Assembly (NCBI GenBank): GCA_017626305.1 | Contig: JAGAIW010000149.1 | Location: 1 to 54,162, forward strand | DNA: 54,162 bases | Origin: Clostridia bacterium | GTDB taxonomy: Bacteria > Bacillota > Clostridia > Christensenellales > Borkfalkiaceae | Direction: 5' to 3' | In this document: positions 1-54,162 of the stretch, one piece after another | How positions within the stretch are numbered: position 1 is the stretch's first letter | How the letters are laid out: every line of letters starts with the position of its first letter | The notes under the pieces: model-generated | Databases searched by the model: none | Told to the model about the DNA's origin: nothing | What the model saw: the letters and a program-made list of their open reading frames with translations, nothing else | Position numbers and translations under genes: made by a program

Positions 1-80
1 CAAAGTATCATATCCACGCTTGCGTTCGGGATTCCGCGCATAAGTTCAAGACAATCCCCTTGTTTTATGTAGCCTTTCAT
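1..80 (-). CDS. DNA methyltransferase, N-terminal fragment (cut by window edge)
   Basis: Only the first 26 codons are in the window. They read MKGYIKQGDCLELMRGIPNA and then SVDMIL, the usual opening of beta-class N4-cytosine or N6-adenine methyltransferases, in which a G-D-x-L-E/L-L-x-x-I-P stretch precedes the catalytic (D/S)PP(Y/W) loop. That loop would lie just outside the window. The ATG overlaps the TGA of the preceding MT-A70 gene as ATGA, so the two are translationally coupled. The assignment rests on this short stretch only; target base and specificity cannot be read. Confidence 0.6.
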   Translation of the reverse strand, partial: MKGYIKQGDCLELMRGIPNASVDMIL

Positions 81-634
81 ACTTCATTCCCCCAACAATC
101 CCATCCGTCCGCATACTGCCTTGCAAACAGTTCTATTCTCGGTCTATCCCCGAATAACTCGACAATGCGTTTCCGTGCTTCGTCGGGCTTTTTACTGTGC
201 TGTTCAATATGCGATATGATAACCGATGAAACAGAATGAGACTTCCGTTCAAGCACTTTGCCTTTCGTTGCAAGCAGACAATACTCTGCATTTGCCCTCG
301 TGTAATAACCCATTCCCATAAAAATCTTATCGCTTTTACAGCATTGTTTTATCCACGTAAACGCCACCGTTTTATATGTAAATCCCCACGCTTTGATTAG
401 TTCCAACCCTTCGATTAAACACGGCGATGTTACCCATAAAAACAACACACAATCTTTTTGACATATATCCGAAATTGGTAATTGTTGTATTGCCGTTTTT
501 TGCATCGTCGGGTAATGCTTGTCCGCCGACCTATCTTTCCCCTTATCCGACCATACGCGAAACGACCACGGCGGGTCTGCGTATATAACGTCGTATTTCT
601 TATCTGTTGAAAAAATATCTACTCTTTCGCCTAT
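77..634 (-). CDS. MT-A70-family adenine-N6 DNA methyltransferase with apparent non-canonical start
   Basis: MT-A70 proteins transfer a methyl group from S-adenosylmethionine to adenine N6. The catalytic DPPW motif is at residues 20-23, in the segment YDVIYADPPWSF. LFLWVTSP and the closing WDCWGNEV fit the family. The first ATG (position 505, residue 44) lies after DPPW, so starting there would remove the active site. Upstream, the frame is open only back to a TAG at 652-654 and has no ATG, GTG or TTG. A good AAAGGAG site lies 8 nt before an ATA codon at 634, which overlaps the TAG stop of the radical SAM gene. I therefore place the start at this ATA, giving 185 residues. The family call is firm; the start is an inference. 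Confidence 0.8.
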   Translation of the reverse strand: MGERVDIFSTDKKYDVIYADPPWSFRVWSDKGKDRSADKHYPTMQKTAIQQLPISDICQKDCVLFLWVTSPCLIEGLELIKAWGFTYKTVAFTWIKQCCKSDKIFMGMGYYTRANAEYCLLATKGKVLERKSHSVSSVIISHIEQHSKKPDEARKRIVELFGDRPRIELFARQYADGWDCWGNEV

Positions 635-1623
635 TGTTCTTTCTCCTTTCCGCTAAAATATAACTCTTTTATACTTTTACCTTCACACGCCTTGCGTGGT
701 GGAATATAGTCCATAAATTCACACTTACGATATATCCGTCGATTATTGCACCACCTCTGCAATTCCTTAACCACTTGTGGTGCGGTGGGCTTGCGATAGA
801 TACGAATATCGGGTAAAAAGCCAAGTTCTCTAACCTTTTGCACTCGGTATAAATCTTCTTCAATCGTCGTATTATAGTTCGTCAAAATATACACCACTTC
901 ACGGCTATCGCTTTTACTTTGCATTACCCTTTTATACGTTTCCAAACCGCGTAATACCGCTTTTTCATTTTTCATATAATCAAACGCAAAGTGTACCATT
1001 TTCTTTTTTACGCCCTTTAATGCAACCGCAACTTCTTCCGTTAAAAACCGCGCGTCCAAACCTTGATTAAAATTTACCCACGCTTGACTGTCCGCAAGTT
1101 GTTTCAATAAATCCAAACGCTCTTTGCAAGCAAGAATATTCGGATCTAACAACTCTATGTATTTTTGTCCGCACCAAAACTCGGATAAGTCCGCTACCTT
1201 TTGGCTACATCTCCCTTCCTTTTTGCTTACAATACAAAAATCACAATTATTAGGACAACCGCGCGTTAAAAATCCGTATGCCGTGTCTTTGGTCAATTCC
1301 CCGTATAATTCATAATCGGGGCAGATATGCTCGATTTCATAGGGCAAGTTTTTGTCTCTGTCTTTATGATAAACTTCTTTCCCGTTCTCTACCGTGATTG
1401 CAAATCCCGTACCGCCGAACACGATTTCATCTGCTTGCAAGCATATATTGGAAAGTTCGGAATATTCGTTCCCAAACACTTTGCTTACGTAGATTTTATC
1501 GTAATGTTTCAACGGCAACACAAACTCAACGTTGTCCCCTTGCGCTTTATGCCACGCGGATATTTTCATTAGCGGTAAATTTGGATAATTGTGGCTATCC
1601 ACGTCCATCAACCCTATTTCCAA
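631..1623 (-). CDS. Radical SAM protein
   Basis: The 330-residue product carries the 4Fe-4S cluster motif C-x3-C-x2-C at Cys123, Cys127 and Cys130 in GCPNNCDFC. This cluster cleaves S-adenosylmethionine to a 5'-deoxyadenosyl radical. The first 100 or so residues could be a small Rossmann-like substrate domain. Proteins of this type occur in phages and conjugative elements, mostly uncharacterised. The start is TTG, preceded by GGAG at 9 nt spacing that also encodes the tail of the gene before it. The stop overlaps the proposed start of the MT-A70 gene by 4 nt, which suggests the two are made together. Substrate unknown; a link to nucleic-acid modification is inferred from neighbours only. Confidence 0.8.
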   Translation of the reverse strand: MEIGLMDVDSHNYPNLPLMKISAWHKAQGDNVEFVLPLKHYDKIYVSKVFGNEYSELSNICLQADEIVFGGTGFAITVENGKEVYHKDRDKNLPYEIEHICPDYELYGELTKDTAYGFLTRGCPNNCDFCIVSKKEGRCSQKVADLSEFWCGQKYIELLDPNILACKERLDLLKQLADSQAWVNFNQGLDARFLTEEVAVALKGVKKKMVHFAFDYMKNEKAVLRGLETYKRVMQSKSDSREVVYILTNYNTTIEEDLYRVQKVRELGFLPDIRIYRKPTAPQVVKELQRWCNNRRIYRKCEFMDYIPPRKACEGKSIKELYFSGKEKEQ

Positions 1624-1626
1624 TTT

Positions 1627-2031
1627 TTACATCTCCATTTCCTTTTGCCTATTCTGCGCTTTTTCTAACGCATAACGCGCTGTTCCCAAATATACGCTTT
1701 CCCCTGTATACGGATTTTTTCCAAATTCCTTTATCCATTTTTGTAATTCCTCTATGGACATATTTTCAAAGCGATACCTTGAGTCCATCTCGCTTTTCTG
1801 AAACGCTTTTACGCCGTCAAACGCTTTTCGCGCTTCCAGCTCATCAAAAAACAGTCTATCCAACGAAGGCTTTTCGCCTTTTCTCAAATTCCCGATATGC
1901 CATATTTCCCCCGTTTTCGATTTCAATAACGGTATATCGGGAACAAGGTCGAAACATTCATACGCCGTTTCCGCATAACCGCCTTTTGCTTCATCAACGA
2001 CTTCCCAGCCCTTGCGCCACTTGACTTTCAC
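1627..2031 (-). CDS. Hypothetical ICE protein
   Basis: No family recognised. I chose the GTG at 2031: GCGGAG lies 8 nt before it and it leaves only 2 nt after the previous stop. The ATG at 2070 would overlap that gene by 37 nt and has no visible ribosome site. The product is about 134 residues, basic at the N-terminus, with KTGEIWHIGNLRKGEKPS in the middle and a helical C-terminus ending in EMEM. Those last codons double as the ribosome site of the radical SAM gene. Confidence 0.6.
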   Translation of the reverse strand: MKVKWRKGWEVVDEAKGGYAETAYECFDLVPDIPLLKSKTGEIWHIGNLRKGEKPSLDRLFFDELEARKAFDGVKAFQKSEMDSRYRFENMSIEELQKWIKEFGKNPYTGESVYLGTARYALEKAQNRQKEMEM

Positions 2032-2033
2032 CT

Positions 2034-2384
2034 TTACATCTCCGCTTCGTTTTGCTTTTCCTTTTGCCATTTACTTTCAAGTTCTTCCGCATATTTCGTA
2101 ACTTCTTCGTTGGCTATGCCAATAAAATTAAACCGTTCCTCGCGTGTATATTCGCCGTCATCGCAATACCTACCAAAGCAAGCGTTTCCCCCTGAGCTTG
2201 GACGACAACCAAAACCGCCACTTAAACGAAACAACTGATATTCGGGTTTTTGAAATTCGGGTTTTAATATATCCAACTTCAAAATAGCAACAAGCCCTTC
2301 GTTATTTAAACCGCCGTTAGGTACGGGTTGATACATTGTCCGACAACAATCCGCATCCGTAAACGGCTCTATTCTCTTTTCCAT
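2034..2384 (-). CDS. Hypothetical ICE protein, Gly/Cys-rich centre
   Basis: A 116-residue protein with no recognised family. The centre reads FRLSGGFGCRPSSGGNACFG, a glycine-rich stretch with cysteines spaced like a possible metal site, followed by an acidic helix. It starts at an ATG with GGTGG 8 nt upstream, 3 nt after the methyltransferase gene. Its last codons (EAEM) supply the ribosome site for the next gene. Its place between methyltransferase genes suggests an accessory role, but nothing in the sequence proves it. Confidence 0.55.
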   Translation of the reverse strand: MEKRIEPFTDADCCRTMYQPVPNGGLNNEGLVAILKLDILKPEFQKPEYQLFRLSGGFGCRPSSGGNACFGRYCDDGEYTREERFNFIGIANEEVTKYAEELESKWQKEKQNEAEM

Positions 2385-2387
2385 TTT

Positions 2388-3329
2388 CTACACCACCCCC
2401 ATTATTCTTTTCCCTGCCAACGTGCAATACTTCGGGTTAATATCAATCCCGATATATTCCCGTCCGTGTTTCTTTGCAACTACGCCCGTCGTACCGCTAC
2501 CAAAGAACGGATCAAGCACGATACCGCCCTTTTCGCTACCTGCTAATACACAAGGCTCTATCAACTTTTCGGGATACATAGCAAAATGCTCGTCCATCTT
2601 AAAAGTGTTCGTGCTTACTTCCCACACGTCGCGCTTGCGCTTATATTCTTGGTCGAACATAGAAAAATCATCTCGTTGCCGATTGATATTCTGCTGTAAA
2701 CCCTCCCCTGCATACTTGGAATGGTCTGAACGCCCACGCTTATATCTTTCCCTGCTTACCTGCTTTAACGGTTCTTGAATTGCCTTGTAATCATAGTAAT
2801 ACTTCCTTGACTTCGATAAAAGAAAAATATGCTCGTAACATTTTGTCGGACGATCTTTTACGCTTTCGGGCAAACAGTTCGTTTTATGCCATATAATATC
2901 CGAACGCAAATACCAACCCTTTGCTCGCAGAGAAAACGCCAACATCCACGGTATTCCTATCATATCTTTTGGCTTGATACCGTCCCACGTTTTCGGGACT
3001 TCGTGTACCTTACTGTTTTTTGCATATAGCGTGCTATTCTTCCCGTTCCCTGCCACCGCAAGACTCATCGGGCCTTTACCGCTACCTGCGTAACTGTCGC
3101 CTATATTTATCCATAACGTTCCCGTAGGCTTTAATACGCGGTGTACTTCCATAAAGATTTCCGTCAAATGCTCTATGTATTCCTGCGGCGTTTGTTCCAT
3201 TCCAATTTGACCGCTTTCGCCGTAATCTCGCAATCCGTAATACGGCGGGCTTGTAACACACATATCCACGCTATTATCCGCAAGCGTTTTCAAAACCTCT
3301 AACGAATTGCCACATATAATTTTGTTCAC
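2388..3329 (-). CDS. Beta-class site-specific DNA methyltransferase (N4-C or N6-A)
   Basis: This 313-residue enzyme has the catalytic motif TSPPYYG at residues 26-32 near the N-terminus. The SAM-binding motif DPFFGSGTTG followed by YIGIDINPKYC is near the C-terminus. That order defines the beta class, and TSPPY is more typical of N4-cytosine enzymes, although N6-adenine remains possible. The start is GTG, nested in the previous stop as ATGTGA, with GAGGTG upstream. No restriction endonuclease lies beside it, so it probably acts as an orphan methylase that protects the element during transfer. Confidence 0.9.
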   Translation of the reverse strand: MNKIICGNSLEVLKTLADNSVDMCVTSPPYYGLRDYGESGQIGMEQTPQEYIEHLTEIFMEVHRVLKPTGTLWINIGDSYAGSGKGPMSLAVAGNGKNSTLYAKNSKVHEVPKTWDGIKPKDMIGIPWMLAFSLRAKGWYLRSDIIWHKTNCLPESVKDRPTKCYEHIFLLSKSRKYYYDYKAIQEPLKQVSRERYKRGRSDHSKYAGEGLQQNINRQRDDFSMFDQEYKRKRDVWEVSTNTFKMDEHFAMYPEKLIEPCVLAGSEKGGIVLDPFFGSGTTGVVAKKHGREYIGIDINPKYCTLAGKRIMGVV

Positions 3330-3583
3330 ATTTCCACCTCTGTTTTCTTCTCTAAAACAAAATCCTTATCATCTTCAACATCATTTTCATAAGCCTTTAA
3401 CCAATCAACGCCTATCTCTATCATTTCATCTTTGGTAATCCCTAACGCTTGTTCAAACCATTTGTATTCATCGCCTACTGATGAAGTAAAAAAATTGCCA
3501 TTTTCTTCTTCAATCCAAACGATTGCATTATACAATAATGTTTTTAGCCTATCCTTTTTCATTTTTTCAATGATATAACGCAA
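3326..3583 (-). CDS. Small hypothetical ICE protein
   Basis: An acidic 85-residue protein with the segment WFEQALGITKDEMIEIGVDW, suggesting a small helical fold. No family recognised. The start is uncertain: the frame opens at a TTG 9 nt after AGGG, and an ATG seven codons later has no ribosome site. It overlaps the methyltransferase start by 4 nt, and its closing EVEM codons form that gene's ribosome site. Likely role is as an accessory or regulator of its neighbours, by context only. Confidence 0.5.
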   Translation of the reverse strand: MRYIIEKMKKDRLKTLLYNAIVWIEEENGNFFTSSVGDEYKWFEQALGITKDEMIEIGVDWLKAYENDVEDDKDFVLEKKTEVEM

Positions 3584-3595
3584 GACAAAATCGCC

Positions 3596-4141
3596 CTACA
3601 TTTCTGCCTCCGATTGTTTTTGATTGGCTTGTTGATTGCTGATAAAGCGTTTTGCTGCCCAACGCGCATTTGCATTTAACTGTCTTTGATACGCGCCGTT
3701 CGTATGCGAAAACACAAAACCCAAACCACGCAATTCTTGATGCACTTCCCTCGACGTCCTATCAGGAAAGATAATCTGCAAGCGTTGTAATTCCTTGTTT
3801 TCCACTACTTCAAAACCCAACTTTTCCGTGTCGTAGGTTTCCGCTTCACGGTTTTGCTCGTGTTCCAATGCCTTTATACGCATTTTAATTCTGCGGATTT
3901 CTTGGTTAGAGTTCTGCAACTGCCAGCTTGCATACGGCTTTTTCTCATACGTTTCTTGAATAGATGCGTCCATTTTAGCCGCACGCTCGTCCGTAAAATC
4001 GCCGTAGCCTTTCATCGTTTTGTTCTTTAAGTAATACTTGTTCCTTGCCACCATTTCTTTATGCGTGGCTTCCATTCTCTCTAACTTTGCCTTTAATTCT
4101 TCCAATGCGTTCTCGTCCGTCGAACGAATAATCTTACTCAA
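3596..4141 (-). CDS. Hypothetical ICE protein, coiled-coil N-terminus
   Basis: 181 residues. The first half is strongly helical with heptad-like spacing of Leu and Glu (for example LEELKAKLERMEATHKEM). The second half has a compact domain ending FSHTNGAYQRQLNANARWAA. That Arg/Asn-rich tail resembles small domains attached to large polyvalent proteins of conjugative elements; this is a resemblance, not a firm match. The start is TTG, overlapping the previous TAA as TTGAGTAA, with GGGGG 9 nt upstream. Confidence 0.55.
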   Translation of the reverse strand: MSKIIRSTDENALEELKAKLERMEATHKEMVARNKYYLKNKTMKGYGDFTDERAAKMDASIQETYEKKPYASWQLQNSNQEIRRIKMRIKALEHEQNREAETYDTEKLGFEVVENKELQRLQIIFPDRTSREVHQELRGLGFVFSHTNGAYQRQLNANARWAAKRFISNQQANQKQSEAEM

Positions 4142-5405
4142 TTTCTATTTCCCCCTTTTTATCCGTATTGTCTTGCTTCCATTTCTTTGCAAATTCCTTT
4201 TTATTTGCATCTTTTTGTTGCGCTATTGCCCGTTTTTCACGTTGAATTATATTGCTCATCGCAAGCAATTCCGTGGGACTTTTCTCGATAAAGAAATTCG
4301 TAGGGTGTTCTGCGCGTAAAGCATTGATTTTGCCCGTCAATTTCTCCATTGTCGGAAACGGATTATCCAAAAGATTATATAAATATCCGTCGTTCTCGTT
4401 TACCGTAACTGCGCTATACCCAACAGTTTCACCATAATCGTCTTTTTCTTCAATTTTCGTAAAATAGATTTTTGACTTCCCTTGCTCCATTTTTCGTATT
4501 CGATTGATAAATCCATCTACAACAGCAGGGTGCGACTCTACCACAAAACACCTATTCAACGTATCTTCGGGAATTTGATATTCTCTCGCCCATTTCTTAT
4601 TATCCGAAGAAAATCGTCCATCCCATTGCTTTTGTTGTATCGTGTTTGCAAGCACGTATAAGACGCGATCTATGCCGTGTTCGCGGATTATATCTTCTTC
4701 AAAATCTTTACCCAAGCGTAAGCCGTCATAGTTTTCTTTTATCCCTTTTTCGATTGACAGTTTACAAGCGATATTGTTCGGTAAATTCGTCATATCTCTT
4801 TCCTTTTCAATCAACGCTACTACGGCTCTTTCCATATTACTCTTTGCCATATCGATTTTCAGTTCCCTTTCTTCTATATCTCTGTCGATTTTCAAAAAGG
4901 TAATTCTATGTTTCGCTTTTATTTCAGGCGACAAACAACAAACAGGCGAAGCAATCACGTAATACTCGCACGGCTCTTTAATATCGTGTAACGCTTGGCT
5001 TGTCAACCCTTTGGGCATATAGTAGTACCCTATATCCGTTTCGTCTTTTCCAAAATACCGCGTTGCGTTTTCTTCTTCGTATATATCCGCATACCTATCC
5101 TTGCAATACATCGTGATTGCTTCCGCAAGCACGTACTCGTTATTTGCGGGAACGTAATTTTCCGCACACAACCCGTCATACAGATTTTTCAAAATTTCAT
5201 CTCGTTCTTGATACAAAGCACGGTATTCCGTTGCGCTAATATAATCGCCGTCAAGCACGTCTAAAAGTTCTCTCTTGGTATTGATTTCCAAAGCCGCATC
5301 AAATACCTTTTGGGTATCGTTAGAAGCAAGTAACGTTTGCTTAAAATCTTCAAACTCCTTGTTTACACTTCCCCTAACGGCTTGCCTATAATTGACTTCT
5401 TCCAT
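4134..5405 (-). CDS. DUF3848/DUF3849-like ICE protein
   Basis: A 423-residue protein. The N-terminal 110 residues (FKQTLLAS through CKDRYADIYEE) resemble DUF3848. The middle segment, IDRVLYVLANTIQQKQWDGR followed by HPAVVDGFINRIRK, resembles the conserved core of DUF3849-type proteins. Both are common in conjugative elements of gut Clostridia and have no known function. I place the start at the ATG in TAATG rather than at the GTG two codons upstream, which is too close to GGGGG. Family names are from memory and tentative; that it is a real ICE gene is well supported by its length and coupling. Confidence 0.6.
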   Translation of the reverse strand: MEEVNYRQAVRGSVNKEFEDFKQTLLASNDTQKVFDAALEINTKRELLDVLDGDYISATEYRALYQERDEILKNLYDGLCAENYVPANNEYVLAEAITMYCKDRYADIYEEENATRYFGKDETDIGYYYMPKGLTSQALHDIKEPCEYYVIASPVCCLSPEIKAKHRITFLKIDRDIEERELKIDMAKSNMERAVVALIEKERDMTNLPNNIACKLSIEKGIKENYDGLRLGKDFEEDIIREHGIDRVLYVLANTIQQKQWDGRFSSDNKKWAREYQIPEDTLNRCFVVESHPAVVDGFINRIRKMEQGKSKIYFTKIEEKDDYGETVGYSAVTVNENDGYLYNLLDNPFPTMEKLTGKINALRAEHPTNFFIEKSPTELLAMSNIIQREKRAIAQQKDANKKEFAKKWKQDNTDKKGEIEIE

Positions 5406-5995
5406 TAACACATTTCCCCCTCTTTCTGAAAATCTTTCATTATCCCTTTAACATCATCTTCGTCGATTATATTTTGCTCCACCAACTTATCCAAACAATA
5501 CCGACGGTATTCTTCGTCTTTCCACTCCACGTCAAGAAACTCGTTCAAGCATACGGGGTCTTGTCCCGTGCGGTCAATATCTTCTGCAAATTCGGGCAAA
5601 TACACCTTTTCATACGCTAAATACCCCTCAATCCAATGCCCTTCCTTGTCGCTATCCTCACAATCTTCGTCCCATAACGTTGTCGGAAAACTCCACGAAA
5701 GCCGTTCAAATAGATTTGTCGCCAACCGTTCCCCGCCCGTCAATTCAATAAGGTCTTTCCGCGTTACACCTACAACCATATCCTTATGGACGTTTTCTCT
5801 GCTATGGTCAGGGAAACCAAATTCGGGAATATATACAATTTCATCTTCGGGGTATTTGTCAGGCTCGAAAAACGCCGCATAATTCTTGTAGATATGTCCG
5901 TAATTTCCATACCGCGCATAAGCGTCTGCCGTATAGAATATCTCGCCGTCTCTTACTATCTTTTCCCCAACGTTTTCTTTTGCGTAATCTCTCAT
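5405..5995 (-). CDS. Hypothetical ICE protein
   Basis: A 196-residue acidic protein with no recognised family, rich in aromatic residues (YFEP, IYKNYAAFFEPDKYP). The C-terminal helical region, DKLVEQNIIDEDDVKGIMKD, resembles a small helical bundle. No membrane segment or signal peptide. It is coupled on both sides (overlap of 4 nt upstream and TAATG downstream), so it belongs to the same accessory operon. Confidence 0.55.
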   Translation of the reverse strand: MRDYAKENVGEKIVRDGEIFYTADAYARYGNYGHIYKNYAAFFEPDKYPEDEIVYIPEFGFPDHSRENVHKDMVVGVTRKDLIELTGGERLATNLFERLSWSFPTTLWDEDCEDSDKEGHWIEGYLAYEKVYLPEFAEDIDRTGQDPVCLNEFLDVEWKDEEYRRYCLDKLVEQNIIDEDDVKGIMKDFQKEGEMC

Positions 5996-6621
5996 TCCGC
6001 CTCCATTTCCTTACCTAACTTCAACTTATTAAACGCTCCGATTTCTTCTGATTCCAAGCGTTTTCTAAAATAACGCATTGCCCTATTGATGTCTTGTTTT
6101 AACGAAAACGTCATTAGTCTGCTATCGTGTTCGCCTTTAACAATTACGCATAAATAATGTTTCCATTCGCCTTTCTCGTACACGTCAAAGATAGATACCT
6201 GTCTATCGTTTTCTTCGTCTTTTTGCACATCCAAGGCTATATGATCAACGATATTATGTAGCGTATTATTTTTCAAACCGTCCATAAGGAAATCATAGAC
6301 TTCACGCGGATCGTACTGTAAATCCATAAACTTGAACTTTTCGGCAAATTCCTCGCGGGTATAGTCTTTATAAAACTCTGCATCGTCTTTCATATATGGT
6401 AAATAATCGTATAAACTCAACAATCCCCCTTCGCAATAAGTGAACTGTTCATCGCTTGGGTTACGTACCAAGAAGAAATTACCGCAGGGAATTACGTTCC
6501 TTTTTCGGGGAATATCTTTAGAGGAAATCCCGTAACAAACGTAATTATCTAAATCGTAATAAACGGCTTCCTTCTCCTGCTCGTCGGCAATTTGTTCTAC
6601 AATTTTATTTTTAACAAGCAT
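5992..6621 (-). CDS. Hypothetical ICE protein
   Basis: 209 residues, family not recognised. The ATG at 6621 is chosen because it overlaps the previous stop as TAATG and follows GGAGGCGGAG; a longer frame beginning with TTG at 6663 would run 42 nt into the previous gene. A central region YDPREVYDFLMDGLKNN precedes a beta-rich stretch (WKHYLCVIVKGEHD), and there is a basic helix near the end (RAMRYFRKRL). The tail EMEAE is shared with the three genes upstream because it encodes the ribosome site of the next gene. Confidence 0.55.
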   Translation of the reverse strand: MLVKNKIVEQIADEQEKEAVYYDLDNYVCYGISSKDIPRKRNVIPCGNFFLVRNPSDEQFTYCEGGLLSLYDYLPYMKDDAEFYKDYTREEFAEKFKFMDLQYDPREVYDFLMDGLKNNTLHNIVDHIALDVQKDEENDRQVSIFDVYEKGEWKHYLCVIVKGEHDSRLMTFSLKQDINRAMRYFRKRLESEEIGAFNKLKLGKEMEAE

Positions 6622-7079
6622 TACTCCGCCTCCATTTCCATATTTGATTTCCATTCTTCCCAATCCTGCGAATTAAGATGATACAGGGTATCCGATTTTT
6701 GATAGAAAAAGGGTTGCCCCTTGATATATCGTATCTTTTCCTTAAATCCCTCCATCGGTTCTTCCCCAACCGCCGCTAAAATCGTTACGTTTAATTCCCT
6801 GCAAATATCCTCTAAATTCGGACATTTTCCTTCACCTTTATTTGGATATACGTCCACGAAACAATCCCCTAAACTCCAACCCGAAGTAAAGTCTATTGCT
6901 AACTCCGAATTGCCCTTCATTGTCTTTTGCATATCGAATTTTTCTAACGTAGTACGATAAAAATGTCGTTCTTTTGCCATATTTGCAGATTTATTATGAG
7001 ATAAGAATAACGCAATAAACTTATCCACATTCTCGCTCGGCAATTCTAACCACATAGTTCCAAAGGCATAATTTGACAT
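6621..7079 (-). CDS. Hypothetical ICE protein, third copy of a tandem paralog set
   Basis: 152 residues. It aligns with the two genes upstream: the start SNYAFGTMWLELPSENVDKF matches ANTVGFMSVVLPKDKVVDF and SQAIGLMTVVLSKDKVKEF, and SLGDCFVDV with DICRELNV match SLESCIVQG/DVCRKTGV and SLESCLIDC/DVCDLLKV. This is the most divergent copy, with an insertion near its middle. Function unknown. The repeated plan of a beta strand, an amphipathic helix and a conserved Cys followed by D-x-C suggests one small alpha/beta fold that was duplicated. It overlaps its neighbours by 1 nt on each side. Confidence 0.6.
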   Translation of the reverse strand: MSNYAFGTMWLELPSENVDKFIALFLSHNKSANMAKERHFYRTTLEKFDMQKTMKGNSELAIDFTSGWSLGDCFVDVYPNKGEGKCPNLEDICRELNVTILAAVGEEPMEGFKEKIRYIKGQPFFYQKSDTLYHLNSQDWEEWKSNMEMEAE

Positions 7080-7489
7080 TACTCTGCCTCCATTTCTTGC
7101 TTTAATAGCAGATCATACGCGCGTTCTTCCGTGTTCAAGCCGTTTTCGGTATAATGAAATTTTCCGTCTTTTAACGTCAACGTTTCGCGTAACATTTTAT
7201 TTGCGTTAGCGGCAAATATTTCAAGTCTTTCCACGCCCGTTTTTCGGCAAACGTCAAGAATATCCGCATTACTGCCCTGCACTATACACGATTCCAAGCT
7301 GTCGTCGCAAAAAAGTTGATACTCGCGCTCACGCATATCTTCCCTACGATTCACGCGTTTGTTCGTCCACATCCTTACATCTACACCTATAAAATGTCGG
7401 GCGTTATCATCATTAAAATAATCTTCAAAATCGACAACTTTATCTTTCGGTAATACCACCGACATAAAGCCTACCGTGTTCGCTTTCAT
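7079..7489 (-). CDS. Hypothetical ICE protein, second tandem paralog
   Basis: 136 residues, the same length as the gene upstream and clearly homologous over its whole length: an N-terminal VVLPKDKVVDFEDYF, a central CDDSLESCIVQG, then ILDVCRKTGVERLEIF and KDGKFHYTENGL. No signal peptide or membrane segment, so probably cytosolic. It ends in EMEAE, with these codons forming the ribosome site of the next gene. No known family was recognised. Confidence 0.6.
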   Translation of the reverse strand: MKANTVGFMSVVLPKDKVVDFEDYFNDDNARHFIGVDVRMWTNKRVNRREDMREREYQLFCDDSLESCIVQGSNADILDVCRKTGVERLEIFAANANKMLRETLTLKDGKFHYTENGLNTEERAYDLLLKQEMEAE

Positions 7490-7899
7490 TATTCAGCCTC
7501 CATTTCTTCTTTTAAGGGTGTCAATTCCATTACCGTTACTTCTTCCGAACCCAGTTCACTTGCCGTATAAGTACATTTCCCTGCCTTAAAAATTACCTTT
7601 TCTGCAAATTCTTCCTCGTGATTTTTTACGTCTATATCCAACTCTTGCACTTTAAGCAAATCGCACACGTCGCGGATATTATAGCCGTAGCAATCAATCA
7701 GACAAGACTCTAAACTCAAACTACAAGAAAAATCGTAAAGCCGTTCTTCCAATTCTTCCGATATATCCGTAGTTGAATCCAATTTTATTTCCGCGTTCAA
7801 AAAAGAATCGTAATTATTTTCATCGAAAAAGCCTTCAAATTCTTTTACTTTGTCTTTGGACAGAACAACCGTCATAAGACCTATTGCTTGCGATGCCAT
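7489..7899 (-). CDS. Hypothetical ICE protein, first tandem paralog
   Basis: 136 residues, the first of three tandem related genes. Signature segments are VVLSKDKVKEFEGFF, SLESCLIDC, IRDVCDLLKVQELDI and KAGKCTYTASEL. It starts at ATG directly after the previous gene's stop. Its acidic composition and lack of membrane segments suggest a cytosolic accessory protein. Tandem copies of small acidic proteins on mobile elements are sometimes inhibitors of host defences, but nothing here shows that directly. Confidence 0.6.
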   Translation of the reverse strand: MASQAIGLMTVVLSKDKVKEFEGFFDENNYDSFLNAEIKLDSTTDISEELEERLYDFSCSLSLESCLIDCYGYNIRDVCDLLKVQELDIDVKNHEEEFAEKVIFKAGKCTYTASELGSEEVTVMELTPLKEEMEAE

Positions 7900-8241
7900 T
7901 TATGCCGTTCTCCTATTCGCGTTATTGTTCTCACGATAGAGTTTTATAAGCTGTCGCAAATAATCACGGGTTTGTCGCGGTAATTCCGTAACCACGAACA
8001 CGTCCCATAATTTCTCTATAATAGGCTCGCCTAAAAACTCTATGTACTCCTCATCGTGTAAAACGTCGTCCATAAGATAGCGGTAAACTTCCTTATAGAA
8101 CGTTATTTTTAAGGAATGTTTGAATACGCTCTCAATTCCTGCCCTCATTTGCCGATAGCGAAATCTATCGTATTCTTCCTGCACCTGTGCAAAAAATTTC
8201 TTCTGCACTTCTTCTATATCCACTTTCTTTCTTACTGCCAT
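7900..8241 (-). CDS. Hypothetical ICE protein
   Basis: 113 residues and almost wholly helical by composition. Basic N-terminus (AVRKKVDIEEVQKKF), then YDRFRYRQMRAGIESVF, FYKEVYRYLMDD and a C-terminus rich in Arg and Asn. The pattern recalls the DUF3848-type segment of the larger protein downstream, but the resemblance is weak. Starts 3 nt after the previous stop and ends directly before the paralog set. Function unknown. Confidence 0.5.
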   Translation of the reverse strand: MAVRKKVDIEEVQKKFFAQVQEEYDRFRYRQMRAGIESVFKHSLKITFYKEVYRYLMDDVLHDEEYIEFLGEPIIEKLWDVFVVTELPRQTRDYLRQLIKLYRENNNANRRTA

Positions 8242-8244
8242 TTT

Positions 8245-9051
8245 CTACCCCATTTCTGCTATATTTCCGTTAAATTCCCTGCTTTTTAATAAAGCTGTCG
8301 TGTTTTGTTGCTCTACTACCATCTCAATCGGGTTCTTTAACATAGGGAATTTTTTAAGTTGCTGTTGTGCGGCATCTTCCGTCAAAAAGACCTTTGCTTC
8401 TTCTATATCTTCCGTGAAAAGCAAGCGTTTATTTGACGATCTTCGATAATATATTTTCGTAGCTTCCTTATCTTCATTTTTTTGAAAACCAACAATCGCA
8501 TACCATTGTTCCACGGAAGTTTCCTTTACCGTAAATTTCCCATACATATTCAACGGCAATAGATTTCGTTCCTCAAATCCGATATAAGCGTCCGCCCGTT
8601 TTTCTTGTTGAAAATCTTGCAAACGTTCAAGCATTTCTTCTTCCGTATCTACACGAAATTTTACCTCGTCTCCATTTTTTTCTTTATAGCCCACACAAAA
8701 ATGGTTGTTTGCTGCCGTAAACTGTTCAAACGTCGCACGGCTTGTCAGTCCGTCCGTAAAAAATCGTCTTAAATGATTCGGATTGGAAAAATGCACGCCT
8801 TTTTTGTAAAGCAAATGCGTACTGCCGTCCTCTCGGATATTTTCTGCGATAAATTGGTATATGCGGTGTTGCAATTCGCCCATAGTAAAAAATATTTGAT
8901 TGTTCTTATCAGAAAAAGCACGCCAATATTTGTGTATATAATGGCGACCGTTCAAAAAATCTTTTACGTTACTGTCGCCCATTTGCAACATCAACATATA
9001 TCTACCGTCTTTCATCAAAACAAGTTTTCGATCAAATAAAACGTCTGCCAT
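8245..9051 (-). CDS. Hypothetical ICE protein
   Basis: 268 residues, no recognised family. The product is beta-rich at the N-terminus (KLVLMKDGRYMLMLQMGDS). It then has an aromatic and His-rich helical part (GRHYIHKYWRAF), and a second domain around EQWYAIVGFQKNEDKEATKI with a C-terminal helix. No signal peptide. The start has only weak ribosome-site evidence. It lies in the accessory operon upstream of the paralog set. What it does is unknown. Confidence 0.5.
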   Translation of the reverse strand: MADVLFDRKLVLMKDGRYMLMLQMGDSNVKDFLNGRHYIHKYWRAFSDKNNQIFFTMGELQHRIYQFIAENIREDGSTHLLYKKGVHFSNPNHLRRFFTDGLTSRATFEQFTAANNHFCVGYKEKNGDEVKFRVDTEEEMLERLQDFQQEKRADAYIGFEERNLLPLNMYGKFTVKETSVEQWYAIVGFQKNEDKEATKIYYRRSSNKRLLFTEDIEEAKVFLTEDAAQQQLKKFPMLKNPIEMVVEQQNTTALLKSREFNGNIAEMG

Positions 9052-9058
9052 TCTTCCC

Positions 9059-9649
9059 TCACATCATTGCCGCATACGCCGATGAGTGTTTTTCCATCTT
9101 TCCGAACAATCCCTCATACTCCACGTTTACGTTATCTTTCATCTCTTTCAATACTTCGGATATGCTATTCCCGAAATATCCTTTATCTTCGTCAACAACC
9201 TTTCCATATTCATTACTGATTTTGAACGCATAACAATCTCCTTGAAAATATTGGTCATACGTTTTAACTTCGTCCAAAAGCAATTCTTTGATGCCTTCCC
9301 TATCTTGTTCTTTAATTTCTCGTCCAAAATACTCTTTTGCTTGTTCTTGCGTTACGTAGATGAAACCTACCTGCCTACTATCCCACTTATCCGCAAAAGG
9401 CGCGGTGGAAAACGCAAGCCCGGAATGGTCGTACATATACACGGGCAATACGACGATTGCATTTTTATATTCTTCACTTTCCAAAAAGTCCGACATTTCT
9501 TCAAACTCGTGTTCGTCTCCCAAATCGTACCTACTGTGCCAACACACCATTTTGCCAAGATTTTCCCATTGTCTCGGATTCGGTGCGTCCTCATCACGAA
9601 ATACGCTTAATCTATAGCCACCGCTTGATACCGTCATTTTATCTTCCAT
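9059..9649 (-). CDS. Conserved phage/plasmid-type hypothetical protein
   Basis: 196 residues. It has the pattern of a hypothetical family widespread in phages and conjugative elements: YRLSVFRDEDAPNPRQWENL, then MVCWHSRYDLGDEH, LPVYMYDHSGLAFST and WDSRQVGFIYVTQEQAKEYF, closing with a YDQYFQGDCYAFKI strand. The His, Asp and Trp residues in these blocks are the ones usually kept, which suggests a ligand or active site, but no activity is known to me. It is coupled to the genes on both sides. Confidence 0.65.
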   Translation of the reverse strand: MEDKMTVSSGGYRLSVFRDEDAPNPRQWENLGKMVCWHSRYDLGDEHEFEEMSDFLESEEYKNAIVVLPVYMYDHSGLAFSTAPFADKWDSRQVGFIYVTQEQAKEYFGREIKEQDREGIKELLLDEVKTYDQYFQGDCYAFKISNEYGKVVDEDKGYFGNSISEVLKEMKDNVNVEYEGLFGKMEKHSSAYAAMM

Positions 9650-9660
9650 ACTCTTTCCCC

Positions 9661-10080
9661 TTAATCCATTTCAATACCTTTTGCAAGCCCTTGTGCAAAG
9701 CGTTTTGCTTGCCGCAAATCGTACCTTGCCATCGCCAAATTGATGCCAGTATCGTTTAACTCACGTTGCCGAATGTCTTGTAATAATTCCTGCGCTTCCT
9801 GCTCCGTTAAAGATACAAATTTCATATTCTCGCCTTTTTTTACAACAAGAATATTACCGCCCAACACTTCGTCTCTTTCTCCCAACACAACCGTTGCGGG
9901 ATTATCCCAACTTTGTGCGTTAAGCCCGACAATAAAATCCACGTCCTTTTTCGGGTGCGGATAATATTCAATGCAAGGATCTTTTACAAACGTTTCGATT
10001 TCTTTTTCCACATCGTCCAACTCGACGATTTCCGCACTTTTACCTATTTCTTTCTTTATTACTCGTATTTTATCTAACAT
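9661..10080 (-). CDS. DUF3846-like hypothetical protein, first gene of the accessory operon
   Basis: 139 residues. The segment with IEYYPHPKKDVDFIVGLNAQ followed by GERDEVLGGNILVVKK resembles DUF3846, a small family of mobile elements with no known function; this is a tentative match. The C-terminus is a basic helix (ARYDLRQAKRFAQGLAKGI). The gene is the promoter-proximal member of the accessory run. Its start faces the plus-strand ATPase gene across an 83-bp AT-rich gap, so the two may share control from that gap. Confidence 0.55.
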   Translation of the reverse strand: MLDKIRVIKKEIGKSAEIVELDDVEKEIETFVKDPCIEYYPHPKKDVDFIVGLNAQSWDNPATVVLGERDEVLGGNILVVKKGENMKFVSLTEQEAQELLQDIRQRELNDTGINLAMARYDLRQAKRFAQGLAKGIEMD

Positions 10081-10105
10081 TTTTTATTTTTCCTTTTTAT
10101 TTTTC

Positions 10106-10134
10106 TTGACAATTATTCTAATTTGGATTATAAT
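10106..10134 (+). promoter_or_regulatory. Sigma-A type promoter of the AAA+ ATPase gene
   Basis: A perfect TTGACA (10106-10111) and TATAAT (10129-10134) are separated by 17 bp, the consensus arrangement. The ATG follows 29 nt after the -10 box, behind a strong GGAGGG ribosome site. It is one of the clearest promoters in the window, showing that the ATPase is an independent cargo unit rather than part of the minus-strand operons. Confidence 0.85.
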
Positions 10135-10149
10135 AATCTTAATTAGAAT
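10115..10149. promoter_or_regulatory. Inverted repeat flanking the -10 box (candidate operator)
   Basis: ATTCTAATT (10115-10123) and its exact reverse complement AATTAGAAT (10141-10149) lie on either side of the -10 box. A dimeric repressor bound here would block the promoter. The binding protein is not evident: the ATPase itself has a winged-helix-like middle region, or an ICE regulator could act. Confidence 0.5.
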
Positions 10150-10163
10150 TTCGGAGGGCCTGT

Positions 10164-11552
10164 ATGAATTTTATCGGTAGAGACGCTGAATTAAATCAAC
10201 TTGAAAACCTTTATAAATCCCCCAATTTTGAATTTCTCGTTATGTATGGTCGCCGTCGCATCGGAAAAACCACCATCTTGAAAAAATTTGCGTTTAATCA
10301 TAAAGTCTTATTTTTTTCAGCAGAAGAAAAAAATTCTGCTTTGAATTTATCCGATTTCGGAGAACAAATACTGTCCTATTACGGCGAAACAAGCGGAATT
10401 AAATTCCCTTCTTGGAAATCTGCCTTTGAGTATATTTCCGACCATTCAAAAGATGATAAAACCGTTATCATTATCGACGAATTTCCCTTCATTGCCAAGG
10501 AAGAACCGTCTATAAAAAGCATTTTACAACACATCATCGACCATAAATGGCAAGAGCAAAATATTATGCTCGTTCTTTGCGGCAGTAGCGTTAGTTTTAT
10601 GGTCAACGAAGTTATGGGATATAAAAGCCCTTTGTATGGTCGTAAAACTTCGGCGATGGAAATAAAACCGTTTGATTATACCATTACCGCACAATATTTC
10701 CCGAATTACTCCCCTATTGAACGACTTATCGTTTATGGAATTTTGGGTGGTATTCCCTACTATTTACAACAATTTTCCGATCGCTTGTCTATTCAAGAAA
10801 ATATATCCAACGTTATCGTTTCCTCTCACGCCAATTTACGCGACGAGCCTTTAACATTACTTCGTGCGGAACTCCGCGAACCAATGATATATAACAGTAT
10901 TATCGAAGCAATCGCAACAGGCGCAACCAAATCAGGCGAAATTGCAAGCAAAATCAATGATACCGCTTCTAAATGTTCCGTTTATCTTTCTAATCTTCGG
11001 GAGATGCGGTTAATTGAACGTATTACCCCTTGCGGTGAAAAGGAATCTGGAAAAATTTCCATATATCGTTTAGCGGATAATTTCTTTGCTTTTTGGTATA
11101 AATTCCTATTTTCCCAAAAAACGAAGTTGGAATTGATGGAGAGTTTCGATTTTTCATCTTTAATCGTTAAAAACATCTCCGACTTTATGGGAATTGCCTT
11201 TGAGAAAATCTGCGAACAATACATCATTAAGCAAGCAAAAATAGGCAATCTTCCTTTTATTCCCTCCGCGCTCGGAAAATGGTGGGGAAATAATCCAAAA
11301 CTCAAAAAACAAGACGATATTGATATTCTCGGTATCGACGGAAAACAAGGGATTTTCTGCGAATGTAAATTCAAGGAAGAATTATTCTCTCTTTCCGATT
11401 TCAATGACCTGATCGCCGCAAGCGATATTTTCACGAATGTTACAGAAAGATACTATTATGTCTTTGTAAAAAGCGGATATACGCAAGCGGTACTTGATGA
11501 AAGCAAAAAGTACAATGTAAAACTTTTAACCGTAAACGATTTGTTTAACTAA
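10164..11552 (+). CDS. AAA+ ATPase with C-terminal PD-(D/E)xK-like domain (DUF234-type)
   Basis: 462 residues. The N-terminal ATPase has Walker A GRRRIGKT at 29-36 and Walker B VIIIDEF at 101-107. A winged-helix-like segment follows (SGEIASKINDTASKCSVYLS). The C-terminus has DDIDILGID and then CECKFK near residues 399-404, a spacing like the D...ExK core of restriction-type nucleases, as in the DUF234 group of archaeal and bacterial ATPases. Their role is unclear; defence, toxin and membrane-linked roles have been proposed. It is the only plus-strand gene inside the ICE part, with its own promoter, operator-like repeat and terminator, so I read it as cargo. Confidence 0.8.
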   Translation: MNFIGRDAELNQLENLYKSPNFEFLVMYGRRRIGKTTILKKFAFNHKVLFFSAEEKNSALNLSDFGEQILSYYGETSGIKFPSWKSAFEYISDHSKDDKTVIIIDEFPFIAKEEPSIKSILQHIIDHKWQEQNIMLVLCGSSVSFMVNEVMGYKSPLYGRKTSAMEIKPFDYTITAQYFPNYSPIERLIVYGILGGIPYYLQQFSDRLSIQENISNVIVSSHANLRDEPLTLLRAELREPMIYNSIIEAIATGATKSGEIASKINDTASKCSVYLSNLREMRLIERITPCGEKESGKISIYRLADNFFAFWYKFLFSQKTKLELMESFDFSSLIVKNISDFMGIAFEKICEQYIIKQAKIGNLPFIPSALGKWWGNNPKLKKQDDIDILGIDGKQGIFCECKFKEELFSLSDFNDLIAASDIFTNVTERYYYVFVKSGYTQAVLDESKKYNVKLLTVNDLFN

Positions 11553-11568
11553 AATAGCTTTTCTTGAT

Positions 11569-11600
11569 AACCGTGTCGTATTCGGCGCGGTTATTTTTAT
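11569..11600 (+). terminator. Intrinsic terminator after the ATPase gene
   Basis: The arms AACCGTG and CGCGGTT pair around a short loop and are followed by ATTTTTATTT. It lies in the gap between the converging ATPase and primase-polymerase genes and closes the plus-strand unit. Confidence 0.75.
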
Positions 11601-12539
11601 TTACATTTCCACTACGTTACGGCTACTTTGCGCCGTGTCTAATGCACGCTGTATCGTTCTTCGCCCGTAATATCCGCCGTGCTTATCCCACTTTTCTCTA
11701 TATAGACCGCTTGTTCGGAAAATGCTGTCTATCTGACTTTCGTCTTGAGTCCATATTGTAAGCATACGCACGAACGCAAAATCCGCCGAACTTTGCGATT
11801 GATAATCACTCCAATCTCCGCTATACAGCCTTTGGAATTTCTCGCCTTGTACACTTTTGGATATTCGCTCTATAATCGCCTTGTCCGTTTGAGTTGCTTG
11901 CCGTCTTATGGCTGGTTTATGTTCTATCGGTTTTCCCATATACCGCAAGTTTATATCGCCTATCTTGTCCGACAAATCCGCAAGCGGTTTTTTCTCGCCA
12001 AGTACGTTGCCCGTAATGCACACAAACCGCAAAGTGTCGTACATTTCAAGTCCATACTCATCTCTACGCTTGCGCGCATTTTCGGGTAATTTTCCTTTGC
12101 ATAGAAAGTGAAAACCTTTGCCGCTGACGGAAGTTTCCGTATAAGTGTCAAGCTCGTCGCATAAAGCCCTCAATACGTTTTGTACGTCGTTGCTTTTATT
12201 TTCGTAATCGTCTATATCCACGAACACGATCCCCTCCGTCAACGCAAACGCCAAACCGTCCATACGGTATTTATCCGCATACCGTAACGCGCTTTCAAAA
12301 TCCGTCCACGTCTTGGGGGAATTGCTTTTCGCATATCCCCCCGTCGTAGGCGAAATCATTTTTTTGCCCCAATGCCCGTCTTTCGGAAGCGCCTTAAAAC
12401 AAACCCATTGTTTACATTCCCGAAGCTCGGCGGGTATGTTTTCAAGCGACTTCCATATCGCCCTTTCCTGCGCATTTATCCTGAAAATCGTCTTTATCGA
12501 AAAGGTCGTTAAGCGCGGAAATTCCCGTAGGCATCGCAT
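11601..12539 (-). CDS. PrimPol-type primase-polymerase (NrS-1 polymerase-like)
   Basis: The conserved N-terminal block (NIPAELRECKQWVCF, KKMISPTTGGYAKSN, KTWTDFESALRYADKY) and the metal-site segment VFVDIDDYEN match the archaeo-eukaryotic primase domain of phage NrS-1-type polymerases. The C-terminal block (DFAFVRMLTIWTQDESQID, then GLYREKWDKHGGYYGRRTI) matches the domain that follows it in that group. It probably primes or copies ICE DNA after transfer. The start is uncertain. The ATG used here overlaps the ArdC-like gene by 98 nt and lacks a good ribosome site. An ATA at 12458 has AGGA 7 nt before it and gives a product starting just ahead of NIPAEL. Confidence 0.8.
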   Translation of the reverse strand: MRCLREFPRLTTFSIKTIFRINAQERAIWKSLENIPAELRECKQWVCFKALPKDGHWGKKMISPTTGGYAKSNSPKTWTDFESALRYADKYRMDGLAFALTEGIVFVDIDDYENKSNDVQNVLRALCDELDTYTETSVSGKGFHFLCKGKLPENARKRRDEYGLEMYDTLRFVCITGNVLGEKKPLADLSDKIGDINLRYMGKPIEHKPAIRRQATQTDKAIIERISKSVQGEKFQRLYSGDWSDYQSQSSADFAFVRMLTIWTQDESQIDSIFRTSGLYREKWDKHGGYYGRRTIQRALDTAQSSRNVVEM

Positions 12540-13476
12540 TTTGCGCTTTCTCACGCTCGGCTCTTGCAAACGAACTCGTTACCCTGTCCATAACGACTTT
12601 CGTACCCGTACACACGGACGAAAGATTTTCACGCAAGGTCAGCAAATCGCTTTCGCCCAACTTTTGCATATACCCGAACTCCATACCACTCGTGTCCAAG
12701 CCGTAGCGCGCCGCCAAAATACACTTGATACTTGCGTCCTCGAAAATCTCCGCTTTCTTACCTTTCAAACCCTCGAAGTTACGGTTTTTATAAGCGCACA
12801 ATGCTTTACTCGCACCCTCGATCGCCGCAAGCGACGTCTCCGCGTTCTTCATATTCTTCTTTACTTTCAAAGTACGGTTGTCAACGTCCACTTTGAAATT
12901 CTCGCCGTCCGCAAAATCCGCGCCGTTCGTGAATACCATACGATAGCGTTTCGTCTGCAAAGCACGTCTTACTCCCTCCAAAATAATGCTCTTTTCCGCA
13001 TCGCTGATTTTCTCTCCGATTTTATACGATTCGTATTTATCCCCTTCCGTGTCCTTAACGTCGAATACGTAATTGGGGTGGAAGCCGATCGTCCTTTCGC
13101 GCTTGTTCATAATTTGTACGCCGTCCTCATCGTACATATCGTTACCAGCTTCATCCTTTGCCGCTACTTCGTATTCTTCTTTAGTGGGAGCCATAATTTC
13201 CATACTCTTTGCACCTTTCTTGATACTGCGCCCTGCGCGTTCCCACTCGCCCATACCTTTCGCCACCGTTGCGTTCGGGTTTTGCGACAGCATATACAAA
13301 AGATTGTTCAACGAATAATTCCCGTTCTGACCGAACTTGACGAGAATATCCTTATACTTGCCCTCTTTCGCCATTTTCAGGTATTGATCGTTCGCCTTGT
13401 TCGTGATTTCCGTTCTCTGATCGTCCGTGTAGTCCACCACAACTTCTTCATTCATAACGTTTTTGTTCTGTTCCAT
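12442..13476 (-). CDS. ArdC-like antirestriction / ssDNA-binding protein (LtrC-like)
   Basis: 344 residues. The stretch YSLNNLLYMLSQNPNATVAK, then GEWERAGRSIKKGAKSMEIMAP, is typical of the ArdC N-terminal domain: an N-N-hydrophobic helix followed by W-x-x-x-G-R-x-x-x-K-G. ArdC proteins bind single-stranded DNA and protect incoming conjugative DNA from restriction enzymes. The C-terminal metallopeptidase-like half of classical ArdC is not obvious, so this may be an LtrC-like variant. It lies between VirB4 and the primase-polymerase, where a protein acting on the transferred strand would be expected. SD AAAGGAGA precedes its ATG. Confidence 0.7.
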   Translation of the reverse strand: MEQNKNVMNEEVVVDYTDDQRTEITNKANDQYLKMAKEGKYKDILVKFGQNGNYSLNNLLYMLSQNPNATVAKGMGEWERAGRSIKKGAKSMEIMAPTKEEYEVAAKDEAGNDMYDEDGVQIMNKRERTIGFHPNYVFDVKDTEGDKYESYKIGEKISDAEKSIILEGVRRALQTKRYRMVFTNGADFADGENFKVDVDNRTLKVKKNMKNAETSLAAIEGASKALCAYKNRNFEGLKGKKAEIFEDASIKCILAARYGLDTSGMEFGYMQKLGESDLLTLRENLSSVCTGTKVVMDRVTSSFARAEREKAQNAMPTGISALNDLFDKDDFQDKCAGKGDMEVA

Positions 13477-13495
13477 TTTCCTTTATCTCCTTTTC

Positions 13496-16108
13496 TTAAA
13501 ATAATTTTTCCACGAAATCGCTTGTTACGATGTCGATATTCGTTCTACTTTGCGGCGACGATATAAAGAACGCCGTTCCGCGCTTGTTGTGCATAATGTA
13601 ATTCTGCTCTGCCTCGTTGATCTGCCCTGCCCGTGAATACAACTCGCATAAATCTTTCATATCGTTAGGCGAAAGACTAAATATCAAACTGTATTGACAA
13701 ACGTCTATCAGGGCTTGACTTTTTCTTGCTATTTCGGGCGTTCCCGCAACGTCCTTGACGCTCTGCGTAATCGTGATGAGCATACCTTCGTATTTTCTTA
13801 TTCGTTTTGCCAAACTTGCCAAAAAGTCCAATGCAATCGGGTATTTTTCGTCAATGAAAAGATGTGCCTCGTCCACAGCGACTACCAACTTTCTCGATAC
13901 GCGATAACGTTGATTGTAGTCTCTATTTTTCACGACTTCGTTTTCCAACCATTTTACGATCAGAAGCATCTGCGCGTTTGCCACGATATTGTTTTTGTTC
14001 GACAACAGCTTTTGAAAATCGAATACAACAAAATTTTCTCTCGGATTAAAACTCGTTGCCCCGTTCCAAAGATTGCTATACCGTCCACCCCTGCGGAATT
14101 TCGAGATATAGTTTGTCAACACTTTCAAACAACCACGGTTGTATTCGTCCGTTTCGTTTTCTCTGCGTTCGTCTATCAAGTACGCCAAATCGTCAAACGT
14201 CGGATATTGTTCTGCGGAATACCCTTTCAACTTCGTGTACGCCGTAATGCCTTTTTTCTCGTACAATTCTTGCGTGAGCTTGTTCAAAAGTTCCAACGAA
14301 TCGGAGTTTATCCCCGGCAATACCACGCGGTAAAATTCTTCCAAAAACTGCAAGTGTGCGAAATAATCGTTGCTCGTCCCGTCGCTGTTTTCGTCGTCTT
14401 CGCTTTGAATGATGTGGAAAGGATTGATTTTCCCGAACTTGCCACTCGATACGTCCAACACCTTACCGCCGAAATTCTGACACAACTTTCCGTACTCGCT
14501 TTCGGGATCCAACACAAACACTCTCGTATTGCAACTTGCCAAATGCGCTATGATACTTTTACAAGCATAGCTTTTCCCGCTACCCGGCTTACCAAGCACA
14601 ATCATATTCGATGATAAATGCGAATCGTCGCGCTTGTTAAAGTCCACGAACACGGGCAATTTATTCTCGCCTATCAAAAGTCCTTTATCGTCCACGATTG
14701 CATTGCTGACGAACGGGAATACTGCCGCAAGGCTACTCGTCGGAATCCCCCTTGACAGTTTCACTTTGTCCGTCGTGCAAATTTGGCTCGTTAAGTACAC
14801 GTCCTTTTGCCGTCCGATCATCTCATTGAACCCAAAGCCCATTTCCCGAAGTCTGCGACGTACTTGTTTTTTTACAACGTTCTTTCCTTTCTCGTCGTAT
14901 GCGGTTACGATAACCGTTACATCGAACAGTACGTCGTTTTCGTTCTGCAAATTCACGAGCAAGTCCTGTAAACTCTGCAAATGCGTGTCCTTTTCGATCT
15001 CGTCGCTTGCTCGATTTTTCAAAGTCTGCGTTTGGAGTTCCAAAATCGCATTGTCGATACGCCGTACCGCTTTGTATTTTTCTACGGGGTTTACTTTCAT
15101 CACGACTTTCGTATTCGGTAAATCAAACAACCCCTCGCCCCAACCGTTGCATACGCGCAAAGGATAATTATTGATAACAAAATGCGTTAAAACCTTTCCG
15201 TCTTGCACCGTTGACGCGAACCCGAATTTGAGTTCTTTCGGCATAAAAAACGGTCTGTAATTTTTCGCCTTTGTCAGCACTCTTTCGTCAAAATCGCTGT
15301 CGGTATTATATCGGATAAACGCCGCCAATTCCTTTTGATTGAGTACCCTCGCGCCTACCCCTGCGTTTTGCAACGTTGCTACCGTACGGTACATTAGAGA
15401 AGATAATTCTTTTTGACTTCCACTATGGAATACAAGGTAATATCGGCTATACAAAATCTTATCGTCGTTGTTCATCGCCTCGATCGTCAACATTCGATCT
15501 TGTATCACGTCCACCCGCGCCTCGTATTCCAACTTCGTGAGTTCCCTGCGTTCACTACTGTCGATAACGTCGATAACCCTTTGCATTTCGTCTGCCATAA
15601 AGTTATCCAAAATCAACGGGCGTTCGATTTTCACGACATCAATTTCCTGCCCCACGGCAATCGAATTAAGCACTCGCGCCAACCCTGTATCCATCATTTG
15701 CGCTTGTGAGAAATCGTCTAACATTCTGAAATCGACGGGCGATACTTCCACGACTCCCGCAAACCGCAAGTCTTTAAGCTCGATAATCCCGTCTGCGTTC
15801 ACGCTTTGATAGGGTATGACGTCCTCGATCTCGCCTTTGGCTTTGCTGTATTTTTTCTTGCATATCAAATGCTTGAAAAAATACGCTACCACCAAATACA
15901 ACCTATCGCCGTTTATTGTGATATATAACGGTACGAACGCCACGAATATCGCACCGCCGATCAATGCGCGAAAGGCAAGGTTACTCGAAAGCGCGATCGC
16001 TACCAACACCAAACCGATAAATCCGATGATAATGTCGGGTATCGTAACGCTTTTATAAAACGTCATCTTGACTTTTGTATTTTTAGGTATTATTCTCATA
16101 TCATTCAT
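13496..16108 (-). CDS. virB4: Conjugation ATPase VirB4 with N-terminal PrgI domain
   Basis: 870 residues. Residues 1-95 contain two hydrophobic segments (IPDIIIGFIGLVLVAIAL and ALIGGAIFVAFVPLYITI) in the arrangement of PrgI, a small membrane protein that is a separate gene in many Gram-positive systems. The rest is VirB4/TraE-type: Walker A VLGKPGSGKS near residue 505, LDPESEYGKL, and Walker B LVVAVDEAHLFIDE near 735, then ITQSVKDV. VirB4 drives assembly of the type IV secretion channel and is membrane associated. It follows virB6 by 1 nt, with AAGGAG inside the end of that gene. The family call is very secure; the fusion is visible directly. Confidence 0.95.
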   Translation of the reverse strand: MNDMRIIPKNTKVKMTFYKSVTIPDIIIGFIGLVLVAIALSSNLAFRALIGGAIFVAFVPLYITINGDRLYLVVAYFFKHLICKKKYSKAKGEIEDVIPYQSVNADGIIELKDLRFAGVVEVSPVDFRMLDDFSQAQMMDTGLARVLNSIAVGQEIDVVKIERPLILDNFMADEMQRVIDVIDSSERRELTKLEYEARVDVIQDRMLTIEAMNNDDKILYSRYYLVFHSGSQKELSSLMYRTVATLQNAGVGARVLNQKELAAFIRYNTDSDFDERVLTKAKNYRPFFMPKELKFGFASTVQDGKVLTHFVINNYPLRVCNGWGEGLFDLPNTKVVMKVNPVEKYKAVRRIDNAILELQTQTLKNRASDEIEKDTHLQSLQDLLVNLQNENDVLFDVTVIVTAYDEKGKNVVKKQVRRRLREMGFGFNEMIGRQKDVYLTSQICTTDKVKLSRGIPTSSLAAVFPFVSNAIVDDKGLLIGENKLPVFVDFNKRDDSHLSSNMIVLGKPGSGKSYACKSIIAHLASCNTRVFVLDPESEYGKLCQNFGGKVLDVSSGKFGKINPFHIIQSEDDENSDGTSNDYFAHLQFLEEFYRVVLPGINSDSLELLNKLTQELYEKKGITAYTKLKGYSAEQYPTFDDLAYLIDERRENETDEYNRGCLKVLTNYISKFRRGGRYSNLWNGATSFNPRENFVVFDFQKLLSNKNNIVANAQMLLIVKWLENEVVKNRDYNQRYRVSRKLVVAVDEAHLFIDEKYPIALDFLASLAKRIRKYEGMLITITQSVKDVAGTPEIARKSQALIDVCQYSLIFSLSPNDMKDLCELYSRAGQINEAEQNYIMHNKRGTAFFISSPQSRTNIDIVTSDFVEKLF

Positions 16109-16109
16109 T

Positions 16110-17750
16110 TCACTCCTTTTTAGGCGTCGGCTTTACAGTCTTTCCCGAATCCGATTTGGAAGTATTATCCGATTTTGCCGTTGTCGTACCTTTTTTTGAG
16201 CCTTTATCGGGTAAAGATATTCCACGATCCGAAGAAGTGTCCGTTGTCGCTGTTGTTCCCGTAGTCTTATCATCGGTGCTTTCTGATTTTCCAGCCTCCG
16301 CTTTCAAAATCGACTCACCCGAATTTACAGCCTCCGTTGCCGCCGTCGTATTTTTCGTTTCATCTTCGCTTGTATCCGTACTGACTTGTGGAATTTTCGG
16401 TCTTACTTCTGCACGGTTGGTCAACGTTGTACCTGTCGCTATATTACGAAGGCGCGGTCCCAAGTTCTTGGTCGCTTGAATAATACCGCCCTGCATAAAG
16501 TCTTTGAGTACCCCTACGGGCATTGTTGCAAGCCTCGTTACTGCACCGCCGTACTGCTTTGCTTTCTGCCCTTTGGTCTTTTGTCCCTGCTGCATCGTTT
16601 GTTGGTTTCGTGTACTATGCAACGCCATATTCAAACTCTCGCCTTTCGTATTGCCTTTCTTTCGGTTTTTCAAATAGTCCGTACCGCCGACCACTCTGCC
16701 GACCGTACCGCCGATAATACCGCCCGTCGCACGCATAAACGCCAAGCCCGAACGGAAGTTATAAATCATCTGCGCGAACTCTCTACCGCCCGCTTGCGCT
16801 CCGCAAAGTTGAGATATTACAAGATTTGCTTTCGTTACCGCAAACGCACCACCGATTAAAAACAAAATGTCGACTATTCCATTTTCAAAAGAACTATCAA
16901 AGAATTGCATTTGATTGACTTGTGGCATTATCAGGAAAAACAAATTCATCACAAGAATTATTCCGTATGCCCCCAACATTTTTGCAATAAGCATATCTTT
17001 CCAAACCCTGAAACGGTTGCCGTCGTCAAGCGGTATCGTGCTGATCGAAACGGGAGAAATGATATACAAAAGGATAATATCGAAAATTCTTTGTATGAAC
17101 GTGATCGCCGAAAGTGCAAACATTACAAGCAATACCAACCCACCGAAAATTCCAACAACAAAGTTCATATCCGAAAGATTATAATACTGCTTTACCACGG
17201 AAAGCTTATTATAGTTTAATGCTCCCGTCATAAACATTTCTTCTATCATAGCACGATCAGCCGCAGGGCCTATATACGCCTCATTCCCCGTTGTTATCAA
17301 CATTTGACCGCCTATCTGCGTAGGTGCATCCGTGATATGTAATTGCATTGCATTATTTATGGAAGCCATTATCGTGCTTACGAGCGTCATACCCGCAAGC
17401 AATAAAAACGGTACGAGCAAGCATATCAGAAAACTCTGTCCTGCTTTCGCCATTATCGCGCCCCTGCTCTTTTTCTCGTTCCCTTGATAATTCGCCCGTA
17501 TTAGGGCTATAATCAGGAAAATTACGAGCAATATTACGCCGATAAGGAAAACGGTCAAGAATACTCTATGTATCGTATTTGACTGCACAAGGCTCGATAC
17601 AAGGTCTTTATCCTCGCCGTTTACCTTTACCGTGTCGAGTCCGCAGAGTTTGAAAAACACTTCTTTGATAAAGTCAATTAAATAGCATATCCCCGATTGC
17701 AATTTATACATCAGTTCATAAAACCAATCTTTTAACTCATCTAAAATCAT
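16110..17750 (-). CDS. virB6: VirB6/TrbL-like polytopic channel protein
   Basis: 546 residues with seven or so hydrophobic segments in the first 330, including the conserved ISPVSISTIPLDDGNRFRVW, typical of VirB6-like proteins of Clostridial conjugative elements. VirB6 forms the inner-membrane part of the DNA channel. The last 190 residues are hydrophilic and of low complexity, rich in Thr, Ser, Glu and Lys (for example TTATTDTSSDRG). They are probably a disordered cytosolic or surface tail that varies between elements. The gene sits between the small pilin-like gene and virB4, the standard order. Confidence 0.85.
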   Translation of the reverse strand: MILDELKDWFYELMYKLQSGICYLIDFIKEVFFKLCGLDTVKVNGEDKDLVSSLVQSNTIHRVFLTVFLIGVILLVIFLIIALIRANYQGNEKKSRGAIMAKAGQSFLICLLVPFLLLAGMTLVSTIMASINNAMQLHITDAPTQIGGQMLITTGNEAYIGPAADRAMIEEMFMTGALNYNKLSVVKQYYNLSDMNFVVGIFGGLVLLVMFALSAITFIQRIFDIILLYIISPVSISTIPLDDGNRFRVWKDMLIAKMLGAYGIILVMNLFFLIMPQVNQMQFFDSSFENGIVDILFLIGGAFAVTKANLVISQLCGAQAGGREFAQMIYNFRSGLAFMRATGGIIGGTVGRVVGGTDYLKNRKKGNTKGESLNMALHSTRNQQTMQQGQKTKGQKAKQYGGAVTRLATMPVGVLKDFMQGGIIQATKNLGPRLRNIATGTTLTNRAEVRPKIPQVSTDTSEDETKNTTAATEAVNSGESILKAEAGKSESTDDKTTGTTATTDTSSDRGISLPDKGSKKGTTTAKSDNTSKSDSGKTVKPTPKKE

Positions 17751-17769
17751 TGTTTTTCACTACCCCTTG

Positions 17770-18084
17770 TTACGTAATTTGACTTTGTACCCAATCCTGC
17801 AAAATAGGCAATGCTATCTTTAACGCTACGATTAAAACAAATATCAGCACAAAGCCGACTATCGCACCGATTAAGTCTTTCTTTGCCTTTTCACGCGAGT
17901 TTTGTTCGTCCGACTTCGCAAGTTTCACGCCGAGTACGATACAGTAAATCGTACCGACCGCACCGACAAGCGCAATAGCGGGCCACAAAATCGCGTTCAA
18001 GATTTCAAGAATAGGCGCAATTACGGGCGTAAAATCTACTGCCAACAACGCACTTTTTCTTACTGCGCTTAATAATAAATTCAA
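17770..18084 (-). CDS. Small two-helix membrane protein, VirB2/TrbC pilin-like
   Basis: 104 residues with two strong hydrophobic segments (ILWPAIALVGAVGTIYCIVLG and, after a basic loop KKDLIG, FVLIFVLIVALKIALPIL). This layout, length and place just before virB6 match VirB2/TrbC-type pilin subunits and the Maff2-type proteins of Gram-positive elements. Sequence similarity to named pilins is weak, so the role is inferred from context. It starts at TTG with an excellent AAAGGAGGT 8 nt upstream, fitting high expression. Three hairpins precede it. Confidence 0.65.
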   Translation of the reverse strand: MNLLLSAVRKSALLAVDFTPVIAPILEILNAILWPAIALVGAVGTIYCIVLGVKLAKSDEQNSREKAKKDLIGAIVGFVLIFVLIVALKIALPILQDWVQSQIT

Positions 18085-18233
18085 TTTCCAAAACCTCCTT
18101 TTCTGTCCTTAAAATCGAAGGTGGGTATCCCACTTCCGATAGAGTTTTTGTGTAGGGCGATTTACCGCTTTGACGGCAAATCGCGCCAACACGTTAACCT
18201 GCTACCCTAAAATTGGGGTTTTACCCCTTCTTT
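18085..18233 (-). promoter_or_regulatory. Intercistronic region with three hairpins before the pilin-like gene
   Basis: In the transcript there are, in order, GGGGT-AAA-ACCCC followed by AATTTT, then GCGATTTGCCG paired with CGGTAAATCGC, then GGAAGTGGG-ATA-CCCACCTTC followed by GATTTT. The first and last look like weak terminators; the middle one is a perfect-looking palindrome next to TGTAGGG. They may lower read-through from the 1458-residue surface protein, stabilise the downstream RNA, or both. Confidence 0.5.
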
Positions 18234-21200
18234 TCAGGGCGTTTCGCCTTCCTCACTTGCACCCGTTTCCGAGCCGTTTTCGTCGCCGTTTTCGTCCTCA
18301 TAATCCTCCTCGTCGTCCTCATCGGTTTCCTGTGCGACTTTCTTTTTGTACGTCGCTCTTTTGCCTAAAATGATTGCAAGGATAATGCCGAGAATTGCCA
18401 ACACGCCGATAACGATAAGCGCAATCGCACCGCCGTTCATCTTGTAAAGAATCTCAAATTCGTACTCTGCTACGTTCCCTGCCTCGTCCGTCAATACCAC
18501 GCGGTATTTACCGAGTTCCGTCAACTCCGCGCCGAGCGTGTATTCGATTTCGGTATCGTTGAGATAGACTTTCATCGTTGCCTTTTCCGACAAGTCAGAA
18601 AGCGTAACGCTTTCTTTCGTTTCCCCACCGTTCTCTACGCCGCTTAACGTAAGTGCGGGGGCTGTGCCGTCCACCGTTACTGCGAAGTTGTAAGTTTTTC
18701 CACCCACAATCACGCCTACCTCATAGCTACCGTCGTCGAATAATTCGAGCGTTCCATAGTTCAAACGCTTGTCCGCACCGTTTACAAGCACTCCGCCAAA
18801 GCCCTCAATGTCGTCAAAGTTATGCGTAAATTCTTGCACCAAAGGCTGAATGATGCGGAAAGTAATGACTTCGTTATTGCCAAGCGCGTCCGTCAATACG
18901 AGCGTATAATCCCCGATTTCTTTAATCGCGCTACCGAGCGCATAATCTACCTTTTCGCCGTCTTTCGTAAGCTGTGTCGTCAAAATTTCGTGCGACGTTA
19001 CCACTACGGAATTAGACAAGCCCTTGTCGTAAACGTTGATGTCGTATTCCACCGTTTTGTCGATAGAAAATTCTACGGATACTTCGTTCCCTGCAACGTC
19101 ATAAACGCGTACACGGTACTGCCCATCTGCGGAAATAGGATTGCCCGAAACGTACTCTCCAAGCGATTTACCGTCTTTGAAAAGTTCCGCCTTTAAGTTT
19201 TCCTCCGTATAAAACACCTTTACGTCCTCGTTTACCGCTTCGCGGTGGCTTGCGCCTTCCATCGTAACTTCGGGAGCTTCCGTGTCGATCGTAAACGTGT
19301 ACGTTGCTTTATAGCCGTCGAAGTTTTCAAAGGTCAATACATAGTTTCCGTCCACCGTCAGTTTGTGCCCCGAAATGTACGTGATCGCCTCGCCGTCTTT
19401 CGTCAATACAACCGTCGCCTCGTCCGTCCATTCAAACGATACCGCACCATTCGTATAGCCGCCGTTTTCCACGCCGATGAGTTCCCCTTCGGGAAGTTTC
19501 TGCTCGTAACTTGCTTGCGCCGTTACCGCGTCGATACCTGTTCTGAACTCGTCCGTTACGACTACTTTATACGTCGCCGTCGTTCTGAACGCATAGTCAA
19601 GTCTTTCCGTCGTGATCAGATGTCCGTAATCGTCTCTTTCCAAAATCTCCCACGTTTCGCCGCCGTCAACCGACTTGAAAATTTCCAAAGTCTGCAAACT
19701 CGATTCCTTATCCGCGCTCTTGGTTACGGTAATTTCAAGTTTTTTACCTTCGGTATTTTCCGTGATTTCTACCTTCGGCGCATCGCGGGAAATAATCAAA
19801 GCAAACGTTTCAGAAAGCCCTGCGTGGTTTACTGCCACCACCGTATAACTTCCGCTTTCGGTTATCACATACGTTTCATCTCGTAAGAAACTACCAAGCA
19901 AATTGCCGTTTTCGTCGTACACGTTAAACATTGCCATCTCATCAAACTCATCCCTGATTCTCACGGTTACTTGGTCTTTGAAAAAATACGTTCTATCAAA
20001 CGTTACCGTATTCGTTACGTCTTCGCCTTCCCCGACAACGTATCCAATGATAGGGGCATTACGAACAATCGTTAAATTATATTCACAAGTATTCCCCCAT
20101 TCATCGACTACCGTTAAAGTATGGAAACCGTTGATTTCATAAGACGTATCTACGTATTCTTCGCCGTCAATGAAGTGTGCCACCGTACCGTCAAACTTAA
20201 CCGTGTTTGCCAAAATCGTTTTCGCATCGCTATACGAGAACAAGTTTTCCCCATCTGCAATCGTAGCAGGTTCTTTTTCCCAATAGTAATAATCGTTGAT
20301 GCCGATTGCCGCATATTCCGCAATGACTTCGCCCAATCTTTCCGCCGTGAAATACGCCACTTCTTCTTCGGGTTTGCCACTCTTTTTATAGATGAAATAC
20401 GTGCCGTTCAATGCGTTCACGCTGTCTTTCGAGTCCATGGCGAGGCCTGTATTCCAGCTCGTACCGTTCCACACTCCCGTTCTCACGTAGCTCTTTTCTC
20501 TTTCTACCGCAAACGCAAACGCGCTGTCGTAGCTTGCGAACGAGAAATATTCGCCGTTGACATCGTGAATTTCGTAGTATTCTTGTTGCAAAGTTTGCGT
20601 ATATACATTTCGTCTGCTCGACGAAAATTCTGTTTCCCAAGTATTACCCGCTTCGTCTAAAACGGATACGACATAAACACCCGTATTGATGGTATAAATC
20701 GTTTGTCCTTTCGTGTAAGATTTTCCGTTTACCGTTACGCTCTTGATCGGCGCGAACTCGTCGGGATTGCCGTCCGTCCACGAAATTATCACTTCGCCGT
20801 CCGTTTCCCCGTCAGTAACGTTCTGCAAATCTACCGTCTTAATCGTTCGGTCGATAACTACGCTGTATTCTTCCGTCAAAGTACCTGAAACGGATTCGCC
20901 GTAGAATACATATTTACCTGCCTTATAATATTCCGATCCCGAAAGATACTCAACAAAGGTATCGCTATCGGGAAGTTTTACATAACATTTCACAGCATCG
21001 CACTCAAAACTGATATGCCCACCGTTTGTATAACCGTTATTATCAATCGGATTTCCGTCTACATAAAGCTGTGCAACGGGAATTTGTCTGTCAAGTGTTA
21101 CCGTATAGGTTTGCGATACGTTCCCTGCCTTATCCACCGAATAGAAATTGTACGTACCTTCCGTCGTGAATTGTGTTCCCGACGTATAGCTTACATACGA

Positions 21201-22610
21201 GCTTTCATTCGGCTTTTTGACATACATTGCGGAAAGTCCGATACTGTCATACGGTACAAATTTTACGTAAGCCGCGTTCGTTGCTGTTCCGCTTGTTACC
21301 GCCGAATTGCCCGCGTAAAGCGTTCCCGTTGGCTTGGTTTTATCAAGCGTAATGCTTACTTTCGCCGTTTCGTTTCCGCTTTTATCTACTGCATAGAAAT
21401 AATATAACCCTTCCGTTGCCAACTGCGTACCGCTTGCATACGTCGAATAGAAAGACGAATTTGGCATTTTCACGTAGCAATTCGCAAGTCCGGAATAGCT
21501 ATCGCTTGCTGTAAACTTCACATATTCCGCATTGGTATAAGCACCACTCGCTTTGCTCGTTGTTCCACCGTACAACGTATAACTCGGTGCGCCCGTATCA
21601 TAGTACACTTTATATTCTTCCGAATAGTTACCTGCTCTATCATACGAACGGAAGGTATGCCAACCCGTTCCCGTTACCGCCGTTCCCGACGTGTAAGAAC
21701 TCCAACTTGTCGCGCCCGGCTTTTTGTATTGATAGCCCGATACTCCGCTACCCGAATCCGTTGCCGTGTACTTAATTGCGCTGTTCGTATAACCGCCGTT
21801 TGCAATCGTCGTTCCGCTTGCGTTCGTTACTTTCCCTACGGGCAATACGGTGTCAAGATAAAAGCTCACCGTAGAGTTCGTATTTCCAATATAGTCTTCC
21901 GCGTACACATAGTACCAACCGTTCGTCGAACCAGTAGATACGGTATAGGAATTGGAATACGTGTTGGAATAACTACTGTAATTCGGACGAAGATAACGAA
22001 TACGGTAAACGCTACGATTATCCGTTGCCGTATATACTACTTGTTTATTCGTATAGCTACCGCTATTGATGGTATAGCCACCTGCTTTCAAGGTATAACT
22101 CGGCGCATCGACGTCTACCGTGAAACGATACGTGTAGGTGTACGTCGTGGTGATCCACAAGAAACCTACCTTCTTTCCCACGTATTGCATTTCGTAATCC
22201 CCACTCGACAACGCCTCCGAAAACATCGTCATATCGCTACTGCCCGACAACGATTTATTCACATACAAATAATCATTTTTGTAGAGCTTGAAAGATACGT
22301 GTTCAATGTCGATTGCATCAATATAGAAATTGTAATACGACCAATTCGATACAATATCTTGTCCGCGCGTTGTTGAACTGCCGTCCAAATAACTGCCATA
22401 CGTATAAATCTTAAAATTTGACGGACAACCGTTCGAGTTCGAGCTACCGTCGTTCGTCGTACCCACCGTCAAATATTTAGGCGTCGTGTATGTAAGCGCC
22501 GATGCGGTTTTCGTTTCCGTACTCAATGCGCCTACACTCATCCCTACACACGACAACGCAAGAAAACCCAACAGTCCTAACCATTTACTTTTTCTCTTTT
22601 TATTGTTCAA
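18234..22610 (-). CDS. Large surface protein with tandem Ig-like repeats, membrane anchored
   Basis: 1458 residues. A signal peptide ends near residue 38 (GFLALSCVGMSVGALSTET). At least five tandem units of about 84 residues follow from residue 166, each with D-x-x-x-P, then G-x-Y-T-N, then Y-V-K-x-P-N and Y-F-Y-A-V-D-K-A-G-N. Further diverged Ig-like units run to residue 1390. The end has one membrane helix (IALIVIGVLAILGIILAIIL), a basic stop-transfer and an acidic cytosolic tail. It lies inside the secretion gene cluster, so an adhesin, mating-pair stabiliser or surface-exclusion role is likely. Start is TTG with AGGAGG 10 nt upstream. No sortase motif is seen. Confidence 0.8.
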   Translation of the reverse strand: MNNKKRKSKWLGLLGFLALSCVGMSVGALSTETKTASALTYTTPKYLTVGTTNDGSSNSNGCPSNFKIYTYGSYLDGSSTTRGQDIVSNWSYYNFYIDAIDIEHVSFKLYKNDYLYVNKSLSGSSDMTMFSEALSSGDYEMQYVGKKVGFLWITTTYTYTYRFTVDVDAPSYTLKAGGYTINSGSYTNKQVVYTATDNRSVYRIRYLRPNYSSYSNTYSNSYTVSTGSTNGWYYVYAEDYIGNTNSTVSFYLDTVLPVGKVTNASGTTIANGGYTNSAIKYTATDSGSGVSGYQYKKPGATSWSSYTSGTAVTGTGWHTFRSYDRAGNYSEEYKVYYDTGAPSYTLYGGTTSKASGAYTNAEYVKFTASDSYSGLANCYVKMPNSSFYSTYASGTQLATEGLYYFYAVDKSGNETAKVSITLDKTKPTGTLYAGNSAVTSGTATNAAYVKFVPYDSIGLSAMYVKKPNESSYVSYTSGTQFTTEGTYNFYSVDKAGNVSQTYTVTLDRQIPVAQLYVDGNPIDNNGYTNGGHISFECDAVKCYVKLPDSDTFVEYLSGSEYYKAGKYVFYGESVSGTLTEEYSVVIDRTIKTVDLQNVTDGETDGEVIISWTDGNPDEFAPIKSVTVNGKSYTKGQTIYTINTGVYVVSVLDEAGNTWETEFSSSRRNVYTQTLQQEYYEIHDVNGEYFSFASYDSAFAFAVEREKSYVRTGVWNGTSWNTGLAMDSKDSVNALNGTYFIYKKSGKPEEEVAYFTAERLGEVIAEYAAIGINDYYYWEKEPATIADGENLFSYSDAKTILANTVKFDGTVAHFIDGEEYVDTSYEINGFHTLTVVDEWGNTCEYNLTIVRNAPIIGYVVGEGEDVTNTVTFDRTYFFKDQVTVRIRDEFDEMAMFNVYDENGNLLGSFLRDETYVITESGSYTVVAVNHAGLSETFALIISRDAPKVEITENTEGKKLEITVTKSADKESSLQTLEIFKSVDGGETWEILERDDYGHLITTERLDYAFRTTATYKVVVTDEFRTGIDAVTAQASYEQKLPEGELIGVENGGYTNGAVSFEWTDEATVVLTKDGEAITYISGHKLTVDGNYVLTFENFDGYKATYTFTIDTEAPEVTMEGASHREAVNEDVKVFYTEENLKAELFKDGKSLGEYVSGNPISADGQYRVRVYDVAGNEVSVEFSIDKTVEYDINVYDKGLSNSVVVTSHEILTTQLTKDGEKVDYALGSAIKEIGDYTLVLTDALGNNEVITFRIIQPLVQEFTHNFDDIEGFGGVLVNGADKRLNYGTLELFDDGSYEVGVIVGGKTYNFAVTVDGTAPALTLSGVENGGETKESVTLSDLSEKATMKVYLNDTEIEYTLGAELTELGKYRVVLTDEAGNVAEYEFEILYKMNGGAIALIVIGVLAILGIILAIILGKRATYKKKVAQETDEDDEEDYEDENGDENGSETGASEEGETP
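20860..22115 (-). repeat. Five tandem coding repeats of about 250 bp
   Basis: These encode residues 166 to about 585 of the surface protein. Units begin DVDAPSYTL, DTVLPVGKV, DTGAPSYTL, DKTKPTGTL and DRQIPVAQL. The third and fourth are closest to each other; the fifth is shortened. Copy number could vary between strains through recombination. Confidence 0.75.
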
Positions 22611-22630
22611 GTATGATTTTCCTCCTTTTT

Positions 22631-24913
22631 TTATCTTGTTTCCATACGGATCTCTCCGTCTCGCATTTCTTCAAGCCGTTCTATAACGTCTTGAATTGCC
22701 GCCGCGCGGTCGCTCGTCTCGCCCACGCGTTCCTTTAATTCTTCCATTTTCATTATCGCGTCGTCGTATTCGTTCGTTTGAATCATCAGGAATATGTCCG
22801 CCATTTCCTGCTCGGATACAATGCCTCTTACGCATTGTGTAACGTATTTTTGGAGTTTGTCCAACATATTCATCATTCGCCTACGCTCTGCGATATTTTC
22901 TCTCGTCGAACCGCCGTTCCCGCCGCTTTGCTTGCGCCGTTTCATCTCTAACAGTATCGCATTTCGCTTTTTCATATCGTAAAATGCGGCGGCTTCGTCG
23001 AAGTACCTTCCGACGGGTAATTCCTGCTTGGTCATCTTCATCTTATAAAAATGACTTGCATAGCTCGGCGTAAACCTTGCCCGTATCGGCTGATACCCGA
23101 ATACTGTTACGATCGCGTTGCCCATATTCCCCTTGCTGTTCAACTGTTGTAATTCGGACGGATAAATCAACGGTCTTTCCTTTACGCTCGTGTTTGAGTT
23201 TACGTCGTCCGCTTTCACGGTATTAACCCCCACCGACCTTTGCACGATGCTATAATTCCCACAACGCTTTGAAAATTCCTCTGTCGTTTTATAGTCCGTC
23301 GTACCGATAAAGATTTGCGTATTGCAATTCGATTTGATGATGTCCGCGCTCTTATCGTCGTACACTTTGGCAAGTTGAGCATAACTCTGAACGACAAGGT
23401 TAAGCCAAATGTTCCGCGAACGCCCGACCGTTATCATCTGCTCTAACCGTAAAACTTTGGGCAACTGCCCGAACTCGTCGCAAAGGAAATACACGGGGCG
23501 CGGCAACGATAACGTCGGATAGGTGTTCGCCTTGTAAACCAACTCTTTATATGCTTGCAGAATAACCATTGCCGCCAACGTATGCCGCGTTTCCTTTTCG
23601 TCGGGGATTTGCAAAAATAACGCGATCGGCTTTTCCCCCATATCCCCGAACTCGATCTCGTTCTCGCTCGTCAAGGCACACAAGGAAAGGTCGGCAAACA
23701 TTGAAATCTTATCGAACGTACTCGATAAATAACTCCCCCTTGTCTTTTCCGAACTGTCAAGCACTTGTTTCGACAGCGATACCGCTTTGGATAAAGGACT
23801 ACGCCCCCTAAAATAATTGAGCATTTCCGCGCAATCGTCGTCCGTGTTCGTCGCCACTTTCATAAGCGAATAGAAATTGTACTTCTCCTTCGTCATTCCA
23901 AATTCGGGGTTTGCGCTGTCCTCTAACATCGCAAGTGCGATTGCCAACACAAAGTTTTTCGCACCGCTTTCCCACATAGGCTCGTTCTTGTTCGTTACGG
24001 GACAAAGTACGGATATTATGTCGTTCAGATCTTCGTACACAATATCGTTCAACTGCTGCCGTTTTACTTGTATCGCCGCATCGCGTTCACGGGGGTTATA
24101 ATACTCTTTGCCGTCGAAAATATAAGTACCCTTCTTCTCGTTCAGCCTGACTTCTTCCTCCAAATGTAAGGCGCGTTGATAATTCTCATACGCTCTCTGC
24201 ATCGGATTCCACCGCACGCTGTTGTACGGGTTTCGCAAATCAAGGATTTTAACCGTATATCCCGCCCTTTTCAGCTTTCGGGCGTGGGATTGATACAATT
24301 CCCCTTTGGGATCGGTAATAAGCATTGACGGTTTCGTTTTGCTCTCGGCTAAAATCTGCACCGCAGGGTTGACAAACGTCGTTGTCTTACCGCTACCCGT
24401 CGTACCGATCACAAGCGTATGCGTAGGCGGGGAAAACGTGATTTTCAACCGATTATTTTCTTCGTATGCCTGAATCGGTATGCCTTTCACTTCCGTATTC
24501 GGCAATTCGCTGTAATCCACCGTTTGAAAGTTCTCCGCTATCTCCCGTTCGCTTTGAAAGCGCGCTTGTTCAAGGTTTGCGAAAATATGCTTATCTCTTT
24601 CCCTGCCTTTGATGATATTCTTGGAATTGAACAACCAATAATGCGTATAGTAGTAGAACAACGCCACGAACCCCGACAAAAGCAGGAACAAACCCGCGAA
24701 AACGTAGGTTTTTTCGTCCAACAACAAGCGTGCCTTTAAGTTAGGGCGGTACCCCGCTTGGATAAAACAGTTTAGCGAGAACCCAAGAAGAAAGCACCCC
24801 AACAACACAACCCCGGCGGTTATCCCCCACTTTATCAATTTTTTCCGCCGCCTTTGCGCCCACGCCCACCACTTTCTCGGTAGGTCTTTCAACCATTTCA
24901 TAAATCTTTTCAT
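22631..24913 (-). CDS. virD4: Type IV coupling protein VirD4/TraG
   Basis: 760 residues. Two N-terminal membrane helices (GITAGVVLLGCFLLGFSL and FAGLFLLLSGFVALFYYY) precede the ATPase. Walker A is GTTGSGKTTTF, followed by MLITDPKGELYQSHARKLK. Walker B with its partner motif is PVYFLCDEFGQLPK, followed by TVGRSRNIWLNLVVQSYAQL, as in VirD4 proteins. It brings the relaxase-DNA complex to the secretion channel. The C-terminal 150 residues are helical and acidic and probably bind substrate. Its ATG overlaps the relaxase stop as TAATG, so the relaxase and coupling protein are co-translated. Confidence 0.95.
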   Translation of the reverse strand: MKRFMKWLKDLPRKWWAWAQRRRKKLIKWGITAGVVLLGCFLLGFSLNCFIQAGYRPNLKARLLLDEKTYVFAGLFLLLSGFVALFYYYTHYWLFNSKNIIKGRERDKHIFANLEQARFQSEREIAENFQTVDYSELPNTEVKGIPIQAYEENNRLKITFSPPTHTLVIGTTGSGKTTTFVNPAVQILAESKTKPSMLITDPKGELYQSHARKLKRAGYTVKILDLRNPYNSVRWNPMQRAYENYQRALHLEEEVRLNEKKGTYIFDGKEYYNPRERDAAIQVKRQQLNDIVYEDLNDIISVLCPVTNKNEPMWESGAKNFVLAIALAMLEDSANPEFGMTKEKYNFYSLMKVATNTDDDCAEMLNYFRGRSPLSKAVSLSKQVLDSSEKTRGSYLSSTFDKISMFADLSLCALTSENEIEFGDMGEKPIALFLQIPDEKETRHTLAAMVILQAYKELVYKANTYPTLSLPRPVYFLCDEFGQLPKVLRLEQMITVGRSRNIWLNLVVQSYAQLAKVYDDKSADIIKSNCNTQIFIGTTDYKTTEEFSKRCGNYSIVQRSVGVNTVKADDVNSNTSVKERPLIYPSELQQLNSKGNMGNAIVTVFGYQPIRARFTPSYASHFYKMKMTKQELPVGRYFDEAAAFYDMKKRNAILLEMKRRKQSGGNGGSTRENIAERRRMMNMLDKLQKYVTQCVRGIVSEQEMADIFLMIQTNEYDDAIMKMEELKERVGETSDRAAAIQDVIERLEEMRDGEIRMETR

Positions 24914-26133
24914 TATTCCGACTCAATTTCTCCTTCCTCTACCAATCGGTTATATTCCGCACGGGCAAGCCGTCTGCGGTATTCTTCAAAACAGCGTATT
25001 GCCTCGTCGTCCACGTCCGCGCTTATTCTTGTGGCACGTTCCAATAAATACGCTCGATTTTTCTTTTCTGCTTGCTTTTTTAATACTACCGTTTTACATA
25101 ATCGTGCCTCCGTTTCACTTTTTCGCTTGATAGCCACCGCCGCTTTGATGACTTTATCGCCTAAACGTCTATAAATATCTTTCGTGTACTTGTCCGCGAC
25201 AAGATATTTTTCCACGTTCTCGATTTTCTGATCTTCGCATATTCGTTTGCGGTTTGCATCAAACCTTGCCAACTCACTACAAAACGCCATATAATCACGC
25301 CGTAAACTCGGATTTGTCCGTATAATGTAGGTTGTCAATTCGTCGATTTGACCGCGCAAGCCGTCCAAATTTTTACTGTTGTAACTGATACGCCCTGACG
25401 TAGGCAAGGCACGGTATAACGCAAGCAATCTGCGCTTTAATTCCCGTTCTTCGCTGTTCGCGCCGTTTAAGTGAAATAGCGTATTTGTCGCCGTTTCCGT
25501 TAGGTTTCTTCGACTGCGTTTTAAGTCAAACCCCACGTCCGTCAATCGTTCTTCTATGCCGATACGGAATTTATCCATAGCGTCTTGTCCGATCGTGCCG
25601 TAACGATAACGCTTTTCTTCGCTATTTGCCGTCGTAAATCTCGGCTCTTTTTCAAAAAAACCTAAATGGATATGCTGATTATCCGTATTTTCGTGCAAGC
25701 CCGCATACCACACGACGTTATCTTCCGCTATGCCTATACTTTTGAAAAACTTGGGTAATTCCGCTTTCAAAAGCTCAAGCGCATCTTCATAAGAAGTCAT
25801 ATATTTCTCGCCAAATTCTTCCGTAAAACTGATGACCGCGTGCCAAATATTGCTATCCGTCGTTCGTAACATTTGCCGTAGTTCTTTGATTTGTTTTGCC
25901 GTTAGTAACCCACCCGCGCCAAACAGTCCGCTACTCTTTTCGGGATTTCCCGCATATCCCAAAAAATCTCCTGCCGTAATGCCTTTATTGACGTATTTCA
26001 AAAAATCGTCCGTCTGTCGGCAGGAATAAAATTTGCGTTCCGTGATATATTTGGCTTTTACCACCCTCAAACGGCTCAACGTTGCGTCGTTCGGCGCGTA
26101 CCCGATACTGAATAAGACGTTAGGTACACTCAT
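24913..26133 (-). CDS. MOBP-family relaxase (MobP2-like)
   Basis: 406 residues. The metal-binding HUH motif is H147, H154 and H156 in LHENTDNQHIHLGFF. The N-terminal region contains FLKYVNKGITAGDFLGYAG and a tyrosine-rich block (KFYSCRQ) in the zone where the nicking Tyr is expected, but I cannot fix which Tyr acts. The helical C-terminal half (KYTKDIYRRLGDKVIKAA) fits MobP2-type proteins of Bacillota. It nicks the transfer origin and stays attached to the transferred strand. It follows the RHH accessory gene and is coupled to virD4. Confidence 0.9.
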   Translation of the reverse strand: MSVPNVLFSIGYAPNDATLSRLRVVKAKYITERKFYSCRQTDDFLKYVNKGITAGDFLGYAGNPEKSSGLFGAGGLLTAKQIKELRQMLRTTDSNIWHAVISFTEEFGEKYMTSYEDALELLKAELPKFFKSIGIAEDNVVWYAGLHENTDNQHIHLGFFEKEPRFTTANSEEKRYRYGTIGQDAMDKFRIGIEERLTDVGFDLKRSRRNLTETATNTLFHLNGANSEERELKRRLLALYRALPTSGRISYNSKNLDGLRGQIDELTTYIIRTNPSLRRDYMAFCSELARFDANRKRICEDQKIENVEKYLVADKYTKDIYRRLGDKVIKAAVAIKRKSETEARLCKTVVLKKQAEKKNRAYLLERATRISADVDDEAIRCFEEYRRRLARAEYNRLVEEGEIESE

Positions 26134-26136
26134 TCG

Positions 26137-26649
26137 TTAGCTTTTTAGGTCACCCCCTTTCTTGCCGCCGCCCGAATCGTCTGCCTTGAATACCAAACTT
26201 AACAGTTCGTTCAGATATTCTTCAAAACGGTCGGGGACTTCATCGAAAATTCCCATATTGATTTGCACTTCCGTTACAGGCTCGTCCGTCGCCACCGCAA
26301 GCAAAGTATTGTAAATCGCCGCAGATAATCTTTCCGACATTTTTAAGTGCGCTACAATCCCCTCGATTTGCTTTTGGTTATGTACGTGCATACTTTCGAT
26401 AAGCTGTTTCACTTGCTTTAACGAGCCGACAAAATCGCCGTTGATATTCGGTACGGTTTCGCTCTTTACGTCGTAGGAAAGCGGTACGATTTCTTTCAAC
26501 TTTTCTTGCATACCGATTTCCAACAATTCCACAAGCAACTGATTTTTCGTTTGGTATTGGTTCGGGTTCTTCTTGAAAAGGTAATTCAGCTTTTCAATCA
26601 CTTTTGTGTCGTAAATACGAACGGTTAATTTGGTTTCAAATTGTTTCAT
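26137..26649 (-). CDS. Relaxosome accessory protein, ribbon-helix-helix type
   Basis: 170 residues. The N-terminus is a beta strand and two helices (KLTVRIYDTKVIEKLNYLF, then NQLLVELLEIGMQEKL), the ribbon-helix-helix plan used by MobC-type proteins to bind the transfer origin. A middle coiled-coil-like stretch (LKQVKQLIESMHVHNQKQIE) and a glycine/lysine-rich tail follow. It lies 4 nt upstream of the relaxase, as expected for a relaxosome partner. Confidence 0.7.
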   Translation of the reverse strand: MKQFETKLTVRIYDTKVIEKLNYLFKKNPNQYQTKNQLLVELLEIGMQEKLKEIVPLSYDVKSETVPNINGDFVGSLKQVKQLIESMHVHNQKQIEGIVAHLKMSERLSAAIYNTLLAVATDEPVTEVQINMGIFDEVPDRFEEYLNELLSLVFKADDSGGGKKGGDLKS

Positions 26650-26661
26650 ATCGGTTTCTCC

Positions 26662-27060
26662 TTAAATAATTTTCGCTTTCAGTTTCTCGAAAAAATCTCG
26701 TATCATTCTTTCGACTTTCACTTGTTCATATCCACGGATAAGAACGAAAAAACGAAACGTCTTATCCTCGCGGAATAGTTCTTGATAAAACTTGCTTTTT
26801 TCTTTCGGATATTCCGTGATCTGTAAATGGAAAGCATCGTAATAACGCTGTTCTTCCATTACATCTTCAAGTTCAAAGATAAATTCCGAACACATACGCA
26901 CAGCATTTCTTTCTATTGTGCCTTTATAAAGGTTTCGCTTTTGGGCTATGTATTTTTTATGATTTAATCGCTTGTCCGCAAGCATTATCATTCGACCAAG
27001 CTTTTCATTGACGGGGATATACATTTCTCTTTGCCCGACGATTGCTTTTATAAATTCCAT
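26662..27060 (-). CDS. Hypothetical protein of the mobilisation region
   Basis: 132 residues. It is basic and helical, with ADKRLNHKKYIAQKRNLYKG, FIFELEDVMEEQRYYDAF and a C-terminal FEKLKAKII. No family recognised. A strong AAAGGAGAA ribosome site precedes the ATG. The place directly upstream of the relaxosome RHH gene suggests a part in DNA processing or its control. Confidence 0.55.
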   Translation of the reverse strand: MEFIKAIVGQREMYIPVNEKLGRMIMLADKRLNHKKYIAQKRNLYKGTIERNAVRMCSEFIFELEDVMEEQRYYDAFHLQITEYPKEKSKFYQELFREDKTFRFFVLIRGYEQVKVERMIRDFFEKLKAKII

Positions 27061-27085
27061 ATCACGTTCTCCTTTACTATGTTCG

Positions 27086-27346
27086 TCAGTACAGTTTATT
27101 CCCGACCTTTATGTATTTACTTTTAATGCTGTTTATCGTTTCATTTTCAAAGTCAATCACATCAAGCGTAATTTCTTCCCCGAAACGGTTATATATCTCT
27201 GCTACAATACCGCCACCGATACGACCGCCTTTTTTCAATAACGGGTACGTCGCATCTCCGCAACCTATCGCAAGCGATAATTCATAGCCGTTGCGATACC
27301 CCTCGTGCTTTGCCAATTTTTCAAATTTATCAATTCTTAATTTCAT
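27086..27346 (-). CDS. Small HTH-like regulatory protein
   Basis: The 86-residue product starts at the ATG after AAGGAG (8 nt spacing). The frame also opens at 27424 but that start has no ribosome site. The segment NGYELSLAIGCGDATYPLLKKG looks like a short helix-turn-helix of the XRE kind found in small ICE proteins. The C-terminus (NSIKSKYIKVGNKLY) is basic. Likely a small DNA-binding regulator of the transfer genes downstream; the fold call is tentative. Confidence 0.55.
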   Translation of the reverse strand: MKLRIDKFEKLAKHEGYRNGYELSLAIGCGDATYPLLKKGGRIGGGIVAEIYNRFGEEITLDVIDFENETINSIKSKYIKVGNKLY

Positions 27347-27426
27347 AGCCTTTTCTCCTTTGAGACGGGTTGAAAATTTTGCCCTCTCAATAGGTAGCCA
27401 GCGAAAACGGCAAAAATATTCCATTT

Positions 27427-27903
27427 TTACAAATTTTCTTCGAAAAATTTTTTTAAGGCGGTAATTTTTTTTGAAATTGTCCCTTGTTTTACGTTAAATC
27501 GACGGGCTATTTCCTTTTGCGTTAAACCCTCAATGTACCATTCCGTCAGCAATTCTAAATCTTCCGTATTTAGTTTTTTTATTGCTTTTGCCAATTTCTC
27601 ATTTCCTATTTCTTCAATCCAACTAAAACGCCCTATGTAAGAACAATCTATCTCTACACTCATCTTTTCCATAAATTTTTGAAATAAAGGATTGTCCGTT
27701 TCTTTGTCATCAAATTCAATAGAATCAAAATCAAGACTTTGCGTGTGTGTTGCCTCACTACGACGGCTATGTAAATATTCCAAGTCAAAATTATACATCG
27801 CTTGTATTTGTTCTTCCGTCATTCCGTTTGCAAGATAAATCTTCCTTAATTCTGCCTGTTCCTTTTCAAATTTTTTTCTTTCTTTTCCATTGTTCCAAGC
27901 CAT
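27427..27903 (-). CDS. Sigma-region-4-like transcription regulator
   Basis: 158 residues. The last 55 (IKKLNTEDLELLTEWYIEGL, then TQKEIARRFNVKQGTISKKI) form a clear helix-turn-helix of the sigma-70 region 4 / LuxR-like type. The N-terminal part is charged and helical. Proteins of this plan act as ICE activators or as partial sigma factors. The gene follows a leader with three hairpins, the last of which covers its ribosome site, so its own expression appears tightly controlled. Confidence 0.7.
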   Translation of the reverse strand: MAWNNGKERKKFEKEQAELRKIYLANGMTEEQIQAMYNFDLEYLHSRRSEATHTQSLDFDSIEFDDKETDNPLFQKFMEKMSVEIDCSYIGRFSWIEEIGNEKLAKAIKKLNTEDLELLTEWYIEGLTQKEIARRFNVKQGTISKKITALKKFFEENL

Positions 27904-27914
27904 TTATTTATCAT

Positions 27915-27947
27915 CCTGTGGCTGAAATTTTTGTGCAGCCTCACAGG
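27915..27947 (-). promoter_or_regulatory. Hairpin covering the ribosome site of the sigma-like regulator
   Basis: In the transcript CCTGTG-A-GGCTG pairs with CAGCC-A-CAGG, and the second arm includes AGGA of the ribosome site just before the ATG. Opening of this hairpin would be needed for translation. The same palindrome could instead be a protein-binding site or part of a transfer origin. Confidence 0.5.
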
Positions 27948-27988
27948 GGGATTTTTGTTGGAGATGATGAGATTTTTCCAAAAAGAAA

Positions 27989-28033
27989 AACGCCCCCTGC
28001 TTCCGAACTAAACTCGGCTGCAAGGGGTGTTTC
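27989..28033 (-). terminator. Second tandem terminator-like hairpin of the leader
   Basis: The transcript reads AAACACCCCTTGCAGCCGA, a loop GTTTAGT, then TCGGAAGCAGGGGGCG and TTTTTCTTTTT. The stem is long and GC-rich and the T-run follows directly. Its loop (GTTTAGTTC) is complementary to GAACTAAAC in the 5' arm of the hairpin before it, so the two could compete. Confidence 0.7.
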
Positions 28034-28045
28034 AGGTTTTTAGGA

Positions 28046-28108
28046 CAAAAAAATACGCCCTACAAATCAGACTAACCCCGTAATGGTTTAGTTCGACTTG
28101 TAAGGCGT
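28046..28108 (-). terminator. First tandem terminator-like hairpin of the leader
   Basis: In the transcript, CGCCTTACAAGTCGAACTAA pairs with TTAGTCTGATTTGTAGGGCG and is followed by TATTTTTTTG. It lies about 125 nt downstream of the zinc-ribbon gene's stop, after an additional repeat, and would stop transcription before the sigma-like regulator unless overcome. Confidence 0.7.
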
Positions 28109-28301
28109 GGATAGTTTCCTTTTCGGATAACTTCGGTTTCTCACAACTTAATATATCATCGCGCGTTGGCTTTACCTCTCCGATCACTCGGCTACCGCTG
28201 TCCGCTTTAATATACCGTTATTTTATCTATTTAATTGTATGTAGGTTTCCGTTGTCGTAATAGGGCTTTGATAACTTCTTATTCGGATAGCTTCGGTTTC
28301 C
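28091..28301 (-). repeat. Pair of imperfect 51-bp direct repeats
   Basis: Copies at 28091-28141 and 28251-28301 share about two thirds of positions overall and 19 of 20 in the core that reads GAAACCGAAG-Y-TATCCGAA in the minus sense. Two of the differences are synonymous leucine changes in the frame KPKLSE...AL, hinting that the repeat was once coding. Confidence 0.55.
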
Positions 28302-28323
28302 TATATTGTACTTCGGAGAAAAA

Positions 28324-28533
28324 TCAAATTGCCGTTCTTTGAGTTGTGGCAATTTCCTGATCGTTTTGTAACGGCTCAACACTTAATCTCATTCGTCCGT
28401 TTCGGTCGATGTCCGCTAATATGGAAGCATTGCATTGGGGGCATACGATAATTACTCCTTCACAATGACCTGCCACTTCCATTAGTTTGGTCATACAAGA
28501 CGGACAAGATAAAGGGTTTTTCTTTTTTGCCAT
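28324..28533 (-). CDS. Small zinc-ribbon protein
   Basis: 69 residues with two CxxC knuckles, CPSC (residues 10-13) and CPQC (31-34), which bind one zinc ion in a zinc ribbon. Basic N-terminus (AKKKNPLS). The ATG has a strong GGAGGA site. Small zinc ribbons of phages and ICEs, such as the Mu Com protein, can act on RNA or DNA. Its place just before the structured leader makes a regulatory role plausible but unproved. Confidence 0.7.
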   Translation of the reverse strand: MAKKKNPLSCPSCMTKLMEVAGHCEGVIIVCPQCNASILADIDRNGRMRLSVEPLQNDQEIATTQRTAI

Positions 28534-28617
28534 AAACGTCCTCCTTCTTCTATCTTGGATTTTCCTGCTTTTGTTCTGTGTGTATTCACTTCGGGTTAAA
28601 TACGCATTTATGTTAAC

Positions 28618-28640
28618 ATCATAGAACGGGGATCTATGAT
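28618..28640. promoter_or_regulatory. Perfect inverted repeat between lexA and the zinc-ribbon gene
   Basis: ATCATAGA and TCTATGAT are separated by 7 bp. No T-run follows on the minus strand, so it does not look like a terminator. It may be an operator for the zinc-ribbon gene or a recombination-site core. It does not match the LexA box. Confidence 0.45.
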
Positions 28641-28648
28641 ACTTGTTA

Positions 28649-29257
28649 TCACGATATATTTTTCAATACTTTTACCGCAACGCCTACGATTTTCGCATCG
28701 TCCACGATTATATCTTCCATTTCCCTATTTTCGGGGTGCAATCTTATTTTATGCTTGTCCCTATAAAAGCGTTTCAGCGTTGCCGTCACACCGCCGTCCT
28801 CGGCATCTTCTATAATAGCTACAACAACTTGTCCATCTTCCGCCGTGGGTTGATAACGAACGAATACTATATCGCCGTCGCTTATCCCCGCTTCGATCAT
28901 AGACTCGCCGTTTGCTCTCAATGCGAAAAATTCGCCGTTCCCCAACAACCGCTTGTCCACAGGAATATACGTTTGCAATTCTTCCTGTGCGCTTCTTGGC
29001 ATTCCGCAAGCCACCATACCGATCAATGGTATTCTTTCTACGGGCGCGGCGTTTTGCTTGGTTACGATTTGGTTTCTTCCGTATTTTTCGATATACCCTT
29101 CTTCTTCCAAGCGAACAAGGTATTTATGCACCGTGCTTTTCGCGCATCTCATTCCGTCCGCTATCTCCGTGATGGACGGACATACGCCGTATTCTTTGAT
29201 AAATTCATTTATATAATTATATATCTCTATCTTTCGTGTTTCGTTACGCTCTATCAT
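28649..29257 (-). CDS. lexA: LexA repressor
   Basis: 202 residues, the usual length. The N-terminal winged helix (IYNYINEFIKEYGVCPSITE, then KSTVHKYLVRLEEEGYI) binds SOS boxes. Self-cleavage would occur at Cys84-Gly85 in GMVACGMPRS; Ala-Gly is more common but Cys-Gly is used by UmuD. The catalytic pair is Ser119 in ANGESMIEAG and Lys162 in ATLKRFYR. A LexA box lies inside its own promoter, as expected for autoregulation. It stands at the junction of ICE and chromosomal genes, so either the ICE integrated next to the host lexA or it carries its own copy that ties transfer to DNA damage. Confidence 0.93.
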   Translation of the reverse strand: MIERNETRKIEIYNYINEFIKEYGVCPSITEIADGMRCAKSTVHKYLVRLEEEGYIEKYGRNQIVTKQNAAPVERIPLIGMVACGMPRSAQEELQTYIPVDKRLLGNGEFFALRANGESMIEAGISDGDIVFVRYQPTAEDGQVVVAIIEDAEDGGVTATLKRFYRDKHKIRLHPENREMEDIIVDDAKIVGVAVKVLKNIS

Positions 29258-29295
29258 TTGAATATCCCCTCCCGTGAACTTAATTTCGTGGGTAT

Positions 29296-29325
29296 ATTAT
29301 AACACAAACATACGTTCGCCTGCAA
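29296..29325 (-). promoter_or_regulatory. lexA promoter with an internal LexA box
   Basis: In the minus sense, TTGCAG (-35) and TATAAT (-10) are 18 bp apart. Between them is CGAACGTATGTTTG (29305-29318), which fits the Gram-positive consensus CGAACRNRYGTTYG. LexA bound here would block polymerase directly. Confidence 0.85.
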
Positions 29326-29371
29326 CCATTTCACTTCCCATAAACGGGTAGTGAACGCCTTTTTAACATAA

Positions 29372-29400
29372 TACACCCGAATTTTTTTTCTTCGGGTGTA
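29372..29400 (-). terminator. Terminator of the glycan-use operon after the WYL gene
   Basis: TACACCCGAA and TTCGGGTGTA form a perfect 10-bp stem with an A-rich loop. The T-run is short on the minus strand and better on the plus strand, where no gene needs it. It lies 7 bp after the WYL gene's stop. Confidence 0.65.
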
Positions 29401-29406
29401 CTTCGT

Positions 29407-30384
29407 TTAATATTCTTTTTTTATCGTATCGACAAATGCGGTAAATTGTTCTTTTACATCAAGCGGCGATATTATATGTACTTTTCCTCTCGATCCGATA
29501 ACCCAAGAGAAAAACGTGGGACTTATCTGAATTTGAACGAGAACTTGATATTTATCCCCTACCGTTTCTACTGAAACGTTCTCTCCGAACTTGTCATATA
29601 TATCGTCAAGCATTTCGGGAACAAACTGCAAGCCCACTTCTTTCAATTCCCCACCAAACATAGAAAACACTTGCATCCTGTATTTTTCCACGTTGAAATC
29701 CACAAACTCTTTTTTCTTTACAATACGCTCATCTTCTATCCTGACATCTTCCATTCGGTCAATTCGATAAGTGATTGTATTGTTATGATGATCGGGATAC
29801 GCTATTAAATAGTAATTATCCTTATTCCAAACCATAACAAGTGGATTCGTTATATATCTGTTTCCCTCTTTTCGGTATATTTTCTTCTTTTCCGCGTCAA
29901 GAGAATAATATAAGAAAGAAATTTTCTTTTGTTCGCTGATCGCACGATCAATGGCATCTATGCTATAAATAATTCGATTATTAGAACGTTTCGGTTCATC
30001 GTAATTTATAATGTTCTTTGAAATTTTCTCCGCCTGATGGTTTCCGATCATTTCTCCCAACTTTTGAATAAGCATTGATTTTTGCTCTAAACTTAATTTA
30101 GACGCCTTTATAACGTCGGCAAGCATAGCGATCTCTGCGGTATCAAAATGTCGATTGACTACGTAATAATAATGATACTTTTTCTTATACGAAAGAACTT
30201 CATATCCATACTTGTTTAATAAAGCAATATCCGAAGGTAAAACCTTTCTCGATACTTCGATATTATGCTTTGCAAGTTCGGCGATAATCTCATCGGAATT
30301 GAGTGCGTGATTTTCGTCTGTTAACCGACAAAGTATATCGTATAAAACAAGTAATTTTGCTTTTTGTTCTGTATTCCTTGACAT
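29407..30384 (-). CDS. WYL-domain transcription regulator (YafY/DeoR-like)
   Basis: 325 residues. An N-terminal HTH (LNSDEIIAELAKHNIEVSRK) is followed by the WYL domain, recognised by ISFLYYSLDAEKKKIYRKEG, NPLVMVWNKDNYYLIAYPDH and YRIDRMEDVRI. A C-terminal WCX-like extension follows. WYL domains sense small molecules or nucleic acids. It is the last gene of the glycan locus, directly after ribokinase (ATG adjacent to that stop), so it probably reports a sugar or sugar phosphate of the pathway. Confidence 0.85.
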   Translation of the reverse strand: MSRNTEQKAKLLVLYDILCRLTDENHALNSDEIIAELAKHNIEVSRKVLPSDIALLNKYGYEVLSYKKKYHYYYVVNRHFDTAEIAMLADVIKASKLSLEQKSMLIQKLGEMIGNHQAEKISKNIINYDEPKRSNNRIIYSIDAIDRAISEQKKISFLYYSLDAEKKKIYRKEGNRYITNPLVMVWNKDNYYLIAYPDHHNNTITYRIDRMEDVRIEDERIVKKKEFVDFNVEKYRMQVFSMFGGELKEVGLQFVPEMLDDIYDKFGENVSVETVGDKYQVLVQIQISPTFFSWVIGSRGKVHIISPLDVKEQFTAFVDTIKKEY

Positions 30385-31323
30385 TTAGCTTTCTTTTATT
30401 TTCTGATCTGATATACGTCCAATAAATTCTTCCACTTGCACTCTTGTATGCAACGAAGGAATCGCGCCTTTTTCCGTTACAGTAAGCGCCCCCATTGCGT
30501 TCGCAAATTGCACCGCTTCTTTCAGCGTTTTTCCTTCGGTCAACGCAACCGCCAACGCGCCGTTGAAACTGTCCCCTGCCGCAACGGTATCTACCGCTTT
30601 TACCTTATAGCCGCTGATAATTTCCACATTATCCTGCGTTGCAATCAATGCGCCGCGACTACCAATTGTCGCCACTACCGTTTTTGTGCCATAGGATAAA
30701 AGTTCCTTTGCTGCCGCAATTACTTCTTCGTCCGTATCCGTAGGCATATCCGTCAAAATGGAAAGCTCTGTTTCATTAGGCGTAATATAATCCACCATTC
30801 CGAGAATTTCTTTTTCCAACTTTACGGCAGGAGCAGGATTGAGCAAAACCTTTACGCCATACCCGTGTGCGCGACGAATAATTTCTTTCGTTACGTCCAA
30901 GCGGAGTTCAAGTTGTAAAATTACAAGTTCCGTTTCCTTAATAACGCTATCCACCTTATCAAGTTCATCAAAGCCAAACACAAAATTTGCCGAGGGAATC
31001 ACGCAAATACGGTTTTGTCCCTCTGCGTTGATTTGCACTTGGGCAACTGCCGTCGGTTTATCACACGAAAACACGTTATCCGCTTTTATCCCGTCTTCTT
31101 TCATTATCTTGCGAAAAACTTCGCCGTTAGCATCTTTTCCAAGCATACCGACCATTTCCACGTCACCACCAAGGCGAGCTACCGATACGCATTGATTGAT
31201 ACCTTTTCCACCTGGGAACAATTCCAAAGATTCCCCTAAAATCGTTTCCCCTGCTTGTGGAAACTTTACCATTTTCGCTACGTTATCCATAACGAACGAG
31301 CCGATTACCGTTATTTTCGACAT
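30385..31323 (-). CDS. rbsK: Ribokinase-type PfkB sugar kinase
   Basis: 312 residues. PfkB signatures: GGKGINQCVSVARLGG (residues 38-53), NPAPA at 162-166, TPNETE at 181-186, and DTVAAGDSFNGALA near 245, with Asp251 as catalytic base. Ribokinases phosphorylate O5 of ribose and also accept D-arabinose, giving arabinose 5-phosphate. That side activity would fit the isomerase gene directly upstream. Cytosolic. SD AAAGGAG lies in the end of that upstream gene. Another PfkB sugar substrate cannot be ruled out. Confidence 0.85.
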   Translation of the reverse strand: MSKITVIGSFVMDNVAKMVKFPQAGETILGESLELFPGGKGINQCVSVARLGGDVEMVGMLGKDANGEVFRKIMKEDGIKADNVFSCDKPTAVAQVQINAEGQNRICVIPSANFVFGFDELDKVDSVIKETELVILQLELRLDVTKEIIRRAHGYGVKVLLNPAPAVKLEKEILGMVDYITPNETELSILTDMPTDTDEEVIAAAKELLSYGTKTVVATIGSRGALIATQDNVEIISGYKVKAVDTVAAGDSFNGALAVALTEGKTLKEAVQFANAMGALTVTEKGAIPSLHTRVQVEEFIGRISDQKIKES

Positions 31324-31324
31324 C

Positions 31325-31906
31325 TTATTTTTGCTCCTTTTTTAACATTGCGCCAAGCGCGCCGTTGGGGTGGAATTTATAGAAATCTTCTCGTCTAAAA
31401 TTCTTTCTTGCCGAAAGCTCGCAAGCAATCGCGTCGCCCAATACCAAAGTCAACGTACTCGATACCGTCGGAGCAAGATTAAGTGCGTCCGCTTCCGCGA
31501 TCTTCGGGTACAATAAAACATAATCACACGCATTTGCAAGTTTACTGTCTTTTCCCGACGTAAACGCTACCGTAGCCACCCCATTTCTTTTCAAAGGTTC
31601 TACGTTCTGCACCACTTCTTGTGTGTTTCCACTGTTGGAAATTAAAATCGCAATATCTTTCGATTCGATCATACCTAAATCTCCGTGCATTGCTTCCGTA
31701 CTATGTACGTAAAAAGACGGAATACCAAGCGAAGCAAACGTTGCAGCAAGCTTTTCCCCAATATGACCGCTTTTGCCTACACCCATAAACACGAGCTTGC
31801 CTTTGCAATACTGAAATAAATTCAAAACCGTATCATATTGCTTGTCAGTTTCTTCTATCATTTGCGTAATCGCATCACGCTCTTTCATCATCACTTCTTT
31901 TAACAT
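31325..31906 (-). CDS. Single-domain SIS isomerase, KpsF/GutQ-type arabinose-5-phosphate isomerase
   Basis: 193 residues. SIS-domain motifs are GVGKSGHIGEKLAATFASLG (42-61), HSTEAMHGDLG (68-78), SNSGNT (90-95), LAPTVSSTLTLVLGDAIA and FHPNGALG (178-185). All match KpsF/GutQ/KdsD enzymes, which interconvert D-arabinose 5-phosphate and D-ribulose 5-phosphate. The CBS pair of the biosynthetic enzymes is missing. I see no Kdo-synthesis genes here, so a catabolic role is favoured. A hexulose-6-phosphate isomerase-like use is the main alternative. Confidence 0.85.
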   Translation of the reverse strand: MLKEVMMKERDAITQMIEETDKQYDTVLNLFQYCKGKLVFMGVGKSGHIGEKLAATFASLGIPSFYVHSTEAMHGDLGMIESKDIAILISNSGNTQEVVQNVEPLKRNGVATVAFTSGKDSKLANACDYVLLYPKIAEADALNLAPTVSSTLTLVLGDAIACELSARKNFRREDFYKFHPNGALGAMLKKEQK

Positions 31907-31912
31907 ATTACA

Positions 31913-32350
31913 TTACTCTCCTTTCTTTATCTTAAATACGTATTTTTTTACTTTCATAGACTCATCAATCGCTACACCCGGTTTATGTAAATCATCTACG
32001 TCCAATACTAAAAAGTTACTTCCGTCTAAAATATACGCCTTGGCATCGTTGGATTTATAGAAAATGATATCCTTTTGCGCGTCATATTCCGTCGTAGAGA
32101 TTCCCTGCTTAATATCCTGCACAAAGATATATTCTCTCCCACGCAACACAATTTGCACGTCGATATATTCCCTATGCGCTTCAAAATCCTTACCTGCACC
32201 CGTTTCGTATTCCGAAACCGCAACATAGCAATTCTCGTCGATTTCGTATTTTCCGTCGTCAAGAATTGTTCCGTTCTGCTTGTCCAAGAATTTCTTTACT
32301 CTTACAAGACTTGGATATTTACTTAAATTTTTAAGTGTATCGTAAATCAT
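31913..32350 (-). CDS. YhcH/YjgK/YiaL family protein (NanQ-type anomerase)
   Basis: 145 residues with the family core FEAHREYIDVQIVLRGREYI, later DIIFYKSNDAKAYILDGSNF and the closing HKPGVAIDESMKVKKYVFKI. The His and Glu residues of these blocks line a metal site in a cupin-like barrel. In E. coli the relative NanQ speeds anomer exchange of sialic acid before the lyase acts; other relatives go with beta-galactosidase or gulose genes. Its place beside an NAL-family aldolase suggests that it turns a 2-keto sugar into the anomer the aldolase uses. ATG overlaps the FucU stop as ATGA. Confidence 0.85.
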   Translation of the reverse strand: MIYDTLKNLSKYPSLVRVKKFLDKQNGTILDDGKYEIDENCYVAVSEYETGAGKDFEAHREYIDVQIVLRGREYIFVQDIKQGISTTEYDAQKDIIFYKSNDAKAYILDGSNFLVLDVDDLHKPGVAIDESMKVKKYVFKIKKGE

Positions 32351-32772
32351 AACGTACCTTTCTTTAAGATGATATTTGCATACAGCGCCTTTTCTCCCGT
32401 TTGCACAACGGCAAATGCGTTCTTCGCTCTATCGTAAAACGCATAACGCTCTAATTCTTCCACTTTCACGTTATCCGTTTCGTATTTTTTCATAATATCC
32501 TCGTACTCTTTCCAAATAGGCGGATTGGGTACGTTCTTTTCGGAAACCGCCATCAAAAGAGCGTTCTTTTCCGCAACTTTATCCAAGGGGAATAACGCCA
32601 AAATCGCTTCAAGCATATCCGTTCCGCTATGTCCGTCCGCACGCACTAACCGTTTCGCACAGGTTACGGCGGGGAAGTTCGCATCCGCAATTACAATTTC
32701 GTCACCGTGTCCCATTTCGCAAAGTATTTTCAAAAGTTCGGGACTGATAATTGGATTGATACCTTTTAACAT
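32347..32772 (-). CDS. FucU/RbsD-family sugar mutarotase
   Basis: 141 residues, the typical FucU length. The core MGHGDEIVIADANFPA (residues 20-35) has the catalytic His22, and ERYAFYDRAKNAFAVVQTGE at the C-terminus fits FucU better than RbsD. FucU enzymes convert anomers of L-fucose and related sugars, including D-ribose. D-arabinose has the same ring configuration as L-fucose apart from the methyl group, so it is a sensible substrate. No fucose isomerase, fuculokinase or fuculose aldolase is present, which speaks against plain fucose use. Confidence 0.85.
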   Translation of the reverse strand: MLKGINPIISPELLKILCEMGHGDEIVIADANFPAVTCAKRLVRADGHSGTDMLEAILALFPLDKVAEKNALLMAVSEKNVPNPPIWKEYEDIMKKYETDNVKVEELERYAFYDRAKNAFAVVQTGEKALYANIILKKGTL

Positions 32773-32774
32773 AC

Positions 32775-33722
32775 TTATTCTCCTATACCGATTTGTTTTT
32801 TAATAGAATCGCCAAGCGTTTTCATTTGAGCCAAACAACTCTTTTGGTATTCCGTAATTAAATTGCAATCTACCGCGCGGGAAATCGGCTCAATCTCAAT
32901 CCCTTCGTGAGCATTTACGTAATACTTTGCCGTCGCGGGATATGCCAAGCTTTCCGTAAACGCCGTCATACAAACAAACGCTTGCACGATTTCCGCTTCC
33001 TTTTTATCCGCATTATCAAAAGGCCACTTGTAAATTTCGGGGTGGAAATTCGCCATGACGCCACAATATCCGTCTGCACCTGCACGGAGCGTTTCCAAAA
33101 GCGTTTGCGCATTTGCGTTATAAAGACCTATATCGCAACCCTTTAATACTTCGATTCTTTCTTTAATCATTTCCGCGTCACAGCAGGTATCTTTAATAAA
33201 TGCAAATCTACCCGTCGCCTTGCACGCTTCAAGCATTTTCTTGGTGAGCAAACGCTTATAAGGTTTCGGACATTCATATACACCTAAAGGCATATTTGTA
33301 GGAATCTTCGCGATAAGCTTATGTAAATCTTCAATCCACTTTTCGTCCGTCGTGTTTGCAATATCCATACGGTTGGAAATCAAAATAAGCGCGTCGGCTC
33401 CAATTCCCGACATAGCGGTAAGTTCTTCTACTTGGTCTTCAAACGAATCGGAAACGTGTCCTGAAACAACGACTTTCATAGGCTTGCGAGTTTTATCCAC
33501 TTCTGCCAAAGCTTTCGCTTTTTCCACAACCGTTTTACCAATGTTCACTCTTTCTTCAAGCGTTAAAAAGAAAATTTCGCTCGATTGACAAACGGCAAAA
33601 ATCCCGTCGCAACCTTTTTTCCAATACCATTCCACAAGTGCTTCTACGCCCTTATAATCCACTTTCCCTTCTTTCGTGTATGGTGTTACCATCGTAGGAA
33701 ATACACCCAACTTCTTGTTCAT
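32775..33722 (-). CDS. DHDPS/N-acetylneuraminate-lyase family aldolase
   Basis: 315 residues from the ATG 8 nt after GGAGAAG; the frame also continues upstream without a ribosome site. Class I aldolase of the DapA/NanA superfamily: Tyr149 in VYECP and the Schiff-base Lys177 in FAFIKDTCCD. The usual T-T-G-E / S-T-G-E substrate block is CQSSE (45-49), so neither normal DHDPS nor normal NanA specificity is expected. Family members cleave 2-keto-3-deoxy acids to pyruvate plus an aldose. Between GH20, YhcH, FucU and a KpsF-type enzyme, a Kdo or related aldolase is the best inference. Confidence 0.85.
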   Translation of the reverse strand: MNKKLGVFPTMVTPYTKEGKVDYKGVEALVEWYWKKGCDGIFAVCQSSEIFFLTLEERVNIGKTVVEKAKALAEVDKTRKPMKVVVSGHVSDSFEDQVEELTAMSGIGADALILISNRMDIANTTDEKWIEDLHKLIAKIPTNMPLGVYECPKPYKRLLTKKMLEACKATGRFAFIKDTCCDAEMIKERIEVLKGCDIGLYNANAQTLLETLRAGADGYCGVMANFHPEIYKWPFDNADKKEAEIVQAFVCMTAFTESLAYPATAKYYVNAHEGIEIEPISRAVDCNLITEYQKSCLAQMKTLGDSIKKQIGIGE

Positions 33723-33750
33723 AATTTTACTTCTCCTTTTACCCAATTTT

Positions 33751-35580
33751 TTATACCACGTGTACAGTTGCATTGATTTTCCAATCGTTTAATCTCAACG
33801 GCTTTGTCGAATCTTCGCCCGTAAACGACAAAATATCTTCATCAAGCTCGTCAATCTTATCAATCTCGCCCAAAGTAAACTTCGTTAATTTTTTCAAGCA
33901 CGATTTCGTTCGGAGTAACAATCCGCCAAGCCGCAATTCTTGCACGTCAAACCCAAACGGCTTATTATAGTTATGCCATTGTTTTTCAAATGAAACGTAA
34001 AACTTTTCAATAAGCGGTATCAACTTTTCATAATCGGCAATAACGGCTTTTAACTGTTCTATATCTTTTTCTCTATATGCCGAACGTGTTCGAACGCCAA
34101 GATTATGTTTAATCGACAAAATACTACTCAAATCATACGCCGTTTCAAACAAATCCCCAAACTTTCCGCCTTTACAAACTGCCGCCAATTTGTTCTTGTT
34201 ACCATCATAGAAATCTTGTTCGACAAAAATATTTTTATCAAGCAAGCCGTTGAAATAATCGTTGTAGAAAACGTATTTGCTCGGATTACAAACAATATTT
34301 TGTTCTTTCGTTAAAATGTTCGGCGCATCCAATAAGTTAAAGGTATCGTATTCAATCCCCACTAAATTTAAGAATTTTTCTTTTACGTGGGCATTATCCA
34401 TACCGTAACTCGTTTCGCCCAAATAATACATTGACGTCAAGCTTGCAAAAATCGGACATTCTCCGCCACCGTCGCCCCAATCAGTATAAATATAATGCTG
34501 TACGCCATATTCTTTACAACTTGCCACGGAAGCATCGATTACCCCTTCTACAAAGGCGTTCATAGGCGAAAAACCTTGCCAAGCAAGCGTACCGCCGGCA
34601 AACCATATCTCATTCTTGAACTTCTTATGACGAGCCATCATTCTATCATAGCCCTTTTTATCGTTATTATAATAATGCCAATAACAAAGAGCCACTTCTT
34701 CAGGAACACCGTCGATTACTTCTTGCGTAATCGGTAAATCGGTATAATAGAATCCATCGCCAAGAAGCTTAAAGAACATATCGCTCCACATAATCGGCTT
34801 TAATCCGTATTTATTCGTAATGGCGATAACCTTTCTCAAATGCTCAAACAACAATTCGTAACGATCTCTATATCCGTGCTTATCAAAATATTTGCCAAGC
34901 CCGACCATGTGCGCTTCGTCAAAACCGATATTGATTTTCTTGGAGCGCACGCACGAGGAAATTTGACCGACCATCTTATCAAGCAAATTGTATGTAGCGT
35001 CTTCGCCCACCATTAAAATATCGTTACAATCGTTAATCGCTGCATACGGTTTCCAACGGAAGATGGAATTAAGGTGCGCGAGTGTTTGAATACACGGCAC
35101 TACTTCAATACCAAACGCATTTGCGTAATCGTCAATTTCACGAATTTCGTCTTGCGTGTATCTACCGCGCAAATACCCAAAATACGGTTCGCCTTTAAGC
35201 TCATACGTATCTTCCACGTAAAACTCTAATTGATTGTAGCCAAATACCGCCAAATAACGTATAAGCCGTTTCAATGCGGAAACCGTCATAACGGCATTAC
35301 GAGAACAATCAATCATTACGGCAAGCGTTTCAAACGTGGAAACAAACTCCCGATTTTCATTCGCACCTTTAACTGCTATCATTTCCCCGATTGCCTTAAA
35401 TATTTGATTATAGGACACATATTCAACGATAGCTTTTCCTTTTTCTTTTCGAAGTATAAAACGTTTTGAATTTCTCGTTTCTAATTCAATCGTTTCGCCT
35501 TCCGACAAAGGAAACTCCAAAGCAAGTTCGTCAAGCGCATATTGTAAGTTTTTATCTTCATTTTTAAGAATTATTTTCAT
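33751..35580 (-). CDS. Cytosolic GH20 beta-N-acetylhexosaminidase
   Basis: 609 residues without signal peptide. The GH20 barrel starts with VMIDCSRNAVMTVSALKRLI and has IEVVPCIQTLAHL. The catalytic Asp221-Glu222 pair is in INIGFDEAHMVG. Further barrel strands are KPIMWSDMFF and QHYIYTDWGDGGGE. It resembles the intracellular GH20 enzymes of streptococci (GcnA/GH20C type), which remove terminal beta-GlcNAc or beta-GalNAc from short glycans using the substrate's acetamido group. Cytosolic location implies that its substrate is imported by the ABC transporter encoded upstream. Confidence 0.88.
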   Translation of the reverse strand: MKIILKNEDKNLQYALDELALEFPLSEGETIELETRNSKRFILRKEKGKAIVEYVSYNQIFKAIGEMIAVKGANENREFVSTFETLAVMIDCSRNAVMTVSALKRLIRYLAVFGYNQLEFYVEDTYELKGEPYFGYLRGRYTQDEIREIDDYANAFGIEVVPCIQTLAHLNSIFRWKPYAAINDCNDILMVGEDATYNLLDKMVGQISSCVRSKKINIGFDEAHMVGLGKYFDKHGYRDRYELLFEHLRKVIAITNKYGLKPIMWSDMFFKLLGDGFYYTDLPITQEVIDGVPEEVALCYWHYYNNDKKGYDRMMARHKKFKNEIWFAGGTLAWQGFSPMNAFVEGVIDASVASCKEYGVQHYIYTDWGDGGGECPIFASLTSMYYLGETSYGMDNAHVKEKFLNLVGIEYDTFNLLDAPNILTKEQNIVCNPSKYVFYNDYFNGLLDKNIFVEQDFYDGNKNKLAAVCKGGKFGDLFETAYDLSSILSIKHNLGVRTRSAYREKDIEQLKAVIADYEKLIPLIEKFYVSFEKQWHNYNKPFGFDVQELRLGGLLLRTKSCLKKLTKFTLGEIDKIDELDEDILSFTGEDSTKPLRLNDWKINATVHVV

Positions 35581-35587
35581 AATAACC

Positions 35588-36892
35588 TCAAAGTTTTACT
35601 TTATGGAACGTAATCGCGTTCGTATTGTGGAAATCATCAGCTTTATTAAATCCTGTACGAGATAAAATATAAGCATAGCCATTTTCAATAAAGAAGCTGG
35701 GATATTGAAATCCCACTTCTTTGGGGGGCATATCCGCATAGTTTAACACGTCTTTATATACTTCCCAATGCTCGCCGTCAACTGACTTTGCAAGCGCAAG
35801 TACGTTTCTTGCGGGCGCAAGATTTCCGCAAGCATAATATACGCCGTCGTACTTTTGTATATAAAATTTCGTATGTGCGAACGGGAAGTCAATCATTTTC
35901 TCAAACGCAGGCGCACAATCAAAATCGTCAACACGTAAAACCATTGCTTGATTTTCACCATAACGTAAAATATCCTTAACCGTCCCATCAGGCATTTGAA
36001 CAAGATTGCCTTCGATTGCACAAGCTCCTTCTCTTGGAAGCTGTTCTGCTTCGTGTGTACGAGAAACGCAACCCGTCGTGTGCCAATTATCAACGTTCAT
36101 AAGATCCGCCGTTTTGTCTACCGAATATACGACTTGACAAAACGTTTTTGCCCAACAGCCGTATTCCACAGCAATCGCGAGTTTATCTCCCGTATCGAGA
36201 ATAGGAACGGGCGCTTTATGGAAACCGCAAATATCACCGAAGCTACTACCGCGTCCTAAAACAATCGGTTCACTCCAAGTAACGCCTTCGTCTACGGAAC
36301 ACCCTAAAAGCAAGTCGCCGTATTCTTTGGAACACGCAATACTATACACTTTGTTTTGATGAACAAACAACGTTCCCCAAAAACAAGGGTATAAATCGGT
36401 TACGTATTGCCACGTTTTTCCATCGTCAACGCTTTTGAATACCTTGGAAAGATTCTGCGGGTATTTCAAAGAAAATACGTCCATACTCACAAGCAACGCG
36501 CCCGAAGGTAAACGAACGATAGACGGGCTTGCAAGGAATCTACCCGAAAAATAATAAGCATTATCGTTCGGATGCAAGTAATTGATAACAATCCCCGGAA
36601 AATCCCCCGAACGAGCCAAACGGGTAATACTTACTTTACCGCCAACACGAATATAGAACTCATATTCTTTATCATCTTCCACATCGAAAAACGCCGTGTC
36701 TTTGCTACAAATCTTACAATTTTTATCCTTACCCGTTTCCCCATAAAAAACTTCACATTCCGTAAATGCGGCATAAGCCCATTCAAAAGAGATTTTCTCT
36801 TTTGACGGGCGTATGGCTAAAATTTCAGGTCTATCCTGTTCTATGTGGAAAGGGTTATAAGGTTTATAATCCCAATTCGCTTTTACTTTCAT
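35588..36892 (-). CDS. Cytosolic sialidase-fold (BNR/Asp-box) glycoside hydrolase candidate
   Basis: 434 residues, no signal peptide. Residues 1-95 look like a fibronectin-III-type domain. A six-bladed propeller follows: FLASPSIVRLPSGALLVSMD, Asp boxes SVDDGKTW (154-161) and SVDEGVTW (199-206), and a third, weaker SVDGEHWEV. The closing FQYPSFFIENGYAYILSRTG resembles the last blade of exo-sialidases. GH33-type enzymes remove sialic acid or the related 2-keto sugars Kdo and Dha. The full Arg triad cannot be proved by eye. Position next to GH20 and an NAL-family aldolase supports a role in releasing a nonulosonic-type sugar in the cytosol. Confidence 0.7.
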   Translation of the reverse strand: MKVKANWDYKPYNPFHIEQDRPEILAIRPSKEKISFEWAYAAFTECEVFYGETGKDKNCKICSKDTAFFDVEDDKEYEFYIRVGGKVSITRLARSGDFPGIVINYLHPNDNAYYFSGRFLASPSIVRLPSGALLVSMDVFSLKYPQNLSKVFKSVDDGKTWQYVTDLYPCFWGTLFVHQNKVYSIACSKEYGDLLLGCSVDEGVTWSEPIVLGRGSSFGDICGFHKAPVPILDTGDKLAIAVEYGCWAKTFCQVVYSVDKTADLMNVDNWHTTGCVSRTHEAEQLPREGACAIEGNLVQMPDGTVKDILRYGENQAMVLRVDDFDCAPAFEKMIDFPFAHTKFYIQKYDGVYYACGNLAPARNVLALAKSVDGEHWEVYKDVLNYADMPPKEVGFQYPSFFIENGYAYILSRTGFNKADDFHNTNAITFHKVKL

Positions 36893-36910
36893 AAAACAAT
36901 CCTTTTTCTA

Positions 36911-38818
36911 CTATGCAACGATACAAACAATTTCCTTATATACCGTACTGTTTGCAAAAGAACGCACAATAATCGTAAACGTCGTTCCGCTTTGAACGGA
37001 AGAATCTACAACGATATTCGCATTTTCCGTAATCGTTACACCTGTCGTCGCCGTTTTAAGCGATACAATATAGTTTCCCGTTGCAGTAATTACAAGTGTC
37101 GTCGAACCGTTTGCGGTTACGTTCAAAGTTTCCGTACAGGAAAGGGTAGGCGTAAAGCTCGTGTTCTTTAACATTGCTACGCTATCCGCAGTCACATTCC
37201 AAATCTCTTTATCAAACTTGGAATAGTCCGCTTTATAGATTTCGTCGTTCCCGTAAACTTCGCTGTCAATGATATTATCCGTGTTCGTCGGCAAGGAAAC
37301 AAGATTTAACCCAAAAGAATTGAACGCATAGCAGTTTTTCATCGTCGCTTGGTTACCCATATAGCCAACAATCGTACCATACTTGTCAATCGCTTGACCT
37401 TGCGTCGTGTTATATTCTTTACCTGCCGCAAGATTCATGTGAACTACACAATTTTCAATCGACGATTGTAATTGCATTTTCGTGATCACACCTGCAAGCG
37501 GATTATTCTTCGTCAACGCAGTCGTAGAGCCACTAATATTCATTTCCAAATAAATATTTTCAACGCGTCCTTCGCACCAATATACAAGTGCAGAGCCACC
37601 AAGATACATACTTGCATTGATAAGAGAAACGTTACGGATAATACCATTTTCACCCAATGTGCCGAACAAAGCGTTTTGCGTATTATTGCCCGCATACGGC
37701 GTATAGTTCATAAGCGCATATCCATTCCCGTCGAAAATCCCTTCAAATTCATTCTCTTGGGGATAATAGCTCGTATCTTTCGACGCACCTGTATTTGCAT
37801 AAGGAGCAATAGTCGATACTCTCGTCGGCTTACCCGAAGTTGCAAAATCAATAGATTTTGTAAGTACGTAGTTTGCCGTCAAATCGTTGGCAATATTCGC
37901 AAAATCCGTCGCGCTTGCTACGGGGATATACGTACCGAACGTCATTTCACTTTCTACATCGCCTACAACGCCTTTTACCGTAAACATACCCGATTTTGCA
38001 GTCGTCGTCAAAACTCCGTTGGAAAGACTTGCAATCGCACTATCCGAAACCGTCCATTCTATATCCGAAGCGTTCCCTGCAACTCCGTTTTTCTCATACG
38101 TATAATCCAAGGTGTACGTTTTGCTTAAACCGAGATATTTTTCAACTTCTTCAACACCGTTAATCGTCAATGCATATTTATCCGTAATGGAAACGGGCAA
38201 TGTTGCCGTAACCCCGTGCACAACGACGGAAATCGTGCTGTTTCCCGTTTTATTTGCTTTAATCGTTGCTTCGCATTGATTATTCGCAATCGTTGTTTCC
38301 GACGATACGATTTCAAGGTTTTCCGATTCGTCAACCGACCAAACAACCGTTGCACCATCCCCGTTCGTACAGGTCAAAACAACAGTATACTCGTCCGTTA
38401 CTTTCAAGCCAAGCTCTTCATCGTAAAAGTGCAAACTGATAGGCGGCGTCGTAACCGTGACGGTACAAGTAGCCGTTTTTTCTTCTACGGCAGCCGTAAT
38501 CGTAACCGTACCGACAGCAATAGCCGTTACTTTTCCCGTTTCGCTAACGGTTGCAATTTCGGGATTGCTACTCGTCCAAACAACATCTTCTTCGCTGTTT
38601 TCCACCGTTGCAACAAGCGTTTCTTCTTCGGGGATTTCAAGCGTTAAAGCCGTTTTATTTAAGATTATCGAAACCTCATCTTCGACCACGGATGAATTAG
38701 AACTATCCCCCGAAGTATCCGTACTGTTATCGGGAGTATTGTTACAACCAACAGCAAAAGCCATTGAGCAACAAAAAATTGTCAAAATAGATAAAATTGC
38801 CAATAATTTCTTTTTCAT
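36911..38818 (-). CDS. Lipoprotein with Big_2 Ig-like domains and beta-helix-like C-terminus
   Basis: 635 residues. Lipobox AVGC ends the signal peptide near residue 25, followed by a Ser/Asp-rich linker. Big_2 domains: ALTLEIPEEETLVATVENSE then VVWTSSNPEIATVSETGKVT, and two less typical units up to residue 295. The C-terminal 340 residues are GLUG/beta-helix-like (LFGTLGENGIIRNVSLINAS, RVENIYLEMNISG, SIENCVVHMNL, TMKNCYAFNSFG). This C-terminal module is shared with the 663-residue surface protein of the same locus. Probably a surface glycan-binding protein. Confidence 0.8.
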   Translation of the reverse strand: MKKKLLAILSILTIFCCSMAFAVGCNNTPDNSTDTSGDSSNSSVVEDEVSIILNKTALTLEIPEEETLVATVENSEEDVVWTSSNPEIATVSETGKVTAIAVGTVTITAAVEEKTATCTVTVTTPPISLHFYDEELGLKVTDEYTVVLTCTNGDGATVVWSVDESENLEIVSSETTIANNQCEATIKANKTGNSTISVVVHGVTATLPVSITDKYALTINGVEEVEKYLGLSKTYTLDYTYEKNGVAGNASDIEWTVSDSAIASLSNGVLTTTAKSGMFTVKGVVGDVESEMTFGTYIPVASATDFANIANDLTANYVLTKSIDFATSGKPTRVSTIAPYANTGASKDTSYYPQENEFEGIFDGNGYALMNYTPYAGNNTQNALFGTLGENGIIRNVSLINASMYLGGSALVYWCEGRVENIYLEMNISGSTTALTKNNPLAGVITKMQLQSSIENCVVHMNLAAGKEYNTTQGQAIDKYGTIVGYMGNQATMKNCYAFNSFGLNLVSLPTNTDNIIDSEVYGNDEIYKADYSKFDKEIWNVTADSVAMLKNTSFTPTLSCTETLNVTANGSTTLVITATGNYIVSLKTATTGVTITENANIVVDSSVQSGTTFTIIVRSFANSTVYKEIVCIVA

Positions 38819-38834
38819 TTTTTATTTTCCTCTC

Positions 38835-40757
38835 TTATAATAATTTCGTTCTCCAATCGGCAACAAGCGTTGCTATACTCTTATCTGCACCAGCCGCCGC
38901 ATTGTACTCTGCCCAACGATCAATACCAATCGCATTACAAATACTTTCAAATTCGTCTATTTTTTGAGCAATTTGTTCTTTCGTAAAGTAATCTTTCCAA
39001 AATGTTAATTGCCAATAAATATAAGATGTTTTTTCAGCGTCAATTCGATTTTTCAGCTTTTGATATAATGCGTTGTCCGTTTGTTTTAAGGGCGCTATCT
39101 TATTCAAAGCTTCTTCAATTATCAATTCTTGTTGACGCAAATATTCTTTCGTGAAAATTGTATTCTCGAAGAAATAGTTACCCCCTTTGTTTGCCGACGG
39201 GATAAAGCAAAGATTGTGTTCCCCGTCATTCTCCAACTTGGCAAAATACATCTCTTGCAATTCCAAAAGCTCTTTCATCGGCTCGTAAGCGTCTTTATAG
39301 TATGCTTTCATAAAGTCATCAATCAAATCACGGACGTTTTGCGAATAATTCCACATAAGCTCCGACTGCAAATATGCAAGCAAATCTTGGAAACCGCTTG
39401 TCCTCGATTCGCCTACGGCAGTATCAAAAATGTATTCGGCACCATACTCGTCTGTAATCTCATAATTTTTTGCCATATTCCCGTATTGTACAAAGGGAAC
39501 GAAATAATACGCATATTGAGCCGAATAGAACCGAGCGTATATCGTAGCGTTTACTTTTTGCCAACCTTCAAACGTTTGTTTTGCTATAGCATTACAATCA
39601 GCATTGTTAATAGGGTGAGAATAGCACGCTGTTAAAGGTGCAATAATGATAGAAACGTTATTCGCAGGATACACGGACGGATCCAAAACGTTTCCGTTAT
39701 CATCTACGGGCGGTACTTGCGTTTTTTGATACGCATAGGTAGCAAATTGAATTTTTCGCCCTTCCCCTTTTTCATCAAAATGCGCTTGCACAGCGTTTGC
39801 AACTTTATTTACAAACCGAACCATAACACCACTTTCTTTATATTTCAAAACTTGTGGAGCACAATTCGAACATTCGCAAAATGAATTATCATCTTGTTGT
39901 CCAAGCGTTACGATTTCTTCATTCGGATTTTCTTCCAAAAACGCAATAACGTTCTTAATCATTTCCGCCGTCATTTCTTCGTTTGTCAAGCAAAGCTGTG
40001 TTGCCTCAGCATCCGGAGAATACCAATCCCGATGTTTTTCATAATACGTTTCCTTTGGAATAAACGCAAAATGCGAATGCGTCCAATACGTCCAATTTTC
40101 CGTATGTAACATAAAACGCATACGACGGCGATACGTACTGTTATTCGTTATGTGATAACTGCTAATGGCACGGCGAGCAATATCGGGGACTTCCCGAATA
40201 TCCATATTCAAAAGCTTTATGTTTTTGCTTGGCGTAAATACGATTTCATCTACAGCATAAACCTTTGCTTTCAAATTTCGCTCAATAAATTCATACGTGG
40301 AATACAATGAACCGTAACTACTTCCACCAAGCAAAATCACGTCGTCGTCAACCGTTTTTACAACGTAACCGTCATTGCCTAAATCCTTTTTCCATTCGAC
40401 AAGATTTTCCCCAACAACGATAGACGTTTCTCCAATAGAAATATACTTACCACTGCTTGCCTCGGTAACCGTATCATCCGTAACAACGGGTAACGTCGTC
40501 CCCGAAGTATTTTCAAGGAAATAATTTAATTCACTTACGGCAAAATCAATCAAAGTATCCGTCGTAGCAGGAATTAAAATTTTATATTCGCTTGCTCCGC
40601 TTTTTACAAAATATCCGTCGCTTTCGGTTATTTGAGCCAAATGGTTTTTATCAATCGTCGAAGAAGAATCGTCATCTTCATCATTTTTACATCCTACGCA
40701 AGAAAATAAAAGCGAAGTTGCCAAAGCGATGATTGCAATATTTCTAAATTTTTTCAT
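38835..40757 (-). CDS. DUF4838 lipoprotein, putative glycoside hydrolase-like
   Basis: 640 residues. Lipobox SCVGC near residue 22, Asp/Ser-rich linker, then a GH67/GH20-like N-terminal domain (YKILIPATTDTLIDFAVSEL, GGSSYGSLYSTYEFIERNL). The DUF4838 core has REVPDIARRAISSYH, an aromatic block WTYWTHSHFAFIP and the characteristic QQDDNSFCECSNC. DUF4838 proteins are exported, common in gut glycan-use loci, and presumed to act on or bind polysaccharides; activity is unknown. It may carry out the first, extracellular cut of the target glycan. Its ATG overlaps the previous stop as ATGA. Confidence 0.85.
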   Translation of the reverse strand: MKKFRNIAIIALATSLLFSCVGCKNDEDDDSSSTIDKNHLAQITESDGYFVKSGASEYKILIPATTDTLIDFAVSELNYFLENTSGTTLPVVTDDTVTEASSGKYISIGETSIVVGENLVEWKKDLGNDGYVVKTVDDDVILLGGSSYGSLYSTYEFIERNLKAKVYAVDEIVFTPSKNIKLLNMDIREVPDIARRAISSYHITNNSTYRRRMRFMLHTENWTYWTHSHFAFIPKETYYEKHRDWYSPDAEATQLCLTNEEMTAEMIKNVIAFLEENPNEEIVTLGQQDDNSFCECSNCAPQVLKYKESGVMVRFVNKVANAVQAHFDEKGEGRKIQFATYAYQKTQVPPVDDNGNVLDPSVYPANNVSIIIAPLTACYSHPINNADCNAIAKQTFEGWQKVNATIYARFYSAQYAYYFVPFVQYGNMAKNYEITDEYGAEYIFDTAVGESRTSGFQDLLAYLQSELMWNYSQNVRDLIDDFMKAYYKDAYEPMKELLELQEMYFAKLENDGEHNLCFIPSANKGGNYFFENTIFTKEYLRQQELIIEEALNKIAPLKQTDNALYQKLKNRIDAEKTSYIYWQLTFWKDYFTKEQIAQKIDEFESICNAIGIDRWAEYNAAAGADKSIATLVADWRTKLL

Positions 40758-43756
40758 GATACTACCACCTTAAAGGTTTTCTTTGCATAGTTCCCGGCTA
40801 AATCCCGTACAAGGAAAACAATTTCATACGTACCTTTCTCGCTGAACGTCAACGTTTTATCTTTATAGATACGACAATCCCCTCGCGGATAATACACGTA
40901 TACTTCTACCGATAAATCTTTATCGTTATTATCCATAGCCGTCGCCACAGGTAAAGTTACCTTGTCCCCTTTTTTCGCCGTCATTACGTTCCACTCTACG
41001 TTCAAAATCGGGGGTTCTTCGTCTTGAACGTATATAGAATAAATCGTCTTATCAAAAAAGTTTCCACGCCAATCTTTCACAACGTACATAACTTTATAGG
41101 TTTGATAGCTGTCTGCTACAAATTCAAACCCTTTCTCTGAAACGTCCACGTTTGAATACAAAACGTTTTTTCCTTGCGATACCGTTACCGTTACCGTTGC
41201 TGATGGATCGATTCCGTCCGCCACGTATGCTTGGGGAACTTTCACCACGTCGTTTATTCCAACAAGAGTTTTGATAGACTCAGCAAGATCAAGTTCAGGC
41301 GCTAAAAGGTCTAACCCCAAGCCATTAAAAGATTGATTAGAAATTTTAGACAGGTAAATAGCTGAATCACCCGTTACCCCCTTAAATGCCATAGACACAT
41401 AAATTTTACCGCTGGGGAATCCTTCAAATTTCGTTCCATTCACCGTTTGTTTCAAAGAACAAATCATCGCACTCGCCGTTTCATCTTTAATGGACAACAC
41501 GTTTTTATTGTATGACAACTTAAACATATTCGTTGTCGTATCAAAGAATGATCCTTGCACCGCATAAATGCGCGAATCGTTACTCATACGTAAAGAACTC
41601 GTATCTTCTGTTTCATTTCCTTTTCCAATGGTAAGTGAAACCGCAATGTTTGAATCTACACTATCAGTAAGCGTAATTACGATACTTTGAAAATTATTTG
41701 CTTGTTTGTCAATGTCAAACCAAATCGCAAAATTATTTGCAATTAAAGGATTTACATAAGAAATTTCCGTATTTTTATTAAAAGAAATATGCAGTCTTGA
41801 ACTTATGTGGATATTTACGTCGCCACCAACGAATAATGCTGCATAATCCAACTTATTTTCCTCGTAGGGATCTATCAAGTGAATTTCTCTTTCCACGTAA
41901 TCGGAATGCGAACCGTCCACACTTTCCGCATAATATTTAACGTTAAGTTTATCGTAACCGCTTTGTATTTCGGGCGTATAGCTATCCCCCACAGAAAGTT
42001 CCGTTTCCTTTCCGGCATACGAAACAATGATTTTTTTGCTTGCTTCCTGCGGAATAGAAGAACTGCTGTAATCAATCGCCTCAAAATCCTTAAACGTATA
42101 AGCCATTTTAGAGAATAAATATTTCGGAACGTAGCCCACCTTAATAATAGGCTCGTCTTTTATTAACATTTCAAATGCAAATACTTGTTCAAATTGATCG
42201 CCTAAATAATCGACTGCGGAAACGACAAACTCATATTCGCCCGCGGTCTTGGGCAACCAACTTTCAGGGTTTTCCAAAACGGCGTTGCCCGATTTATCGC
42301 GCAAGAAAGTCTTCACAGCAGGAATACCCGAACCGCCTTCAATATTAGCGATAGGGAAAACAATTTCCTCTCCCACATAGTACGATTCTTGCAAATCAAA
42401 ACCAACAAGTTTCATCGTTTCAATCGAAGACTCAACAATCAACGTGTATCCGTCGTAACGCGTATTTCCATTTGCATCAGTACACGCGTACTGCACGTAG
42501 TATTCCCCTGCGCTCGTCGGCATAAATTGTATAACATTATTGGCTACGACTTCTTGCGTAGGCGTATTATAATTCTTATAAATCGTCGTTACAACGTCCG
42601 TTTGTTTCATTGCGCCTTGACATCTGTCATACGCTTTTGCGGGAAAGAGCGAATACGCCTTTCCAACTTCCCCTTTCGGCAAGTCTTGATTTTCATATTC
42701 GCCGAAATCAATATCAATAATAGGAGCTTGCTTATCGTCGATTACCTTCTTCGTTAAATCGTTTCCGTTAACGTTAAAAATCATAATATCCGCTTCGGCC
42801 GCTTTCAACTTTTCCAAGGAAACGTTTAACGTTACTTCGCCTGTTGTAAAACCATCCCAAAGCAACGATTCAATAAAATAATCAGAACTATCAAAATCCA
42901 CAACCAAACTACCTGCAACGTAAACGGCTTTTTCCGCATAGTCGTAAGCATAACTTAACGAACCGAATCCCGCTTCGTTTGCGCCCGTAAAGCTATGCGT
43001 AGCACCCGTACCCATACGGTATTCCGTTTGCAAAACCTTTTTCGTATGGTCGTAACCTGCAAGCGCTTGTCCTTTTGCCGCCGCACGCGTGAAACAATAC
43101 GCTTTACCCCAACTTCCGCGATAGGTTACGATACGTACCTTATTCGTACTATCGTAAATATCGGTTAAAGTAATCGTAATTTGCCATAAGTCTTCCACGC
43201 CTTCTTCTCTCGGAATAACACCAAGCGTTAAAAGATTATCCTTTTTCGTGTTTCCAGACAAATCAATTACTTTGGAATAATTTACGTTGCCGCCGTCCGC
43301 CGTAGCCGTTACTTTTAAGCCCGTTGAATCCAAGCAATAATAATCGGGCGTATTTGCTCCCGAAGTAATTTTCGCGTTATTCACAACCGTAAACGCGTCC
43401 GCCGACAAATCTGCGCTATTAAACGAATAGACTTCTCTATGTTGCTTGGAATCAATCGTTGCAGAATAGGAAATCCGATATTCGCCTTTTTTAGAAAGTG
43501 TAAACGTTTTATCCGTGATGACTTCTTGATCAGGATCGTACACAACGGTATACGCCTTATACCGATTCCCCCCTGATACAAATTCCGCGTTCGGCACGGA
43601 AAATTCCGTACCGAACGCGTAATATTCGTTAATTACGCTTTGCATTTCAAAAGACGTCGTTTCTGCCGCCGCTACGTTGACCACAGCAAGACAAATAGAC
43701 GCAAAGAAAAACACAAACGCACATATCAATGTTTTGACTTTATTTTTTATTTTCAT
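40754..43756 (-). CDS. Large secreted multidomain protein with Ig-like modules
   Basis: 1000 residues. Signal peptide to about residue 31 (FASICLAVVNVAAAE). Two lectin-like modules appear related: residues about 130-330 with DLWQITITLTDIYDS and about 640-830 with QSIVITLTDSVDSNI. Ig-like units lie between and after them, each beginning with D-x-x-x-P-x-I. The last is KKGDKVTLPVATAMDNNDKD, ending GTYEIVFLVRDLAGNYAKKT. No lipobox, membrane helix or sortase signal is visible, so it is either released or held non-covalently. Probably binds the glycan outside the cell. Overlaps the DUF4838 gene by 4 nt and follows the permease as TAATG. Confidence 0.75.
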   Translation of the reverse strand: MKIKNKVKTLICAFVFFFASICLAVVNVAAAETTSFEMQSVINEYYAFGTEFSVPNAEFVSGGNRYKAYTVVYDPDQEVITDKTFTLSKKGEYRISYSATIDSKQHREVYSFNSADLSADAFTVVNNAKITSGANTPDYYCLDSTGLKVTATADGGNVNYSKVIDLSGNTKKDNLLTLGVIPREEGVEDLWQITITLTDIYDSTNKVRIVTYRGSWGKAYCFTRAAAKGQALAGYDHTKKVLQTEYRMGTGATHSFTGANEAGFGSLSYAYDYAEKAVYVAGSLVVDFDSSDYFIESLLWDGFTTGEVTLNVSLEKLKAAEADIMIFNVNGNDLTKKVIDDKQAPIIDIDFGEYENQDLPKGEVGKAYSLFPAKAYDRCQGAMKQTDVVTTIYKNYNTPTQEVVANNVIQFMPTSAGEYYVQYACTDANGNTRYDGYTLIVESSIETMKLVGFDLQESYYVGEEIVFPIANIEGGSGIPAVKTFLRDKSGNAVLENPESWLPKTAGEYEFVVSAVDYLGDQFEQVFAFEMLIKDEPIIKVGYVPKYLFSKMAYTFKDFEAIDYSSSSIPQEASKKIIVSYAGKETELSVGDSYTPEIQSGYDKLNVKYYAESVDGSHSDYVEREIHLIDPYEENKLDYAALFVGGDVNIHISSRLHISFNKNTEISYVNPLIANNFAIWFDIDKQANNFQSIVITLTDSVDSNIAVSLTIGKGNETEDTSSLRMSNDSRIYAVQGSFFDTTTNMFKLSYNKNVLSIKDETASAMICSLKQTVNGTKFEGFPSGKIYVSMAFKGVTGDSAIYLSKISNQSFNGLGLDLLAPELDLAESIKTLVGINDVVKVPQAYVADGIDPSATVTVTVSQGKNVLYSNVDVSEKGFEFVADSYQTYKVMYVVKDWRGNFFDKTIYSIYVQDEEPPILNVEWNVMTAKKGDKVTLPVATAMDNNDKDLSVEVYVYYPRGDCRIYKDKTLTFSEKGTYEIVFLVRDLAGNYAKKTFKVVVS

Positions 43757-44640
43757 TAGCCTTTTAATCCTCCCATCGTTAAATTCCCCATAATCTTATT
43801 TTTGAAAATAACAAATACAACAAAAATAGGGAAACTGACCAACAAACACGCCGTCATTTGCATTGGAACGGCTGTAATTGCCGATTTCGGAGAGAATCGG
43901 AAACAATACAAACCATAAGCAACCGTAGGGTTACTCGGCAAGAATACCATCGGCGTTGTATATTCATTCCAATACGTAATAAACGACAATAAGAAAATTG
44001 CTCCAAAAGTTGTTTTCACCAACGGAAGCATAATTTGCGTAAAAATTTTGAAATGCGATGCACCGTCCATTAAGCCTGCTTCTGCATATTCCCAAGAAAT
44101 TGACTTAAACGCCGCATAGAATATCAAGAAATTAGATCCTAAGAAACTAAAACGCATAATAAACATTCCAAAGAAGGTATCATAAATTCCTAATCCTTTT
44201 ACGATTGAAATTTCAGAAGCGAGCGTTCCTACGGACGGCAATAACATAGCAACAATTACGAAGTTATAAATAAATCCACTAAATTTGAATTTATATTTCG
44301 CAACCGCATAAGACACCAAACAAGGCGCAAGCGTATGCGCAAACCCACATCCAAGTGCATAAATTACTGAATTGAAAAACATTCGACTTAAATATACGTC
44401 TTTTCTTCCCAACGAATCGTAAACAGTAACTTGTAATAAATCAAAAGCGTTGATATAGTTATCAAAAGTCCATACTTTGGGTAGACCGAATTTGTTGGTA
44501 ATAAAGTCTAAACGTTCCTTGAACGACGTAATAATTGCCCAGAAAGTAGGAATAAGCAAGCTTACCGTATAAAGCAACAACATAGACATACCGATAATAA
44601 GGAAAACCTTACTTGTTTTTTGTACTCCACCTTTACTCAT
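43756..44640 (-). CDS. CUT1 sugar ABC transporter permease, MalG-like
   Basis: 294 residues with six hydrophobic segments. The EAA loop that contacts the ATPase is EAGLMDGASHFKIFTQIMLP. N-terminal segment GMSMLLLYTVSLLIPTFWAI. Forms the inner-membrane channel with the other permease. The ATPase subunit is absent here, so a shared MsmX/MsmK-type ATPase encoded elsewhere is probably used, as for many Bacillota oligosaccharide importers. Confidence 0.93.
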   Translation of the reverse strand: MSKGGVQKTSKVFLIIGMSMLLLYTVSLLIPTFWAIITSFKERLDFITNKFGLPKVWTFDNYINAFDLLQVTVYDSLGRKDVYLSRMFFNSVIYALGCGFAHTLAPCLVSYAVAKYKFKFSGFIYNFVIVAMLLPSVGTLASEISIVKGLGIYDTFFGMFIMRFSFLGSNFLIFYAAFKSISWEYAEAGLMDGASHFKIFTQIMLPLVKTTFGAIFLLSFITYWNEYTTPMVFLPSNPTVAYGLYCFRFSPKSAITAVPMQMTACLLVSFPIFVVFVIFKNKIMGNLTMGGLKG

Positions 44641-44652
44641 ACTTACTCCTCC

Positions 44653-45639
44653 TTATTCCACACTCGGACCAAACCGTTCAAGCAAGTATTTGACCAAAAT
44701 CGTCAAAGGCGCAGCAATACACGTAAAAATTAACCCGGCTGCTGATGCCACAGGATAATCTCCAAGCGTAGCCTTACTACCTACGACTTTTACGAACAAA
44801 TAATATCCCAACGTTTGAGTATATTCTTGAGCGTTCTGTCCAAAGAAATTATAAAGACTTGCTTGATTTGTGAAAAAACCAGCAATACCAATAACCAAAT
44901 AGGTTGTAATCGTCGGGAAAATCAACGGCACAATAATTTTGAAAAATTCTCCAAACGTAGATAACCCGTCCAACTTGCCCGCTTCTATTAAAGATTCGTC
45001 AACGCCTGACATAGCCGTTCCGTAAATAATAAGTTGCGAACCAAAACCCGACCAAAGACAATAAAAGATTATCGTCGGAAAAGTATAAACGGGACCACTC
45101 AAAAGATTAGGGAAATCCGCCACCCCCATTTTTTCAAAAATGGCAGGAACTGCCCCTTCTACAAAATAGGCAAACATAATCGACGTTACGACGCCTGATA
45201 AGATTTGCGGCAAAAATAATATAACGCGGAAAAAGCCGGTTCCTGGTACTTTTTTATATAAGAAAAACGCAAAAATCAAATTTAACGGCAAACCGATAAA
45301 CACGCCGATTAAATACAGTTTCAACGAGTTCTTAATTGCGTACGGCATAACCGTTGTCGTGCTTAAACTTATAATAAAATCTTTGAAATTGTTAAATCCG
45401 TTCCATACGTATTGACCAGTATCAGGATTATACTTCTCAAAAGCGAGCTTAATTGTGTTTACGTTAATCCCTATGTAGAAAATACACATCTGCAAAATAG
45501 GAAGCGCCAATATACAAATATAAAATATTAACGCCTCCCGTTTTGCCGCGCTATGGGATTTTGTTTTTTTATTCTTTGGCGTAAGTTTTACGGAAATATC
45601 GTAAAAGAAATCCTTAATGCCGTTTTTAATCCCTTTCAT
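44653..45639 (-). CDS. CUT1 sugar ABC transporter permease, MalF-like
   Basis: 328 residues. A basic cytosolic N-terminus (KNKKTKSHSAAKREA) leads into six hydrophobic segments. The EAA loop is EAGKLDGLSTFGEFFKIIVP. The long first periplasm-side loop (KYNPDTGQYVWNGFNNF) is typical of the MalF/UgpA group. Works as a heterodimer with the MalG-like permease encoded downstream. Confidence 0.93.
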   Translation of the reverse strand: MKGIKNGIKDFFYDISVKLTPKNKKTKSHSAAKREALIFYICILALPILQMCIFYIGINVNTIKLAFEKYNPDTGQYVWNGFNNFKDFIISLSTTTVMPYAIKNSLKLYLIGVFIGLPLNLIFAFFLYKKVPGTGFFRVILFLPQILSGVVTSIMFAYFVEGAVPAIFEKMGVADFPNLLSGPVYTFPTIIFYCLWSGFGSQLIIYGTAMSGVDESLIEAGKLDGLSTFGEFFKIIVPLIFPTITTYLVIGIAGFFTNQASLYNFFGQNAQEYTQTLGYYLFVKVVGSKATLGDYPVASAAGLIFTCIAAPLTILVKYLLERFGPSVE

Positions 45640-45655
45640 CTTTTAACCCCTTTTC

Positions 45656-47272
45656 TTAATTGGAAGGCCAAGTCGTATAATAATCTTTAAGCCCTTGGAT
45701 ATATTGTGCAACGGTTGCCTTGCTATAATCCTTAAAGCCTGTCAAAGGATCATCCGTCGTGCCTTGAGGCAACTTCGATCTCCACATCCAATCATGGAAG
45801 AAACTTGTATTATTAATTCGCAAATCACACGCCATAACGTCCAAAAATGCAACGTCAGTATTTTCGTCGAAAACCAAATCATAAGTAGATTTTTGGAAAG
45901 GCGTCATATAGTTATATTGCTCGGTCGTGAGTTCATAATCATAAGGACGAACACAACCCGAATACTTCGTGAAAAGTGCCATACTGTCCGCAGAGTTTGC
46001 GAAAAGGAAGAAATCTTTTGCAAGATCCGCTTTTTCCGTCTTTTTGTTAATTGCAACAACCGAACGACCGCCACCTACAATAACAGTATTTCTCTCTGCT
46101 GATTTTGCGCCCGCAAACGCAGTATCATCCGCTTTGGGGACAGGCAACATACCGAAACGACGCGTACCGTAAGCCAAGCTTTCATCATCTTTTGCCATAC
46201 CGTTGAACGTGTCCTGCGCTTCGTTTTCCCACCATTGTCCTTCCGCGAGAATTGCAGTAGGATTCGACGTATTACAAGAAGCCAAAAATTCATCTTGCGC
46301 AGCCGTATGTGTTTGCGAACCCGAATTATAAGCAGCGTCATCAAAATATCCGCCACGTACTACATCGTAAGCAAATTGCGTTGCATATTGCTTACCTTTT
46401 TGTCCTTGTAACTTCAATGCAGTTTCAGGCGTAATCGTTTCTTTTAATCCTGTATCATAGCCGCTAAACGTAAGATTCAAGTTCCAATTATCCACACCTT
46501 CGTAGTCCGCCCACCAAGCCGCAAGCAATCTTTGACGGTAATATAAATCCTTGCCTGACCAAGTAAACGCATCCACGTTATACAACGACATATATTCCAT
46601 TAAAGACTTGAATTGTGAATACGTTGCAGGCAAACCATCGTCAACCGTCCCAGTTTTGCCGTCGGGCCCCGCCGAAAGTGTACCCGCGCCTGTATATACT
46701 CCATCCGTAAAGGAATTCGGGTTTACAAAAGTTCCATCTGCCGTGAAATAAAATCCCTTTTCTTCAAACAAATCAATATCGTATACCATACCAAACGTTG
46801 CCATATAATAGGGGATTGCATAATACTTATCGTTAATTTCATAACTTTCTTTCAACACATCAACGTTCATTCTATCGAGAATCGAAGCTTCCCCTTCGTA
46901 TTGTTGCCCTACAAGATCCGTAATATCCATAAAATAATCTTTCGCAACAAATTCATGCATATAAATATCGTTCACAAAATAAACGTCAATACCGCTTGTA
47001 GAAATCGAGGTGAGAAGGTTATTATGATTATACAACTCTTTTTCGTAAACAACCTCCACATCAACATCTGGATTTTTCGCCTTATAATTAGCAATAATCT
47101 CATCCATCCAAACTCTTCCGATACCGCCTTCCATCAACCCTACTTTAAGCAAAGTCTTATTCGGATCATAATTTTCTCTATGTTCACCCAAACCGCACGC
47201 CGTCATAGAAAGCGCCGTTCCAAGTGCCATCGTTAATGCTAATACTTTTTTTAATGCTTTCATAGTTTTCAC
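45656..47272 (-). CDS. CUT1 extracellular sugar-binding lipoprotein
   Basis: 538 residues. Lipobox SMTAC with Cys26. The mature protein begins with a family-1 binding fold: LLKVGLMEGGIGRVWMDEII, then YKAKNPDVDVEVVYEK, and later TVIVGGGRSVVAINKKTEKA. At 538 residues it is longer than a monosaccharide-binding protein and is in the size range of those that bind oligosaccharides, in agreement with the cytosolic GH20 and sialidase-fold enzymes. A hairpin-rich gap precedes the gene and may raise its expression over that of the genes around it. Confidence 0.9.
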   Translation of the reverse strand: MKTMKALKKVLALTMALGTALSMTACGLGEHRENYDPNKTLLKVGLMEGGIGRVWMDEIIANYKAKNPDVDVEVVYEKELYNHNNLLTSISTSGIDVYFVNDIYMHEFVAKDYFMDITDLVGQQYEGEASILDRMNVDVLKESYEINDKYYAIPYYMATFGMVYDIDLFEEKGFYFTADGTFVNPNSFTDGVYTGAGTLSAGPDGKTGTVDDGLPATYSQFKSLMEYMSLYNVDAFTWSGKDLYYRQRLLAAWWADYEGVDNWNLNLTFSGYDTGLKETITPETALKLQGQKGKQYATQFAYDVVRGGYFDDAAYNSGSQTHTAAQDEFLASCNTSNPTAILAEGQWWENEAQDTFNGMAKDDESLAYGTRRFGMLPVPKADDTAFAGAKSAERNTVIVGGGRSVVAINKKTEKADLAKDFFLFANSADSMALFTKYSGCVRPYDYELTTEQYNYMTPFQKSTYDLVFDENTDVAFLDVMACDLRINNTSFFHDWMWRSKLPQGTTDDPLTGFKDYSKATVAQYIQGLKDYYTTWPSN

Positions 47273-47288
47273 TCCTTATTTTAAGACA

Positions 47289-47329
47289 AATCGGACTTTG
47301 CAGACGGATTCTATCTACAAAATCCGATT
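47289..47329 (-). promoter_or_regulatory. Alternative hairpins before the binding-protein gene
   Basis: AATCGGA can pair with TCCGATT across the whole element, while CGGATT with AATCCG makes a shorter internal hairpin that uses the same bases. Such structures often tune the level of the binding protein within an operon by stopping RNA decay or transcription. Confidence 0.4.
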
Positions 47330-47372
47330 ATCCAAATTAGTTTTTAATTTCCAATTACCAATAATTGCGGAC

Positions 47373-49328
47373 TTATTTAATATCGTTCGCGTTTGCGTTC
47401 ATCGAAATCGTTTGCGCCGTCGCGTTGATATTCCAATACTTGCTGTAATTTGCCGTATTTACCGTCGTATCCGTAAAGAATTTACCGATGGCAGGTGCTG
47501 TCGTTTGCTCCGCATAGCTCGAAATAATAACTTTCGCCGTGCTAATATCCCCTGCCGTTGTTTCAACCGCCATCGCAAGTTTAACTTTGGAGGTCTCTGT
47601 CCCCTCGCTATAAGTCCAATCTACAATTGCATAGCTGTTCTCAATCGCACCCGTATTACGAATAATATTACAGAATTGCGCTTGTCTTTCAAGCGTCCAA
47701 CAAGAATTTGTAATCTTCAAAATACAGTTACGAATCAACCCTTCGTGATATATCGCAAAAGGAGAATTTCCCGTCGTAGCGGTAGTGCTACCTACTGCAT
47801 TCATACTCATTTCCATATAAACGTTTTCAACGATACCTTGGTATCCCTTATAAGAGTAAATACCAAAGAACAAGATATTCGTTGCCGTTGCACTCGTCGT
47901 TTGGAATTGAGCGCCCGTAATCTTAAGATTTCTTACTACGCCAGTATGTCCCAAATTCCCCAATAAATTTTTACCCGTGTTTACAACCACGTTAGAAAGA
48001 GAATATCCAAGACCGTCCAGCGTTCCTGCAAAACGAGTTTTATAGCCATCTGTAGACGGAATTGCAACAGGCGTATCTACCGTTCCCTCAAACGTTAAGT
48101 CTTCACCTAAAACGTAATAGCCGCCGAAATGGGTAAACGAACCAACTGAATACTTCGCCTCATCATTATACAAGATTGCTTGGAAATCAGCCGCCGTATT
48201 GTTCGTCAAATCACTTTGACGGATAATCTTGGTTACGAACACCGTATTCAACGCATACTCCGCGTCCGCCGTGGAAATTACGACTTCTTTCGCACCCGTA
48301 TCATTATAAATATCGGTAATATCCAAAACGGTTTCCACGTTGGCAACCGTAAGCGTATTTTCTTCCACAACAGGCGTTACTACCGTACCTGCCACCGTCA
48401 TCTTCGTAACGTTGCCCGTGATACCGAGCGTCGTCAAATCCAACGTTAAATCGGTGGAAGCGCTCATATCGTAATATTTCGTTTGAGCAAGTGCCGTAGG
48501 CTCTGCAACCGTAACGGTAACCGTTTCCGTGAACGTACCGATTGTCGCTTCAAGCGTAACCGAGCCTTCGCCGACAACCGTCATCGTCGTTGCAATGCCG
48601 TGTTGATTATATTGCAATTCAATAGCCTCGCCATTTACAACCGACCAAATCGCCGTCAAGCCTTCGTTGCTATTCGTTTCGTCGAACAAAATCGACAAAT
48701 CTTTTGCGCCCGTACCTGCAATGCTTGCATTTTGCATAGCAAAACCGTCCGTACCGAGAACGTAATCGCAAATACCTTTCAAGAAAGTACGTTGAGTATC
48801 ATCCGTAATCTTACCGTCATCCGTCGTGTCGGCAAGAGCCATACTTGCAACGCCCGCCAAAGAACGTTCTACCGTTTCGGTATAATCTACAACGTTGCCT
48901 TCGCCGTCTTTTGCATACGAGCGCGCTACGATAGGCGCGTTATATTGGGATTTCGGGAAATTCGTAATCGAACCGCCGTTTTCTACGCCGCCGAGAACAC
49001 TTGCGTACATATAAGGTTCATTTTCTTTCTTATCTTGCCATTTGCTCGTTTCAATATTCAACGCTTTCGCTGTGTTGACATCAAGCGTTGCTTCGCCAAG
49101 GTCTGCCTTGGGAATAATAAGCGTGCCGAACGTATAACTGTCTTTAATCGATTCGGGAACTTCCGTGATAAAACGCATACCCACGGGGGTTGCCATACGA
49201 ATCGACGCACCTGCAATCTCAAAGCCTTCCAAGTTCGTTCCGTTTGCCGAAACAGATAAGCTCGTTACACCAAGAGATAAACTTCCTACTGCAAGCAATG
49301 CTGCGCTTGCCGCGATAATCTTTTTCAT
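47373..49328 (-). CDS. Secreted Ig-like / beta-helix protein
   Basis: 651 residues from the ATG at 49328, which overlaps the small-peptide stop as ATGA. Signal peptide about 28 residues (ASAALLAVGSLSLGVTSLSV). Residues 30-200 hold a domain opening GFEIAGASIRMATPVGMRFI, which I have seen in exported proteins of gut Clostridia. A Big_2-like unit and another beta domain follow. The C-terminal 260 residues are beta-helix-like (GLGYSLSNVVVN, GVVRNLKITGAQF, GIVENVYMEMSMN, GLIRNCILKI) and related to the Big_2 lipoprotein of this locus. No anchor is visible. Probably the most highly expressed surface component because it is promoter-proximal. Confidence 0.8.
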   Translation of the reverse strand: MKKIIAASAALLAVGSLSLGVTSLSVSANGTNLEGFEIAGASIRMATPVGMRFITEVPESIKDSYTFGTLIIPKADLGEATLDVNTAKALNIETSKWQDKKENEPYMYASVLGGVENGGSITNFPKSQYNAPIVARSYAKDGEGNVVDYTETVERSLAGVASMALADTTDDGKITDDTQRTFLKGICDYVLGTDGFAMQNASIAGTGAKDLSILFDETNSNEGLTAIWSVVNGEAIELQYNQHGIATTMTVVGEGSVTLEATIGTFTETVTVTVAEPTALAQTKYYDMSASTDLTLDLTTLGITGNVTKMTVAGTVVTPVVEENTLTVANVETVLDITDIYNDTGAKEVVISTADAEYALNTVFVTKIIRQSDLTNNTAADFQAILYNDEAKYSVGSFTHFGGYYVLGEDLTFEGTVDTPVAIPSTDGYKTRFAGTLDGLGYSLSNVVVNTGKNLLGNLGHTGVVRNLKITGAQFQTTSATATNILFFGIYSYKGYQGIVENVYMEMSMNAVGSTTATTGNSPFAIYHEGLIRNCILKITNSCWTLERQAQFCNIIRNTGAIENSYAIVDWTYSEGTETSKVKLAMAVETTAGDISTAKVIISSYAEQTTAPAIGKFFTDTTVNTANYSKYWNINATAQTISMNANANDIK

Positions 49329-49474
49329 TCTTCCCAAACGCCTCCATCGTTTACAACATACCAACCCGTCCAGTCCGACCTACCTGCACCTACGTTATCG
49401 TTCAGCGAAGAAGTGATAACGTCATTGGTGTTAAACATTACAATTTTAACAACCGGTTCTTGATAATTCATCAT
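49325..49474 (-). CDS. 49-residue small peptide, first gene of the glycan-use operon
   Basis: An ATG with a strong AGAGGAG site 6 nt upstream opens a frame that begins MMNYQEPVVKIVMFNTNDVI, continues TSSLNDNVGAGRSDWTGWYV and ends VNDGGVWEE. The stop overlaps the next start as ATGA, so it is translated and coupled to the large secreted protein. No signal peptide or membrane helix. The opening Y-x-x-P-x-V-x-x-V-x-F-x-x-x-D-V-I-T-S-S resembles small peptides of unknown function seen in Clostridia and leader segments of modified peptides, but no modifying enzyme is nearby. Real coding is very likely; function unknown. Confidence 0.75.
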   Translation of the reverse strand: MMNYQEPVVKIVMFNTNDVITSSLNDNVGAGRSDWTGWYVVNDGGVWEE

Positions 49475-49527
49475 TACATCTCCTCTAAGAAATTATTTTG
49501 ATAGAATCCGTCTATTCTACATTTTAT

Positions 49528-49536
49528 ATTATATCA
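49528..49536 (-). promoter_or_regulatory. Extended -10 promoter of the glycan-use operon
   Basis: In the minus sense TGATATAAT gives an extended -10 (TGn-TATAAT) 54 nt before the small-peptide ATG. No good -35 lies 17 bp upstream, fitting activator dependence. The AraC-type gene just upstream is the obvious candidate. A GACA-rich imperfect inverted repeat lies about 35-65 bp further up. Confidence 0.55.
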
Positions 49537-49644
49537 CAAAGCATTTCCAATAAAAATGATTTGACAGACTGTTTTTTGTCTATTTCGGACATAAAAAAAG
49601 AAACGACTTAAAAAGCCATCTCTTAAAAAACGCGCAAATCGCCT

Positions 49645-50526
49645 TTATTTTAATAGGGAAAGGCGAAATTTTGCGGGAGATAATCCCTCCATTCGTTTGA
49701 ACGCTTTACAAAACGCATAATAGTCGGCATAACCCACTTTATTCGCCACGTCTGCTATCGACAAATCAAAATCGCCCAACAAATGTTTTGCCTCCTCCAT
49801 TTGTAAGGAACGGATATATTCTCCTGCGGACATACCATATTCGCGGTTGCATATTCTCGAAAGCTGTCTTTCTGAAATCGCGAATTCCCGTGCTAATTCC
49901 GTGATTGTTATCCCATTTGCCATATTATCCATAATGTACGGTGCTATTGCGTCCATTCTTACTTTATGGTCGTCATTATCCCCTTCTACCAACAAATTAT
50001 TCTTGTCAATAAGACAACGAACAATCTCAACGAAGATTTCATATAGGTGCTGTTTCACCATTGAATACCACCCGATTTTCTTCTCGTCAAGATTATGGAA
50101 CAATAAGTATAATATGTTAAGAGTATTAGGCGTGTACGACGCAACGATATACTGCGATAATTTTCTTATAATCAAAAGCTTATTGTAATCCGCGTCAGTT
50201 TTGTCTTTTTCAGACTTTGCATTAAACCCCCACACCAATTTCACGAAATCTTCGCTGATTTTTACAATCTGATGCGACATCTTTTTGGGTATAAATATAA
50301 ATTCCCCTTCGTGTAAAACCAACTTTTCATTATTAAGAATAAATTCCGCACTCCCTTTTATGCAAAGATGAATTTCAAAAAAGGAATGAGCGTGCTGTTT
50401 ATTCATAAACGTTTTAATTTCTTTTATGGCAGCCCGACACCAATAGGTTTTCAGGGCTATATTGTCCACGGAAAAAGAAAGATTTAATCTACTCAACTCT
50501 TTTGACAGCTTAATATTCTCAAACAT
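49645..50526 (-). CDS. AraC-family transcription regulator
   Basis: 293 residues. N-terminal cupin-type sensor (HSFFEIHLCIKGSAEFILNN, then EGEFIFIPKKMSHQIVKI) and C-terminal double HTH: ITELAREFAISERQLSRICN, then LGDFDLSIADVANKVGYADY and FKRMEGLSPAKFRL. AraC proteins of this plan sense a sugar and activate a neighbouring operon. It is transcribed the same way as the operon, 170 bp before the small-peptide gene. Start ATG has GGTGG close upstream; two palindromes precede it. Confidence 0.92.
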   Translation of the reverse strand: MFENIKLSKELSRLNLSFSVDNIALKTYWCRAAIKEIKTFMNKQHAHSFFEIHLCIKGSAEFILNNEKLVLHEGEFIFIPKKMSHQIVKISEDFVKLVWGFNAKSEKDKTDADYNKLLIIRKLSQYIVASYTPNTLNILYLLFHNLDEKKIGWYSMVKQHLYEIFVEIVRCLIDKNNLLVEGDNDDHKVRMDAIAPYIMDNMANGITITELAREFAISERQLSRICNREYGMSAGEYIRSLQMEEAKHLLGDFDLSIADVANKVGYADYYAFCKAFKRMEGLSPAKFRLSLLK

Positions 50527-50976
50527 TTTTCCACCCGTATAAGTATTTTTTTATACCGCAAAGCGGTATAAAGGGCGTACGCCCTACGTTTTTTAAGAAA
50601 TTTTTCTATTTAATTGTATCATATTTTTAATTAAAAATCAATCCTTTTCTATATTACCCCCTTATTTTCAAATTATAATAAAAATTTCAAAATTTTTTTC
50701 GGATTTACAGTACGCCTATTATATCTTATTTTCAAAAATTGCTCAATAACTTTCTCTTAATTTTCATCTGTAAAATTCAACCAATTTTATATATGTAAAG
50801 TTCCTTAAATTTAAGAAATATTACAACTCGCTTTGTCTGTTTTCATTCTTCCTCTTTTGGTCTGTGACAATCCCCAGCACTTCACAATCCCAACAACCGC
50901 ACGGCAACCCCTTATATTCTTTTTTTGTTAGATTCTTCAATCCACCTGTTCAGCCGCCAAAATCGCATAGTTTTCC
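50527..50976. other. Gap upstream of the AraC gene
   Basis: 450 bp, very AT-rich in the half nearest the AraC gene, with no open frame I can support. It contains two adjacent palindromes (50552-50584) close to the AraC start. The remaining 300 bp hold only weak promoter-like AT stretches. It separates the glycan locus from the secreted-protein / SLOG pair. Confidence 0.5.
50552..50584. repeat. Two adjacent perfect palindromes upstream of the AraC gene
   Basis: TATACCGC-AAA-GCGGTATA and the 12-bp palindrome GGGCGTACGCCC are separated by 2 bp. With GTAGGGCG at the edge they resemble REP-like palindromes of Clostridia. Similar GTAGGGCG-linked stems occur before the pilin-like gene near 18,155 and in the leader hairpin near 28,056. 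They could also be operators or an RNA structure in the AraC leader. Confidence 0.5.
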
Positions 50977-52236
50977 CTACCTTGACTTCTTCCAACTTAC
51001 AATTAAAAATATCGCCGCCCCCAATAAGATTGCCCCGCCTACACCAAGCCCTAAATACAAAATCCACATTCCATCCTTTTGTTGCGTGTTGTTATCAAGC
51101 GCATAGTCGGGATTTTTGTCGGCACTCATAATACAATATCCATCATCAATTTGTTGGTTTGACGTATAAGAAAAATCTTTAAGTCCAATATTTTGTTCCA
51201 CCAAGCACGGCAATTTCTCCGATGGAATTATCGTCAACGAATATTCGGTTGCTTGCAAATAAGGGGTTATTGCTCTTATTGTATAGATATACGGTTTATA
51301 TAAAGCGTTTACAAGCGGATAAACGCCCGAATTTACGACAATTTGAGAATTTCCGATAGGCAATTCAACTTTCATCAAAACGAACGTATAAGCCGAATAA
51401 TCATATAACACGTCGCTAACGTCATACACCCCACCTGATAATTTTCTATTAAATTTGCTATAATAATACGGACGATATTCTTCTCCTAACTCGGCAATCC
51501 ATTCATTCAAATAATAATCAACGTATTCTTTATAAGATATATTCGACACCGTATATTCCACGTTGGCTTGAAAATCTATCAACTCGCCATTCGACACAAA
51601 GACTTGATACGGATATTCTTCCATATCGCTATTTTTGCCCTTGAAAGAATAGCCGTTTACCCCTTGACTACTCCAACTTGCCCCATTATGAACTACGGTT
51701 TGTTCGGCGTTTTTTTGAAATGAAAATTCTATTTCTCCGCCGATTGCCTCAAACGTATAAACTTTTCCCGTTCCGTCTTTTATCGTTGTCGGTTGTACGC
51801 TCTTAATCGCGTCCGCAACCGATAAATAACCACTATCTTCCCCTGCGAAATAAAACGGATATTCTCCATATAAGCGTTCTGCTTGTACGGGTTGCCCGTT
51901 AACGAGAATTTCCACCTCATTCAACTCGTCCATTGTTCCCATATATGGAATACAAAACGTTGCCCCTGCTTGTGCATTGGAAATCGTATAGCTGCTTGTC
52001 GCCGTTATCTTTCCCGAATCAAAATCAATTCCACCTGCACCGTTATACTTTGACATATCAATTGCGGTACTATGTTTTGTAATGCTTGCTTTACTTGTAT
52101 CTTCAACGTAACCCGAAAACAACGGCACAATGAAATCATCTTGACCTGCGCTTGCGGTTTGTACGTTGAATGCCCCGACAGAACCGACCGCAAGGACGGA
52201 AACGATAGCACCAACGATTATATGTTTAATCTTCAT
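50977..52236 (-). CDS. Secreted, membrane-anchored surface protein of unknown function
   Basis: 419 residues. Signal peptide to about residue 30 (GAIVSVLAVGSVGAFNVQTA). The large outer part is beta-rich (ITATSSYTISNAQAGATF, FEAIGGEIEFSFQKNAEQTV) with one possible Cys pair. One C-terminal membrane helix (YLGLGVGGAILLGAAIFLIV) is followed by a short basic tail, WKKSR. No sortase motif and no family recognised. It overlaps the SLOG gene end by 11 nt, so the two are co-expressed. Confidence 0.75.
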   Translation of the reverse strand: MKIKHIIVGAIVSVLAVGSVGAFNVQTASAGQDDFIVPLFSGYVEDTSKASITKHSTAIDMSKYNGAGGIDFDSGKITATSSYTISNAQAGATFCIPYMGTMDELNEVEILVNGQPVQAERLYGEYPFYFAGEDSGYLSVADAIKSVQPTTIKDGTGKVYTFEAIGGEIEFSFQKNAEQTVVHNGASWSSQGVNGYSFKGKNSDMEEYPYQVFVSNGELIDFQANVEYTVSNISYKEYVDYYLNEWIAELGEEYRPYYYSKFNRKLSGGVYDVSDVLYDYSAYTFVLMKVELPIGNSQIVVNSGVYPLVNALYKPYIYTIRAITPYLQATEYSLTIIPSEKLPCLVEQNIGLKDFSYTSNQQIDDGYCIMSADKNPDYALDNNTQQKDGMWILYLGLGVGGAILLGAAIFLIVSWKKSR

Positions 52237-52831
52237 TTTCTTCCTCGTAAACGTTTATTATAGTAATATCTTTGCCGCCTCGTTTCCTTTGATAAGCATA
52301 ATCGAGTGCAAGTTGCGTTCCGCTTTTGGGTTGATAATCCCCCACGGAACGTTTTGAATATTTACGCCTCGGCGGTTGGTAATAGGGATCATAGTAAAAC
52401 ATCGCATAATCGCTCAAATTTATCATATCCTGATTACGTTCGACATACGATGCCTTTCCTGCCGACCAAAGTCTATCCGACATCATTTCTCCTTCGTAGT
52501 CTTTCAATTTGACTTCCTTTTTTAACAGCTTGCTCCAACCTTCTTCAAGCTCGGCTTTTTCTTCCTTCTTTACGGCATATTCGCTTCGTCTTGTGAACAT
52601 TATTCTCTTTATGTGGCTGTTTTCCTTTTGCAATTCCGTAACGATTTGATGACATAAATCATCAAACTGACTATTGCTCCCAAATAAGAAAGTTATAACC
52701 CCTTTATTTACCAATTCTCTGATGTGATTTTCTATTTTGTTTTTTAATTTGTCGGTACATTTTATTTCTCTATGCCCGATAAAACAACACGTTTTTCCGT
52801 CCATTTTGACCTTATATTCTCCCCACTCCAT
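52226..52831 (-). CDS. SLOG-family protein (DUF1273/YpsA-like)
   Basis: 201 residues. The Rossmann-like SLOG domain opens with KTCCFIGHREIKC and has VITFLFGSNSQFDDLCHQIV, where the glycine-rich loop would hold a nucleotide. RRSEYAVKKEEKAELEEGW and NLSDYAMFYYDPYY follow, and the last strand is GKDITIINVYEEE. SLOG proteins sense or process nucleotide-derived ligands, and some serve in stress response or defence. The leader in front of it looks like an attenuator. Confidence 0.75.
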   Translation of the reverse strand: MEWGEYKVKMDGKTCCFIGHREIKCTDKLKNKIENHIRELVNKGVITFLFGSNSQFDDLCHQIVTELQKENSHIKRIMFTRRSEYAVKKEEKAELEEGWSKLLKKEVKLKDYEGEMMSDRLWSAGKASYVERNQDMINLSDYAMFYYDPYYQPPRRKYSKRSVGDYQPKSGTQLALDYAYQRKRGGKDITIINVYEEENED

Positions 52832-52851
52832 TTATCATTCTCCATAAGTAC

Positions 52852-52899
52852 AAAAAGCCGTGAGAAACAGTTGTTTGCTTCCCTACGGCTTTATTTCTC
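52852..52899 (-). promoter_or_regulatory. Attenuator-like leader of the SLOG / surface protein operon
   Basis: In the minus-strand RNA AAGCCGT pairs with ACGGCTT and is followed by TTTTTG, forming a terminator about 20 nt before the SLOG ATG. An upstream GAGAAA can pair with TTTCTC in the terminator's loop, giving a possible competing fold. No known riboswitch was recognised. Confidence 0.5.
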
Positions 52900-52978
52900 T
52901 TTACGGGTATAAATTTCATATAAAGTCCCCTTTTAGAATAAAAATATGATATTTGCCAATAATTCTATTCAAAAATAT

Positions 52979-53062
52979 TAACAAGGCGCGCTTTGTGTTC
53001 ATATTTTCGACAAAAAATTTTCCATTATATTATCAGACTATAAACAAAATGCGCGTTTCGTC
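52979..53062. promoter_or_regulatory. Pair of similar palindromic sites before the XRE gene
   Basis: AACAAGGCGCGCTTTGTG (about 52979-52997) and AACAAAATGCGCGTTTCGTC (53043-53062) share the frame ACAAnnnGCGCnTTnnGT. Imperfect dyads of this type, about 60 bp apart, suit binding by the double-HTH regulator encoded next to them, perhaps controlling both that gene and the divergent SLOG operon. Confidence 0.4.
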
Positions 53063-53086
53063 TATATCGTGCAAAGGTAAGTGATT

Positions 53087-53536
53087 ATGCCCGTATCAAC
53101 TGAATTTCAAAAAAGAATACGTGAATTTGCCGCAGAATCAAATCTCAATTATTCCGATTTAGTCAAGGCGATTGGAATAAACGAGCATCCTTTTTCTCAC
53201 GCAATTCAGTACGGTATTATCCCCTCTACTCGTATTTTAATCCGTATAGCCGATTACTTTCAAGTATCCATTAGCTATCTTCTCGGCAAAACCGATGACG
53301 AAACGTTCTATCCATCTGAAACCAATGCGGACTTTTTCACACGTATAACCGACTTATGTGCGGAAAGAGATATAACTTTTTACGAAGCCGCAAAACAATG
53401 TCATCTTGATAAAAGTTATATTTCGCGCTGGGTGCGAACAAAATCATTACCCACTCTTGAACTTTTGGAACTTGTTGTTGACTTCTTTGACGTTTCGATT
53501 GATTACCTATTAGGTAGAACCGACGAAAGAGATTGA
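53087..53536 (+). CDS. XRE-family regulator with two tandem HTH domains
   Basis: 149 residues from the ATG 9 nt after AAAGG; a GTG two codons upstream is too close to that site. Two related HTH domains: YSDLVKAIGINEHPFSHAIQ, then IADYFQVSISYLLGKTDDE, and FYEAAKQCHLDKSYISRWVR, then VVDFFDVSIDYLLGRTDERD. The repeat suggests internal duplication, giving one chain that could bind a dyad. No sensor domain is present. Divergent from the SLOG operon, which it may control. Confidence 0.85.
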   Translation: MPVSTEFQKRIREFAAESNLNYSDLVKAIGINEHPFSHAIQYGIIPSTRILIRIADYFQVSISYLLGKTDDETFYPSETNADFFTRITDLCAERDITFYEAAKQCHLDKSYISRWVRTKSLPTLELLELVVDFFDVSIDYLLGRTDERD

Positions 53537-53541
53537 ATTAC

Positions 53542-53577
53542 AGAGCTGTTAAACCTGCCGTTTAACGGCTCTTTTAA
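53542..53577 (+). terminator. Intrinsic terminator of the XRE gene
   Basis: GAGC-T-GTTAAA and TTTAAC-G-GCTC form the stem, followed by TTTTAATT. It starts 5 bp after the stop codon and clearly ends the plus-strand unit. Confidence 0.85.
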
Positions 53578-53628
53578 TTAAGAATGCCGCCCTCTTGCGA
53601 GAACGGCACCGTGAAATATACCCTCTCG

Positions 53629-53797
53629 TAAGCTACCACACTTTTTTTACGCTGATACTGTTACCATTGAACGGAACTTGTATAACGCGATTAGATATAA
53701 TTCCACCAGAATTATATCCGTTCAATAATATTTATAAAATTGTAACAGTAAAGCGAAATACTCCTTATAGCGTAAATTAAAAGCGTGGTATGCTTAT
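53629..53797. repeat. Long nested inverted repeat (MITE-like element or structured RNA)
   Basis: Five pairs of arms nest in order: TAAGC/TACCAC with GTGGTA/GCTTA (about 53630-53640 and 53786-53797), TTTACGCT with AGCGTAAA (53646-53653, 53769-53776), TACTGTTAC with GTAACAGTA (53656-53664, 53742-53750), ATTGAACGGA with TCCGTTCAAT (53666-53675, 53717-53726), and TATAATTC with GAATTATA (53696-53703, 53709-53716). Such ordered nesting over 170 bp is unlikely by chance. No open frame is inside. A non-autonomous transposable element, a structured non-coding RNA or a recombination site are possible. Another small hairpin (CTTGCGAGA with TCTCGTAAG) lies just to its left. Confidence 0.65.
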
Positions 53798-53867
53798 ATT
53801 ATATCTATTTCTTAAAATAAAGTCAATACTAAACACCCCTACTTACAAAAAATAATCTTTATCAAAA

Positions 53868-53896
53868 TAGGCGACTTGATTTTACAAGCCGCCTAT
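53868..53896 (-). terminator. Terminator of the leucine-rich-repeat gene
   Basis: ATAGGCG and CTTG pair with CAAG and CGCCTAT around a short A/T loop and are followed by TTTGAT in the minus sense. It lies just after the TAA that would end the frame-corrected LRR gene, supporting that longer frame as the original end. Confidence 0.7.
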
Positions 53897-53902
53897 CATC
53901 TC

Positions 53903-54162
53903 TTATGAAAATTCAAATCCGTACACCTTTTGGGGTTGTTTATCCGTTTCTTTATTGATTATATCGCTTTTTTCAAAGCAAACCTCAATCTTTTTAGGTA
54001 TGTAAATAGTATCAATTTGCTCTTTCGGGGATTTTGATATATGTCAACGACTCGCAATCACAGAATAGTTGTTCCCCCACAGCGGAAAGCCCTTGGGGCA
54101 GGGTAATCCCCTCCAGTTTTACACAATCATCAAATACGTAATTTCCCAAAGCCGTCGTATCG
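53903..54162 (-). pseudogene. BspA-type leucine-rich-repeat protein, frameshifted 3' end (cut by window edge)
   Basis: The frame entering from the window edge has two LRR_5 units (ALGNYVFDDCVKLEGITLPQ and FCDCESLTYIKIPE) typical of BspA-like surface proteins. It then ends abruptly at a TGA at 54012. If one C is removed from the CCCC run (minus sense, 54027-54030), the frame continues KIPKEQIDTIYIPKKIEVCF and closes KVYGFEFS at a TAA just before the terminator. So the gene is either frameshifted, phase-variable, or carries a sequence error. Most of the gene is outside the window. Confidence 0.6.

Follow-up and report, generated by a model that had tools for sequence, protein, structure and literature searches.

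Bacterial nan operons encode a sialidase, the NanA lyase, NanE, NanK and YhcH/NanQ. The locus described here has in common with them a sialidase fold, a Schiff-base aldolase of the NAL fold, a YhcH protein and an importer, and it is proposed to follow the same logic, the conversion of a ulosonate to pyruvate and an aldose. However, it also carries FucU, a KpsF-type isomerase and a ribokinase-type kinase, and no NanE was found there. Kdo occurs in Gram-negative LPS, many capsules and plant pectin, and its steady arrival in the gut is therefore expected. For Kdo aldolase (EC 4.1.2.23) the enzyme activity is known but, to our knowledge, no gene has been agreed on. No gene-level account of bacterial Kdo consumption was found in the open-access literature, most subscription journals being outside the scope of the search. 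The Kdo aldolase reaction, Kdo to pyruvate and D-arabinose, is stated in the available text of PMC4412817; the same reaction is proposed here for the aldolase ALD, so that a candidate gene is named.

The NAL fold has been redirected to a KDO-type product in the laboratory. The engineered L-KDO aldolase 3lcw is E. coli NAL with eight mutations (PMC4016182); however, it is a NanA mutant made for an L sugar and has 19% identity to ALD. According to the same report, NAL tried on D-arabinose was less active than with D-mannose. In the Rbl locus of Citrobacter rodentium a KpsF-like isomerase stands in a catabolic pentose locus, as it does here, together with a D-ribulokinase (PMC12307932). In that system, however, D-ribulose is imported directly and the isomerase is dispensable, and the part of the report available mentions neither an aldolase nor a sialidase-fold protein. 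D-arabinan loci (GH183, GH172) carry in relatives the same KpsF-RbsK pair as this locus, but their source of D-arabinose is D-arabinan, whereas here it is proposed to be the aldolase. One published D-arabinan locus is described as having a putative isomerase and kinase, the family not being given in the text available (PMC10509167).

The window analysed is a stretch of 54,162 nucleotides, contig JAGAIW010000149.1 of a gut-type Clostridia bacterium. Between positions 30385 and 36892 it holds seven closely spaced genes, all on the minus strand (Table 1), and the first-pass annotation, which had listed adjacent sialidase-fold, GH20, aldolase, FucU, YhcH, KpsF-type and ribokinase genes, was correct in this. 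The seven sit inside a longer run, 29407-47272, that also includes an ABC importer and a WYL regulator. The real start of ALD is probably near 33722. In 20 of the 50 homologous loci a relative of the AraC-family regulator is encoded no more than 10 kb from ALD; in the window, a terminator-like site, identified by pattern match alone, is found directly past the regulator gene (49624-49598). No RNA elements or tRNAs scored above the gathering cut-off.

Table 1. Features of the run and its possible regulator.
Position	Strand	Assignment	Basis
49645..50526	-	AraC-family regulator (cupin and HTH), possible cluster regulator, separate transcription unit	Pfam
45656..47272	-	Probable solute-binding protein of the importer	Position, lipoprotein-like start; no Pfam match
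44653..45639	-	ABC permease, presumably LplB type	BPD_transp_1
43756..44640	-	ABC permease, presumably YtcP type	BPD_transp_1
40754..43756	-	Large, apparently secreted protein	DUF4625 match below cut-off, nothing else
38835..40757	-	DUF4838 lipoprotein, GH67-N-like domain, possible extracellular hydrolase	Pfam
36911..38818	-	Lipoprotein with Big_2 domain	Domain search
35588..36892	-	SIA: sialidase-fold protein, candidate cytoplasmic ulosonate (Kdo) glycosidase	
33751..35580	-	GH20C beta-N-acetylhexosaminidase, cytoplasmic	Pfam, structure-database matches
32775..33773	-	ALD: DHDPS/NAL-family aldolase, CQSSE replacing GxxGE, candidate Kdo aldolase	Domain search, alignment
32347..32772	-	Sugar mutarotase, FucU-type	NCBIfam
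31913..32350	-	YhcH/DUF386 protein, candidate ulosonate anomerase	Pfam, NCBIfam
31325..31906	-	KpsF/GutQ-type isomerase, single-domain, candidate arabinose 5-phosphate isomerase	NCBIfam, residues
30385..31323	-	PfkB kinase, ribokinase-type, candidate D-arabinose 5-kinase	NCBIfam
29407..30384	-	WYL-domain regulator, final gene of run	Pfam

The run has a somewhat better than even chance of being a catabolic operon for an oligosaccharide containing Kdo and HexNAc, a new form of nan-type ulosonate catabolism. The ABC importer would bring the oligosaccharide into the cell, where GH20C would take off beta-N-acetylhexosamine and the sialidase-fold protein would release Kdo. YhcH would equilibrate the Kdo anomers and, judging from context and residues, the NAL-type aldolase would cleave Kdo to pyruvate and D-arabinose. 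FucU would equilibrate the forms of D-arabinose, the ribokinase-type enzyme would convert it to arabinose 5-phosphate, and the KpsF-type enzyme would convert this to ribulose 5-phosphate. Kdo is the best candidate substrate because it is the ulosonate that gives pyruvate and D-arabinose. Rhamnogalacturonan RG-II, which the first-pass annotation had offered as a Kdo source, fits poorly since GH20C acts on hexosaminides and RG-II contains no hexosamine.

The lysine and tyrosine expected of a Schiff-base aldolase, K194 and Y166, are invariant in all 46 rows of the ALD alignment, and K165, Y137 and T167 of E. coli NanA are retained. However, ALD differs from NanA in lacking the GxxGE carboxylate motif, the place of which is taken by CQSSE (S64, S65 and E66 in 46/46 rows, Q63 in 43/46). 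It differs also at NanA D191, E192 and S208, which we take to be contacts to the sugar tail and which are A222, Q223 and V239 in ALD. The protein scored below the cut-off of every NCBIfam NanA model. Its best structural neighbours are NAL-like, and YagE and 3lcw are among the neighbours.

An arginine in the FRIP motif and a canonical acid/base Asp are features of GH33 sialidases. SIA has the six-bladed sialidase fold and Asp boxes of the GH33 family. Its alignment with NanI is weak (E 7e-6) and begins past the Arg site; when it is extended by two residues, A121 falls at the FRIP arginine, where most relatives have Cys. On this stretched alignment, the family appears to be one without the FRIP arginine. 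In the same weak alignment the acid/base site is a gap without Asp, and E294 and R310 stand opposite a Glu and a second Arg of NanI, presumably catalytic-site residues. For the Kdo hydrolase of Helicobacter and Francisella, a two-component enzyme, no description of the fold was found in the open-access literature. GH20C matched PF18088 (C-terminal domain, 162 bits) and PF00728 (GH20 domain, 48 bits) and also the N-acetyl-beta-D-glucosaminidases 2epk (E 3.9e-128) and 5a69 (2.3e-124). The catalytic Asp-Glu pair is present, with IGFDEAH opposite IGMDEAH of 2epk. A GH20C relative also adjoins a SIA-ALD pair in one homologous locus (L058). YhcH passes the subfamily model TIGR00022 (94.6 vs 45.5 bits) and falls short of the NeuAc anomerase model NF040884 (73.6 bits, cut-off 160).

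The FucU-type protein passes the L-fucose mutarotase model NF011949 (144.9 bits vs 141). Unlike the two-domain KdsD/GutQ/KpsF enzymes, the KpsF-type protein has no CBS domains. Its TIGR00393 score was 186.7 bits, under the cut-off of 203.7, with the match confined to the SIS portion of the model, and it was therefore classed only as KpsF-type. KdsD residues K59, H88, E111, E152 and H193, which we assume to be functional, are all retained in it and in seven relatives, and it is a candidate for the interconversion of arabinose 5-phosphate and ribulose 5-phosphate. E. coli KdsD has seven cysteines, of which C48 alone is retained in the window's protein; two conserved cysteines are predicted to be catalytic in KdsD, according to the available text of PMC10448790. 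A single-domain KpsF-type relative has a solved structure, 5uqi. The aligned 5uqi residues are included in the translation of a single-domain isomerase of E. coli CFT073 whose neighbours are a PTS, a MalY-like protein and a dehydrogenase; thus not every single-domain KpsF is linked to Kdo.

The kinase passes the ribokinase model TIGR02152 (320 bits vs 299.65) and is under the cut-off of NF008353 (285.7 vs 341). Human ribokinase has reportedly been used in making D-arabinose 5-phosphate (PMC11591822). For E. coli ribokinase, the kcat with D-arabinose is described as two orders of magnitude below that with ribose and the KM as three orders above it, and the mutation A98G as giving the enzyme D-arabinose activity (PMC9604405). 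An adaptation of this kind was considered for the window's kinase; as we read the alignment, it has Ala at that position, which lends no support. The lid motif A-V-(A/G)-Q-(V/I)-Q is common to all six KpsF-linked kinases.

Within the proposal, the assignment of KpsF-RbsK to D-arabinose use, inferred from its neighbourhoods, has the best support. Nine KpsF loci besides the window were examined (L042-L047, L064, L119 and L121; the KpsF of L046, overlooked by gene calling, was recovered later). L120 was left out because its KpsF adjoins KdsB, and seven weaker matches (26-29% identity) fall outside the count. The pair was seen beside D-arabinan hydrolase families: GH172/DUF2961 is present in 5/9 loci, and four of the five also have DUF4185/GH183. 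These families are described as exo- and endo-D-arabinofuranases (PMC10115798). In L064 both KpsF (37%) and FucU (29%) are found with ALD. KpsF also shares contig and strand with ALD in another family; in genome G998 the two lie 10 kb apart on the same strand (KpsF 82% identity), accompanied by an IU_nuc_hydro protein and two BNR_2 proteins. Of 14 KpsF-like copies, three are no more than 11 kb from ALD where 0.10 would be expected by chance (p 1.7e-4), but one of the three is the window's own.

ALD neighbourhoods were tallied in 50 of 51 fetched loci, four genomes supplying two loci each. ALD had been overlooked by gene calling in L102, L109, L110 and L111, where it was recovered by tblastn, and also in L104, the locus left out. 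The window's ALD falls in a clade of five rows (support 100/98) with those of L003 and L002, and these close relatives are linked to FucI, one of them also to FucU and ribulokinase: the orders are ALD-FucU-FucI-ribulokinase in L003 and FSA-ALD-FucI in L002. Ribulokinase adjoins ALD in L053 and is in the same run in L062. In L073, YhcH and KdsB (243 bits on the CMP-Kdo synthetase model, cut-off 155) are immediately ahead of ALD. FucI, FucU, ribulokinase or KpsF were near ALD in just 6/50 loci, or 8/50 if PfkB-type kinases (32% and 38% identity) are added; the remaining 42 had no such gene nearby. Since D-ribulose reportedly enters the pentose phosphate pathway through AraB (PMC12307932), both downstream routes can finish at ribulose 5-phosphate.

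FucI was present in 29/34 ALD genomes and 92/357 others (Fisher p 8.5e-12) in a sample of one class uncontrolled for genome size, and per genus, with overlap tallied by hand, in 22/27 vs 60/196 (p 5.4e-7). It was within 10 kb of ALD in none of 44 G-numbered ALD genomes (nearest 19 kb, G003), and the association may reflect a glycan-foraging lifestyle. KpsF (E < 1e-22, a cut-off picked after the table was seen) was found in 5/8 FucI-less ALD genomes vs 1/36 (p 2.9e-4); at a looser cut-off, with 5/8 vs 8/36 (p 0.037), this complementarity is weak. The other three FucI-less ALD genomes (G182, G218, G327) gave no KpsF match either. Taken as a whole, the comparative evidence favours the D-arabinose route. 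The first-pass annotation had proposed that a 2-keto-3-deoxy acid is converted to pyruvate and D-arabinose, then to arabinose 5-phosphate and ribulose 5-phosphate; this central idea is independently supported by the comparisons; Kdo as the substrate, its release by SIA and the use of D-arabinose by the kinase stand as predictions.

The possibility was considered that the operon serves the breakdown of sialic acid (NeuAc or KDN), its accessory genes being unusual ones, as the sialidase fold, the NAL-like structural neighbours of ALD, the YhcH family member and GH20C might suggest. This is very unlikely given the replaced sugar-tail positions of ALD and the distribution of NanE. No NanE match was found in the window's genome (95% complete). 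Among 44 ALD genomes searched (of 45 ALD-positive, excluding G179, whose ALD is a fragment containing a stop) nine had NanE matches, never close to ALD: in seven on another contig, and in the remaining two, G042 and G479, on the same contig at a distance exceeding 400 kb. NanE beside the aldolase, which had been named beforehand as a sign against the D-arabinose route, was thus not seen. Furthermore, we know of no role for FucU, KpsF or ribokinase in ManNAc use.

Two other readings were considered. DHDPS-family aldolases serve in the non-phosphorylative pentose pathway, and ALD has YagE as one of its neighbours by structure. Pentoses are reported to yield pyruvate and glycolaldehyde via 2-keto-3-deoxypentonate (PMC6336799), and ALD, in a locus with D-arabinose genes, could be a 2-keto-3-deoxy-pentonate aldolase of a D-arabinose/D-arabinonate operon, beside a phosphorylative D-arabinose branch. 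However, sugar dehydrogenase, sugar-acid dehydratase, DUF4185 and DUF2961 are all missing among the scanned cluster genes, and sialidase-fold proteins, which act on ulosonides, pair with ALD relatives in 16/50 loci, making this decidedly improbable. It is also unlikely, if less remote, that the substrate is another ulosonate or Kdo variant yielding a D-arabinose-like sugar (e.g. 8-substituted Kdo), or a ribose-Kdo polymer whose ribose the kinase handles. Capsules of ribose-Kdo exist, the kinase is above the ribokinase cut-off, and the G998 neighbourhood, with its IU_nuc_hydro and BNR_2 proteins, would suit such a polymer. However, the mutarotase is FucU-type and not RbsD-type, KpsF-RbsK is found with D-arabinan hydrolase families, and ribose use is not known to need KpsF.

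For the preferred reading, Kdo catabolism through D-arabinose, the wider claim is about evenly balanced: that Clostridia have gene-level Kdo catabolism including a Kdo aldolase gene, with a D-arabinose module that can be swapped (RbsK-KpsF or FucU-FucI-ribulokinase) behind a new NAL-fold CQSSE clade, and with the same RbsK-KpsF serving D-arabinan loci in the same genus. If true, it would assign to Kdo aldolase a gene that can be tested, and would provide both a bacterial route for D-arabinose via arabinose 5-phosphate and a marker of bacteria that consume the Kdo glycans of their neighbours.

All seven genes that the first-pass annotation had assembled into a candidate Kdo operon, namely those for a sialidase-fold protein (SIA), GH20C, a DHDPS/NAL-family aldolase (ALD), FucU, YhcH, a single-domain KpsF/GutQ-type isomerase (KpsF) and a ribokinase-type kinase (RbsK), were present as described, head-to-tail on the minus strand. 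The run extends beyond these genes, with importer genes upstream and a WYL regulator as its last gene, and also includes an apparently secreted protein of 1000 residues, a Big_2 lipoprotein and a DUF4838 lipoprotein. The last is possibly the extracellular producer of the imported oligosaccharide. Of 50 homologous loci, 20 have an AraC relative no more than 10 kb from ALD. A conjugation module (13496-26133) was seen beside the operon, and because of this adjacency an integrative conjugative element may carry the cluster as cargo. The source genome comprises 2.55 Mb in 189 contigs and is 95% complete.

Features of the gene run and its surroundings in the window
Feature	Position	Context
VirB4-like ATPase	13496-16108	conjugation module
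VirD4/TraG coupling protein	22631-24913	conjugation module
MobL relaxase	24913-26133	conjugation module
WYL regulator	29407-30384	minus-strand run, end of run
RbsK	30385-31323	minus strand
KpsF	31325-31906	minus strand
ALD	32775-33773	minus strand
SIA	35588-36892	minus strand
DUF4838 lipoprotein with GH67-N-like domain	38835-40757	within gene run
ABC permease	43756-44640	minus-strand run
ABC permease	44653-45639	minus-strand run
Probable solute-binding protein	45656-47272	minus-strand run, upstream start
AraC regulator	49645-50526	further upstream of run

ALD belongs to the DHDPS/NAL superfamily, with DHDPS enzymes as its best solved sequence relatives, and reaches none of the NCBIfam cut-offs. 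The AlphaFold2 model (mean pLDDT 81.5, pTM 0.85) was closest in Foldseek to N-acetylneuraminate lyases (query-normalised TM 0.73-0.77, mostly 17-20% identity); the first 50 matches also included an engineered L-KDO aldolase. E. coli NanA was aligned with ALD and 45 homologues (46 rows including the window). No row departed from NanA at the Schiff-base lysine, the catalytic tyrosine or T167. The GxxGE position reads CQSSE. At D191 nearly all rows have A, C, G, S or T and at E192 most have Q or A; S208 is replaced by V or I. ALD is thus a Schiff-base aldolase or lyase and, as judged from its residues, not an N-acetylneuraminate lyase. A search of the source genome to E 0.001 returned no second copy.

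Homologues of ALD were found in 34 of 391 class genomes (E up to 1e-30), 8 of 251 relatives (1e-40) and 5 of 398 phylum genomes (1e-50), the source genome being counted in each; four further loci were taken from named MAGs. In a tree of 51 rows the window grouped with loci L002-L005 (support 100/98). Neighbours were tallied in 50 of the 51 fetched loci, with the window excluded and no DapA or NanA control neighbourhoods. A SIA relative lies within 10 kb of ALD in 16 of the 50, and in L058 GH20C again adjoins the SIA-ALD pair. Pfam established a different kind of BNR_2 protein in L107 and L070, which clustering suggests for further loci too.

Genes that could act on D-arabinose recur in several arrangements. 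L003 has ALD, FucU, FucI and ribulokinase in order. Its FucI exceeds the equivalog cut-off and its kinase passes the ribulokinase model, with a fuculokinase score of 36 bits against a cut-off of 471; no fuculose-phosphate aldolase was identified among the part of the neighbours scanned. Conversion of D-arabinose through D-ribulose to ribulose 5-phosphate fits this set better than the use of L-fucose. L002 has FSA, ALD and FucI in order, ribulokinase is present in L053 and L062, and L064 carries both KpsF and FucU. In genome G998, ALD and a KpsF of 82% identity share a strand and stand 10 kb apart; the interval holds genes for BNR_2 proteins and an ABC importer. In L050 and L112 ALD has a PfkB-type kinase (32% and 38% identity) next to it; a PfkB match in L067 (22%) was left out of the count. 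The remaining 42 of the 50 loci had no FucI, FucU, ribulokinase, KpsF or PfkB-type kinase within 10 kb. Directly before ALD in L050, a 411-residue frame (L050:8099-9334) was noted as a kinase-regulator fusion, its first 300 residues matching PfkB/ribokinase models and the remainder AraC-type regulators. Additionally, L107:2-9608 and L119:22-600 together hold ALD, an IU_nuc_hydro protein, two BNR_2 proteins, an ABC importer and KpsF, for which a substrate with riboside and Kdo is conceivable.

KpsF itself (E up to 1e-30) occurred in 5 genomes among 101 relatives, all of the window's genus and including the source genome. Nine KpsF loci were read outside the window. GH172 was present in five (L042, L044, L046, L047 and L121), and all of these except L044 also carry DUF4185/GH183 and a LacI regulator. 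RbsK adjoins KpsF in L043-L047 and L121 and not in L042 or L064; in L119 KpsF stands at the contig end. RbsK is thus adjoining in four of the five GH172 loci; L042, L044, L046 and L047 are from the window's genus. GH172 and DUF4185/GH183 comprise exo- and endo-D-arabinofuranases (PMC10115798). These five are candidate D-arabinan loci using an arabinose 5-phosphate route; GH172 has other activities too, such as difructose dianhydride I hydrolase (PMC8605356). The GH172/DUF4185 loci are the strongest single reason for reading KpsF-RbsK as a pair that would convert D-arabinose through arabinose 5-phosphate to ribulose 5-phosphate.

The window KpsF retains five of five KdsD residues checked and one of seven KdsD cysteines, two cysteines having been predicted as catalytic in one paper (PMC10448790). 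Its best solved relative is the single-domain phosphosugar isomerase 5uqi. The translation of an E. coli CFT073 gene (L125:5610-6206) matches the aligned residues of 5uqi; its neighbours are PTS, MalY-like and dehydrogenase genes, and single-domain KpsF proteins therefore have other contexts too. In the ribokinase family, the E. coli enzyme is described as a poor D-arabinose kinase (PMC9604405), and human ribokinase has been used for making D-arabinose 5-phosphate (PMC11591822). All six KpsF-linked ribokinase-like proteins compared (window and L043-L047) share A-V-(A/G)-Q-(V/I)-Q in the lid. This motif differs from E. coli RbsK and is a possible mark of specificity.

Across class genomes, FucI (PF07882) was present in 29 of 34 with ALD and 92 of 357 without (p 8.5e-12; p 2.5e-10 with the two weakest cases removed or counted against), or 22/27 versus 60/196 by genus with overlap counted by hand, all unadjusted for lifestyle and genome size. 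Eight of the 44 ALD genomes lack FucI, the source genome among them. A KpsF-type protein (E below 1e-22) was found in five of these eight versus 1 of 36 FucI carriers; when all matches to 1e-12 were admitted, the contrast shrank to 5/8 versus 8/36. In the sole carrier at the stricter limit, G829, KpsF looks biosynthetic because it adjoins KdsB. No genome of the 44 had FucI within 10 kb of ALD; FucU occurred in 22 of them and NanE in 9.

The pairing of a Schiff-base aldolase with a sialidase-fold protein would indicate an ulosonic acid as substrate, and the D-arabinose module behind ALD a five-carbon product of D-arabino configuration. The ulosonic acid giving pyruvate and D-arabinose would be Kdo, for which this reaction is stated (PMC4412817). 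Kdo is also suggested by L073, where the CMP-Kdo synthetase KdsB stands next to ALD. In that locus (L073:4222-6400) YhcH and KdsB precede ALD in a row, perhaps for Kdo salvage. SIA may be an atypical glycosidase or have a different ketoside as its substrate, since its model is of modest confidence (pLDDT 66.7) and the FRIP arginine is apparently missing in the family, as read two residues past the end of the only alignment at hand. Among the sources first proposed, HexNAc-Kdo capsules and pieces of LPS core have structures better suited than RG-II, because GH20C would require a beta-HexNAc in the imported chain. No operon of this make-up was known to the first-pass annotation, and none came up in searches on the aldolase, hydrolase and catabolism of Kdo in an open-access collection with few subscription papers. 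The cluster would be a variation on nan-type catabolism of ulosonates and not a category of its own.
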